Below are positions 1-64,000 of a stretch of 64,000 bases of DNA, piece by piece (within the stretch, counting starts at the first letter, position 1; the number at the start of each line of letters is the position of its first letter). The notes beneath the pieces were generated by a model. The model searched no databases. It worked only from the letters and a program-made list of their open reading frames with translations, and had not been told where the DNA came from. The position numbers and the translations under genes are program-made. Origin of the DNA: Paralichthys olivaceus (taxonomy: Eukaryota; Chordata; Actinopteri; Pleuronectiformes; Paralichthyidae). The DNA lies in assembly GCF_024713975.1 (NCBI RefSeq), contig NC_091114.1, positions 3,444,001 through 3,508,000 on the forward strand. The letters are read 5' to 3'.

Positions 1-637
1 AATTTGGGTTATTTTATTTGGTGACAGTTTCTTGAAAATGGATTCTGTTAAATTAGATCCAATGGGATGAATGTGCTGAATGTGCAGTCCCACTCTAGAT
101 ACTGTACAATACCTACAGCTTTGGGTTTAAGTTACAGTTCAACAATTGATGGATGGATGCACAACTCTTGAGTCTTTCTTCATCTTGTGTAATGTTCTTT
201 TTTCGATATCAACAATCTCCACCAGCATTAAAAACACACAAGCACCTGAAACTTAGCAAATGCAGTTCCTGCCATCTCTATGGGGCATTTCTGTTTTTTT
301 TAGTGTTTTATAAAGCCCACGTTAACCAAGGTGGCTGCATGAGTCCGAAGCTACAATGAAACCTTTTCACACATATGTACAATTTCATTATAAGAGTGTA
401 CAGCCTTGCTAGCAGCTCTGTACAGTTGGAAAGTCAGGGATTAACAAATGCATCCTCTGGGAACCAAATTTGTAGTATCCAAAACCAAAACTGTTAGTGA
501 ATCATCTTCTTGGGACCAATAATGTTGCTGAGATACTCATCAAGTGACATGTCAGCTCTTGAGCCGCACTCCTTTCCTACTCATTGTCTACTACAGTGGA
601 ATTCTGTCACAGTTGAGTTGTACTGTGGTGTCTTCAG
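1..637. other. FREM1 intron (3' part)
   Basis: AT-rich non-coding DNA upstream of the first visible FREM1 acceptor (CTTCAG ending at 637). I see no exon and no recognised repeat here. Confidence 0.6.
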
Positions 638-2743
638 ATGGTGCTGGTGCACATAGAAGCTGTTCCAGACCAACCACCTAAAGAGGTTCCTGGTTCCAGC
701 CGGTGTCTCGTGATCAAAGAAACAGAAGTGGTCCATATAACACGACAACAGCTTCACTTTGTAGACCAGGAGTCCCCCGAAAGTGAGCTGACATACACAG
801 TCACTACTCCACCTTTCCACACTGGTCCTCACAGGTTCGTATGCTCTGAAACAATCTATACACCAGACTGCAGAGGAGTATTCTGTCTGAACAATGTGCT
901 CCTGGTTTGATCAGCACTCCTGATGCAGGGAGATTGTTCCTGGTGGACAGTATACCCAAATTCACCAAAGACTCCACTGCACCTGTTCTGAGGCTCTTCA
1001 CACAGGTAACGCTTTGAGTTTTCAATACATTAAATGTACACTTGTTGACAGATTTATCAAAAACTCAGGGATTTATGTTTTTATCTTGTTCCCAGCATGC
1101 AGTGAACTTCATGAAAGTAGCCTACATGCCTCCAATCATGGACATCGGCCCTTACCCCCAGCACATCCAGTTTGTTCTCTCTGTCACCAACCGTCTGGGT
1201 AAAACAGTCACTGGTATCTGCTTCAACATCACTGTGACACCAGAAGACAACCAGCCACCACAGGTGGAGGAGATAGCTGTATCATACTTGTCTCACTCAT
1301 TGCATGTTGGCATGTGGATGTGTAGAAAAAGAATCTATTTTGTTCCAGGTCATCACCAATGCTCTATCTGTAGATGAGGGCGGGGAGTGCTGGCTTGGCC
1401 CTGAACACTTGCTGCTCTCAGATATGGACTCTATGGAGGAAGCCCTGCGGGTGGCGCTGCAGAAGGAACCACAGCATGGAGCCCTGCAACTCGGCGGCCT
1501 CCTACTACAACCAGGCCAGGCATTCACTGTGCAAGACGTGAAAAGCTTTAAAGTTAGGTCAGAAATCCTGGTTTATTCATTTCTTCATGTTATTTGGGAT
1601 TTAAAAGGTTGGATCATCCTAATAGAACAAACTACATTTCCCCCTTATTACCCTGTGGTATCCTTCATAAAAACTCAAGAGGTGTTTAGGTTATCTGGTT
1701 TTGACTACTTTAAAAAACATGGCGGCCTCCATAGAGGACCCACTCCTGATGTAAATATAGAGTATTTAAATATAAAGGACCCATTCTACGGTAAATAAAA
1801 CAACAATTTATATGAAAGACACTAGTGAGAACATCACAAGGATTATTTTATATTCAATTTCTGCCTATAGATCCCTTTCACCTAAATCTTACACACTGGA
1901 CCTTTAAAGAGACATTCTAAAGCTCATATTGATCAGAACATTACTCCCAATTACACAATAAGTGATACCATGAAAACTCACATTTAAGTCAGATAATGAC
2001 GTCATGGACAGTCCGAACATGCATTTTTCAGGTATCTCAGCATCCTATAGGCAGGACCTTAAGCTTACATAGTTCTAAAAATAATATATATGGCCACATG
2101 ATAGGATGAGGCCATCATGATGTCTTGTCTAACAATGTCACTGTTGCTATAGGAATGGATTCATTGTTTTGAATTCTGACTGTTTCTTTCTGTTGTCAGA
2201 ATGTCTGACTTGAATTTCTTTTGATGCGCAGTTACAATCATGACAACTCAGAGACTGTAGAGGACAACATTGAACTCTCTGCAACGGATGGAACCAATTC
2301 AGTCAGTTTCATCCTGGAAGTGAAGGTAATTGTTCTCATGTTCAGAAGAGAGTGATCTGAATGGCTTCCCACTCTTGGACCCTTTATCGTTACACTAAAG
2401 TGACTTGCGTGTGTTCTCCAGGTGAAGCCCATTAATGATGAGGTCCCGGTGTTGGCCGCTGGTTTGAAACCAGTTCTCAACTGCGCCGAGGGTCAGGAGA
2501 TCACCATCACAGCAGAGTACATCTTTGCTTCTGATGCAGACAGCGACAACAGCAGCCTGGCCTTCTTGATTGCGCGGCAGCCGTACCACGGCGTGGTGCT
2601 ACAAAATGGTGTCGTGGTCGATCACTTCCTCCAGGCAGATATCATAGCAGGGATCATCACCTACAAACACACAGGTAGACTGCAGAGGTCGCACTAATGT
2701 CACCACTTTTTTAAGGGTCATCCACTTTAGACGACCCTTAAAA

Positions 2744-2835
<92 letters not shown>

Positions 2836-5800
2836 TGAAGTTAATGTTTTTGCATATTTGGGTCCGGCACTCTGCACCAGGAGTGATGGATAAATCTTGT
2901 GCCCATTTAATTGAGGGTATGGATAGGGATTTTTCGGACTGTGTTTTATTTTATATATTTTGTTGAGAGGTTTTTTTGCAGAGATGTTACTTAGCTCTGA
3001 ATTTAGGGTTAGGACCTAGCACTTCTCTTTATGGTAGTTATTTTTACAATAGTAATACTTTTTTTTTGGCATAAAGTGAATCTGATTATCCTAAAGACCT
3101 TCGAGACATCTTTGGATGTTTTACTGACACCTGTCTCCTCAGTATATTGAAGCATGTCACTACTGCACTGAATCAAAAAAGGCCATGTCAGGCAAGCTGC
3201 AGCGGTGAGGTCCAGGCCACAGACCATACAGTAGCTGACATTAGAAATTGACAATTAAAAAGTTGTGACCATCAGCCGGTTGGGCCTAGAATGTTAGAAA
3301 CCCTCCCCTGATTGTTTTAGAAAGGTTGAAAGTTCAATCCAGACATATCTGTACTTCACATCTGTGGTCACATTCAGCAAGATCATTTTCATCTTTTAGA
3401 GGTGCCCGGGACATATATTGGAGAGAGGAACACTGTCTCTAAAAGTGCTCTGGTTGTTGTTTCAGGATTGGAGATTGGTCTCACTCCTCGCCATGACACC
3501 ATCACATTTGTCATTTCGGATGGCGAAACAGAAAACTCTGCTCTGTGCTGCAAGGAAGGAAATCCCACCAGGACCAGAGGTACAGCACAGCACCGGGACA
3601 GCCTCCCTGTGTACGACCTCCAGATCACGGTGTTTCCAGTAAACAGCCAAGCACCTTCATTGGCAACAGGTGGGCCATTTGTTTCTCACTAAAATGATAT
3701 ACATGACTTGTACATGTAAAGAATAAAAAAAAAAAAGCCACATTATGCTGAAGAGAATGACACAGTAACACTGTTAAACCATTATCCCCTTTTATTTGGA
3801 CCAATATGTTTAAGTACTCAGATAGGGATACTAATATGACATTTTAGAACTTTCCTATTTGTTCTTAGGAGACATCTTTCTGGTGGATGAAGGTGGAACT
3901 GCCCAGATAACTTCTTCCCATCTGAAGGCCTCTGACGTGGACACCGTCCTGGATGGACTGGTGGTCAGTCTGATTTCTCCACCCCAGTTTGGTTACATTG
4001 AAAATGTCCTTCCAAGTCCTGGCTTTGAGAAAAGTAACACTGGCATAAGCATAGGTAAGCATTAGAATATACCGTATAGTTGCATCACATGTATGCAACA
4101 AAGACTAACCTCAAGTGTTTTTCTGTTCCCAGCCTCGTTTTCATACAAAGACATCATTGACGGCCACGTGAACTATGTACAGTCCAGACACCTGAGGATG
4201 GAGCCCACAGCCGACCAGTTCATGCTCTGTGTGTCGGATGGTAAACACAGCTCTGCGCATGTGCCCTTCTTCATTATCATCAATCCAACAAATGATGAGA
4301 TCCCAGACTTTGTGGCTCGCAATATCACAGTAAGTTCTCGTAGTCAGTCTCACTTCGGATAATGATAACAAACAGGAGACATTCCAATATTGATTGATGT
4401 GCTTTTGTGATAAGGTACAAGAAGGAGAAACGAAGCAGCTGGACCTGTCTGTGTTGCACGCAGCCGATCTGGACATCCCCAGGAACGTCCTGCTGTTCAG
4501 CATCATTAAAGCCCCTCAGCATGGCAGCATCATCAACCACAACAGTGAAAGGCCCGTCAGCAGGAGACGAGAGGCTAGTCCCCACTCACCTGTGGTCGAC
4601 TTTACAATGACAGATCTGGCTAATGGTACTTTTTACATGTCTGTGTTGTAGTTTCATTTCACTTTGGAACTTTTGTACATCATTTGACCCTGTTACAGTT
4701 TGAAATTAGACCAGCTACACTGAGACAGAGTTGAGTCCTCTCCCAATTAACCCCCTTTGCCCGACCACTTGACCCTACCCCTTCGTTTTGCACGAGACCA
4801 TGAAGGGGTACCATTGTCCCATTTCTATATGTGATGCAGGGGTAGTGAATATCTAGCTCTTCAAACACCCCTTCAACATAATGTATTCAGGATCCCCCTA
4901 ATAACAGAGAGGTAGTAGTGCAAGTATGGAATCTTGCTAAATAACCATGAACATTTTTTTAAATCCAACGGAATATATCTTATTTTAATCAAGTAGCAAA
5001 TGAAAATGTGATTGAATCACTATTCAGAATATAAACAGTCTGTGAGAGTAATTAGTAACGTTCGTTACACGTTTCCCACATATGAAGTTTGAAAAAAATG
5101 TCCATGTTTAATGTTTTCAATCTATGGACAGGACTATGTTACATTGAAATAACCGATGTAAACACACTCACTGTGTGTGTATCAATATCAAAATCTGTCT
5201 TGTCTGTCCTGCAGTATCAGATGTGTCCCTTTAGTAACGTTGGGTGGCTATTGGTAGAAGAAAATCTGCTGATCAATGGTCACCTCATCAATGAAGAAAG
5301 CGTTCAGGAGCCCTTGATGTCTTATGCTGAAATATTTATTGAAGCTTGGCCAAGGAGAAAATCAGAATTCATCCATACGACATCTGTGCATGATGCTCTC
5401 TCATATTCTGAAGTCTGCTTTCCTGCAGTCACACTTTAAACCCCAACAGATCATTTAATCTATGGGTGTGCTTGTTCCTAAACAATCAAATGTATTTACT
5501 AGTTATGGAGACAGTAGTTCCTGCTTACGCAGTCTCATATCTGTGATGTCTAGGGAGTGAAGGCTTTGACCTTTACCAAGCTCTCGGACTTCCCAAACAC
5601 AACAGCCTGTTGCACTCTGCCCCAGAGAGGACAAGAGACAGTGTCTATGAAAATTCCATAACAAGTGCTACCACTGCTTTCCTGTGAGAAAGATGCTACA
5701 AGTTTCACACTGAAAACTGCCTATCAGTAGGTCATTAGACATGGGGAGTGTTACTCAGCTGGTGCAAACAGTTGCTCATTGTCCTCTCACTGGAGAAGCT

Positions 5801-8800
5801 TTCTAGTCATCAGGGTAAATGGGGCTATACTATGAAGCTGGTTGTCAACTGCCTCAGTTAACTCTGGGTTTTCTTATACAGCTAAGGGCAACAGTGTCAG
5901 AACCATGAAAAAAGTTCTTGAAATGATGTGTAATGAAACAAGGGAGTTGGTAAAAGTGACAAACAATAGTGAAATTCAACGGTGAAACGTCAGTGATGAT
6001 CACAAATGTGGAAAAGACAATAATCAGTATATATACCTTTTGATCTTTAAAGTCTAATGGTACAAATAAAAAGAGGAACTTTATTGAGGTTATTATAGTA
6101 TTTTTTCTTTTTGTCTGATAATAAGCAAACAATTATGAATATGCGTTGCAGAAAAAAAAGTTAATTATGAAAAAAATTATGTCAGACTGTATCTAATCCC
6201 AAAGTAGAGAGAAAAGAAGTAGCTGATGAGCTCAGTCCGACTGAAATGTTTATTTGTACTTGTGGAAATATTGAACAGTGTGTGGATCTTTTATATTAAA
6301 AGACATCAGAGGCTTTCATTTTTTATTTCTCTTAGTGATGTTCTAAACTGCAGTGATAGAATAAAAACTAAAAGCAGTCAGATCTGAGTGTTTACCTCGA
6401 ATTCTATATGTTACAGATTCTTATCAGTATTGACACACTGATCAGTAAAACTGGTTTTCATCATGTAGACCCCTGTAGGACAATTCAACCTCAGTATTAC
6501 ATCATTCAAAAAAGTTAAATCTGTCATCAATGTCTTACAGGTATGGATCTGATGTATATGCATGATGACTCCGAGAATATGGAGGACACTTTCACCATCC
6601 AGTTGACGGATGGCCGGCACCAGCTCCACAGACAAGTGATGGTTAAAGTGCTGCCAGTCAATGATGAGGAACCACGGACTATACGGTTGGACTGAAATGT
6701 TCAGTTCCCATTCAAATTTAGTCATCACGTCATTGGTTGTAGAAAATCAAAACAATAGTTGCCTCAATCTTGTGTCCATTAGGAACAATGGGCTGGAAGT
6801 GGAGCCAGGTGAGACAAGGCTCATATCCAGTGTAACACTGTTTGCACAGGATGGTGATAGTCCCTCTTCAGAGGTCATGTACATATTTGAGAGTGTTCCG
6901 ACCCAAGGACTACTTCAACTTAAGGTTGGTTAAATGCCATTATGTTTTCAAAGCGATACACCAAGTTTTCTTATGTCAGTTTGGTTGTACTGAGCGATGA
7001 GAATGTATAGAATCCTCCGTAAACATTTGGGTGACGATTCTTAATAGGTTTGACTAATAGGTTTGTTTTTACACACTTCATACATTTTAATTATAAAAAC
7101 ATACATTCTTCTTATGCCTCTGTGCTTGTGACAGCTAGTGACCGGAGGTATTATGTTTTCTGGTTGTCTCTCTGCCCGTCTCATTCTTGTAAACACAATA
7201 TCTCAAGAATGCATTAAAGGTCCAGTGTGTGAGATTTAGGTGAAAGGGATCTATTGGCAGAAATTTAGTGTAGAATAGTCTTCATGATGTTTTCAATAGT
7301 TCGTTTAATCTAAATTGTACAAATTGTATTTTACTTTACCCTAGAAAAGGCCATTTATATTTAAATACTTTATATTTACATGGAGGGGGTCCTCTCTACG
7401 GAGGCCACCATGTTTTTTACATTAGTCCAGACTGGACAAACTAAACACCGTTTGAGTTTTTATGACAACTGAAGCTACCACAGGTTCTTTTTCATGTTTG
7501 AGAGGAGAGGTAGAGGCGAGGGGTGTTCAGCTGTATCATGCAACTTCAACACTCGATATCACTAAATTCTACACACTGTACCTTTAAGTGAATTTCTTCA
7601 CATTTTGACCAGTTGTCACTTGGACACAAAGATGAAATCATGCGATATTTATGGTCAAAGGTCATTGTCCCTGGGACTTTACAAATCACATGTATGGTCT
7701 TGTGAACAAAACATTTCAGGCACATCTTGAGGGAATATTTTCAAATTTGTTCAAAAGTTCACTTTGACTCAAACATGAACTGATCTGAATTTGGTAGTCA
7801 AAGGTCAGGCCAAGATGACTTCATGTTCTTGTGAAAATGATATGTGATATATCAGGAACCCCCATAGGGAATATCATTTTTATTATGAGACATTCCCTTG
7901 GCCTCAATGATAACCTGATTACAATTTGGAGGTCAAAGGTCACAGTGACCTCACAAAAGACCTTTTTGGCCTTGTGACCACGTTATGTGAAGGTCAAAAT
8001 CATGGATACCTCACAACATGATTTTGTCCTCTTGAACATGATGTCTCAAGTCTTTGGGGAACTTATTCAAATGTTGACTAGTTGTCACTTTGACTCTAAA
8101 ATGAACTGATTAGATGTCGGTGGCATCAAACGGAAAAAATTGATTTAGAATGAAACTGCACTGGTTATCAAGGCATAGAGCCTTGTGTCATAGAATAATT
8201 ATAGTATACAATAAAAAGTTACAGGACAAAGTTCATGAGGTCATATCCGATAATGTGCTGCATGTCACCAATCAACTAAAAGATTGAATTTACTTCAGTC
8301 ATCTTAGGTTAAACTGTGCCGCTTAGTCTCTGAAGTCAACAGTAGGTGATACAGTATGTGTTTTATCTTTTGTCTGTGCACCCACTCTAATCTGGTAGTG
8401 TGGTAGATTCTTGTCAGAGTTGCTTTATTGCTGAATAGTGATGTATTTGAGTGCAAGGAATGTATTGAAGATTAAGCATTCCTCCCATGACATTAGAAAG
8501 TAGAAAATCCAGGTTGAACATGAATGAAGTGACCTTTTCAAACTGTGTGAAATCTGATTTCACATAGAAAAGTGCAGAAGACACTTACTTATAGCGAAAA
8601 ATAGCACTGGTGTTCCTGTAAAGAAGAATTCCACTCTTCAGAGAACTCAGCCCTGATTCCCATGACATTGCTATGTGCTACTTTATCATGCAGTCATCTG
8701 CTAATGTAAACATCCTTTCTCAGGAGGGTCAGGACTGGATGACGCTGACAGCTGGAAGAAATTGCTCCCAGGAAATGGTGGACATGAACCTTCTGCGCTA

Positions 8801-11447
8801 CGTGCACACAGGCCTGCACGGCACCACAACACAGGACTTCTTTGTCTTCCACTTGCTGGACGGAAAGAATCAATCACCACCACAGCACTTCCACATCTCT
8901 GTCAAAGATCTTGAGAAAGGTACAAGATGCCATTCTTCATTAGATTTGGGTTTGAATCAAGTTTCCCTTCCCAGTTTGAATTCATACTTATGTGGTCGTA
9001 ATTTCAATGCAGCCTAAACATCTTTCCACGACTTTCAGGAAACATCGCCATCTTTGCAAAACCAGTGAACGTCAGTCGTGGTGATCGCGTGGTTCTTACC
9101 ACGGACGTGCTGTTGGCCACAGACGGCACAGAAAAGCCAGAGGAGCTTATATATGTCATCACCAACCCTCCTGTTCAGGGACACATAGAGTACATCAAGC
9201 ATCCTGGACTGGCCATCTCCACCTTCAGCCAGATGGACATAGCAGCAAACCTCATAGCTTATGTGCACGACAATCGAGCAAACGCACACCGAGAAACCTT
9301 CCAGTGAGTTTCGAAAATAAAACTTGCCATATTTGCATTTTACCAGTGCGTAGTATAAAAATGTATTGATCAATTATGATTTTCTTTCTTTCTAACCATA
9401 ACACCATACCAGCTTGACTGTTTACTTAAAGAATAATAACACAAAGTATATAAGACAATTTTATTTTGACTATTTCAATATTTATTGAGATCTGTCGAAA
9501 TAAAGGATTTATTTACACCCACACTGTTAAATGTTTTTGACAGGTTTGTTGTGAGTAATGGGAAGACCAGCCGAAATGGAAGCTTTGAGGTCACAGTGGA
9601 AATGGTGGATCGAGTTCTGCCATCGCTGTCCTCCAACAAAGGCGTAACAGTCCCCCAGGGTTCCTCCATCATCCTGGGTCCTGACTGCCTGGCCCTTTCT
9701 GACCCAGACACTCCACCAAGCCTCCTGACCTTCACCCTCCTCCAGCCTCCACAGTATGGCAGGCTGCTTTTAGCGGGCACCACCCTAACTACGGGATCAA
9801 ACTTCACACACAAACACATTCAACAGATGGAGGTATCATATGAACATGACGGTGGGCCGTCACAGATCGACCGGTTTGCCTTCACGGCCTCTGACAGCAC
9901 CAATCGAGGCTTCCTCCTCGATGGGCGGTTACATTTGGAACCAGTTTTCTTCACCATTCAGGTGGGTTATAAAGGGATTATCATATTGTGAGATCTTTTG
10001 TGGATTTAGATGCTCTGTAATTGAAACACAACTCTCCAAGCAACATTAGCTGTTCTCTGCCACCATGGGACAGATTGACCATCAAAAAATGCTCTGACTC
10101 TGATTGCACAACTCACATTTACGGACGGTCTGTGAGCCAATGGGAAGATGTAATGTATCTTTTTGTGTGATTCAATTCAATTGTATTTGTATAGCAAATC
10201 ATGACTTATGTTACCTCAAGGCACTTAACATACTGTAGTAAGGTTGAATTATAGAGAAACAACAGTATAAGCACTTTGGCAAATGTGGAGAGAAAATACT
10301 GGCAGAACCAGACCCAATGTGGGCTTCCATCTGCCTCGACTGGTTGAGGTTAGCGGAGTAGAATAATAATGATATTAATTATAATAGTTGTTGTTGTGTG
10401 AGTAGTGTCAGAGCTGGATCCTACAGCTCTGGAGTCAGAGATACTGTACCTGAATAGAGAGAGAGAGAGGGAGGGAGAGAGAGAATAGTTCACAGCTCAA
10501 CTGAGCCAGCGATTACCATCTCCAACAAGATCAATTTTTCAGTGCTACAGCTAAATTGCATTTTATGATAGCATAAATCGGGATCCTAGTCCAAACATCA
10601 GTAATGCTAAAATAGTAGCAGTTACTTTTTCAATGAAACCATGAATAATCCACTTTACTTTTAATAGTATTTTTACACTGATGTTAGAGTACTGTTGCCT
10701 CCAATCGTTAAAACACTACAGCACAAAACGCCACCGGCGAGGGCTCAGGAGGTATAGGAGTTCATCCACTGCCCTTCCCATTTGGTCACAGACCTGGGTC
10801 CACAGAGTTGAGCTCTGCAGTTACACCCCTCTTTATTGTTTTAAATGGTATCACAACTAATCAGCAAATGATGTGAGGGGGCCAACACAATATACTTTAT
10901 CTGACTAATATGGTAAACTCATGCAGAATTTTTCAAATCTCGATGAAATTAAATTTCTTCCACTTCCTTTTCTATGATATTCAGCCAATATCTATTTTAA
11001 AAAAAACATGCATCATTTCAGATCAAGCCTTTGGATAAGTCTGCTCCTGCGGTTGTGAAGCTACTCCCTCTTTGGAAGGCAGAGGTTTTAGGAGATGGAC
11101 GATATGGGATCTATCTGTCATCTCGGGAGCTGAAGGCCAAAGACAGCGACAGCGGAGAAGAAGAGCTGATATTCTGCATCGTTCGCCCGCCCTACTTTGG
11201 TTACCTAGAAAACATGACTACAGGTAGGAAAATACATTTCCTATTTCCGTCTACACTCGAGCGAAACTTGAAAAAGCCAATTCTTCTCTTTGCTGTCGGC
11301 AGGTGGCTTTTTGCCACGGCGCTTCTCTCAGGCGGAGCTGAACAAGAGAACCATCATCTATATCATCGATCCAGACAGGGAGTCTCTCTCAGACAGTCTG
11401 GAGTTTACAGTGTCTGATCCTCTAGGGAACACAGGGCCCTCTCACAT
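638..11447 (+). CDS. frem1: FREM1 CSPG-repeat exons (nine repeats)
   Basis: Exons 638 to 11447 encode nine CSPG (NG2-like) repeats, each with an acidic 'SDxD' turn, then a 'PPxxG' strand and an 'F-x-DG' strand. Examples: LSDMDS at 1420-1437, FASDADS near 2525, ASDVDT near 3928, HAADLDIP near 4460, FAQDGDS near 6842, LATDGT near 9113, LSDPDT near 9695 and AKDSDS near 11136. Most repeats are split over two exons with a shared phase-1 junction. The repeats form the rod of the FRAS/FREM complex at the epithelial basement membrane. Introns 4625-6541 and 6924-8724 are long and repeat-filled, and I found no exon in them. One junction needed choosing: exon 1349-1557 ends at AG|GTCAGA, because the earlier AAA|GTTAGG site would put a stop into the next exon. 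Confidence 0.9.
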
Positions 11448-14400
11448 GTAAGGAGGAAAGAAAACTATGTGAGTCTTAATTCTATGATATATTAAATTAC
11501 CTGTGTCATCCTGACCGTGCTTGATCTTATCTTTGCAGCCTGGAATTCAGCTGGTCCAGCGTGGAGCTGTCTCTGTCTCAGCTCTCTGTATGTGAGGAGC
11601 AGGGGGGTGTCTTGCTGGACATCATCCGCAAAGGAAACTTGGCAGAGTCATCATATATCACTGTCAAGGTCTGCGGCCATTTGTTATTGAAACTGACCAA
11701 CTGTTGTGTTATTTCTCTTTATCAATATATTAAATTTTAAGCACGGATCAATAAAGCTATAAGAGCAGGATATGGATTTATTATTGCTACCTCATGCTCG
11801 ACATATTTAAATGATGTATCTTTATGTAGGTGAGGGCTGTGACTGCAACAGCTGGTAAAGACTTCCTCATAAGTCCATCTTCCCTCATTCAGTTTGATCC
11901 AGGTAGGTACGGCTCAATATAGAAAGCTTGAACAATGCATTGTAAAGTAAGCAGTCACTTAAAGGTGGGAGCACAACTCATCTGTAAAACTGACCAACAA
12001 TTTGAAAATAAATCTTGCCTGAAAGGGAAAATAGTAACTGGACCGTTTATCGTATGTAGATTGTTATCAAATCTACCCGATACAGTTACTACATTGTAGT
12101 TAGTGCAACCTTTTTGATGTTATGACTTTATTTTAGAAAATTCTTCTTTCAAATATTGTCATATTGTCATAATGGCCTAGTACTGTAATCTCCAGCTTTG
12201 GCTGCTTGCATAGCAAACTGAGGCGATGGCGTTTGAAAGTTTAAAAAAAGTTGCATAGGATCCAATTCCAGTGATCCCACCATCGACCATTGGGGAGGGA
12301 TGACCTTGTCTTTTGCTATCACAGTGTAAAACGCCACAAGGCAAAGTCACAGTAAATACGACCTGTGCCAACTCTTGTAAAACGACGCTGTGATCTTTCC
12401 GTCTGTGTAGGAGTGTCAAAGAGGAGCTGGCAAATAGAGGTCATTCAGGATTACCTTGAGGAGGATGAGGAAATGTTTGAAGTGCTACTCGTCTCCCCTG
12501 AAGCCACAACAATAGGCAGCATCAACATGGCTCAAGTCACCATCAGGGATTCTGGAAGAGGTAAAATGAAACCCCACTTATTTATTTTTCCCCATTCTGG
12601 AGCAACATGCCAGCAGTTCATCTGGTTAGATACAAGCTATATATTGAGGCTGAATACTTACTGTAGTGCCCATGGGTAAAATCCACAAATGTAACAGAGC
12701 CAGTGAATCTTAAAGCTCAGGTAATTAATATCTTCCCAAAGGTGCTAGCGTAACATCTGAAAACTTTGTCGCCACAGGGCAGTGCAGGCTGAACCAGGAT
12801 GAGGAGGCTCCTCTCCTTGGAGGAAAAGAGATAAGGTCAGACACCTATCCCCAACATGGATCCATTAAACTGGAAAAGCTTCCCTTAGGCACCGAATCAG
12901 TCCTCTGGGCCCGTGGAGACAGCATCTCCAGGCCTGCAAGTCTCCCAAAAAAGAAACTCAGAGTTATGGGCAATCCAAAGTCTGTAAGTACTTTCTCTCA
13001 AACATCAGTTATGGGTGAGATTTCATTTCTTGTTGTAGCTTTGTTCCAGTTTTCAGTAAAAATTTGCTAGAATCTTCAATTCTTGTTTTTTCTTTCAGAT
13101 TGCACCGTCCTCCGTTTTTCACAATGGAACAGAGATTGTTTACACGGTGAGCAGCAACAACAGCTGATACTAAACTCCCAAGTTTTGAAAAACCAAAATT
13201 CATGCTCTTGTGAACTAAATTGTCCTTTATTCCAGTATCATGGCATCATGCAAGTGCAAGTAGAGGATGACACCTCCCCATCGAGGAAGGGCAGAAAAGC
13301 AAACATTCGGGTTGTTAGCAGAGGGGCACAGCAGCACACGTCAGCAGTGATAACTGAATCCAAACAGGATCCTCAAAGAAAGATCTCAGAACGTCGGAAA
13401 ACTGGACTGGCTAAAGGACATGTGAGTAAAAACACCAGTGCCTCTTGGAAAATTGGCTCAGTTCTCTTTTGCCAAAATCTCTTCATGGCCACTTTAAGTG
13501 TGTCCGCTCTACAGTCTGTCTTTCTTTCCCTCAATTCTTTCAGCTTGACATTCTATTCATCTTTTTACCAATTTCTGTTTCAAATGTAATAATTAGTAAT
13601 TAGTGAAATGTTGTCCTCACCAACCAGAATCAAGTTATATGTCATTCCCCCCAATTACATTTGACCAAATACACAAGGTTTTGGTACTTGTTGCTTGGAC
13701 CAGTTGGGTTTTTATAATGATTGAAGACATGTGAGACTTGTCAGCTTTCAGTTACTCATACAGCTGCATTGATGTCTCCATTTTCTGGCCATCTTTCATG
13801 GATACAGCTAAGTTAGATGGGTAGCAAGCCAAGAAGAAGGAGACCTTATTCCAACTTCACCTTCAACTCTGTTATTGGTTGTTTTTTTTACTCCAACAGC
13901 TGTCACTGTCTTACCACTCAAATGCATATTGGTTGCTCCACACTTGATTCATAGGCTTCAGCTGATAACTCCATCCCCAAGCCCTGTGTGCCAGCACTGA
14001 TGGGTCTCCTGCATTTCAACCAAACCACTAATCAGCTCTTTCACTGCAACGGTGTGTCCTGGAAACCTTGGACACCAACTGATCAGGTATTCCAGCTTCA
14101 CAACATGAATAAAGAAAAATAAAATGCAAATGCATCTTTGCATCAGTGGAATAAAGTAAAGGTCTCACCGTGGCAATATCTTAAGGGATATAATACTGTT
14201 TTATTTATGTTACTTATGCATTATGTGACTGGAAAGTTAACATTCACATTTCTTGTGCAATTTGAAATTTGAATTTGAATCATAAATTGTAGGCAATTTT
14301 CTCTCTTTGAAATTGTGGACCAGTAAACGTGATCTCTGTTTTAATCTGATTAAGACGGATCAACAGCTATATAGATTTGTGTCAGTGCATTCATCTGTGA

Positions 14401-15966
14401 TTGAAGTCAGTACTTCGGTACGGTAAGTTGTTTGTTAAGATATAAAGCCTGAAAAGTATTGTGGATCAAAAATAGAACCTTGCGGCACTACAGAGTGATT
14501 CATTTATCACTGTGTCTACTTCTTCTGTTTCCTTTAGTTGATCAAAGTAAAGTTTCATCTTTTCATTTTAAATGAATGATGTTCACCGAAGATTTCCGGT
14601 GTGTTTTCTCTTGGTACACAGATGATGGGAGCTCAGAAGTGTCCTCAGGGCTGGACCTTTCATCGTGGCCAGTGCTACACCCTCAGCACTGAGCACAAAG
14701 CTACCTGGAGCACAGCTAACAGAGCCTGCAGGGAGAGGTACATTTCCATGCAAAGCTCAACCACAGTCTGTTTGTTCCAACAACCACACAAGATATGTTT
14801 GTTAAAGGATGAGCAGACCTAGAGAGAAATTGTCAGGGAGAAAGCGTGGCCATAGAGTTAACGCTTCTGATTACCGCTCCGTCACATGCAAGGACTGTAT
14901 AATCTCAATTCCTTTTCTTTATCCCAGATATAAAGGAAGTCTAGCAAGTGTTCTCTCTAAAGTTGACATGGACTGGTTGTGGGACTTCAGCGGAAGAAAA
15001 CCATTTTGGATTGGTGGGTATTTCTTTATAGTTTGCTTCAAAATGTCTAATGTGTAATTTTACGGTTAAAAAGGGATTCCTCCAATTTTGCACATCAAGT
15101 CCAGTTTGTAAGATCAGTGCTGCTCATCAAGGTTTGTTAAACATTTACGTTAAGAATCTTGTCAATTAACACAAGTGTTTTTCCACCCAAATTACCTCTG
15201 AGTAAAATGTTAGCTGGCCTCCAACAGCATATCAACATCTCTGGTTTCACAGTCAAGGGCATTACAATGGATTTAAATTTGCATTTACAGTGGATCACCA
15301 CAGCAGATGAATGGAGCGGAGCATTACTCAGTCAGATTCTCATCCTTATCACACCTCTCATCTGAGAGGTCCGCTGTCACTAGCTGCGATTGCTGCTCGT
15401 GTTAATGCAGCATTTTAAAATCAGCCGTCCGGAGCACTTTGGGTTCAGTATCTTGCCCAAGGGAACTTTGGTCCCGTGGAACAGGGGAGACTGGGATTGA
15501 ACCACGAACCCTCTGGTTAGTGGACAAACCACTCTCTCCTGAGCCACAGCCACCCGAATGGTCGAAAACTTCGTATAGAACTTTGTTGCTGCCTGTAAAA
15601 AAATGGATAAACAATCAATTAACATGACAATTAATGGTATTCAGTATTTGGCTCTCGCAGTGTGATGGAAGGACTACAGTTTGTTCTTCATGAAACTTTA
15701 AGACCTATCTATATACAGTATACAAACAGTATCTGATTTTTTTTTTTGCTCTTACTATATAAGGTCTGAATGACAGGGAAGGCCGAGGACGCTGGGAGTG
15801 GGCCGGCGGCGAGCCGGTCACCTACACCAACTGGAGAAAAACGCCCCCACGGTCAAAAATGAAGGGAAGCAAAAAGTGCATCCTGGTGTGGAAAAGAGCC
15901 AAGTGGCAGATACGGGACTGTAAAACCAGCAGGGGTCATCGCTTTGTGTGTGCAGTCAAGACTTGA
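638..15966 (+). CDS. frem1: FREM1, C-terminal 27 exons (5' part outside window)
   Basis: FRAS1-related extracellular matrix protein 1 is a secreted basement-membrane protein that works with FRAS1 and FREM2 in epidermal-dermal adhesion. Exons read by AG/GT boundaries and phase: 638-834, 915-1005, 1096-1263, 1349-1557, 2232-2325, 2422-2674, 3466-3669, 3869-4054, 4133-4329, 4415-4625, 6541-6685, 6783-6924, 8724-8919, 9039-9303, 9544-9961, 11022-11223, 11303-11447, 11539-11668, 11830-11902, 12411-12560, 12778-12983, 13099-13146, 13236-13421, 13955-14086, 14622-14737, 14928-15013, 15764-15966. They sum to 4653 nt with every phase matching and a TGA stop, so no break is seen. That is about 1550 residues; human FREM1 is about 2180, so the signal peptide and about three CSPG repeats lie to the left. 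Domain order (CSPG repeats, one Calx-beta, terminal C-type lectin) is specific to FREM1; FREM2, FREM3 and FRAS1 lack the lectin domain. I cannot tell frem1a from frem1b. Confidence 0.94.
1640..1912 (-). repeat. Truncated TTAA-flanked MITE, copy 1
   Basis: This segment matches, in reverse orientation, the full element at 7214-7587. Shared landmarks are the reverse 'ATGGCGGCCTCC' core and the right end 'CCTAAATCTTACACACTGGACC' arm running into TTTAA at 1903-1907. The other inverted end is missing, so the copy is truncated. It lies in a FREM1 intron. Confidence 0.7.
2704..2834. repeat. 16-bp hairpin followed by a long (GT)n microsatellite
   Basis: A perfect 16-bp inverted repeat (2704-2719 with 2733-2748, 13-nt loop) runs directly into about 43 GT dinucleotides up to about 2834. 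It is in a FREM1 intron, about 30 bp after the exon ending at 2674. Long GT tracts next to donor sites can affect splicing, but that is inference. Confidence 0.9.
4626..6540. other. FREM1 intron, no feature recognised
   Basis: A 1.9-kb intron between the exons ending at 4625 and starting at 6541. An open frame around 5089-5439 lacks exon-like boundaries and matches nothing I know, so I treat the stretch as non-coding. Confidence 0.6.
7214..7587 (+). mobile_element. MITE with about 22-bp terminal inverted repeats and TTAA ends
   Basis: The element is bounded by TTAA at 7214-7217 and 7584-7587. Inside these, the left end AGGTCCAGTGTGTGAGATTT mirrors the right end, whose reverse complement reads AGGTACAGTGTGTAGAATTT. 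It is 374 bp with no coding capacity. TTAA target duplications suggest a Kolobok- or piggyBac-type transposase in trans; that assignment is inference. Related truncated copies lie at 1640-1912 and 43746-43930. Confidence 0.8.
7588..8170. repeat. Diverged interspersed repeat in FREM1 intron
   Basis: The stretch holds recurrent phrases such as 'GGTCAAAGGTCA', 'CTTGTGACC' and 'GTTGTCACTTTGACTC' in a loose internal periodicity. A related segment occurs reversed near 42110-42300. It looks like an old dispersed repeat with no open frame. I cannot name the family. Confidence 0.5.
8171..8723. other. FREM1 intron tail
   Basis: AT-rich intronic DNA up to the acceptor TCTCAG at 8718-8723. I see nothing else in it. 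Confidence 0.55.
10163..10500 (+). repeat. Teleost interspersed repeat beginning 'ATTCAATTCAATTGTATTTG'
   Basis: This is a familiar fish repeat: a start phrase of CAATTCAATT, then 'GTATAGCAAATCA', 'CTCAAGGCACTTAACATA' and a purine-rich (GA)n tail at 10455-10485. Related copies lie at 19198-19560, 23031-23110, 25159-25640, 36511-36590 and 38567-39010. It is non-coding and sits in the FREM1 intron between 9961 and 11022. Confidence 0.75.
11539..12560 (+). CDS. frem1: FREM1 Calx-beta domain exons
   Basis: Three exons (11539-11668, 11830-11902, 12411-12560) encode one Calx-beta domain. Visible marks are an N-terminal 'VCEEQGG' segment, a central 'TAGKDF' turn (the family's TATAGxDY-like strand) and a C-terminal acidic stretch '[12 protein letters not shown]' followed by 'VTIRD'. 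Calx-beta domains bind calcium in Na/Ca exchangers and integrin beta-4; in FREM proteins their ligand is not well defined. Acidic residues that could bind calcium are retained. A single Calx-beta domain fits FREM1; FRAS1, FREM2 and FREM3 carry several. Confidence 0.88.
12778..14086 (+). CDS. frem1: FREM1 linker exons between Calx-beta and lectin domain
   Basis: Four exons (12778-12983, 13099-13146, 13236-13421, 13955-14086) encode a basic, low-complexity linker rich in K, R, S and Q. It ends in a more conserved Cys-containing block with 'KPCVPALMG', 'FHCNG' and 'PWTPTDQ'. The last acceptor is at CATAG|GCTTCAG (exon starts 13955); the nearer TTCAG site would shift the frame. The linker joins the Calx-beta domain to the terminal lectin domain and is the least conserved part of the gene in this window. 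Confidence 0.82.
14622..15966 (+). CDS. frem1: FREM1 terminal C-type lectin domain exons
   Basis: Exons 14622-14737, 14928-15013 and 15764-15966 encode the terminal CTLD. Visible landmarks are '[13 protein letters not shown]', the helix around '[10 protein letters not shown]', 'FWIGLNDREG', '[14 protein letters not shown]', 'KCILVW', 'WQIRDC' and a final 'RFVCAVK'. The cysteines fit a standard four-Cys fold. The mannose-type EPN motif is replaced by EPV and the WND motif by WQIRD, so calcium-dependent mannose binding is unlikely. The stop is TGA at 15964-15966. The 3'UTR follows, but I did not find a clear polyadenylation signal nearby. Confidence 0.9.
15390..15565. repeat. Interspersed repeat ending in 'CCTGAGCCACAGCC'
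   Basis: The phrases 'GGTTCAGTATCTTGCCCAAG', 'GGGATTGAACCACGAACCCT' and 'CCTGAGCCACAGCCACC' form a block common in fish genomes. It sits in the last FREM1 intron and yields a false open frame on each strand. I cannot assign its family. Confidence 0.65.
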
Positions 15967-17110
15967 ATGTGACAGTATCACAGCCATGAACCGCTCACTG
16001 TGGGGTTTCAGAGGAGTTGCAGGAAGGACTCATTCTCAGGACGTTGACATGACGATCAGTGGGAACTTTGCAGGAACTCGCTATGATTTATTATGAACTT
16101 TGTGACAGTTATTGTGTCTAAAAAGTAACCTGCTACACTATGTGACACTGTTTACACAGCATTTATTCTCATTAGCCACTGAAAGTATTGGCATATACTA
16201 TATTTAAAGCTCAGAAGAAAATTCTTAAAACTTATTTAGCATCTTTTAGACCAAACCAGGGCTGGATTAACAACAGGGGCCCCAGATACACAAATTTGTC
16301 AACTAGTTTGTGGTGTAGCCGCATTGTTGCAAATGAGTTTGTTGATATTGTAGTTTGTATAACATTACCTGAAGTGTCCAAAAGTTATAAAACTTTTATA
16401 CTTTTAATTTATGTTGTGCTTACACTGTACATGATGAGGTTGTGTTTAACCAGATTACAGACTGACGTGGTATTTAAGCAGAATAATGCAAATACCATGT
16501 CTACTCTCTGTACACACTAGTGGTGTGTACAGAGGGAGGGGAGGGATCAATCTTGAAACTCAATCGCTAAAGTCTAACGATGAAAAAGACTCTGGGATTA
16601 TATTTCAGTGCCTCGGGTGTAGGATGTGGAGATTCTTTCCTGCTCAAACGCAATTGGCAAAACTAGAAATCCCACAAATGTTGTCCCTCACCTACAGATT
16701 CAGTGTATTCAAATACAGGATCTGTTTTTAGAGATTAGGGAGGGGTCAACTGGAGAGTAAAGCTTTTCCCATCTCATGGGCAGAACTATCTATGTAGTAA
16801 TCTATGCATTTCCACTTTTATTTTGCTTATTAACTTTTTAACGGATCTGCCTTTCAACTGTCTTTGATAACTAGGATGAAGCTGCACTTATCCAACATAT
16901 TTAAAGTCTAATATTTTTTGCATTATCAGCTAATGGAATATTAAGTTCAAGTTAATTACTCTTACAGTACTGGCAGGAGTCAAATCTAGAATTCCCACAG
17001 TTTGAGTTCAGACAACAGACACAAATCTGTGATGACTCTGTTGTTTAGATCTCTGCCAGTGGGTCCTGCAAACCACAGGGTTAGGCAGAAATGTGATTAT
17101 CCCCAGCATG
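15967..17110. other. FREM1 3' flank and intergenic DNA
   Basis: About 1.1 kb after the FREM1 stop. It should contain the FREM1 3'UTR. I see no convincing AATAAA signal and no exon. Confidence 0.5.
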
Positions 17111-17216
17111 TGATCTCCAGCGTCGGTATGAAAGGAGGGCTTTTATGTGAGCTGTGAGCAGTTCTCAGAGGTTTGGATGCACTGGAAAGAGACACCGTTC
17201 TCAGCTCCTCGGCTCG
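17111..17216 (+). promoter_or_regulatory. Possible 5' non-coding exon of the LRR gene
   Basis: A short GC-richer stretch ends in CTCGGCTCG|GTGAGT, a strong splice donor at 17217. A TATA-like TTTTATG sits near 17141. It lies on the same strand as, and about 1.5 kb upstream of, the first coding exon (acceptor GTGCAG ending at 18752). It could be the transcribed 5'UTR exon of that gene. This is inferred from the donor and position only. Confidence 0.35.
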
Positions 17217-18752
17217 GTGAGTCTGACTCAAACTCAACAGATATACATGTGTATGTTTATAGATAAATGTCAACTGGTTGTTGTTATTGATCACCAGGCT
17301 GCCGTAAATTATTTAAAAAAGAGATATTTCTAAACCGTACAGTACAAAAGCAGCTTTTAAAACATCATTCAGTCGGGCGGAGTGTCTTGTGTCAGTCACA
17401 TTTCCACTCATCGAGCTGCAGCATACTTATTATCAGCAGGCGTATGTTTGAATTTTTCACATTAATCTTTCATGTGCTATAACACCATGTGGTTGCTGCT
17501 GTGCATGGAGTTCCCAACATTATTTCAAGGCTGTTTCTTATGAAAATTGTTTTTTTTTCCAGATACATATGTAAGATGCTGTTATTGTGTCTGCTGGATA
17601 ACCATGCCACTCCATTGACTCACAAAAATGTGATCTGTACACCAGCTAAAATGCTCGTGTTCGTGCACAAGGTGTTGGGAGGAGTCTTTTGCACTTTGGG
17701 TTTAGCTTATCCCTTTCAGACTTTTTTATCTGTTGCCCCGATTCAACAATCTACATTCAAGGCGTTTTAAAAGCAGAAAGACTGAAATGAAATACCTTGA
17801 GATGGGGGAATATCAAGACTCCCAGAATTGCTTACACTTCCCCATAATTGAAGTAGCCTAGTCAAGAATAACCCTTGCAACATCATGTTATCTCTCAAAC
17901 GTCAGACAGAGAGAGACAGTATCCAAAGTCAACGTCATTTCCATGCTGGTCTTGTTTGTAGTTTTATTACAGCGTGTTAATAATTGTATCACTGAGAAAG
18001 AACTACAACACATAGAAACATTAAGTATTATATATGCCATAATCAATACCTACCTGAACTTACTGTATTTAAGACTGAGTACATGATATTTTTTCAAGAG
18101 TTTTCATATTTTTGAAGACATTTTTTATACAATAATGTCAATAGCATATTTCACCAAGGGCTGACTTTGCAGACACCAGATGCTGTGAAGAGCTGTATTT
18201 ATATTCCAATATTATTATCATTATTACTACTACTACTACCAACAATAATAATAATTTCAGCTCACCCCTCAAAGCAACGAAGAGGCTCATTTGCCCTGCT
18301 GTAAATTGTAACACTGGAAATATCATGGTCTGTGTCATTAATGTAATCTAATATCTGAAAATTTAAACAGTTTGTAGTTATTGTGTATTATTACATATTG
18401 GATATTTTTTAAGGAAGGACTATCAGACTTTTTCCTCATTAGGGTTACAGTAGTGTTCATACAGCTGTCTTATTTTGCAGGGCTATTGTGTAGTACTGTA
18501 TATGGCTGAAGTGGTAGTCATATTGCTGTGCAGGCATAGGTTGCATGTCGTATACAGTGTTTCGTTTATAGCCTAGAAGTCTATAGATGAACATTTCTAT
18601 TGAGCCAATAGGGTAATTATGAATTTAAATTAAAAGCCCATTGCTTCTAGACTCACCAAGACTCTTTTCTGTGTTTGTTGTTGTGAATTCAAGGTTTTGA
18701 TCATGGCATAATCATCTGACTTCTCTCCTAATCTCCATCACTACGGGTGCAG
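17217..18752. other. Putative first intron of the LRR gene
   Basis: AT-rich non-coding DNA with short ATT/ACT trinucleotide runs around 18200-18250. I see no exon or complete mobile element. Confidence 0.4.
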
Positions 18753-18766
18753 AGGGACTGTAGAGA

Positions 18767-21700
18767 ATGGATCATCATACTTCAGGCCATCACAGACAGT
18801 CCAGCCATGCCTCCAGCTTCCACTGGCTGTCATTTGCATACCAGGGCCTGACCGAAATCCCTTACGACACTATACTCACACAGACAGACACTCTGGAGGT
18901 GCTGGACTTGAGCTACAATCTGCTGGATGAGTATCCTTTTCTTAGTAATCAGCAGCTAAAGGACTTAAAGTCTTTAACTGCGGTCGTAGCCTGCAAAGCT
19001 TGGGTTTTTTAAAAAGAGAGGCACAAATGAAAGCTGCACTTGTCAATATTCTTAGATTACAACTGACAAAATAACTATATGTAATGTCAAAGAGAATTAT
19101 CACCAATGCTGCAGTTGTCTTCAGGGCTACAGATTTTTTGGATCCACACACATCCAGCTTTCTCGTTTACCTCGGCTTGAGTCTCCTGTGAAACAAGTTT
19201 AAATTCATTTACATTCTATTGTATTGTGCCAACTCACAACATACATTACTTAAAGCATTTACATAGTTGGGTCGAGACCTTCGAAATGATAGCGTAAAGA
19301 GTGTAGAAGAGAGAGAGTTTTGGGTGAGCGGAGAAAAATGAGGAAGAGAGGAGAGGGGTGGTAAAGAGAGGAGAGTGGGAGTGGAGAGGGGGAAGAGAAT
19401 AGGAACAGTTATGTAAGCGTCATATTATAATAACAATGGTAATGATGATAATAATAATAACGATAATGATGGCAATAATAATAATGACAATAATTGTTGT
19501 GTTGTGTCAAAGCTGGATCCCGCAGCTCTGAAGTCAGAGAGAGAGACCAGGAACAGTTGTATAACCATCATATTTAAACTCTTTCACACTGGTGGTAATG
19601 ATGAAAATAATAAAAGTGATATTTATGGATTATAGATGTTATTAATGAGACCAGCAGCAGTTAATATCTAATATCTTTCTCTGTAGCGGATTTAAAATAT
19701 GAAAACAGCTGCTGCAGCTGGAAATGTATTTAATGAGAACAAGTTGATGGTGGAGATGAAACATGCTCTGCTCCTTAAAGCTGACGGGAACTGCAGGGTT
19801 TGATGGAAATCTGCTGCAGGTTTATCACTACAAATCACACCTTTTATATTTGATTAATGTGAAAAGATTGATTTGTGCAGCTTTAAGAACCTTAAAACAC
19901 TTTCTTGCCTGTGGCCTCATTTACCAGAATTAACTTAGAAGCATGTCAAAGTCAACCAATTTGACAGGGACTCATTTGCAGAGTAAGAATTTCCCACACA
20001 TAAATCAACCTTCCTTTCTATTTACTGTACAAAATCCAGCAGCTGGATATTCTATCGATAACACGGGTAAACATAAATTACGCAGCGTATTTCCTCAGAG
20101 AGAGACGAGCCTGAGCAGCTGGAGTCACAGCATGTTCTCCTTCATTCAGTCTTTATTGGAACCCGGTTCTGCTCGGTCAGCTGGAGAAGCTCAGCACTCT
20201 GATTCTGGACTGCAACAAGTACACATCTCACGTCAAGTTCCCCTACATGCCCAGTGTGACCACGGTGTGCATCAACAAGAACCAAATCAACAATCTGCCT
20301 GTGTTTGTGGAAGAGATACGACGCAAGTTCCCCAACCTCAAGTGAGCCTCAGAGTGTATGTCGTATTTCTGCAAGGGATCTTTTTGTCTTTTCTGCTCCA
20401 GCAGACCTCTTGAAAAGATTTTTTTTATTGTTGCATTTACTAGAAGGAAATTTGTCTTTTTAACAACTAAAAGAGAAATAAAAAGTCCTGCAATAAGATT
20501 TCAAAACTAGATAGACATCCAAGAGAAAACACAACAGTCTAATGAGCTCAAAAATCAATCTGGTCCAAATGCACATTGTGCTCAGGCGAGTGGAATCAAG
20601 TCTCTATGTCGAGCTATTAAGATATAGAGCCTGTTCTTCAGCACAGGTCCTCCCCAAACCAGCCACTCTGAGTAACCTAATCATAACTTACATTTTACTT
20701 AATACCTCTATGAAGTCTTTAAACATTGAGGACGATAAAAACCATGATATAACATTGTCTGGAAGAAGTCCCAAGAGACACGAAACAGTGCATCCTGTCC
20801 CTTTGTCTGTTTGTTGGTTTGTTAAATGGATTTTCACAAAACTTGGTGGAAGGATGCAATATGGGTCAGAGAGGAACCCATTGGAATTTGGAGTGGCTCT
20901 AGGATTTGGATGTGGATTTTATATCTTTCTTTAACATTGCATGATAGGGTGAATAAAATCAGACAATCAAATATATGTTTTGGTGCAGCTTGATTGACCG
21001 TAAAGTGATTGTTTGGCCTTGGCAGAGGTATGTGCTCTCCTGAGTAACATTGAAGTTAAAAAGAAAGAAAGAAATAATGTCATGCCACATTTTGCCTGCT
21101 TTATCACAATCATAATACAGATAAGTGATCAATTCTGCATCTCCGACAACATAGAATTTATTCTATTCACTATCTTATTTGAAAAAATAACATCATGATG
21201 CAATGTTGTTTTTTTTTTTTTTCCAACATTATCATTCTCTTGTGGATTCTTCTTATCCAGGTCCATTCCCTGCTCATTTTCCCCAAATGTGGCCATTTTG
21301 GAAGAGTTTCTCCATGAACCAGTGTTGCTCAAATTATATCTCTTTTTTTTCTTCCATCAATCATCAAGAATATGAAATCCAGCATTAATCCTCTTTATGT
21401 ATTAGTATTTTTCGTCTATGCCATTTATAGGATCCGCTTAAAAACGTGAGTCTGATTTAATGATATGATGTCGCAATCTGAACTGACAATACCGGGTTTT
21501 GAAATGGAGCCGGCCTGTGTGAGAAAGGCCTTCAGAGGTGAAAAGCGTACAAGGTCCTCCTCATGTAGGAATCCTTGTAGGGTGCATATGTGTTGTAGCC
21601 TCCTGAGGAAGAGAGACTGACAGATGGTGACATGCACAGTGGAAATTAATAACCCTCCCTTTTATTTTCATACAACCTCTGCTCTATTCCTTTCAACCAC

Positions 21701-23901
21701 AGGATCCTCAGTATGATGAACAATGAGGCAGCACCAAGCTACTTCAATGGAGGAAGTCTGACCCAGTACAAAGACTACAGGTGAGCACTGTCGACTTGTT
21801 TCTGGTCTCTAATCATAAAAGTCTTCTGGTATTGTGGCCTCTACTCTTTTACTGTTTGAACTCTATTTTATTTGTTGAAAAAAATCTTGTCACAGCTTCT
21901 CACCTGACATTATGCTTCTAAGCAGGGACATACCATATTTTTTTCTGGGAGTACAGGGGATTCAAGCAACATCTTACAATTTAAATGTTCAGACATTTCT
22001 CCACTTCTAGATATTGTGGACGTTTCTAGACTCTGTCTAAGTTGGACTTTTTAGCTCAGTAAAAATGGACAAATCAATAAACAAAATTAGTAAATAAAGG
22101 ATTTATTATTTCGCAAGCAGAATCGGCCAGTGGGAAACATTTAGGAAAATCACGTTGGAAATTAAAAAGTAAATCAAATGACTAGGAATATGGATGAATC
22201 AGACAGTATAGGATAATGGTCTTTCATCCTCCGTACACTGTTTCGAGTCTAACTACACAGTCCACTACACGAACAGTGTTACTTTATGTCAGTGTTTTAG
22301 ATCCAGGCGACATGTTGGCTCATCTCTATCAGCTACCTGCATACGTATAAATGAACACTAGCTTAGTTTTAGAATGAAATACAAAACAACGTGGTGACAC
22401 AACAGCATACAATGGTACGACACCTACATACAACATGAACACAAGGGAAAAGAAGAGAGACATGGGGGGTGTGGAGGCCCCAGGGTCCAAGAGGACTGAC
22501 TCAACCATTTCCACTTCAGTCCTTTAACTAGTTGTGTATTTTAACACACTTTAGTTTGTCTTTGTCTGTTAAACGTGGATAGAATTCAACTTAATGGCTC
22601 TGTTGCTTTGTCAGCTTCTGCGTCTCAGTGAGTTGTGGAGGTGGATCGACCCACGTCACGTCCCATCACTGCAGTAGAAAGGCACAGCACACTGAACACT
22701 GCCAACACTGTCCAAACTATCAGAACTACATGTACAGTACATGCTGCAGTTTGTGTCATTTATATACAGTATATATATATAGATCACAAATCCAATGGGT
22801 TATTTCACCATAGCAGTGAAAATGAACATGTTAGTTTGTGTTTAAGCTCTTTCATGAATTCATTTTGTGTCTACACTGTTGGAGCTGAGTTCATTCCACT
22901 TTATTACTGCTGTTGTCGCTGCTGCTGTGTTGTAGCACATTTCACTATTGAAGCTGTTCCATCGTTTCTTCAACACATGTGGGAGCAGAATCCAAACATC
23001 TCTTCAGTCTAATACAGTCCAGTACATCCTTCAATTCAATTTGATTTGTATAGCGCCAAATCACAACATACATTATCTCAAGGCACTTTCCATATTAAGG
23101 TCCAGACCTTGAAGATAACAGAGAAACCCAACCCAACTATGGCGAGAGTAAAACTAAGTAAATCTACTTCAAGTATAAAAAGTCAAGTGCAGCCCATTCT
23201 CTCCTCTGTCTGTATATTGTTTAATACAATGCTAGTCCACTCTGTCATATATCTCTTTTAAATGCAGTCATGGACGAGGTTTATTTCACGACTGAGTCTT
23301 GGTGGTGGCCTCGTCCAAATCCTTTTTACATGCGTCTTCCACCAAATGTGCTACTGCTGCAGGAGGCGTGGTCTAATCCTACCTGCCTGTTCCGATTGGA
23401 TCAGTGGACTAGTTCCATTATTGAAATATTCCAAAAATAAAGCAAACATGTAACACAGTGCATTGTTAAAAGATATACTGGTGTAGACTCAGATATTTAC
23501 TGATATATGAAGTGGAGTAAAATTTAAATTTACCTGAAAATGAATCTACTTAATTACTGATTACTGAAAACATGAAAAATGTAGTACTGTAATGTAGTAA
23601 ATGTACTTCATTACATCCCACAACTGCATCTATATACATGAGGTCAACCTGCACACAATGTTCTGCAAATGGTGATTTTCATTTTTCTGTTCATTTGTTC
23701 CTCTGCAGACAGTACGTCATCAGTCAGATCCCAGGTCTGGAGATTCTGGATGACACAGAGGTCCTGGAGAAGGAGAGAGCCCAGGCTCGGAAAACCTACA
23801 GGCTGCAGCAGAGCGGTCACGGCAGCAGGAAGAGGAAGGACAACTCCTCCAGGAAACACACACACATGCAGAAAAAGTCTAATACTATCATAAGACAATA
23901 G
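18767..23901 (+). CDS. Small leucine-rich-repeat protein, LRMDA (C10orf11)-like
   Basis: Four coding exons with matching phases: 18767-18930, 20150-20341, 21703-21780, 23709-23901 (627 nt, 208 aa, TAG stop). The first ATG follows an acceptor at 18752, with a possible 5'UTR exon at 17111-17216. The protein has no signal peptide. It has LRR phrases '[13 protein letters not shown]', '[10 protein letters not shown]', '[15 protein letters not shown]' and 'FPNLKILSMMNN', then an LRR-cap-like block '[17 protein letters not shown]', and a basic tail with 'GSRKRK'. Size and cap resemble LRMDA, a protein linked to melanocyte differentiation in human and fish, but identity looks modest; another short LRR protein is possible. 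The last exon is duplicated at 37172-37364. The gene faces the lectin gene tail-to-tail, 1.05 kb away. Confidence 0.65.
19198..19560 (+). repeat. Teleost interspersed repeat, degenerate copy with GA-rich and ATA-rich tracts
   Basis: A diverged copy of the repeat seen at 10163: 'TTGTGCCAACTCACAACATA', then a purine-rich tract at 19300-19400, an (ATA)n stretch near 19440-19490 and 'AGCTGGATCCCGCAGCTCTG'. It lies in the LRR gene intron after the exon ending at 18930. Confidence 0.6.
20750..21060 (+). repeat. Interspersed repeat with 'GGCCTTGGCAGAGGTATGTG' end
   Basis: The stretch contains 'TTCACAAAACTTGGTGGAAG', 'ATGGGTCAGAGAGGAACCCA', 'AACATTGCATGATAGGGTG' and 'GGCCTTGGCAGAGGTATGTG', which together form a repeat seen widely in fish. 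A partial copy lies at 63355-63420. It is non-coding and sits in the third LRR-gene intron. Confidence 0.6.
23031..23110 (+). repeat. Fragment of teleost interspersed repeat (unit 1)
   Basis: 'CAATTCAATTTGATTTGTAT', 'AGCGCCAAATCACAACATAC' and 'CTCAAGGCACTTTCCATA' match the family at 10163. The unit-2 counterpart is at 36511-36590. Confidence 0.75.
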
Positions 23902-24099
23902 CACAGACTTGTAACAGTCACAGCTTTAGTGTAACACTGTCAACCCTATCATTTACTGTACACTGTGAGCTCTGTAGCTGCTTGTACTCACAGCTACACA
24001 ATGTTTACACTCTATATTCAGATGTAAAAGCCATGTTTAATAAAGTGATCAAATTAAAACAGGAAATATTCCACTGTCGTTTGTACCAAAATCCCCTCT

Positions 24100-24112
24100 G
24101 ACATATTTTATG

Positions 24113-24154
<42 letters not shown>

Positions 24155-24190
24155 CATAAAATATATATATATATATATATATGTATGTAC
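24100..24190. repeat. (AT)n microsatellite with palindromic arms
   Basis: An (AT)n run is flanked by the inverted arms TTTTATGTCTG and CAGACATAAAA (about 24105-24160), then a second (AT)n run. It gives a long near-perfect hairpin. The unit-2 counterpart (37517-37590) is (AT)n-rich but lacks the arms, so this stretch has changed since duplication. Confidence 0.8.
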
Positions 24191-24952
24191 TAAGTCTAGA
24201 CTTCTTTTCAACACGTATACTTTGCTTTTACTGGAGTCTCAGTATTGGTCAAAAGAATTCACTGGAGATGGTCAGAGTTCAATGCAGTAGAGTTTATTCT
24301 TTTACAAGATGTAAACCAGAGCTGGCTCCAGAAGCCAACTGAAGACTGAGCTTCAAACCTTCTGCTTATATATATATACTCTACTATATATACTTTATAT
24401 ATGCTCATCCTCGTCTCTGCTGTTGCCCGTTCAACCAATCAGGAGGTGGATCTCTCCACTTCCTTTCTGGTTCAAAACTTCTGATTCGTCCCGAACCGAA
24501 TGGTGTCATACTTTCCCAAGTTGACTTTGTCTCCCCCTACAGTCACGTCAGGGCTCGATTCTAATGGTGTATTAAAGAGGTGGTTGTTGGTCCAACTTTG
24601 ACACCATTATAAATCTTGGAGGTTTGGAGGCCTCTGTTTCAGGCCTTACTCGATTTCGAAGGTCCTGTCTCCAGACTCCATTAGATTCCAGCGATGTCTA
24701 TCTGCATTTTTTAAATTCTTACATTTCCACATGTTAAATATATGTGCAACAAACAATCATTCCAGTAAGGGTGCATACATGATTACATTTCTTTATGCTG
24801 GATATAACACACAGTTTAAGCATATAAGCACACAAAGGCTAATGTTTCTACAACAGCATTCATTGCTATGGTTTAACTGCGTACAGTGATAGTGGTGTGT
24901 ATATGTGCAGACATGAAACATTGGCGCATGCATTCAAAGTTGAATTCAAATT

Positions 24953-27179
24953 TCAGAGCTCAGTCTTTTTTTTCTTGTCGGAACCTTTTTCCTCCTTGTG
25001 GAAAACTTTCCCATCAGACTTTTCTTTCCACTTCAAGGTGACGCCACTCAGTCCATTCTCGTTGAATCTTTCCTGGAGCTGGAAAACAAATAGCAGCTAT
25101 TTAAATACGTGAAACAGATTCCTTTGCTCCCTAAGACAAAGGGTTATGTTTTTATTTAGTCAATTCAATTAGATTTATATAGCGTGTATATGATAACATG
25201 CATTATCCCAAGGCACTTTACATAGAAGATCAAGACCTTAAACATTGTAGAGAAACCCAACAGTTCCCACTGTGAGCAGCAGAGAACAGAGAGAGATAGG
25301 AGGAGGAGAGGAGGGAGGAAAATAGGGAAGAGAGAGAGATAGGAGGAGGAGAGGAGGGAGGAAAAGAGGGGAAGAGAACAGAGAGAGATAGGAGGAGGAG
25401 AGGAGGGAGGAAAAGAGGGATAGAGAACAGAGAGAGAGATAGGAAGAAAGAGAGACCAGGTCGTGCACCATCAGGTTTCAGCTGTGACAGACTAGTTGTT
25501 ATAATGAAAACAATAAGAGTGATAATTATGAATGTAAAGATGTTATTAGTGATAGCAGCAACCATTCATATAATAGTAACCATACCAATAATATGAATAA
25601 TAATAATAATAGAAGAATTGTGGTTTGTCTGAATCCTGCAGCTCTGGACACATAAACAGCATCAGGTCACAAAGTGACACTTTCGTCATGACCAGTCAAA
25701 CATTTGATTCTATTTCTTTCATTGTTGTGGCTGCTTTGCATTGTGGAACATCTGTGGCTGAGTTTTTTACATTCACTCATCTACTTCATGGTTATTTGAT
25801 GATGTCAAACTCTGTAATACATGTGTCCAGGGTCCATGAATGAGTTAATGTCTCAGGGTGGATTTTGGAGACTTGCCTTTTTCAGAATCTGTTCTCTCAC
25901 AGCACGGTCATTCAGGTCCACAGAGGAGTCCTGCAGCTTCACCCTCACCTTCACCAACGTCTCAACTTCTGCTCAGACAAAGAACGAGGAGAGAAACAAA
26001 ACACAGGTGTAACGTGTTGTATAGTTTAGTGAAACCTACAGTTCTTCCTGTGGTGATAGAACAACTCAGACTTTTGATGTAAAACACAGAGGGCGGAGCG
26101 TCTGGTCTCTGGGCTGCATGTTGCCTACAAGACAGCTTGATCAGGCCTGTCAGAAAACTTACAAATACAAAAACAAGCAACTTAGAAATACAAAAAAGAT
26201 TCTCACTTGGGATGCTGTAGCAGACAAATGGAAATCTTTCTTCACAGGACAATAACCTCCATTTTCCTCCCTGCTGCAAATCGGCAACACCACATACGAC
26301 TTTCATCGAGCCAAGTACCATTTCACCCTCATACCAGGAGCTGAATGAGTAGCCACTCCCGTCAGACCAGTAGATCTGAGGATCTCTGTACAAACCGATC
26401 CACACCCATTCTTCATGTTGCATCAAGTTATGTATCTTGTCCTTGTCAGCTTGGTTCCTCACAGTGACCAGATCTGTGTAGTGTTCTCTGCAGTGCCTCT
26501 GAGCCTCAGTCCAAGTCTTTGTTGTATTCACTACCACAAAGTCAGAATCCTCTAATGTTCCTGCAGTTAAGTTAGAGAACAAAAGAGGGATTGTTGAGAT
26601 CACAATGTTTTCAAAATTATATTTTAGACATTATGTTGTATAGTAAAGATCAATATAAAACACATCATTACCATTGTAGCAGACAAATGCAGTCACTCTT
26701 TGGCAATAAGCATCAACCCATCCTGCTTTCCACATGCCCACACAGAGCTGATTGGCTCCATGATAGTTTGGGTTAGACCATCCCCAGCTCCTATATTCAG
26801 CTCCACTCCCTGTGAACCCATCTGACCACTTCCAGTCAATCTGACTGTACAGGCCAATCCAAACCTTGTAACCAGCAGCAGAAACTGTGTCTTTAAGTTT
26901 CTTCATTTCTTCAGTGGTTTCAATGGTGGCCAGGTCTGTGTACCTCCCTCTGCAGTAGCTCTGAGCTTCAGTCCAAGTCATTGCTTCAGACACAAAGTGG
27001 TACTGATGGAGGAGGCATGTGGAGAAGGTGAGGCACCCTGAGGATGGAACCAGTTATTTGTGTTATGTATGAAGACTCAAATGAATCTCTATATTCAGAT
27101 TTCCTGTTAGACATCATACAAAGAGTGAAATTCACTGACCTGAGAGACACAAGACACCAAAGAAGATCCCTTCCATCAT
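24953..27179 (-). CDS. Secreted two-domain C-type lectin, copy 1
   Basis: Five exons on the minus strand: 27179-27140, 27037-26672, 26560-26207, 25968-25877, 25078-24953 (978 nt, 325 aa, TGA). Start is the first of two adjacent ATGs before a hydrophobic signal peptide 'MMEGIFFGVLCLS'. CTLD1 (about residues 15-135) shows 'WTEAQSYCRGRY', 'VWIGLY', 'WKWSDG' and 'AFVCY'. CTLD2 (136-254) shows 'WTEAQRHCREHY', 'VWIGLY', 'YWSDG' and 'PFVCY'. The tail (255-325), with 'VKVRVKLQDSSVDLND' and 'LKWKEKSDGKVFH', is typical of fish proteins annotated as mannose-receptor-like lectins. There is no transmembrane helix. CTLD1 has NPN and WVD in place of EPN and WND; CTLD2 has neither. The ligand is unknown and an immune role is inferred. 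Exon 4 ends in a GC donor (AAG|GCAAGT). An LTR element begins 454 bp upstream of the ATG. Confidence 0.87.
25159..25640 (+). repeat. Teleost interspersed repeat inside lectin-1 intron 4
   Basis: The repeat starts 'CAATTCAATTAGATTTATAT' and 'CAAGGCACTTTACATAGAAG', continues through a GA-rich tandem array, and ends near 'GAATCCTGCAGCTCTGG'. It interrupts the long last intron of lectin 1. The unit-2 counterpart is at 38567-39010. Confidence 0.8.
25270..25450 (+). repeat. GA-rich minisatellite (VNTR), longer array in unit 1
   Basis: A purine-only repeat built from 'AGAGAGATAGGAGGAGGAG' and 'AGGAGGGAGGAAAAGAGGG' modules of about 40-50 bp occurs about three to four times here. In unit 2 (38690-38805) there are fewer copies, so copy number has changed since the duplication. 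Confidence 0.85.
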
Positions 27180-27627
27180 GCTGCTGCTCTGTGGACTGTT
27201 TGTGCCAGTGTTCATCACCAACAGTAAACTTAACCAGTTCTCATGTAGATTTAGGGAAATGTAACACCAGCTCCTCCTCTTCTACTGACAGTAGAACAGT
27301 CATTGTTCTGTTGCATGCTTTATGCAAAAAGGCAAAGATGCAAAATGGCATGGCCTCTCACTATGCAGATAGTTCTGATCATATGGGAACAACACTAGTC
27401 TCTGCCTCCACCCCTGTGCAGGTGGTGAGTGAATGAATGTTTGTTTGTGTTGAGGTTCCGAAGGTCCTTCATCCCAACAGCCATAAGACTTTTCAACAAA
27501 CACGTAAAAACAGTGTAATAATTATTCCTCTCATTTTTCTGAATCTACCTCCTACATATATATCTATCTCATGTGCAATATTCATATTCAGTCTTCAGGT
27601 GTGTGTGTAATACTTTTTGAATTGTTA

Positions 27628-27632
27628 CATCC
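27628..27632 (+). repeat. 5-bp target-site duplication, left (CATCC)
   Basis: CATCC directly before the left LTR is repeated at 30885-30889 directly after the right LTR. Unit 2 has a single CATCC at the matching empty site (about 40993-40997). Confidence 0.93.
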
Positions 27633-28093
27633 TGTCACGGTCATGTATGTTCAGTGTTTCCTGTTTTATTTTGTAGTCCTTGCTCCCTGTGTGTTTTCAC
27701 CCGTTTACTTCCTGCCCTCATCAGGTTCACCTGTTTGTCTTGTGCCACCTGTCCCCAGTTACTCATTAGTTCCAGTCTGTATATAAGTCTATGTGTTTCC
27801 CCCATGTGGTTGTTGGTTCGTCATCGTCATTTCGGGTCAGTCCTGTCCGTCAGCTCAATTCTGGTTCTGTCTGTTCATGTGTCCCGTCAGCTCTCGTCAC
27901 GTTACCCCGTAAGTTTGTATCCTGCCTTGTTCTGTGTTCCACTCCTCTTTTTGAGTGCGACTTTTGTTTCTTGGAGATTTCTTTTGTTAAGTTTACCCCC
28001 TTTGAAATAAAATACACTTTTTGTTAAACCTTATTTAGTTTCTGCGTTTTGGTCCTCCCCTTCTCACGTCACCCCCCCACTCGAACCCTGACA
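27633..28093 (+). repeat. Left LTR (461 bp)
   Basis: It begins TGTCACGGTCATG and ends AACCCTGACA. It contains a promoter-like TATATAAG at 27780-27787 and a polyadenylation signal AATAAAATAC near 28005. Confidence 0.92.
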
Positions 28094-28110
28094 GTACGAA
28101 CCAACCAGAA

Positions 28111-30404
28111 ATGGACCAAGCAGAGCTTTATGGTTTTTGTAGGAAGGTTTTTTATTTTGACTCCTTGGTGGATGAGCTGAGCACCGCAGGCACCAAGCAG
28201 CGTGAAAAGCTCCTGGAGAGAATGGCACCGGTGCGGGATTGGCTTAAGGACAGACCCTGGGTCAGCCACTTTGTCCCGCACCTGGTGACCGTAGAGAAGA
28301 GACTAAGGGACATCCTCTCATCCCCAACTCCCCCTGCAGATCCCTACCTCGGCACCCGCCTGGCTTTTGGGGGCCCCCGCAGTCTGCGTAGAAACGCTAC
28401 GACGCGGGGCGGGCGCCGGAGGGGAGCCCCCTCACTCAGTTTCCATCCATCTCCACCAGTTAACAGACGGCAACCTCAATACAGCATATCGTGGATTCAG
28501 GCAGATGCTACCCACGTTCCAGCATCGGGGGTCCCGGCTGACGTCACTCACGTTCCGGCGTCGGGGATCCCGGCAGATGCTACCCACGTTCCAGCGTCGG
28601 GGGTCCCGGTTGACGTCACTCATGTTCCGGCGTCGGGGATCCCGGCAGATGCTACCCACGCTCCAGCGTCGGGGGTCCCGGCTGACGTCAACTCATGTTC
28701 CGGCGTCGGGGATCCCGGCAGATGCTACCCACGTTCCAGCGTCGGGGGTCCCGGCTGACGTCACTCATGTTCCGGCGTCGGGGATTCCCGCAGATGCTAC
28801 TCACGTTCCGGTTTCGGAGGTCGCCGTTCCTGTTCCTGCCCCACGGTCGGGGTTTCAAGCAGTCGTCTCGCCAGTTCCTGCCCCTCGTCTGGGGGTTACG
28901 GCAGGCGGCACTCCAGTTCCTGTTCCTGCCCCACGGTCGGGGTTTCAAGCAGTCGTCTCGCCAGTTCCTGCCCCTTGTTTGGGGGTTACGGCGAGCAGCA
29001 CTCCAGTTCCTGTTCCTGCCCCACGGTCGGGGGTTCAAGCAGTCGTCTCGCCAGTTCCTGCCCCTCGTTTGGGGGTTACGGCGAGCGGCACTCCAGTTCC
29101 AGTTCCTGCCCCACGGTCGGGGGTTCAAGCAGTCGTCTCGCCAGTTCCTGTCCCTCGGCTGAGGGTTACAGCGAGCGGTTCTCCAGTTGCTGCTCCACGG
29201 TCGGGGGTTCAAGCAGTAGTCTCGCCAGTTCCTGTCCCTCGGCTGAGGGTTACGGCGAGCGGCTCTCCAGTTCCTGTTCCTGCCCCACGGTCGGTGGTTC
29301 AAGCAGTCGTCTCGCCAGTTCCTGTCCCTCGGCTGAGGGTTACGGCGAGCGGTTCTCCAGTTGCTGCTCCACGGTCGGGGGTTCAAGCAGTCGTCTCGCC
29401 AGTTCCTGTCCCTCGGCTGAGGGTTACGGCGAGCGGCTCTCCAGTTCCTGTTCCTGTTCCACGGTTGCGGGTCTCGCCGGGCTCCGCTTCAGTTCCTGTT
29501 CCTGTCCCACGGATGCGGGTCTCGCCTGGCTCCGCTTCAGTTCCTGTTCCGCGGTTGCGGGTCTCACCTGGCTCCGCTTCAGTTCCTGTTCCTGTTCCAC
29601 GGATGCGGGTCTCGCCTGGCTCCGCTTCAGTTCCTGTTCCGGTCCCACGGATGCGGGTCTCGCCTGGCTCCGCTTCAGTTCCTGTTCCTGTCCCACGGTC
29701 GAGGGTTAGGCCGGCAGCTGTCGTCTCCTCCGGTACAGCGACAGCAGCGTCATCGGTCATCTCCTCCTGAGTGTCGACCTCAGCGTCAGCTGCTATCTTC
29801 TCCAGAGCCTCCCGTGTCACAGCAGCAGCCCCAGCTGCTATCTTCTCCCGAGCCTCCTGTGTCACAGCAGCAGCCTCAGCTGCTATCTTCTCCCGAGCCT
29901 CCTGTGTCACAGCAGCAGCCTCAGCTGCTATCTTCTCCCGAGCCTCCTGTGTCACAGCAGCAGCCTCAGCTGCTATCTTCTCCAGAGCCTCCTGTGTCAC
30001 AGGAGCAGCCTCAGCTGCTATCTTCTCCAGAGCCTCCTGTGTCACAGCAGCAGCCCCAGCTGCTATCTTCCCCAGAACTTCCTTTGACTGGACTGCAGAA
30101 GCAGCTGATTTTCCCTGAGCCCCTGGGCTCTGTTTCTGATCGGCCTCCGGGCCGCCCACCCGAGCCCCCGGGCTCTGTTTCTGACCGGCCTCCGGGCCGC
30201 CCGCCCGAGCCCCCGGGCTCAGTTTCTGACCGGCCTCCGGGCTGCCCGCCCGAGCCCCCGGGCTCTGTTTCTGACCGGCCTCCGGGCCGCCCGCCCGAGC
30301 CCCCGGGCTCTGTTCCAGATTCCCACCCTCCTCCCACCCCTCTCAGTTTCATGTGTACTCCTCCTTTAATTTCAGTTTTGGACCGTCTGGAATCCGGTCC
30401 TTAA
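28111..30404 (+). pseudogene. Proline-rich, gag-position reading frames of the LTR element (broken)
   Basis: An open frame starts with ATG at 28111 and gives about 75 non-repetitive residues ('MDQAELYGFC' start; charged, helix-like, no known capsid motif). After these come proline-rich repeats. Open reading continues in a second frame to 29770 and in the third frame to the stop at 30404, so at least two frame changes interrupt what looks like a single repeat-rich coding region; one falls near 28690. I recognise no enzyme or zinc-knuckle motif. It occupies the gag position but cannot be called gag from sequence alone. Confidence 0.6.
28494..30312 (+). repeat. Five consecutive minisatellite arrays inside the LTR element
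   Basis: Arrays in order: 36-bp units (28494-28815, encoding 'THVPASGVPADV'-type dodecamers); 90-bp units (about 28820-29450, with CCACGGTCGGGGGTTCAAGC; 28921 and 29011 start successive units); 48-bp units (about 29450-29705); 45-bp units (about 29790-30075, 'SQQQPQLLSSPEPPV'); and different 45-bp units (about 30112-30312, 'EPPGSVSDRPPGRPP'). All periods are multiples of 3, so copy-number change keeps the frame. Confidence 0.85.
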
Positions 30405-30415
30405 GGGGGGGGTTA

Positions 30416-30884
30416 TGTCACGGTCATGTATGTTCAGTGCTTCCTGTTTTATTTTGTAGTCCTTGCTCCCTGTGTGTTTTCACCCGTTTACTTCCTGCCC
30501 TCATCAGGTTCACCTGTTTGTCTTGTGCCACCTGTCCCCAGTTACTCATTAGTTCCAGTCTGTATATAAGTCTTTGTGTTTCCCCCATGTGGTTGTTGGT
30601 TCGTCATCGTCATTTCGGGTCAGTCCTGTCCGTCAGCTCAATTCTGGTTCTGTCTGTTCATGTGTCCCGTCAGCTCTCGTCACGTTACCCCGTAAGTTTG
30701 TATCCTGCCTTGTTCTGTGTTCCACTCCTCTTTTTGAGTGAGACTTTTGTTTCTTGGAGATTTCTTTTGTTAAGTTTACCCCCTTTGAAATAAAATACAA
30801 TAAAATACTTTTTGTTAAACCTTATTTAGTTTCTGCGTTTTGGTCCTCCCCTTCTCACGTCACCCCCCCACTCGAACCCTGACA
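30416..30884 (+). repeat. Right LTR (469 bp)
   Basis: Same ends as the left LTR. It differs by three substitutions and an 8-bp insertion that doubles the AATAAAATAC polyadenylation segment near 30790-30807. Confidence 0.92.
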
Positions 30885-30959
30885 CATCCAATGTATATTT
30901 TCCACTTCCCATGTGCAATATCACTGTGCATTTCTGGTGTATTTTTATAGTGTTTACAT

Positions 30960-30964
30960 TTTTC

Positions 30965-31005
<41 letters not shown>
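30960..31005. repeat. (AT)n microsatellite
   Basis: An (AT)n tract with a few interruptions downstream of the LTR element. At the unit-2 counterpart (about 41070-41100) the tract is short and T-rich. Confidence 0.8.
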
Positions 31006-31007
<2 letters not shown>

Positions 31008-31686
31008 TCTTATTTTTTTATACTTTTATTTTTCTCTACCTTAATGCCCTTCTGTAGCTGTAATGTCGAAATTTCCCCAGTGTTTAATGAATAAAGTCTT
31101 TCTTATCGTATCTTATCTTATCTTTGCTCACACCGTGGATCCAATGATACCTCTGTGACAGGGATGTTTGAAATGTTTATCTATTAATGTTGTGATCCCC
31201 TCTAATTCCATCCAATATGTAGATCACATGAAAATAAGGATGAAAAGAGAAGAGAAAGAAATGATGATGATGAGTATTATTATTATTATTATACTGCTAT
31301 CATCTATAAATGATTTTCAGTACAACCAGTCTGACAATAGCTCCTGGTCTCTCTCTCTCCTCCTTCTCTTTGCCTGCTTTCAGGTATCCAGTGTTCATCT
31401 TTACAACATGGATGTGTTCATGGAGACACCATTTGCCCCACATGTCTCAGATCCAGTCCTTCTAGGCCCAAGCACCAACTCAGCCCCAGCATGTTGTGTG
31501 TTTCCTGATCTCAACCACAAACAGCAGCTCTACAGCAGCACTTCCTGGAAGAATTATTCCACTTCCTAAAAATAATGCAAAGGAGTCAACATGACAACAC
31601 TTCTTTCTGTTGTTCTGGCTGCTTTGCATTGTAAAACCTCTCTGGCAGGAGTTCTTTGTATTCACTCATGTCCCTCATGGTTACTT

Positions 31687-31760
31687 TCACAGCAGGGTCA
31701 TTCAGGTCCAGAGGAGTCCTGCAGCTTCAACAACGAGGAGAGAAACAAAACACAAGTTTC
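31687..31760 (-). pseudogene. Relic of a lectin exon 4 (unit 1)
   Basis: Read on the minus strand, this matches lectin exon 4 around 'KLQDSS-DLND'. It has a 2-bp deletion, and the 5' half of the exon plus its acceptor is missing. The flanking DNA (31600-31690) matches the intron next to the intact exon at 25740-25870. It is a leftover of an older tandem lectin copy that predates the present two units, since unit 2 carries the same relic at 41969-42036. Confidence 0.75.
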
Positions 31761-31785
31761 CAGTGGTACTAGCTTTGTGAAGAAG

Positions 31786-32948
31786 GATCGGGAGAAGGAC
31801 TTCAGCCACCATCACCACCAACATCGGGACCCCACAGGGCTGTGTCCTCAGCCCCATCCTCTACACCCTGTTCACCCATGACTGCGTCGCTTCCCACCCC
31901 GACAACACCATCGTCAAGTTTGCCGACGACACTGCCGTGATAGAACGCATCACCGGCGGTGGCGAGGCAGCCTACAGGAGGGAGGTGGACAATCTAGTGA
32001 CGTGGTGTGGAGACAACAACCTCACCCTCAACACAGACAAGACCAAGGAGATGGTAGTGGACATGGGGAAGGAGAGGAGGCCTCACCAGCCACTGTTCAT
32101 CCGAGGTCTTGAGGTGGAGAGGGTGAGGAACTTCAAGGACCTGGGGGTCCAAATCAGTGACGACCTCACTTGGACATTGAACACTACACAGATGGTGAAG
32201 AAGGCTCAGCAGCGGCTGTATTTCCTGAGGAGGCTGAGGAAATTTGGGATGGCCCCCAGGATCCTCAGCAATTTCTACAGCTGCACAATTGAGTCTGTCC
32301 TGACCAACTGCATCACTGTGTGGTACGGCAGCTCTACTGTACGGGACCGCAAACGCCTGCAGAGAGTGGTAAAGACTGCGTCTAAGATCACCAGGACACC
32401 ACAACCCTCTCTGCAGTGCATCTATCACCGCAGAGTCCACAGGAGAGCTGTCTCCATCATCAAAGACCCCACTCACCCCCAACATGGACTTTTCACACTC
32501 CTACCCTCAGGCCGCAGGTTCAGGAGCGTGAGATGCAGAACCACCAGGATCAAGGACTCCTTCTTTCCCACAGCCGTTAGACTGCTAAACAGCTGAACCC
32601 ACCCTTAAGGACTGAGCCCCCCCTCACTGGTCACTTTATCTTCTATTGGACACTTTATTCCATTGCACTACATAACCTGTTGCCTTGAATCCATCAGCTC
32701 AATTGCACTATACCGTTTACTGCGGAATGTTGTACATCATTTTTCATCACACAAGAACATTTTATGTTTCTCTCCCTATAGTTTATATTTCTATTTTTTA
32801 CTGCATTTGCTTTGTTATATTTTCTTAGATTTATTTATATATATTCCGGCATCCTGTGTGGGCAGCAATGTAAGAATTTCATTGTACAGGGAAACGTGTT
32901 TCTTTACCGTGCATATGACAATAAAGCTTTGAAATTGAAATTGAAATT
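31786..32948 (+). mobile_element. 5'-truncated LINE (L2/CR1-group) with partial reverse transcriptase
   Basis: This is the 3' part of a non-LTR retrotransposon. From about 31830 an open frame shows the reverse-transcriptase phrases 'GTPQGCVLSPILYTLF' and 'VKFADDT' (catalytic FADD), then the C-terminal region with 'WYGSSTVRDRKRLQ' and 'FPTAVRLLNS', ending at the stop 32594-32596. The 3'UTR ends in 'ATGACAATAAAGC' and a short GAAATT repeat tail, as in L2-type elements. The endonuclease and the first part of the RT are missing, so it cannot move by itself. It replaces a 1368-bp stretch present in unit 2 (42066-43433). Confidence 0.87.
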
Positions 32949-33257
32949 TCAGTGTGTCGTCACTTCTGACTGCATATGTCTGTCAGGTCATGGTCAAGTC
33001 CTGTTAGACTGTCCAGAAGAGAAAAGTAAAGACTTAGATATTAAGGACAAGCTATCTTGGGGGGATTGTAATCCAGAGGCTGGTGTAGTATTTTCATAAA
33101 TCAGGGGCCACAATTAACACAGAGGGGCCAATTCCATATCAAACATCCATGTCCAACTCCTGATTCAGTAACATGCACATTTAAAGATTCACTCTTTAGA
33201 GTTTGGTGACATCTAGTGGTGAAGTTGCATGTTGCAGCTGAGTACCTCTCACATCTC

Positions 33258-35831
33258 ACAAGTTTCATGAATTTGAGTGTTGTTGTGAGAGACAACGATC
33301 ATGGAAGCAGAGGCCAAGGGATGACTGTCTGTGACCTACATTTCCCATAATGCAACTTTAAAGCATTTTTCTTTGCACCTGATAACTTCCACCTCCTTTT
33401 AACTTCTACCCTCTCCGTTTAGAATTCAGGGTTTCAGTTGTAAATGTGTGGTTTCCAAACTCAAGCCAAAGTATCTGGTTTACAGATCTTCTCACAACCA
33501 CACAATGAAAACCTTTGCCCCCTGGTGGCTGACTGAAGTACAGGTCATACACACTGCCCCTCCATGTTAGTGGAGTGACATGGATAAAACTAAAATGACT
33601 TGATTGACAGAAAGAAACTTGAAGTGGAGATGTGTCATAACATGTTTACCAACGGTTCATGGATTTTTACAGGCTGAGTAAAACTTGCCATGGTGGTAAA
33701 CTGGGTAAACTAACACTAACTATGTGAAATGTTGGAATGTCCCTTTTTAAAATCTCAACTTTTGTTAAAATAATAGAGTTGTACAGCTTGCTTCAGGTTA
33801 AACTTCAGTAGTTGACGTGATGCTAAGAAGCGTTTACTTTGTAGAGAAGAGGGTCTGTGTTTTTTACTTGGTGTATATCAGCGATAACAGATTGATTTAC
33901 AATGTCAGTAGTTTCAGGAAAAGAAACGGTTTTACTTTGGGGAACTACATGCAGCACTTTGGTGAAACAGACCACAGTCTGACTTTCTAGTGAAATGTTA
34001 GTTATTTCCATGCATTGTGTCTGTTAGTATCTCCTTCTTCACTCTGTTTCCATATCACTTCTCCTCTCTCCTCTCTTGACTGCTTGTTATCTTATATCAG
34101 TTCCTTCCTCTGCTTGTGCTCGACTCCCTTCTTTGGTGCTGGATGTTCTCTCTGTGTTTCCTATCAGCTGCTGTGCCAGACTGGTCAGTTGCATAGACCA
34201 CGAGGCCCAGCTGGTAGACCTGCAGCTATGCTAACAGGTAGAGGCACATACATCTAGACAATGCTGTCGATAACAAGTTACAAGATTTACTTTAGCTGTA
34301 TTACAATAAGGTTCTATATGTCAGGTCAAAGTGTATGTATGTAAATACATTCATCAGAAATGTCCTCCACTGCCTGCCCTAAATTAAAACCATCAAGACA
34401 GAGACCTTGCTCCCCTTCAGGTGAACAGTGACAACATTCCCCTCTTTGAGAAGGGCAAGGGGGAACTCCTCAGCCTTTACGTACAACATTGATATCAGAG
34501 GAAGCCTTTGTTTGATTATAAAATAATAATGTCCCAATGTTTCTCTCAGGATTGTGTCAGGTATATGTGAAGCTGTTTATCACAATCAGTAAGTGGTTGT
34601 GATCACTTTTAATCTTTTATGTGTGTGTCAGCCACACTAGCGGTCAGACATTCGTGCACGAATTGCATTCAAGGCAATCGTGCTCACAGGCATTCAGACA
34701 ACTCAGCTTCTTCAGTGGAAACTTTTTTCCAATGAAACCTGTGAAAGGATGTTTGAAATGTTTATGTATAAATGTTGTGATCACCTCTAAAGAAATTTCA
34801 CCAATTCCGTCCAATATGTCGATCCACCAGATGAGAATAAGGATGAAAAGAGAAGAAATGGAAATGAAGTCACAGGACATGGTTCATTATTATTGTGTTT
34901 GTTCTCTCCTGCAGTTTTGCTTCTCTGACTCCAGAGCTGCAGGATCCAGATCTGACACTACTCAACAAGTAGGATTCTGATTTATAACCTCACAACATGA
35001 ATATCACTCTTATTATTCTCATTATAACAACTAGTCTGACAGAGCTTAAATATCATGCGTACCGAACTGTTCCTGGTTTGTCTCTTGAATAGAATTTGAA
35101 TTGAATTAGAAATAGAATGTGAGATAGGGCGTTTTGCAACATTTCAGTTCATTTCCTATGGAAATAATTCATGGATCTTGATGAAAACATATCAGACATG
35201 TTTAGGGGACTGATAAAACAAACAAAGGATTTATTATTCCACCTCGAGATGTTAGAGCCAATTCTTTGTGTTTATTATGAAATGTATTCTCACAAGATAA
35301 TAATTGATTGGGATGATTTTGATTTCTAAATTCATGTCAAATTAACACCAGCAAATTCTTTTTAAATGTGTTGTTAATTGTTTATTGTGATGAATCAGAT
35401 GATGCTCGGCTGTGATAGAGGGAAGGAGGGAGGGGACCGAGGCTCGTTTTCCTCTCAGCATCGCTGGAGGAAGTGTTTGGAGAACGGGGCATCAGGACAG
35501 TCTTTGACCTCACTCTGGAATTAGACATATTTGTTCACTTTGCCTGAAACAAAAATACATTTATTAAAATAGACGACTGCAGCGTTATGATTTTGACTTT
35601 GTCCGAAGGTGTGAGTCAAGAGGTGGAGCCTTGTTACAGTGGCACAGAAAAAGAATCAAATAAAAGGCCACCGCACCAGAATCAGGCAGTTTGAAGGCTA
35701 TGAGACAGTTTTTAGTTCTTCATGTTAGAAATGAAAACACAAAGAAGTAACTAGGAATATGGATAAATCAGAACGAGGGGTGTAATGGTGTTTTTTGAGT
35801 CTGTCAGGAGTTGGGGGAAGCCAGGTGGTCA
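33258..35831. other. Spacer between the two duplication units
   Basis: About 2.6 kb, mostly without features. 34748-34865 is a third, more diverged copy of the stretch at 31164-31270 and 41243-41300 (shared phrase 'GATGTTTGAAATGTTTATNTA'). 34915-35110 looks like the fish repeat of 10163 in reverse. I see no exon. Confidence 0.6.
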
Positions 35832-37171
35832 GAACATTAGTTTAGTTTTAGAATGAAATACAAAACAACATGGTGACACAACAGCATACAATGGTACAAC
35901 ACCTACATACAACATGAACACAAGGGAAAAGAAGAGAGACATGGGGGGTGTGGAGGCCCCAGGGTCCAAGAGGACTGACTCAACCATTTCCACTTCAGTC
36001 CTTTAACTAGTTGTGTATTTTAACACACTTTAGTTTGTCTTTGTCTGTTAAACGTGGATATAATTCAACTTAATGGCTCTGTTGCTTTGTCAGCTTCTGC
36101 GTCTCAGTGAGTTGTGGAGGTGGATCGACCCACGTCACGTCCCATCACTGCAGTAGAAAGGCACAGCACACTGAACACTGCCAACACTGTCCAAACTATC
36201 AGAACTACATGTACAGTACATGCTGCAGTTTGTGTCATTTATATACAGTATATATATATAGATCACAAATCCAATGGGTTATTTCACCATAGCAGTGAAA
36301 ATGAACATGTTAGTTTGTGTTTAAGCTCTTTCATGAATTCATTTTGTGTCTACACTGTTGGAGCTGAGTTCATTCCACTTTATTACTGCTGTTGTCGCTG
36401 CTGCTGTGTTGTAGCACATTTCACTGTTGAAGCTGTTCCATCGTTTCTTCAACACATGTGGGAGCAGAATCCAAACATCTCTTCAGTCTAATACGGTCCA
36501 GTACATCCTTCAATTCAATTTGATTTGTATAGCGCCAAATCACAACATACATTATCTCAAGGCACTTTACATATTAAGGTCCAGACCTTGAAGATAACAG
36601 AGAAACCCAACCCAACTATGGCGAGAGTAAAACTAAGTAAGTAAATCTACTTCAAGTATAAAAAGTCAAGTGCAGCCCATTCTCTCCTCTGTCTGTATAT
36701 TGTTTAATACAATGCTAGTCCACTCTGTCATATATCTCTTTTAAATGCAGTCATGGACGAGGTTTATTTCACGACTGAGTCTTGGTGGTGGCCTCGTCCA
36801 AATCCTTTTTACATGCGTCTTCCACCAAATGTGCTACTGCTGCAGGAGGCGTGGTCTAATCCTACCTGCCTGTTCCGATTGGATCAGTGGACTAGTTCCA
36901 TTATTGAAATATTCCAAAAATAAAGCAAACATGTAACACAGTGCATTGTTAAAAGATATACTGGTGTAGACTCAGATATTTACTGATATATGAAGTGGAG
37001 TAAAATTTAAATTCAAGTTTTGATTACTGAAAACATGAAAAATGTAGTACTGTAATGGAGTAAATGTACTTCATTACATCCCACAACTGCATCTATATAC
37101 ATGAGGTCAACCTGCACACAATGTTCTGCAAATGGTGTTTTTCATTTTTCTGTTCATTTGTTCCTCTGCAG

Positions 37172-37364
37172 ACAGTACGTCATCAGTCAGATCCCAGGTC
37201 TGGAGATTCTGGATGACACAGAGGTCCTGGAGAAGGAGAGAGCCCAGGCTCGGAAAACCTACAGGCTGCAGCAGAGCGGTCACGGCAGCAGGAAGAGGAA
37301 GGACGACTCCTCCAGGAAACACACACACATGCAGAAAAAGTCTAATACTATCATAAGACAATAG
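37172..37364 (+). pseudogene. Orphan duplicate of the LRR gene's last exon
   Basis: Near-identical to the terminal exon at 23709-23901. It keeps the CTCTGCAG acceptor, reading frame and stop, with one visible amino-acid change (N to D near 'GSRKRKD'). The upstream exons were not duplicated, so it cannot make the protein alone. Its phase (one base completing the codon) fits the donor at 21780, so it could serve as an alternative last exon of the same gene. Otherwise it is a non-functional exon copy. Confidence 0.8.
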
Positions 37365-37504
37365 CACAGACTTGTTACAGTCACAGCTTTAGTGTAACAC
37401 TGTCAACCCTATCATTTACTGTACACTGTGAGCTCTGTAGCTGCTTGTACTCACAGCTACACAATGTTCACACTCTATATTCAGATGTAAAAGCCATGTT
37501 TAAT

Positions 37505-37541
37505 AAAGTGATCAAATATATATATATATATATATGTGTGT

Positions 37542-37594
<53 letters not shown>

Positions 37595-37595
37595 T
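37505..37595. repeat. (AT)n microsatellite (unit 2)
   Basis: A long AT run interrupted by TGTGTGTATAC. It matches the position of the palindromic AT tract in unit 1 but differs in structure. Confidence 0.85.
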
Positions 37596-38359
37596 GTACT
37601 AAGTCGAGACTTCTTTTCAACACGTATACTTTGCTTTTACTGGAGTCTCAGTATTGGTCAAAAGAATTCACTGGAGATGGTCAGAGTTCAATGCAGTAGA
37701 GTTTATTCTTTTACAAGATGTAAACCAGAGCTGGCTCCAGAAGCCAACTGAAGACTGAGCTTCAAACCTTCTGCTTATATACATACTCTACTATATATAC
37801 TTTATATATACTCATCCTCGTCTCTGCTGTTGCCCGTTCAACCAATCAGGAGGTGGATCTCCCCACTTCCTTTCTGGTTCAAAACTTCTGATTCGTCCCG
37901 AACCGAATGGTGTCATACTTTCCCAAGTTGACTTTGTCTCCCCCTACAGTCACGTCAGGGCTCGATTCTAATGGTGTATTAAAGAGGTGGTTGTTGGTCC
38001 AACTTTGACACCATTATAAATCTTGGAGGTTTGGAGGCCTCTGTTTCAGGCCTTACTCGATTTCGAAGGTCCTGTCTCCAGACTCCATTAGATTCCGGCG
38101 ATGTCTATCTGCATTTTTTAAATTCTTACATTTCCACACGTTAAATATATGTGCAACAAACAATCATTCCAGTAAGGGTGCATACATGATTACATTTCCT
38201 TATGCTGGATATAACGCACAGTTTAAGCATATAAGCACACAAAGGCTAATGTTTCTACAACAGCATTCATTGCTATGGTTTAACTGCGTACAGTGATAGT
38301 GGTGTGTATATGTGCAGACATGAAACATTGGCGTAAGCATTGAAAGTTGAATTCAAATT

Positions 38360-40544
38360 TCAGAGCTCAGTCTTTTTTTTCTTGTCGGAACCTTTTTCCT
38401 CCTTGTGGAAAACTTTCCCATCAGACTTTTCTTTCCACTTCAAGGTGACGCCACTCAGTCCTTTCTCGTTGAATCTTTCCTGGAGCTGGAAAACAAATAG
38501 CAGCTATTTAAATACGTGAAACAGATTCCTTTGCTCCCTAAGACAAAGGGTTATGTTTTTATTTAGTCAGTTCAATTAGATTTATATAGCGTGTATATGA
38601 TAACATGCATTATCCCAAGGCACTTTACATAGAAGATCAAGACCTTAAACATTGTAGAGAAACCCAACAGTTCCCACTGTGAGCAGCAGAGAACAGAGAG
38701 AGATAGGAGGAGGAGAGGAGGGAGGAAAAGAGGGGAAGAGAGAGAGATAGGAGGAGGAGAGGAGGGAGGAAAAGAGGGAAGAGAACAGAGAGAGATAGAA
38801 GGAAAGAGAGACCAGGTCGTGCACCATCAGGTTTCAGCTGTGACAGACTAGTTGTTATAATGAAAACAATAAGAGTGATAATTATGAATGTAAAGATGTT
38901 ATTAGTGATAGCAGCAACCATTCATATAATAATAATAACCATACCAATAATATGAATAATAATAATAATAGAAGAATTGTGGTTTGTCTGAATCCTGCAG
39001 CTCTGGACACATAAACAGCATCAGGTCACAAAGTGACACTTTCGTCATGACCAGTCAAACATTTGATTCTATTTCTTTCATTGTTGTGGCTGCTTTGCAT
39101 TGTGGAACATCTGTGGCTGAGTTTTTTACATTCACTCATCTACTTCATGGTTATTTGATGATGTCAAACTCTGTAATACATGTGTCCAGGGTCCATGAAT
39201 GAGTTAATGTCTCAGGGTGGATTTTGGAGACTTGCCTTTTTCAGAATCTGTTCTCTCACAGCACGGTCATTCAGGTCCACAGAGGAGTCCTGCAGCTTCA
39301 CCCTCACCTTCACCAACGTCTCAACTTCAGCTCAGACAAAGAACGAGGAGAGAAACAACACACAGGTGTAACGTGTTGTATAGTTTAGTGAAACCTACAG
39401 TTCTTCCTGTGGTGATAGAACAACTCAGACTTTTGATGTAAAACACAGAGGGCGGAGCGTCTGGTCTCTGGGCTGCATGTTGCCTACAAGACAGCTTGAT
39501 CAGGCCTGTCAGAAAACTTACAAATACAAAAACAAGCAACTTAGAAATACAAAAAAGATTCTCACTTGGGATGCTGTAGCAGACAAATGGAAATCTTTCT
39601 TCACAGGACAATAACCTCCATTTTCCTCCCTGCTGCAAATCTGCAACACCACATACGACTTTCATCGAGCCAAGTTTGTTTGGACCCTGATACCAGGAGC
39701 TGAATGAGTAGCCACTCCCGTCAGACCAGTAGATCTGAGGATCTCTGTACAAACCGATCCACACCCAGTCTTCATGTTGCATCAAGTTCTGTATCTTGTC
39801 GTTGTCAGCTTGGTTCCTCACAGTGACCAGATCTGTGTAGTGTTCTCTGCAGTGCCTCTGAGCCTCAGTCCAATTCTTTGTTGTCTTCTCTACCACAAAG
39901 TCAGAATCCTCTAATGTTCCTGCAGTTAAGTTAGAGAACAAAAGAGGGATTGTTGAGATCACAATGTGTTCAAAATTATATTTTAGACATTATGTTGTAT
40001 AGTAAAGATCAATATAAAACACATCATTACCTTTGTAGCAGACAAATGCAGTCTGTCTTTGGCAATAAGCATCAAACCATCCTGCTTCCCACATGCCCAC
40101 ACAGAGCTCCTTGGCTTTAAAATAGTTTGGGTTAGACCCGTGCCAGATCCTATATTCAGCTCCACTCCCTGTGAACCCATCTGACCACTTCCAGTCAATC
40201 TGACTGTACAGGCCAATCCAAACCTTAGAGCTGTAACCAGCAGCAGGAACTGTGTCTTTAAGTTTCTTCATTTCTTCAGTGGTTTCAATGGTGGCCAGGT
40301 CTGTGTACCTCCCTCTGCAGTAGCTCTGAGCTTCAGTCCAAGTCATTGCTTCAGACACAAAGTGGTACTGATGGAGGAGGCATGTGGAGAAGGTGAGGCA
40401 CCCTGAGGATGAAACCAGTTATTTGTGTTATGTATGAAGACTCAAATGAATCTCTATATTCAGATTTCCTGTTAGACATCATACAAAGAGTGAAATTCAC
40501 TGACCTGAGAGACACAAGACACCAAAGAAGATCCCTTCCATCAT
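38360..40544 (-). CDS. Secreted two-domain C-type lectin, copy 2
   Basis: Paralogue of copy 1 with the same five exons: 40544-40505, 40402-40031, 39919-39566, 39330-39236, 38485-38360 (987 nt, 328 aa). Signal peptide, two CTLDs and the 'VKVRVKLQDSSVDLND' and 'KSDGKVFH' tail are intact, with no stop or frameshift. CTLD1 is two codons longer ('GYSSKVW' against 'GYKVW'). The CTLD exons differ from copy 1 at 22 residues, mostly around the ligand-binding half: 'SNPNYFKAKEL' against 'SNPNYHGANQL', and 'WYQGPNKLG' against 'WYEGEMVLG'. The exon-4 acceptor used in copy 1 is mutated (CAG to CTG); the GAG three bases upstream restores an in-frame junction and adds one residue. The exon-4 GC donor is shared. 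The LTR insertion is absent. The products are probably distinct soluble lectins with different ligands. Confidence 0.86.
38567..39010 (+). repeat. Teleost interspersed repeat inside lectin-2 intron 4
   Basis: Counterpart of 25159-25640, with the GA-rich array shorter here (38690-38805). Confidence 0.8.
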
Positions 40545-40992
40545 GCTGCTGCTCTGTGGACTGTTTGTGCCAGTGTTCATCACCAACAGTAAACTTAACC
40601 AGTTCTCATGTAGATTTAGGGAAATGTAACACCAGCTCCTCCTCTTCTACTGACAGTAGAACAGTCATTGTTCTGTTGCATGCTTTATGCAAAAAGGCAA
40701 AGATGCAAAATGGCATGGCCTCTCACTATGCAGATAGTTCTGATCATATGGGACCAACACTGGTCTCTGCCTCCACCCCTGTGCAGGTGGTGAGTGAATG
40801 AATGTTTGTTTGTGTTGAGGTTTCGAAGGTCCTTCATCCCAACAGCCATAAGACTTTTCAACAAACACGTAAAAACAGTGTAATAATTATTCCTCTCAGT
40901 TTTCTGAATCTACCTCCTACATATATATCTATCTCATGTACAATATTCATATTCAGTCTTTAGGTGTGTGTGTAATACTTTTTGAATTGTTA

Positions 40993-40997
40993 CATCC
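40993..40997 (+). other. Empty (pre-insertion) site of the LTR element
   Basis: The sequence 'TTGTTACATCCAATGTATA' is continuous here, with a single CATCC. In unit 1 the same sequence is split by the LTR element between two CATCC copies. It therefore records the state before insertion. Confidence 0.92.
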
Positions 40998-41295
40998 AAT
41001 GTATATGTTCCACTTCCCATGTGCAATATCACTGTGGATTTTGTGGTGTCTTTGTATAGTGTTTACATTTTTCTTTATATTTATATCTATATTTTTTTTT
41101 ATTCTTATTTTTCTCTACCTTAATGCCCTTCTGTAGCTGTAATGTTGAAATTTCCCCAGTGTTTAATGAATAAAGTCTTTCTTATTGTATCTTATCTTAT
41201 CTTTGCTCACACTGTGGATCCAATGATACCTCTGTGACAGGGATGTTTGAAATGTTTATCTATTAATGTTGTGATCCCCTCTAATTCCATCCAAT

Positions 41296-41500
41296 ATGTA
41301 GTATTGTTTGCAAAGACTCAATGATCACACCTTGTAGATTTGTTTCATTACTTTACTGAACTGCCCGAACATCACACCTTGCGGCACCTGCTGTACTTCA
41401 GTGCTGAAACTCTTAAAAGCACAGTAACCTGTCACAAACAGAACACAACATAATATCAACAGGCCCAACAGGACACCCTGTTTTCAGACATAACATGTAG
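41296..41500. mobile_element. 193-bp insertion private to unit 2, flanked by ATGTAG
   Basis: Unit 1 reads continuously through 'CCAATATGTAGATCACATG'. In unit 2, 193 bp (41302-41494) lie between two ATGTAG copies (41296-41301 and 41495-41500), which looks like a 6-bp target-site duplication. The insert has no open frame, no clear inverted ends and no A-tail. It could be a solo LTR or a short non-autonomous element; I cannot name it. Confidence 0.75.
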
Positions 41501-41968
41501 ATCACATGAAAATAAGGATAAAAAGAGAAGAGAAAGAAATGATGATGATGAGTATTATTATTATTATTATACTGCTATCATCTATAAATTATTTTCATTA
41601 CAACAACCAGTCTGACAATAGTTCCTGGTCTCTCTCTCTCCTCTTTCTCTTTGCCTGCTTTCAGGTATCCAGTGTTCATCTTTACAACATGGATGTGTTC
41701 ATGGAGACACCATTTGCACCACATGTCTCAGATCCAGTCCTTCTAGGCCCGAGCACCAACTCAGCCCCAGCATGTTGTGTGTTTCCTGATCTCACCCACA
41801 AACAGCAGCTCTACAGCAGCACTGCCTGGAAGAATTATTCCACTTCCTGAAAATAATGCAAAGGAGTCAACATGACAACACTTCTTTATGTTGTTCTGGC
41901 TGCTTTGCATTGAAAACCTCTCTGACAGGAGTTCTTTGTATTCACTCATGTCCCTCATGGTTACTTTC

Positions 41969-42036
41969 ACAGCAGGGTCATTCAGGTCCAGAGGAGTCCT
42001 GCAGCTTCAACAACGAGGAGAGAAACAAAACACAAG
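41969..42036 (-). pseudogene. Relic of a lectin exon 4 (unit 2)
   Basis: Same degenerate fragment as 31687-31760, with the same 2-bp and larger deletions. The decay therefore happened before the segmental duplication. Confidence 0.75.
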
Positions 42037-42065
42037 TTTCCAGTGGTACTAGCTTTGTGAAGAAG

Positions 42066-43433
42066 TACCTGGATCTTTAATTCAAACACATCTTTGAGTC
42101 AAAACACATTTCTTCTCTGGACTCACATGAGGTCACCCTGACCTTTGACCTCTGAAGTCTAATCTGTTCATCTTCAACTTCTTCAGGTGACAACTGCTCA
42201 GAATGTGAGGAAATGATCGACAGACAGACTTGAAATATCGTGTTCAAGAGGCCAAAACATGTTTTATAAGTTCACCACCACCAACTGAAATCTAATCAGT
42301 TCATCTGTGAGTCTATGGCTGTGTTCCAAATCCCTCACTCATCACTATATAGTGCACTACATGGTGAGTTCACCATTTTTAATGGTGTCCAAATGTTTAC
42401 TGATTTGTTTTATAACCTTTGTAATGGACTCATTGTTTCCCACAATGCTTCATGAAAAGTAGTGTACAACCAATGGTCACTAACCAAACAATATATACCA
42501 TCATGCATTGCACTCGTGGTGGAGAGACGAGAGGAGCGAGGGAAGCAGGAAGAGCCTGATCTGTGGTTTAAATGTAAATAGAAGCAGAGCAGCACATCAC
42601 AGCACAAAGTGGAGAAAACAAGTTTATTTCTACATTTAAAGATGATCATCCAACATGTTTTTTTACATTAAAGCTGTGAAATAAACATTTATAATTTACT
42701 GTGGGATTTTCCACATTGTTTGTTTTCCAATGAGCTCACTATATACTGCTCTGTATAGCAGTCACTTTTTGGACTTTTCATTGAAGTTGTGATCTTTTGT
42801 TTGGACTCTGGATTTGTACTTTGTAATTAAATGTTCCCTTCGCCTCAGTTTAGTTACGTCCATGTTGTTCTATTTCCTGTTTTAATGTGTCCTTCACTTC
42901 CTGTTCCCCCATGTGTCATTGTTGGTCACTTCATTCTTGTGATTGTGTGCCTCTGACCTCATGTGTTTCACCTGGGTTCAGTTATTCCGTCTGTGTCAGG
43001 TCGTCTCTTCACTTTGGTTCTGTTCAGTCCAGCTCCTGTGTCTCTGTTTTGAGTTTCAGCTTTTGGATCACCTGAGTTCTCTTACCAGCCTTCTGAGTGT
43101 AAGCAATTCAATTTTTTGATTTAGTATTTTTCCCTGCACTTCTTGTTTTCTTCTGGGGTTTTTGGCATCATTTGTGTCCAGTTATCCAACAAACATGACA
43201 TTAATGAGGCTAAACATTAATTTATCAAGTTGATGACCTTGAACTTCTTTCAGTTGTAATCAAATCATCCTTGAAGTGAATATTTGTGTTGGATGTAAAA
43301 ACAGAATTTGAAGAACGTCCCTCTTCAGACATGTTTTCATAATAATGGAACGGACAAACAACCTGAAAACCTCCACCTAAGTTTTTCTGCATCAAAGTAA
43401 AAACACACATTAAACATTAGACCAACATTTCTC
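42066..43433. other. 1368 bp present only in unit 2, with nested repeats
   Basis: This is the sequence replaced by the LINE in unit 1. It has a reversed segment related to 7588-8170 (42110-42300), a block with 'CACTATATAGTGCACTACAT' and a matching inverted phrase near 42735 (42327-42790, possible MITE), and a T/C-rich stretch at 42840-43100 resembling part of an LTR. There is no intact gene. Confidence 0.6.
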
Positions 43434-43745
43434 TCAGTGTGTCGTCACTTCTGACTGCATATGTCTGTCATGTCATGGTCAAGACCTGTTAGACTGTCCA
43501 GAAGAGAAAAGTAAAGACTTAGATATTAAGGACAAGCTAGTTTGGGGGTATTGTAATCCAGAGGCTGGTGTAGTATTTTCATAAATCAGGGGCCACAATT
43601 TACACAGAGGGGCCGATTCCATATCAAACATCCATGTCCAACTCCTGATTCAGTGAGATGTACATTTAAAGATTCAGTGTTTAGAGTTTGGTGACGTCTA
43701 GTGGTGAAGTTGCATGTTGCAGCTGAGTACCTCTCACATCTCCCT

Positions 43746-43930
43746 CCCCTTCCAGACCTGCTCCTGATGTAAATATAAAGTACTTCAATTTAAAGGACTC
43801 ATTCTAGGGTAAAGACAAACACAATTTTTACAATTAACATGAAACACACAAGTGAAAACATCACTAGGATTATTTTATATTCAATTTCTGCCAATAGATC
43901 CTTTCACCTAAATCTCACACACTGAACCTT
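43746..43930 (-). repeat. Truncated TTAA-type MITE, copy 3
   Basis: It shares 'CTCCTGATGTAAATATAAAG', 'GATTATTTTATATTCAATTT' and 'CACCTAAATCTCACACACTG' with the copies at 1640-1912 and 7214-7587. It starts where unit-2 homology ends, so it marks the duplication breakpoint. Its terminal TTAA is lost. Confidence 0.75.
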
Positions 43931-44655
43931 GACTTCATTCCATGTTTAATTTTAGCTCTATAGCTTTGAACACACACCACTTAATATATTTTAAAAAAAG
44001 TTTCTTGTTCAAGCACATTGTGTTCTTCCAAAAAACTGAGTTGTGTGATGCAACAATATGATCGATTATTAAATTGCCATATAGTCTTCACTATATCTGA
44101 CATTCATGGTCTCAATAGCTGCTCCTTTCTGATATGTCTCTACCGGCAACTATAATGGGGGAAGTTTCCTGATGCTTGGTTTTCACACAAAGAAAGGGTA
44201 AATAGAATGTTGTTGTGGATCCGGTAACCTTTTCCCTTTCTTTGAGATTGCAAGTTGAGGGTGTTAGGCTGTGTAAGAGCTGTGCTGAACCGGGATGGAG
44301 GAGAACAAAATGTTCCCCTGAACCACTCCCTTACCACCACCATCCTGAGGCTGAGACAGACTCCTGCAGCACATCAGCCAATCAACTGTTCAGTTACACT
44401 TTCGGAAAATGTCATGTCCAGTGTCGGTTCTGAATGATTCTCTGTATAAACTAATTTTTGTCGGAAGCAAAAGTAAAAAAATTGAAATACCCTGAAATCA
44501 GTGAATTTATTTATAATTGTGAAAGATACTTCCTGTAAGTGGCTAAGGAAATAAATTCCCTGAGATTAATTAATTAAGAAAGTATATTAAAGGAACAAAC
44601 ATCAGATAATACAAACACAACCCTTCTGACTGATTGTGTTCTTTTGTATTTGCAG

Positions 44656-46065
44656 TTCATACTCAAACACGCCACAAAAAAGCTTGTATGTAAAGACCCT
44701 GGACATGGAAGCTCGAGCCTGCACTGGGCCTCCAACGTGCTACTCTAACCTCTGTAAGAGACTTCTTCCCCAAGAGGCTTCAGGAAAGGTAAGGGGAGGG
44801 GTTGACTGTACGACATATAAACTGTGGTTTTAAGAGAGTACATTCATCAAGACGTGTGAAAGAAGCAACCAACATATCTAGATCAAGAGTACACACTAAT
44901 CCTCCCAAAAACATTTTAGATATACTGCACATAAAAACAAGATTCTTTGTGTTAGTGATAATCAGTAAAACTATCCCAGGGATATTCCAGCACCTTAGTG
45001 TTGAATGTCCATAAAGTCGAAGGCTTTGTGTGAGAGCTCTATGTTTCCTAATCTCTATAAACAGTAAATATGAATCTAGAGACATGAGACAAGATTTTGT
45101 GGCATAGAGCTTCTGGTTTCTAGTTTGGTCAATCATGTTTGAGCAGACTTCGATTGTCTGGTGTGGAGAGTGAAAGAGGTGCAACACATTGACCGACATG
45201 CATCTGCTATATTCAACTGAGACAGCGCTGTTGAATATCTCCAAATTGTGAAGTAATTATATATCTTTTAATGTTTATGCTAATTGAACAATAATAAAAA
45301 GTCCATATGGACTGGATATAGCTGGAGGGGTTTGTTTCTTCTTCTTCGCCTTTAAAATTCTCAAAGGTTTCCTGTTGGATTCAAATCATAGAACAGACTT
45401 GGGCGGGTCATTGTTTTCACCGTTCTTTACAAAGTCCTTTGATGGGATCATAGTCATATTGGAAAATACCTCTTCTGCAAGCTGCTGTTTGCCTCTATAT
45501 TGTTTTAGTCTTGGGATTTATGTTTTCTTTCTGGACGTCATCTGTAGAGGCACAGTTAATGCAACATCCTTCACATTATCTGATCAACCTTCTACAGCTT
45601 AATCAGAAGTGCTGACCTGTACACTATTAATGCGTCTCCGTCTTATGAGACTCAGTCCGGCTTCTGACAGGTGGTTCCTTACCATGTGGTGCCATCAATC
45701 TATTCAACTCATTCTTGGAAAGAGAATTATTCCTCTAAAAGTCTTAGAATCTTTCGTCCAACCCCAGTTATTTTATCTGCATTAGTGTATTTTTGCTGAC
45801 TTCAGCTTTAAATAAGCTAAAACTAAATTAGAAGGACGACTATCTCGCTTGACAACTATGGACATGATGAGAACATGCATTGCTCTAACTGACCGGATGC
45901 CTGCCTCCTCCTCTGTCTCCGTAACAGTGTCAGAGGGCTTCTTCTGAGATCAGTGAGCTGAGAGGCAAGGTGATAAACAAACCCACAGGGGGCACTGTTT
46001 CCCCACCAACGATAAAGCCCTTCACCTACCAACACATTAACGGAGGAGCCAGCAGGCTGCCCTGA
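44656..46065 (+). CDS. Candidate two-exon 3' end of an unidentified gene
   Basis: Two stretches behave like coding exons. 44656-44788 sits between TTTGCAG and AAG|GTAAGG. 45928-46065 follows CCGTAACAG and ends in TGA. Their phases agree (one base plus 44 codons, then 46 codons including the stop) and give about 90 residues, including 'SYSNTPQKSLYVKTLD', 'CTGPPTCYSNLC' and a C-terminus 'FTYQHINGGASRLP'. I do not recognise the protein. The first exon needs a phase-2 donor upstream, which the LRR-gene donor at 21780 could supply, but no other link is visible. This could be a small unknown gene, an alternative 3' end, or chance. Confidence 0.35.
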
Positions 46066-49000
46066 TGAGGTTTATATATCATCAAGATACTGCTTTTAAT
46101 GTCTTGAAAATGAGACAGGATGCTATAAACATAAAATATAGAGTCATTTTGTGTGTGAAGATTCTAAGTCATTCAGGTCATGATTGTCCAAGGCTCTGCT
46201 CATATCTGTGTGGAGCAAGTAGCTTGTGAGGAAAAAGATTGTGAAAGTTGAACAGCAGCGATTTATACTTCACTGTATAGCTGATTATTTATCATAATTT
46301 TATTTATTTTCTATTTTGTGCAAGTACAAGTGGATTTCAAACTTGACTCGGATTAAATCAAAATGCTGCAGAAACAAAACCAACCAATTATTCATTTCAT
46401 TTATGTAATGTGTTCGGTATGTGGCAAAATATACTTCAAATCATCTCAAATTTCTACCACCAAATCAAAGTTCAATTCCCTCCTGCCAACTGCTGTGGAC
46501 CTGGGAAGGGAGCAATGTGAGATCAGCAGCCCCTTGGTAACAACCCCCGAATTCAGACCAGATGTAAAGCATCTGCTGTGTTTATGTGCAGCTTTGGTGT
46601 CCATCTGTTCAGTCCACTGAATCAGGATGCGGGGGAACATATCTCTCAGAGTCGGCGAGGACTGAAACATTTAGTGAAATGAAAGCAGATTTCCTGATGC
46701 AGAGTTTAACAAAAGGCTTCAAAAATTGTGTGTTATCATTCAGTTTGTCGATAAAAGCAAAATGTCATGCAGTATCTGATTAGGTGTACTCAGATAGTTC
46801 TTACTCCGGTTCAGTTACTGGTTTTAAGTATTGTTTGGGATTTTATCTTCATCATATAAACTCTTTGACTCATCGGCTGGAAAGGCTTTTGTTACCTCGG
46901 GCATGTTCGGGCCTCGCTGCATGTTCCTGCAGTGCTGCTGTTATCAGTCCAAGGTTTCCTTCACTTATGAAAAGTTCTGACTGATCTCTACTATAATTTA
47001 ATTCTGTGCTGCAATTGTTCAGCCTCTGTAATCTGTCATTAACTCCAGTTATTCCTTTGATAATACATTATACTCCCCTAGATTCCCTATACCTGACTGG
47101 AACCCACACCTAAAACTAAGCAGTCCTACCAGGGCAAACAGTCAGTAAGGAAGTTAAAGGTTCATCTAAGGTGTAACTCATTCACACAAAAGCTATTTTG
47201 GACGATCGGACCACAGTCACATAGAGCTTGACCACGCACTGAGGATGGATTGTTATCTAATCGACCAAAGACGTCCCTACAGGGTGTATTTTCATTAAAA
47301 CAACTTTAAGTGGGAAGGTAGATCTTTCAACCTATCTGACGTGACATGGAGGTCTGGATCGTTTCCAGTTGAACAGAATGAGGCAGCGTGCTGGAAATGT
47401 TGTAAACACAATCACCTTATGTTAGAAGGCTGTTTCGATTGACAGGTTAGTAATGGGCTGCACATCAATAGTGATACTACTATTACTGCTTAGAGATCCA
47501 AACTCTGCCTTGAAACACACACGTTTTAATGCTTGAGCAGCAACTCACTGGCTGCGGAAAGCGAGGAGATGGGTTGGGGCTGGCGTGCAAAGTTTAGTCG
47601 AATCAAAGAAGTGAGCTAAAAAAAACCGGGGTGAACATTGGCGTTGGTTTCCACCGCTGGGGACACCTCTTGACTGAACTCACATGTGTGACTGTGTATG
47701 GTGGATCATGATGGTGAAGGTGGATCGTGATTGTGATTGTGAAAGGATGGTGGATTGTGATTATATGATAATGATAATCGTGGTGGCAGACAATCACGGA
47801 TTATTATTATTACAACTAGTTCGCTTAGATATACAATACACCTACTTGCATACCATTATTGGCAATGCCTCTATCATTACAATGGCTTTCATCTCAGCCA
47901 GGCCTTCTCTTTTGTATAGATACTTTAAACATTGATACATCTTTTCTCATCAATGTTTTAATTATTGTAATTTCGTTGATGTGCTCTCTACGCTTGTGTC
48001 GGTCCTGGAAGAGGGGTCCCTCTCAAGTGGCTCTCTGAGGTTTCTGGTTGTTTTCCTCACTCCAAGGACAGAGGATGTCGCACATTTTTAAGATCTATGA
48101 GACAAACTGATAAGTGAATATGGGCTATACAATTTATACAGTTTCATGTTTCTGCCAAGTTTCTAATTCAAAATCTGTTAATTCTACCAGCGGCTGAATG
48201 GCAACAGCTAGATCTTACATGTAGTCCCTGTAAAAAAAAAATAAAAAATGCGTGAATAGCTTCACCCTTTTTTATTGCTGGAGGATATATAAAGACAGTA
48301 TTCTCCCCTCTGCCAAACATGACCAGTCAAGTGACTGACTTGCTGCATATTTGCTGTGGCTCTGACAAGTCTGTGTCCTGTTTACAGATGAAAGCTAAAG
48401 CTCCTGCTACTCAGAGAAAGAGCTTTTCACAAACATGTTAGAGAATCCAAACGCTTAGGACAGAACCAGAGTTCAAAAGAGGTCAACAGGGACCCAAGGG
48501 TGCTCAGACAGGCTGTTCCCTAGAGAAATTGTCACAAGTTCTTGTGTTTTCAGGAGATATCTTGGAAAATTAAAACATATTGGGATCAAAAACTTCTTCC
48601 ATTGAAATGTTCCCAGTTGGGAATAGAATGTACTGCATTTTCAAAGATTGTTAGGATGTCCCAGTGCAAATGTGGGTCTTTCTGTGGGTCTGTAATGTCA
48701 TGACAAGTAGCTGTCAGCTAATGTCAGTCATTAATTGATAAAAAAGACATGCTGCCGGTCTCTCTCTCTCTCTGTCTGCTGTGCTCTGAAGTGTGGCCTG
48801 CTTCTAATTCTTCAGGGGTATTTGGAAAATGGCCACCCCACCCCCACATCCTCCGCCCCATCCTGCCAAAATTGCCGGTTCAAAGACGTTCCTGACATCT
48901 GGCAACAATGGTCAGCACAGGAGAATGAGCGGGGAGATGGATGGGCGCGGTTTTCTTGCCCGCAGGCCGGGTTGACTGATTTACAGAACACGAGGGGAAA

Positions 49001-49880
49001 CGCCACCTTTGGTTTCCTCCAGAGTGTCATGTTGCAAAATTCAGATATAAACTGAGCTCTTCAAAACAGGCTGTTCTGCTGAGTTCTACTTTCTGTCTTG
49101 AATATTTAATTTTTATGCTGGCAATACTTGTGTTTGTGATCAACACCTGACCTTCTTGGGTGTCTGCCTGGTCAGTTTGTTTCCTCCAGGGTAGCTGTGG
49201 TTTCCAACAAGTTAAATTTAAGACCTTTTAAGAACATATTGAATCAGAGTACAACAGGTATTAAAGAGTCCCACAGTTACACATTCCCATACCTAGACAA
49301 GCCATAGAAGTAGCCAAGTAGAGAAGAACCCTCTTAAACAGCAAGTTATTTTTACTAGTAATTTACTGCCACAAATTCTGATCAGGCTATCAATCAGTAG
49401 TGTTTTTTAATCTCAATATATACAACCCACAACAACAAAAAGAAACCTTATACTAAACTAAAGAAGAGGACAGAACAAACAAAGGTTGAAGGTTTATTAT
49501 TTGTATCGTTGAGAAAGAACTAAAACACAGACATTACAAACTATGCATGGGGCCAAAAGAAAAAATAATTTAAAGCTCAGAAGTAGCTATAAATGCACAG
49601 TGACATAATTAAAACCTATGACGTAATATTTTAGGATATTTAAGAATTGTTTTAGGCATAAAAATTAGGATGATTTAATTTAAAAAGTCTTTAAAAACCT
49701 ACAGAAGAAAACCCTATTCATTAGAAATGTGTTTAATTACCAATACTAATATAAGATGGGTAAGAAAATAGCCGCCATATATTTTGCAGTAAATTAAAAG
49801 CTCGGATTATTTATTGAACTAAACTCAGTTAATACATGTCTAATATTAACACTGCCTCATAATACATGTAGCCACAGCAT
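46066..49880. other. Intergenic DNA, mostly featureless
   Basis: AT-rich DNA with no convincing exon. 47990-48150 contains the fish repeat phrases 'AAGGACAGAGGATGTCGCAC' and 'ATGGGCTATACAATTTATAC', repeated in diverged form at 51720-51830. 47680-47780 is a low-complexity GGATCGTGATTGTG-type stretch. Confidence 0.55.
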
Positions 49881-49904
49881 GTTATAATAACACTGAACAA
49901 CAGA

Positions 49905-50072
49905 GGTGACTACTGAGCAGGGACGTGCACAGACATTTTGAGGAGCCAGTGTTATAACCTGGAAAAAAGTAGTAGTAGTAATAATAATAAGTAAAATACT
50001 GCACAGGATGAACATTAACATTCCTGATGATTGGTTGATGTAGCTTCATCCTTCTGGTAAACAAAGTACACA

Positions 50073-50114
<42 letters not shown>

Positions 50115-50400
50115 GTGCTGTAACAGGATTACTAAACAGGGACAGACTGTGTTTAAAGCAGACAACGGGGACAGACGTTAGCACGGCACGGCTCGGGTCC
50201 CCCTCCTGCCCTCCTTCACTTTCATCTGTCCTGATTGTGTCTGTAGAAGCGCGATGAGGTTAAAACTGAGATCGATCAGAGGCTCAGCTCTGTGACTTCG
50301 GTTTTATTGTGGAAGAGCCTCAAGGCACGCAGTGAGCCGCAACCAGACCGGAAGCTGAGGGCGCGTGCCTTCAAAATAAAAGGATCACAGCGTTGCCCAA
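49905..50400. repeat. Probable non-autonomous DNA element with (CA)n tract
   Basis: It starts 'GCAGGGACGTGCACAGACAT', a phrase typical of fish hAT-like elements, and includes (CA)n at 50077-50110 and a GC-rich segment at 50190-50390. I could not find matching inverted ends, so boundaries are rough. Confidence 0.4.
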
Positions 50401-51949
50401 AAAGTGCAGCATGTGCAGCATAATGCAGTTTGTGAGAGTCAAATAGAAAAGGTCCATACTTTTTTCTCTTCTATGGTAATGGTTTTTTTTTTGCCTGATA
50501 ATTTTTAAAATAGTAAATCATAATATTCTCTTAATTCCATCACTGCTAAAAATATTTTGGGTTCATTGATTAAGATACAAATTTAAATGTTCACATTCTG
50601 TTACAACAGTTACAATAAAAGACGGAAAAAAAAAAACCTCTCCCAGAATTAACCGCTTGCTGCAAACTCTATTATTAAACCCTACTTTTGTTTTTCAGAT
50701 CATGTGTACAACAAGAGTAGTGTTTCTCTATCTGTCCATTTCCATGACCTTGTTTTATAGTTCCTAAAATGACCTCTTTCAATTCCCAAATTACCATATT
50801 AGGATTTATTTGTATTGGTCCATGTATATGAAGCTAATGGCTCATTGTTTAATCGAGATGATTTATGGTATATTGATTTATTAGCCTACTAAAGACCTCT
50901 GCTGTGACATGAGTCACAAATGCTTCAAAAAAAGTTTCTTTTTTATTTTAATTCATCTTTTTCTTCTCATGTTATTAGTTCCTACCATTATTATTGCAAG
51001 TTTGGTTGGATTTAGACAAGCGATACGTTCAGCATTAACGAAAAGTGAATAAACAAATGACCAGCATACATCCTTGGTTAATCTATAACAATTGTTGGAC
51101 ACTGGGTCAAACTGCAAGTCAAAATCACAAATCCACATCAGTTTGACAAACTGATTACTATTCAGCTATTTCTGTGTGGATCTCTCTCATGGCATAAGTT
51201 AAAATTAAAAGCATGATGCTAATTTTATCCCAGCTTTTTACTGAGCAGAATTACAGAGCTTTTATAAAAGTTGTGAACTTGGGTGGATTGGTTCATTAAC
51301 TTAACAGACCTCTAAAATAATATGAGAAAATAGCAGCAGATGAGTAAATCATTCAAACTTACAAACAAGGGTCACATGTTATATCGCAAATTAAGTTTCA
51401 TTTTGTGAAAAACACTGACGATAAAATCTTCATTGTAGACAAACCGGGTAGGCTGAACACAAAGTTTTCTTATTTCACTCTTCACCATAAACTGTTAATA
51501 AAAACTCGTCGTCCAGCACAAAAAAAATAAATAAAAAAGTGACAGTATATTGTAGAACAGTTTGAGGAAGATTCACTCCTGACAAGGAATAATTCTGAAT
51601 TCGGAGCATAAACACAGGATGAGAGAACAGAACATTTCAAACAGGCAGGTTTTGAACTTGCACTGCTCTCCTGGAATCAAATTTAATCAAGTGTCAAGTG
51701 TTTTTTTGGTAGGTTTTTGTTACTCTTGTTGACGGTTAAGGACAGAGGATGTCACACCTTGTCAAGCCCTATGAGACAAATAGGGATTTGTGAATATGGG
51801 CTATACGAAGAAAATTGAATTGATTGATTGACCTGCTTCAAAATGCATTTTGCTAGAAATAAAGCAGCTTTATAATGGAAAATAAAGACAAATCTGCAAA
51901 TGACCTCTAAAAAGTGTTATATCACGACCTCTGCGTTTTATTTTGAAAC
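50401..51949. other. Intergenic DNA upstream of the PAQR9-like gene
   Basis: AT-rich, with several poly-A and poly-T runs. 51720-51830 holds a copy of the 'AAGGACAGAGGATGTCACAC' fish repeat, ending in an 'AATTGATTGATTGA' tail. There is no exon that I can support. Confidence 0.55.
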
Positions 51950-52400
51950 TCAGGAGCGGAAGCAGCGTATTAAGGCACGCGTAACTTGACGCTGGTACCT
52001 GTCAGTGTCCTCAGTGAAAAGCGGCTCTCAGGACTCTGCTCTGCCTCACGCATGTGGAAGACCCCGGTTACGTAATGCAGATTTTTTTTTCAATGACCCT
52101 GCGCTAAGAGACCGGCTCACACAACGCCTCCCGACGTCACCCCCGGTGGGTTTTTTACTTCTGCGCTGCAGCGCCATGCATTGCAACGGAATGGGAGTTG
52201 GATGAAGTGGAGGTCGGATCCAGGCTGAGGGAGCAGGGACAACGGGAGGAACAGGAGCCTGATGCGGGACTCGGGGGCCAGCATGACCTACATACCACAG
52301 GGCTTAAGAGACGCATCTCCAGGACTGAGCTGCTGATGTGCCGCTCACCCTTTGCACCGCGGGAATAAGTGACCTTCATTTGCATTTGCTGCTGCAGAAG
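51950..52400 (+). promoter_or_regulatory. CpG-rich putative promoter / 5'UTR of the PAQR9-like gene
   Basis: This is the most CpG-dense stretch around the gene, against an AT-rich background. It has a CRE-like CCGACGTCAC at 52131-52140 and a TACGTAA at 52070-52076. It lies about 0.5-0.9 kb before the coding exon on the same strand. I infer a promoter; the transcription start and any 5'UTR intron are not determined. Confidence 0.45.
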
Positions 52401-52908
52401 TATGCACAACAGGACAAGTGCATGTGCATCAGACTGAATCGACTGAATCCTCCATGTGGACCATGTCCTGAGGCAAAATAAGTGCCATGTCCTGATATAA
52501 GCGAACCAGATCGATGGAATCAGCTTTGTGGGGTGGATGTTTTGTTGATCTTCTGTAACATCCTGGGGTCAAAGAGGAAACTAAAAGGGAAATCAATCAT
52601 GCAGGGGCCTCAAGGCTTCTGGACACTTCTTTCCTATTTTGCTGCTAGAATACACAGCGGCTCGGCTCTTTAGCCTTTGGCCTACAACTCTCAAGGTTGG
52701 CAGTTGTGCCCGGAGCAAAGGTCCTGAGAAGAGCGCTGAGAGGCAGTTAGATTCCTTATCATAGACTTCCAAACATGCTGTGAATTGTGGTCAGCAATAA
52801 AGTCAAGAGCCAAGCAATAAACACTGAATTCCTTTGCCAGAAACTCAGAAGCTGATTAACTTTTTTTTTTTTTTTTTTTTGCTATTAACAACACAAACTT
52901 CTGCAATC

Positions 52909-54069
52909 ATGCTTTTGGACTGTGGTCAGCCATTACCTCTCCTGAGGCACACAGATGTGCCACCTCGGGTCATCGAAAACTTCATCCTGACTGGCTACCG
53001 CTTCCCAAACTACAGCCTGAGGGATTGCTTACTATCAGCATTCAGGCCGACTAATGAAACGGGCAACTTCTGGACACACTTCCTTCCAGTCTTTGTTTTT
53101 TCTTACTATTTTGTGGAGGTGTTTGGTTGGGAAGGTGCCCCACACGGTGATGCTCCATTCTTCTATCCATTGTGGAACTACTTTATCGGAGTGTTCTGTC
53201 TCCTCATTGCTAGCAGCATGGCCCACTTGCTCAACTCAATGTCTCTGATGGTAAGAGAAGTGTGCTTCTTTGTGGATTATGGCACTATCAGTTCATACAC
53301 AGTCGGATCATCATTGGCGTACTACTACTACATCCACCCTCGGGCAGGGGTAGTGGACACAGGAGGCCATAATAGCTCCCATATGGACCTGAAACATGAA
53401 CCTGCAGGGACATTTTTTTCATCCTATGCAATCCCAGATTTCAGTGTATTCTTTGACACCCTCTACATCCCATGTGCATGTGTTGTAGCAATCATTTGTG
53501 TCTTATCTTGCTGCAACACTCGCCATAGGTGGAGAAAGCATCGATATGTCATCCGTACCCTTGTCTTCCTCCTCCCATTCCTCGTCTCTTCTACACCGGT
53601 CTTCTATCGCCTCCTCACCAGATCGCCTTATTCCACCACCTCCTCCTCCTTTGCTGCTTCCACTTCCATGCCCAACTTCTTCTACCGCCACTGCTTTTGG
53701 CTGCTGGTGTCGGCCATCTTCAACATTAGCAAGATCCCGGAGCGGCTGGCCCCGGGTCGCTTTGACATCTGGGGGCATAGCCACCAATGGTTCCACTGCT
53801 GCACGTTTTTGTCCATCCTCGACGAACTTCACATGATCAAGACGGAGGTGAGGGCCATCCTGCTCAGCCCGACTCTGTTGCTGCCCCCTGCCACCCTCTC
53901 CCGCCTACCTGGACCTACCATAGCTACCACTTACGGGGTGATGCTCCTCCTGCAGACCACCATCATCTCCATCATTGTGTGGTTCTCCTGGTGTGCCAAC
54001 AGATTCTACGAACCTCAGAGAGACCAGCTGGCTAAGGAACATATCAAGAAACGCCTGAAATGCCACTGA
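52909..54069 (+). CDS. paqr9: PAQR-family membrane receptor, PAQR9-like
   Basis: A single intact coding exon of 386 aa. I chose ATG 52909 because the upstream in-frame ATG (52834) would place a poly-T-encoded run of phenylalanines before it, while 'MLLDCGQPLP' starts like a normal cytosolic N-terminus. Family motifs are present: 'PTNETGNFWTH' (residues 47-57), 'SSMAH' (S-x3-H) before the third helix, 'VDYG' (Asp), 'IPERLAPGRFD' (from residue 276) and 'GHSHQWFH' with H292-x3-H296. The S/H, D and HxxxH set is the zinc site of PAQR proteins. Seven or more hydrophobic helices are visible. PAQR9 (membrane progestin receptor epsilon) is also intronless and about 377 aa. PAQR9 has been linked to non-genomic progestin response; the true ligand and any ceramidase activity are unsettled. 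PAQR6 is the main alternative. Confidence 0.8.
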   Translation: MLLDCGQPLPLLRHTDVPPRVIENFILTGYRFPNYSLRDCLLSAFRPTNETGNFWTHFLPVFVFSYYFVEVFGWEGAPHGDAPFFYPLWNYFIGVFCLLIASSMAHLLNSMSLMVREVCFFVDYGTISSYTVGSSLAYYYYIHPRAGVVDTGGHNSSHMDLKHEPAGTFFSSYAIPDFSVFFDTLYIPCACVVAIICVLSCCNTRHRWRKHRYVIRTLVFLLPFLVSSTPVFYRLLTRSPYSTTSSSFAASTSMPNFFYRHCFWLLVSAIFNISKIPERLAPGRFDIWGHSHQWFHCCTFLSILDELHMIKTEVRAILLSPTLLLPPATLSRLPGPTIATTYGVMLLLQTTIISIIVWFSWCANRFYEPQRDQLAKEHIKKRLKCH

Positions 54070-56340
54070 TTTTACAGACATTATCTTTTAAATCAAGTCG
54101 GAGGAGATGGAATATTTGCACATGCATACAGAGCCATGCCACAAAGAGATGCGCACAAGTAAAACAATTCCCGTCCAGTTTTTCACCCTTTCGTGAGCAT
54201 TTCTGAGCTTTCATGAGGGGAAATTGGGGACAACGGGAGATGAAAGGATTATATTCTGAGCTCATCACAGGGGGAGGCTGTCTGGTTGAGTGGAGATTGA
54301 AGGAACTTGCCAGCTCTTTCCCCTGAGCGGTTCCAGCATGTTCCAACAGGATGCCTAAGCAGTGGACATAATAACTACCTCCAAGGGCTGTATACTTGAG
54401 GACAGAGGAAAGGGGATGGTGCCCAGGAGAAAGTCCCACATAACATTTGGGTAATGTTGCGTCAAAGTCGGCATGTGCATTTGCAGAAGTTGTCCATGAG
54501 TGCTCTGCTTTCACGTCCTTCCCCCTGTTGCACTTCCTCCCTTCCTCTGACCTTAAATGGTATCCTTTTGAAAATCCTCTCAACCCATTGTTTCACATTT
54601 AATTAATCATTTTGTCAGAGCATTGTTAACCATATCTTCTCTTCCTCTAACTTACTTACGCGGTCTTATTTCCTCCCACTTTTCCCAAGAGATCCTTGCA
54701 GCAGGAAGTGCAGTGGCCTTGCGGACGTAACAGAAATAGCTGAGAGCTCATGGTGGTAGAGTTAAGCACTTTTCAGGGTTCTGCCCTGTCATTAAGAAGC
54801 CATGCTGAGTTTCTACCCTTAAGGGACACTTTAACATTTCGTCAGCATGGGGGGATGTTATGCTGGACTTGCTGGATTATTTCATTGATGACTAGTTCAG
54901 ATTAAATGTGATATAAATCGGATGTTTTCTAAACAGTGTGAGAAGCATATTGACTTTTCTGGAGCACATGAAGTTAAAAATCTGTCTTTGAAAAAAAGGA
55001 TTGAAGCAGCAGTTCCAGGGTGAATGCCTTCATTGTGTACATGAGACTTTTCATGTCATGTGACGTACAGCAGCCTCTCAAAGCATAAGCCATACTTTAG
55101 AATAATGAGAGTTGAAATGCTGTAATAGGAAAAATTGTAGTTGTATAACCTCACCAGGAACTGCCTGGATGATATGTTTGCACTTGAGAAATAGAGCAGG
55201 CTGATAGTTCACCTCACAGTTTGTACCGTTTGTGTATCATCATGACATAAGGACCAGTTTTTCTGAAAAAATTATTATATACTGTCCCAGGCAGCCTGTG
55301 AAAAACTCATGAGGATCATTTAACAGGCGTTTGATATGCCCCCCCCCCCCCCCCCCCATGAAAGACTGTCTTATGTTGTCTAACATTTTATAAGCACATG
55401 ATAAAGAATTGGGCTCTAATCTAACCAAACCGAACTATTTCTGCAGTGCCATTTAAAAAAAAAACTTCAAACCTGTTTCTCAAGCTGCGCTATTATTTCC
55501 TAATTAACCTAAACAAAGAGAATGGCACGTATAGTCTTGCGCTAATTTGAACAAAACCAAAATAAAAATGTTTATTTAAAATATATATATATTTAAATCA
55601 ACATCAACAAATGTTGGAATATTTTTCCATCCACATGGACAGAGATGCGATGTAGTTTAATGACCTCCTGCATGATTCAGTGATTAAAGCATTTTTATTA
55701 TTTCACTCATGCTTATGTGTGTGATTCAGAGATAATTGTGATACACAAGAGGCACAACCGTGGGCTTTGATTTTACCATTTAAATGTAATGCTTCTTGTA
55801 CCATCTATTATCCAACCTTTAAATGCATGAAGCAAGGTTAGCCTTATTATTGGCAATGATCTCGGTGCTGTAGGCTCATACCCTGCTTGCTCCTATGTTA
55901 GCTGCTAACCTGTGTTGAAACACCCTTGTTGATGTCTGCTTTCCTTTCCTTCCTCTTTTATTCTTCACTCCTTCTGCCCGACCTTAACTGTGCAGGCTCC
56001 GTTTCACAGCGTAAAGCTTTGGCCCATTATTTGGGTTGCTTGCTATTAATCCAATTTATTAAGATATTCTCTTTTACTCTCTTTGACTGTTTCAATTGTC
56101 TGAGTCCATATTTGTGTTTTAAGTAGATTTGTAATCTTATCAAAGACGGGCAAACGTGTCATGTTTGCCAAGTAAACTAATGGTCAGTAATGAGAAGACA
56201 ACAAGGTATATTGTGTGACGCAGACTTTTGTGAGTTAAGGACACTATGAGGTCCACAGCATTCACTGATTCATTTACTGTAGTTTGATATGACAGTTTGT
56301 GCTCACTGCCACTTTTTGGCATTTTCACTTTTTGCTGTGT
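54070..56340 (+). other. 3' flank, likely long 3'UTR of the PAQR9-like gene
   Basis: No exon is seen. A C20 homopolymer lies at about 55339-55358. The 3'UTR may reach the AATAAA signals near 57787 and 57834; this is inferred from the lack of other genes. Confidence 0.45.
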
Positions 56341-56346
56341 CACGAT

Positions 56347-56835
56347 TAGGCTGTTCTCAGATATGAACTCCGGAGAAAGTCTGGACCATGTTGATTTGAA
56401 CTATCTTGCATGTACATCATAGTAGTTCTCAGACACGTACTCTGGAGTCGTGGCATCCACAATTTCTCCAGTGTTTGCCTTTCGTCCCCGTTCAGACGCT
56501 GTCACAACAATATAGAAATCTGGGGTGGTGCAGCATACGCATACACATCAACTTTTTCATCCCGGGATATTTATATAATTTGTTTTTCGCTTGGTTTATT
56601 TAAAATGTTTGCGTCTGTGCCGCGTTAGAAATGCCAACAACACACCCACTCGCTCAGTGAATCCTGCGGGAGATCTACTGCTGTGTTCTCACAGGGGCTG
56701 ATTTTTTTCACCGGGGGGCCCTGCTGGAGAAACTTCAGAGAAAGTCTGGAGGCCCCAACCTCGGACATTTGCGCTCTCACATACGCCGCCCCTGTGGAGA
56801 TTCTCCGGAGTTCGGTTCATGTCTGAAAGCAGCTT
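56347..56835. mobile_element. MITE-like element with long imperfect terminal inverted repeats
   Basis: The left end 'GGCTGTTCTCAGATATGAAC' then 'TCCGGAGAA' is mirrored on the right by 'TTCTCCGGAGTTCGGTTCAT' then 'GTCTGAAAGCAGC'. The element is about 490 bp with no coding potential. Part of the arm is repeated internally near 56425 and 56735. The transposase family is unknown to me. Confidence 0.7.
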
Positions 56836-59800
56836 TACCTGCTGGTTTGAAGTATATTCTTTCAACTCAACCACAAATCAATGTGACCCCACCTGTGTCC
56901 ATGAAAAAGACCCTCAGTGCTGCTGTCTTCCCTTATTTGACGACCAAGTGAAGAAGAAACAGGATTTCAGTTGAGGATACCAGAAAAAATTGTTCCTTTG
57001 TTCAGTGTTAATGAACCATGACTGCTGGTGCTCACATCAAGATAAATCAGGAGACGGTCTGTTTTCTTTGAGTGTGTTTTTTTTGCGTAATTCTGTCACG
57101 TCCGTGGCGATTCTGTCATGTAGTCTTTCTCATAGAGCTCCGAATTGTAAGGAATTACTTGCACGTCACACTTGTGTAACTGTTGTCAATAAGTCATGTT
57201 TGCCGGTGTCTAATTTTCAGAAACGTCATGATTAGCACATTATTTGTTCTGCTCATATCTGCACATCCACTCGTGTTTCGTACACGTTCGCTTGCACAAG
57301 AGACACTGGTTAGAAGTGGACGCTGAGTTGTGTGGTATGTACGACACTGGAATGAGAACACGAGGACCGCATTGAGTGGTTGTAAGAATCATGCTGTTAT
57401 GGTGCACTTTGAAGATTCTTTAATGTCCTCAACATGTTCCTTTTAAGGGTCGACCCTGCAGTACTGTATTATATCAGCGATCCACCAGATACAGATGCAT
57501 CCAGTGTGAAAGCGATGTTTCTACCTCAATGCATTTTTGTTTCTGAGAAGAACCATCGTTGAAACAGACTGTGGCTGCCAGACTTGAGCTATCGTTGATG
57601 AAAAGTGTTCAGTGTGTGAATGTTAGACTTACAGACTGCTGTATCTTTCCAAGGGAAGCACTCAGGTGTGACTGTAGAACGACACTAATACATTATTTAC
57701 ATGCACTTGAATTATAAATTACTAGAGGTGGAGGTGAACCTACTGTGTCTGTTCATGCAGAAAAAAGAGAAAACCCTCCATTATCTTAATAAATGTATCA
57801 AATAACTAATATATGGATGATTTTGAGTTTTATTGAATAAATGATGTAGAGAACTATCTTTCATTGTGGCTTTTTACTCATTTTATTGTGTGGAAGTTTA
57901 TCGGTTGCACCAAAACAAGCCCCCGACCAACACTTATCAGCAGGGGCACAGTCGCAGCATCCTGGGTGTCCAGGTTGGCTGTGGTTGGTTAAAGACTACG
58001 TAACTAAAGCAAAAAAGTATGGAGCTAAATTAATGCTAAAACTTGAGAAACAAACAAAACAAACTATATATATATAATAAATGATGCGTCGGAGACAAAT
58101 CTAGCCTTCCACAAGTTATACAAGTAAAAGAAAATGTATCCCAAAAGTACAAAATGTACACGTGTACTGCTCAGAAGAGAAAACATTAAATGATTGTCTA
58201 ATTTTAAAATGTTGCTGTGCTAACTTAACATTACAATCCGCTGTGCTGACACAATGGCCATTTTACAATAACCCACATGTTTTGTTTTCTAGTGCGGAAT
58301 GAGCAGCACCGCTCACGGTGGGGGGATCGAGGATTTTTCTACATCAGGGGCCACAATTCACACAGAGGGGCCAATTGTATGTCCGACATCCGTGTACCAT
58401 TCATGATTCGGGAAGGTGCACATTTAAATCATCTTTTTTATTGTTGGCTCCAGAGCTTTGAGCAAATTCACACATCATGAAATATATTTTGAAAACTGTT
58501 CGTAGCTCAAGCTCATTATGTTCTTAAAGAAAAAACCAACAAATTCAAAGGTTTTCAAATGAGCTTCAGTCCACGAGCGGATTTGCATGTCAGGCGCTCC
58601 CTCAGCTTTTTGTACATATATACAGCACATGTCTGGCGTGAGTTCTGTTGTTAGGTTTGCTGGATGTTGGCACAGGCACATGCAGCTGGCTCTTTCTGTC
58701 CCGACACCACTCCTCCCCCACTCCAAGCTTTTTCTCATCCGTCTGTGTCTTTTCACTCTGACGTCCCGAGTCGCAGACAAAACGGCCCGTGAAACACGAA
58801 CCACACAGAGGAGAGCCTCCTCACGTAGAGCGGCTGCTAAATCACTCTCAGATAGATCAGTGACTTCTCAAAGAGCAGAAGCCTGATGAACAACGTCCCC
58901 GGCAAACCTTTCCACGCTGGACATCAACTAAATAACAATGAAGAATAAACATAAAGAACAATCCTCGCGCGTGTGTTTAGAATTACTCTGAATCAATAAG
59001 ATGGCCTCCATCTGTTTTCGCTGTGGCAGACAGAGTTCCTCCTCCCCCCCATTTACCAGTATCACCTTCTGTGTTTACTATGCTCTCCGGCTGTTTCATC
59101 AGATTCCGAGCTGGAAGTGTACAAAGTGACACCCAATACATCTGCATTGTTTGCATTCAATGAGCAAAACAGAGACGTACTCATGAGAACACTGAGGTTT
59201 TGTTTTATAGGTGTTTTCCTTAAGCTGCAATCTTCTTAAGCTGCTGAGAAAAGCATTTTACAATAGAAAAAAGTATTTATATTATAATTATACAGTACGA
59301 CTTCGCCTCTAGAATTGTATTTCTGGCAACGTGGACGAACAGTAGTCCCAGATTGCACCGCTGCAGTTTCAGTGACACGGATGCACAATGTGTGGGATGT
59401 TATATGTCACACGGGCTTTTATTGTTCGTTACAACCTCCAGGGAAATGTAAAGGGACACTAGGATTTCCAGGCCTCTTCCAGTTTCACTGTAAATGTGCA
59501 ACGGTTTGTGTCTATGCACGACTTTAGCACCTGATCGCACTAACAGCTCTGGTGCTTTATTTCAAAGCTGCCTATGTGAACTCTGTAGGAGTTGGGTATG
59601 ACTGAAATATTTCTATAGTGGCCAAATTGACAGCGTTTCATCAGATTTTCCATTTGTCAGAGTAAGGTGTCATGAATCCTGCGTACAGCGCCCTCCAGTG
59701 GCCCATAATGAGCACTTGGACTACAAGGAAACGACTCACTCTTGGTAGGGAGTTTTATCTGAGACACGTCAGCTGATCACAGAGCTCTCGCTAACCCCTA

Positions 59801-61469
59801 CTTAAGTCTAGCTTTTGAAAAATAGTCCAGTGGATCGTGAAACACAACGTTTGGCAGTTTTTAGACAGAAATCCATGATCAGTGAGAGCAGTGTGGTGTC
59901 AGTCGGCTATTTATGGGACCACAGGGCTTTCAGGGAGTCTTTTAAGGCTCACATCCCCCAGTGTATTTAAAAAAAGAAATAAAAGCATTCCAATATAGCC
60001 TCATCAGTGCGTCAGTGTTTGAAGTTTAGGGACCGCAGATGACATGAGCTTCAAGCTGATCACTATAACTACTAATTCTGGCCCCTTCTAAAACCTAAAT
60101 GTCCTAAAAATAGAAGAAGTTCAACAATGAATGACAGGAAAAGGGTTGCAAAAAAGTATTTTTATTCTGTTTATCAATATCCTGTGGTTTCACGCTTTCA
60201 GATTGTAGGGAACGTGCAACAGTTAGCACAACAACGGTTTGTCAGTCTCCTTGAAATAAAAATGATCAACAACATGATCAGACTTATGAAGTTATTAAGG
60301 CAGTTTATACGTTGACAAAAGCAGCTTTGCACTGGAATGTCTAAAGAACAAACAGGCAAGTTTTCACTGACTACATCAGAGACAACGAGATGGAGAGAAT
60401 GAATAAAAACCACCACAGGGGCAGATCCAATGAAAGCAGCTCACGTGGGCTGAAACAACGAGAAAATAAGAACCTTTACTGTATCACACCGTGTCGCCAC
60501 AGTGTCTTTAGCTGGAGGAGTAACCAGAAGAATAATGTGCACTCACACTCGAGCTGCGCCTGATTCCTCCCCATGTGACTTTACAGTTCCATCACCACCA
60601 AAAAGTACTTTCTGCGACACATACCTCACACCCCCAACCGTTTACCCCCATAACCCTGAGAAACTAAAATCTATATAAAGATAAATGCTTAATATGAGGA
60701 AGAATTCAATTTAAATCTCAACATGTGAAAGAATATTTCTGCTTTATTACAACCTGGCTCTTATTTGACGCATTTGCTACTTCAGTTCTTTATCGGACAA
60801 ACATCCTGAGCGCTAACTATCATTATCGTCGTCTTTGTCGCCCGGATGGTGTATCACGTCACCTGCGTGCACTCATGCATGTTCAAATAGAGAGCAGCTA
60901 ACGAAACAGGGACCCACATGTATAAAGTGAGCATTCCTTAGTGTGACTGCGACACCCACAGTATAGAAGTCTGTGGCAGTGAAGCCCCGAAGCTTTACAT
61001 TGGTACCATAGACGTACAAATTCTGAAAGCCAGCTCCAGGTCTTATCATTACGACGGGAGACAAAATAAGAGCCATGCTGTGATAAAGTGAAGTAATCAT
61101 AGAAGCAGAAGAACTGCTGCCTCTGAAAGTGCAGGTTGGAATTTCGTTGTTATGACAAAGAAATACAGGAGGACATGAAGCGACTTTTAACTCATGGCAT
61201 TTTTAAATTAAGTATCACGCTTCCTTGCATATCTTCACATACAATTCACATGTGACATGCAGCAAATTCACTCCAGACTTCAGACATGACTCGTAGCAGC
61301 GTTCTCGACAATGAGAAGATTGTGTCTCTGTGAGTGGCTCATTGCACTGAACAGTTTGACTCGTTGAACTATTCCTGGACAGTATTTCGTTTGTTGGCTG
61401 TTACATTGGATTATTACCATGTTGAGCTTGAGCTGAGAATTGCAACAGATGCATCTCGCTTTCCGCAGG
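56836..61469. other. Convergent intergenic region between PAQR9-like and ACO1
   Basis: It should hold the two 3'UTRs. I see no further coding exon; open frames here are short and lack exon boundaries. 58335-58440 shares 'CAGGGGCCACAATTCACACA' and 'GAGGGGCCAATT' with the tails of the duplicated units (33100-33190, 43590-43690), so that piece is a dispersed repeat. Confidence 0.5.
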
Positions 61470-64000
61470 TTAGTTTTCAGACATCTTGCGGATCATGTAG
61501 TTGAGGATTCCTCCGTGGTGGAAATATGCCAGCTCCACGTCCGTGTCGAATCTCATCCGCACTTGGAATGTTTTCCCTGTGTTGAGCTGTGAGGGCGGAA
61601 AGAGGCATGAAGCGTCACGTCGCACAGAAACATTTATTCTGACCTTGATCCACGGCAAACTGTCCCCGACTAACCTGAACGTCGACGAGCATCCTGGGAG
61701 TGAGCTGCTCGGGGATGGGGATGGTGTAGCGCTCCCTGCCGGTCAACCCCAGACTGTCAGCTGTGTCTCCTGGTAGATACTCCAGAGGAATCACTCCCAT
61801 CCCCACCAGATTACTGCGGTGGATCCGTTCATAGCTCTCTGCTATAACTGCGTTAACACCCTAAAGGAAAAAAGGGGAAAGATTCATTCTTTTAACACTT
61901 TACAAGCGCCTCACTACTTTTCAGTAAAATCCCAGTCTCAGCCATAGACTGTAAATAAAGATGTCAAACACGCCTCCTCTTCCTCCGATTTCGGTTAAAG
62001 ATAAAATACCTCTAATATAGCTGCTGCCACTTTGGACGCCATTTAGAGCCAGGTGAGCTGTACGCCCCCCTGACAGAAACCATCTTTACACTCCACTAAC
62101 ATGGAGAATGTTGCGTTTAGGATCTAGACTGCAGCCAGCCACTAGGGGGGGGGTCGAAATGTTTTGGCTTCACTTCTGGGGAGCTGTCATGTTGTCCATC
62201 TTTATATACAGTTGATGGTCTCAGCTCACGCAACTGATCACATGAACAAAGCTCTACACTTTAGAAACGTGATGACAACTACAGCTGCATCTCAGTTCAG
62301 GAGCGACATCCTGTGGAGAACACAGCGTAACTCTTCAAGTGTGGCCCCTGAACTAAGACACAGCTTAAATGTACAATGACTCACCAGAAGTGAATTGCAC
62401 TTCCTATAATTGGATCAGTCACAAATGTGGATTAATCAACTTTATTTCAGTCACTTTCAAAATTCTGGACAGTGCCATGTACAACAGAGAGATATAAATG
62501 TTTTAAACGAAAGTCTCAGCCATTAATTAGGTCTCAGTGTTCATCTCATTCCCTTCTTCCATCCTCAAATGAAAGGTGAATGATCTATTTCAGACACCAG
62601 TGACTCTCAGTCAGTGTTAAAACATCTTGTAAGTACAAAGAGACAATGTGATCCTGAACTACAAGAGCTGGTGTAAAGACTCATTTAATATTCATCATGA
62701 ATAAGTGAAAAGAAATGGATTTTAGAAAAAGCCTAGAAAATCTTGTTTAACATAATTGCGAACATTGCAGCAAATAATAAAAGCAGTCCGAGTTTTTATT
62801 ATTTAAAAGAATCCAAACCAAATCATTGAAAACTGGTTTAATGCCGCTCAGATTCCAGTGTCAGCTACAAATTGTGAGTGTGTGATCCTCACCAGTAGGA
62901 AGGGTCCTTTAGCGGCCCAGTCTCTGGAGCTGCCTGAGCCGTACTCCTTCCCGGCCAGAATGATCAGGGGGGTACTGGACTGCTGGTACCTCTCTGCAGC
63001 ATCGAACACATCCAGCTGCATAGAAAAGGAAGACAAATATGACTCAGTGTATCCATTTGAAGCAGTACTGAGGTCTTTCCTCCAAGCTAAATTACAAGCG
63101 TCACTTAAAGGCCCGTATACACTGTGTGATGTTGATGATCCCGCAGGTCAGCTTTTGGTGCAATATTATGTATCATCATGTAATTTTGTGATCACGCCGC
63201 CTGGTTCCACTGCAGGAGCTGTACTTCCTCATTCACAGTTACTGGTGGTAAATACTGCACTCTGCCGGTTATACTTCCTGATGACTTTGTTGTGAGATAG
63301 AACATTTTTCTATTTGTAATTTGATCCAAATAAAAATCTAGTGAATTGAAACTTGGTTTAATAAGGGGACTGTTTGGCCTTGGAGGAGGTGTGTGCTCCC
63401 TGAGTGCCGTCCTAGTTGGATTTGTAATGCAGATTGTTGCAAAGTAAAATGATCACTGACATCATTGGGGCTTTTACAAAAATCCCACGTGTGTGTGAGT
63501 TACAAACTCATTATTAGGAAAAGAGACGGACGGCGGAGAGGAAAAGCTCTCTGTTGAGTTCAGAGAATGAGGGGTTATGCTGACCGTTTCTCCTGAGGGC
63601 AGGTGAATGGTTTGAGGCGCCTGCTTGTTGAGGAACTTGTTAAAGAGCCGGATGTTTGCGAACGTCCCTCTGGCCATCACAGCGTCGTTACCTCGACGGG
63701 AGCCGTAGGAGTTGTAGTCGCGCGCAGTCAGACTGGTCAAAACACAAACGGAGTGAAGCCCAAGGTTTTAACACACAGTTCAAATACAGGTTTTCAATCA
63801 ACCTACTCTCACAACGTAACTCTGATATCAGGTAGGAGAGGAAAGAAAACAACACACTAGTCACCAAGGTTCCCTGTGCAGTGCATCATGGGTCAACATT
63901 TTCACAAAGCAACGTAACCTGCACAGATTGCTGCCCCAGCCTGAAACAGTGAGGTCTCTCACCCCCTGCTGGTAAGGTAGCGTGCCGCAGCGCTGTTCCT
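61470..64000 (-). CDS. aco1: ACO1 / IRP1, last five exons (5' part outside window)
   Basis: Cytosolic aconitase isomerises citrate to isocitrate with a [4Fe-4S] cluster; without the cluster it becomes iron regulatory protein 1 and binds iron-responsive elements in mRNAs. Minus-strand exons: 64000-63963 (partial), 63732-63585, 63015-62893, 61860-61675, 61586-61470 (TAA), phase-consistent, giving about 203 of the usual 889 residues. This is the swivel domain (domain 4): '[20 protein letters not shown]', 'HLPSGET', 'FDAAERYQQ', '[20 protein letters not shown]', '[20 protein letters not shown]' and the end '[11 protein letters not shown]'. The SRRGN and SSRDW arginines used for substrate and RNA binding are present. 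The C-terminus matches ACO1 and not IREB2, and the IRP2-specific insert lies outside the region seen. It converges with the PAQR9-like gene. Confidence 0.94.
61942..62218. mobile_element. MITE with 'CCATAGACTGTAAATAAAGA' inverted ends, in ACO1 intron
   Basis: A 277-bp element whose left end CCATAGACTGTAAATAAAGATG is mirrored by the right end (reverse complement CCATCAACTGTATATAAAGA). The ends are AT-rich and the interior includes a G9-type run near 62145. It has no coding capacity. It lies in the intron between exons 62893-63015 and 61675-61860. Confidence 0.8.
63355..63420 (+). repeat. Fragment of the 'GGCCTTGG-AGGTGTGTGCTC' repeat
   Basis: 'TGTTTGGCCTTGGAGGAGGT' and 'GTGTGCTCCCTGAGTGCCGT' match the end of the repeat at 20750-21060. 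It is intronic in ACO1. Confidence 0.6.

Follow-up and report, generated by a model that had tools for sequence, protein, structure and literature searches.

Multigene families which are diversified by gene conversion together with selection include the MHC, SpTransformer, and others. The described group which comes closest to the lectin genes analyzed here is the Fugu group F1 (FDC-F1 to F7), which by its description consists of soluble proteins with two C-type lectin domains (CTLDs). These dual-CTLD proteins resemble the mannose-receptor group, are restricted to fish among vertebrates, and were called quickly evolving by the authors (Zelensky and Gready, 2004; PMC514892). Unlike the family reported below, the available part of that source describes neither a near-identical array with diversity limited to loops nor a piN/piS test or mosaic exchange.

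Three further systems share single features with this family, as far as the accessible parts of the respective sources describe them. The sea urchin SpTransformer (185/333) genes are likewise small, clustered and mosaic in sequence, and belong to a host-defence family, but they encode another protein with internal repeats and do not form a CTLD loop system (PMC5491942; PMC8634487). The teleost finTRIM genes are likewise a fish multigene family shaped by duplication and positive selection, but their products are intracellular TRIM proteins and not lectins (PMC2657112). The variable proteins of diversity-generating retroelements (DGR) likewise carry variable ligand-site residues on the scaffold of the C-type lectin fold, but they are prokaryotic and arise from error-prone reverse transcription at adenines (PMC5006420). 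A limited search of the open-access literature yielded no vertebrate array of secreted C-type lectins whose diversity is confined to the sugar-site loops.

Two genes coding for two-CTLD lectins were identified on the minus strand of the window, i.e., the whole analyzed 64-kb stretch of DNA (positions 3444001-3508000 of its contig, named C22 here). They are called W1 (copy 1) and W2 (copy 2) and are given in window coordinates; names of the type A01-A17 denote array genes on C22. Both genes show the layout leader-CTLD1-CTLD2-tail in a model made from genomic DNA (Table 1), and their proteins are apparently secreted; inspection by eye showed no membrane segment. All four CTLD exons match PF00059 with 52.9-67.3 bits against a curated cut-off of 22.6, and the disulfide cysteines of the C-type lectin domain are intact in W1 and W2. 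The boundaries of these exons, which had been proposed in an earlier note on this DNA from the letters alone, match the splice signals. Exon 4 of W1 (window 25970) has two candidate acceptors 3 bp apart (GAGCAG). In W2 (window 39329) the second acceptor is gone (GAGCTG), and the first one stays in frame.

Table 1. Features of the lectin genes W1 and W2 and of the segmental duplication, in window coordinates.
Feature	Position	Strand	Basis and remarks
Segmental duplication copy 1	22353..33257		self-BLAST; partner 35832-43742; broken by insertions including an LTR element
Segmental duplication copy 2	35832..43742		self-BLAST
W1 exon 1, signal-type leader	27140..27215	-	translation MNTGTNSPQSSSMMEGIFFGVLCLS, or start at internal Met; donor CTCTCAG/GTCAGT
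W1 exon 2, CTLD1	26672..27037	-	Pfam Lectin_C E 2.4e-18; splice sites
W1 CTLD1 hypervariable stretch, about codons 83-120 of family alignment	26684..26791 (approximate)	-	divergence, W1-W2 differences
W1 exon 3, CTLD2, long-tail type with splice donor	26207..26560	-	Pfam Lectin_C E 7e-14; splice sites
W1 CTLD2 variable loop, about codons 77-84	26311..26333	-	W1-W2 substitutions; family divergence 16.8%
W1 exon 4 (tail)	25877..25971	-	translation; acceptor ambiguous by 3 bp
W1 exon 5 with stop (LQERFN...KKKKTEL)	24953..25078	-	translation
W2 exon 1, signal-type leader	40505..40580	-	translation, splice sites
W2 exon 2, CTLD1	40031..40402	-	Pfam Lectin_C E 5.8e-18; splice sites
W2 exon 3, CTLD2	39566..39919	-	Pfam Lectin_C E 5.3e-15; splice sites
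W2 exon 4 (tail)	39236..39330	-	translation
W2 exon 5 with stop	38360..38485	-	translation

The two copies of the segmental duplication diverge unevenly in their flanks, namely by 1.0% leftward, by 2.3% at 31.2-31.8 kb, and by 4.2% over a short block (32.9-33.3 kb), so that the age of the duplication cannot be fixed by a single number. A 3.25-kb LTR retrotransposon-like element (27633-30884) with 460-bp LTRs differing by 3 mismatches, TG...CA ends, and the target duplication CATCC has inserted upstream of the leader exon of W1, at a distance of about 0.42 kb, and the empty site lies near 40997 in copy 2. Its inner frames are repetitive and gave no Pfam match. An open frame on the plus strand is common to both copies (23593-23901 and 37056-37364) and may, as a guess, be the 3′ exon of a leucine-rich-repeat (LRR) gene; another frame at 18764-19012 showed weak LRR matches below the cut-off.

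Elsewhere in the window, exons on the plus strand at about 2400-14800 matched Cadherin_3, together with one weak match each of the Calx-beta and the lectin-like type. They probably belong to a gene of the FREM1/CBCP type, which itself ends in a CTLD. Furthermore, a frame coding for a HlyIII/PAQR-type membrane protein (52828-54069, plus strand) and the C-terminal exon of an aconitase (62848-63147, minus strand) were found.

The CTLD exons of W1 and W2 differ by 31 substitutions, 17 in the CTLD1 exon and 14 in the CTLD2 exon, as well as by a 6-bp indel, CTLD1 of W1 being two codons shorter than that of W2. Alignment and codon counting thereby confirmed that the pair differs almost exclusively by amino acid-changing substitutions, as the earlier note had claimed: among the 23 changed codons, 22 alter the residue and one, at 26283, is synonymous. 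The clustering of the changes was recovered as well, with 16 of the 17 CTLD1 changes in 26673-26788 and 7 of the 14 CTLD2 changes in 26317-26330. Within the hypervariable stretch of CTLD1, 15 of 108 sites differ. The NG86 pathway count yields 29.5 nonsynonymous (N) and 1.5 synonymous (S) changes on 572.8 N and 141.2 S sites, and the codon alignment, which had been suggested as a check, gives a dN of 0.053 and a dS of 0.011 with a ratio of 5.0. The two copies differ at 21 of 2275 noncoding sites within the same block (0.92%, with microsatellites and other exons masked). The N rate is thus 5.7 times the noncoding rate (Fisher P = 3e-9, sites taken as independent).

When changes at most 3 bp apart are merged, 18 events remain, the density of which is still above the noncoding one (Poisson P = 1.8e-4). 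The N:S skew of the pair is not significant after this merging (P = 0.10), and therefore the skew alone was rejected as sufficient evidence. Transitions and transversions are distributed 7:24 in the exons vs. 15:6 in the noncoding sequence (Fisher P = 0.0007), which fits either an import of older variation, as opposed to recent mutation, or selection favouring radical changes.

W1 and W2 belong to a family of 23 genes. A whole-genome DNA search with the leader-to-CTLD1 stretch of W2 as query hit 24 places in the 588-Mb, 25-contig assembly, the gene content of which points to a teleost, and all 24 were scored; 23 are family members with at least 96% identity, and the remaining one is a 95-bp scrap. 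Seventeen members form an array of genes in the same orientation at about 3.274-3.351 Mb of C22, about 93 kb left of the window. W1 and W2 are located about 120 kb beyond this array in opposite orientation. C13 carries two further members, and C12 and C21 have a single one each. In all 23 genes the CTLD exons are stop-free and the expected splice sites are present. Soon after CTLD2, 11 of the 19 C22 genes stop (CYSVRGWCFL, stop); the other eight splice to tail exons, which are also found in all four genes off C22 and thus in 12 of the 23. All six long-tail genes of the C22 array (L009-L017) have the loop form that is lengthened by two codons (...NEPDY). One conserved cysteine each was lost in CTLD2 of A10 (L015/L013; changed to Tyr) and in CTLD1 of the C12 gene (L020; changed to Ser), both with open frames.

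The family genes came from L009-L020 of the 20 loci fetched, while L027 duplicates the gene C13b. L021-L026 and L028 entered tblastn only, in which six of these seven gave CTLDs at 23-39% identity and L026 gave none. The genome list of PF00059 loci is a lower bound, as 150 of 244 candidates were scored. Since the downstream parts of the 23 genes differ, a core alignment was used; the whole-gene alignment over 3.6 kb is meaningless outside the common core.

Among the 19 C22 genes the diversity is limited to the loops. Mean pairwise divergence amounts to 15.6% in the 108-bp variable stretch of CTLD1 and to 12.0% and 16.8% in two loops of CTLD2, vs. 0.9% for the CTLD1 scaffold, 0.8% for intron 2, 1.6% for the upstream region with intron 1, and 0.7-3.5% for the remainder of CTLD2. 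The CTLD1 loop peptides occur in 15 distinct forms, and the combination of loops is distinct in each of the 19 genes. For codons 83-120 of CTLD1, piN is 0.183 vs. a piS of 0.067 (ratio 2.7, P = 0.0002), and for three CTLD2 loops with 30 codons 0.141 vs. 0.042 (ratio 3.4, P = 0.0006), both P values being from a codon bootstrap in which codons are treated as independent and the gene pairs have a common history. The N:S ratios of singletons and shared variants, 40:8 and 82:9, showed no significant difference (P = 0.28). In the scaffold, pN and pS are about equal between the C22 genes and those on other chromosomes (ratio 0.98-1.56), which gives no support for strong purifying selection there.

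The AlphaFold model of CTLD1 of W2, built from 4 sequences, reached a mean pLDDT of 48 and was too poor for a fold search; therefore, the variable residues were placed by alignment to solved mannose-binding proteins. The variable stretch of CTLD1 of A14 aligns gap-free over 41 residues to the human mannose-binding protein 1hup, and its EPN, E, and WND fall on the corresponding positions. The aligned site residues, which we take to be E185, N187, E193, N205, and D206 in rat numbering, are represented in the 19 C22 genes by E in 9, D in 4 and N in 6 genes; N in 11 and D in 8; E in 15 and Q in 4; S in 9, F in 5, V in 4 and N in 1; and D in all 19, respectively. The full EPN, E, and WND set is found in one C22 gene, A14, and additionally in the C12 gene. 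Whereas A14 is like the mannose-binding protein CTLD (1hup and others) in these residues, W1 carries NPN/Q/VD and W2 NPN/E/FD, with V or F replacing the Asn of WND. Because the complete set is missing, no classical mannose site is predicted in CTLD1 of either gene, and by inspection their CTLD2 is without a WND-type motif. At least one CTLD with Ca2+/carbohydrate residues, taken as a mark of the Fugu group F1, was accordingly found in A14 and C12, and in neither W1 nor W2.

The variants are arranged in a mosaic. At 67 informative sites all four gametes were observed in 47% of the pairs, rising from 17% at a distance of 1-5 bp to 49-50% beyond 100 bp. In a PHI-like permutation of the positions a value as low was obtained in 1 of 2000 trials, and within CTLD1 alone in 2 of 5000. 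Tiling each gene from the others took 183 segments vs. a mean of 269 and a minimum of 246 in 300 shuffles of the site order. Homoplasy without exchange would not yield the dependence on distance. Gene conversion would be the mechanism of this exchange, to which repeated unequal crossing-over could add. Mantel correlations between regions were mostly weak, but not all nil, with the highest rho (0.36) between the halves of the CTLD1 loop stretch.

The differences between W1 and W2 are largely drawn from this shared variation. For 26 of the 31 differences both states occur among the other 21 genes, and for 24 among the 17 array genes alone; the control consists of just two noncoding core differences, both private, and convergence at hypervariable codons can also give shared states. 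At least three other genes are needed as donors of the shared states for W1 and at least five for W2. Codon runs are held in common, like GGA TGG in W1, A04, A13, and A14, or CAC GGG in W2, A02, A08, A11, A15, and A17. In the CTLD1 loops W1 shows 9 and 10 differences to A04 and A13 vs. 15 to W2, and in the CTLD2 loops 8 to A05 vs. 14 to W2, whereas a comparison of the noncoding core places W1 and W2 closest to one another, on a par with A02.

This pattern bears on the explanation that new amino acid mutations were fixed by positive selection in W1 and W2 independently after the tandem duplication, without exchange. The high dN/dS ratio and N rate of the pair as well as the positively selected loops of the family are in its favour, but the sharing of states, several of them as whole codons or runs, and the loops of W1 being nearer to array genes than to W2 make it improbable. 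Moreover, the private changes amount to just 4 N:1 S relative to the 21 genes or 6 N:1 S relative to the array, which is near the 4:1 ratio of sites. As most differences are shared and the private ones follow the site ratio, the dN/dS of 5 is no gauge of new adaptive mutations since the duplication. W1 and W2 rather seem to differ mainly by conversion shuffling of older, family-selected loop variants, and not by a burst of new amino acid mutations.

A point against the preferred explanation by conversion and selection is that synonymous diversity is also higher in the loops than in the scaffold (0.055 vs. 0.010). Deeper ancestry or a mutational hotspot thus contributes, and besides being selected, the loop variants are of greater age or have undergone less homogenisation. 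That a mutational hotspot or a targeted hypermutation of the loops acted with no selection at all, as this raised synonymous diversity might suggest, is very unlikely, since loop piN exceeds piS 2.7-3.4 fold, the cis-proline and the last Asp in the Ca2+ site are invariant in all 23 genes, and adenine-templated mutation of the DGR style was not seen, 16 of the 73 variable loop sites having no A among their states. Similarly little weight can be given to an assembly artefact, in which misplaced alleles or other array genes mimic a tandem pair or the loops are built from mixed reads: the heterozygosity of fish does take in a flank divergence of about 0.9%, but the copies lie 13 kb apart in one N-free window, differ by the LTR insertion with its empty site and by unequal flank divergence (1.0% to 4.2%), and have different loop combinations, as do all 19 C22 genes.

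It is therefore highly probable that W1 and W2 are members of a 23-gene family in which conversion homogenises the scaffold and shuffles loop segments, and selection favours loop differences. Strong diversifying selection or conversion tracts from other lectin paralogues had been offered as alternatives. This earlier reading is supported in part: there is evidence of both, each on a level of its own, of the former in the family by loop piN above piS in the 19 C22 genes and of the latter by the 26 shared differences. Gene conversion would keep the 19 C22 genes alike in the leader, in the introns, and in most of the CTLD scaffold, while conversion of short tracts would shuffle small loop segments around the classical sugar/Ca2+ site. 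Selection would keep and favour amino acid differences in the loops and thereby lead to an own combination for each gene. The extreme look of the W1-W2 pair would then result from exons that hold different pieces of a common pool inside near-identical flanks.

These proteins are plausible recognition proteins. Their loops probably determine ligand specificity, which the loop differences may alter in the context of immunity, symbiosis, or fertilisation. A more tentative reading, which we consider possible but would not favour, is that the array is a germline generator of a repertoire, in which about twenty near-identical genes for secreted lectins continually swap short loop segments and each product binds another target. 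The Ca2+/sugar residues would then be among the diversified positions and the set would vary between individuals, giving the C-type lectin fold a diversity like that of antibodies or the MHC. If the explanation by conversion and selection is true, the family would provide natural loop variants in compact form on a single scaffold, with which the evolution of lectin specificity could be tested, and its locus would be a candidate for polymorphism of resistance or mating in fish.
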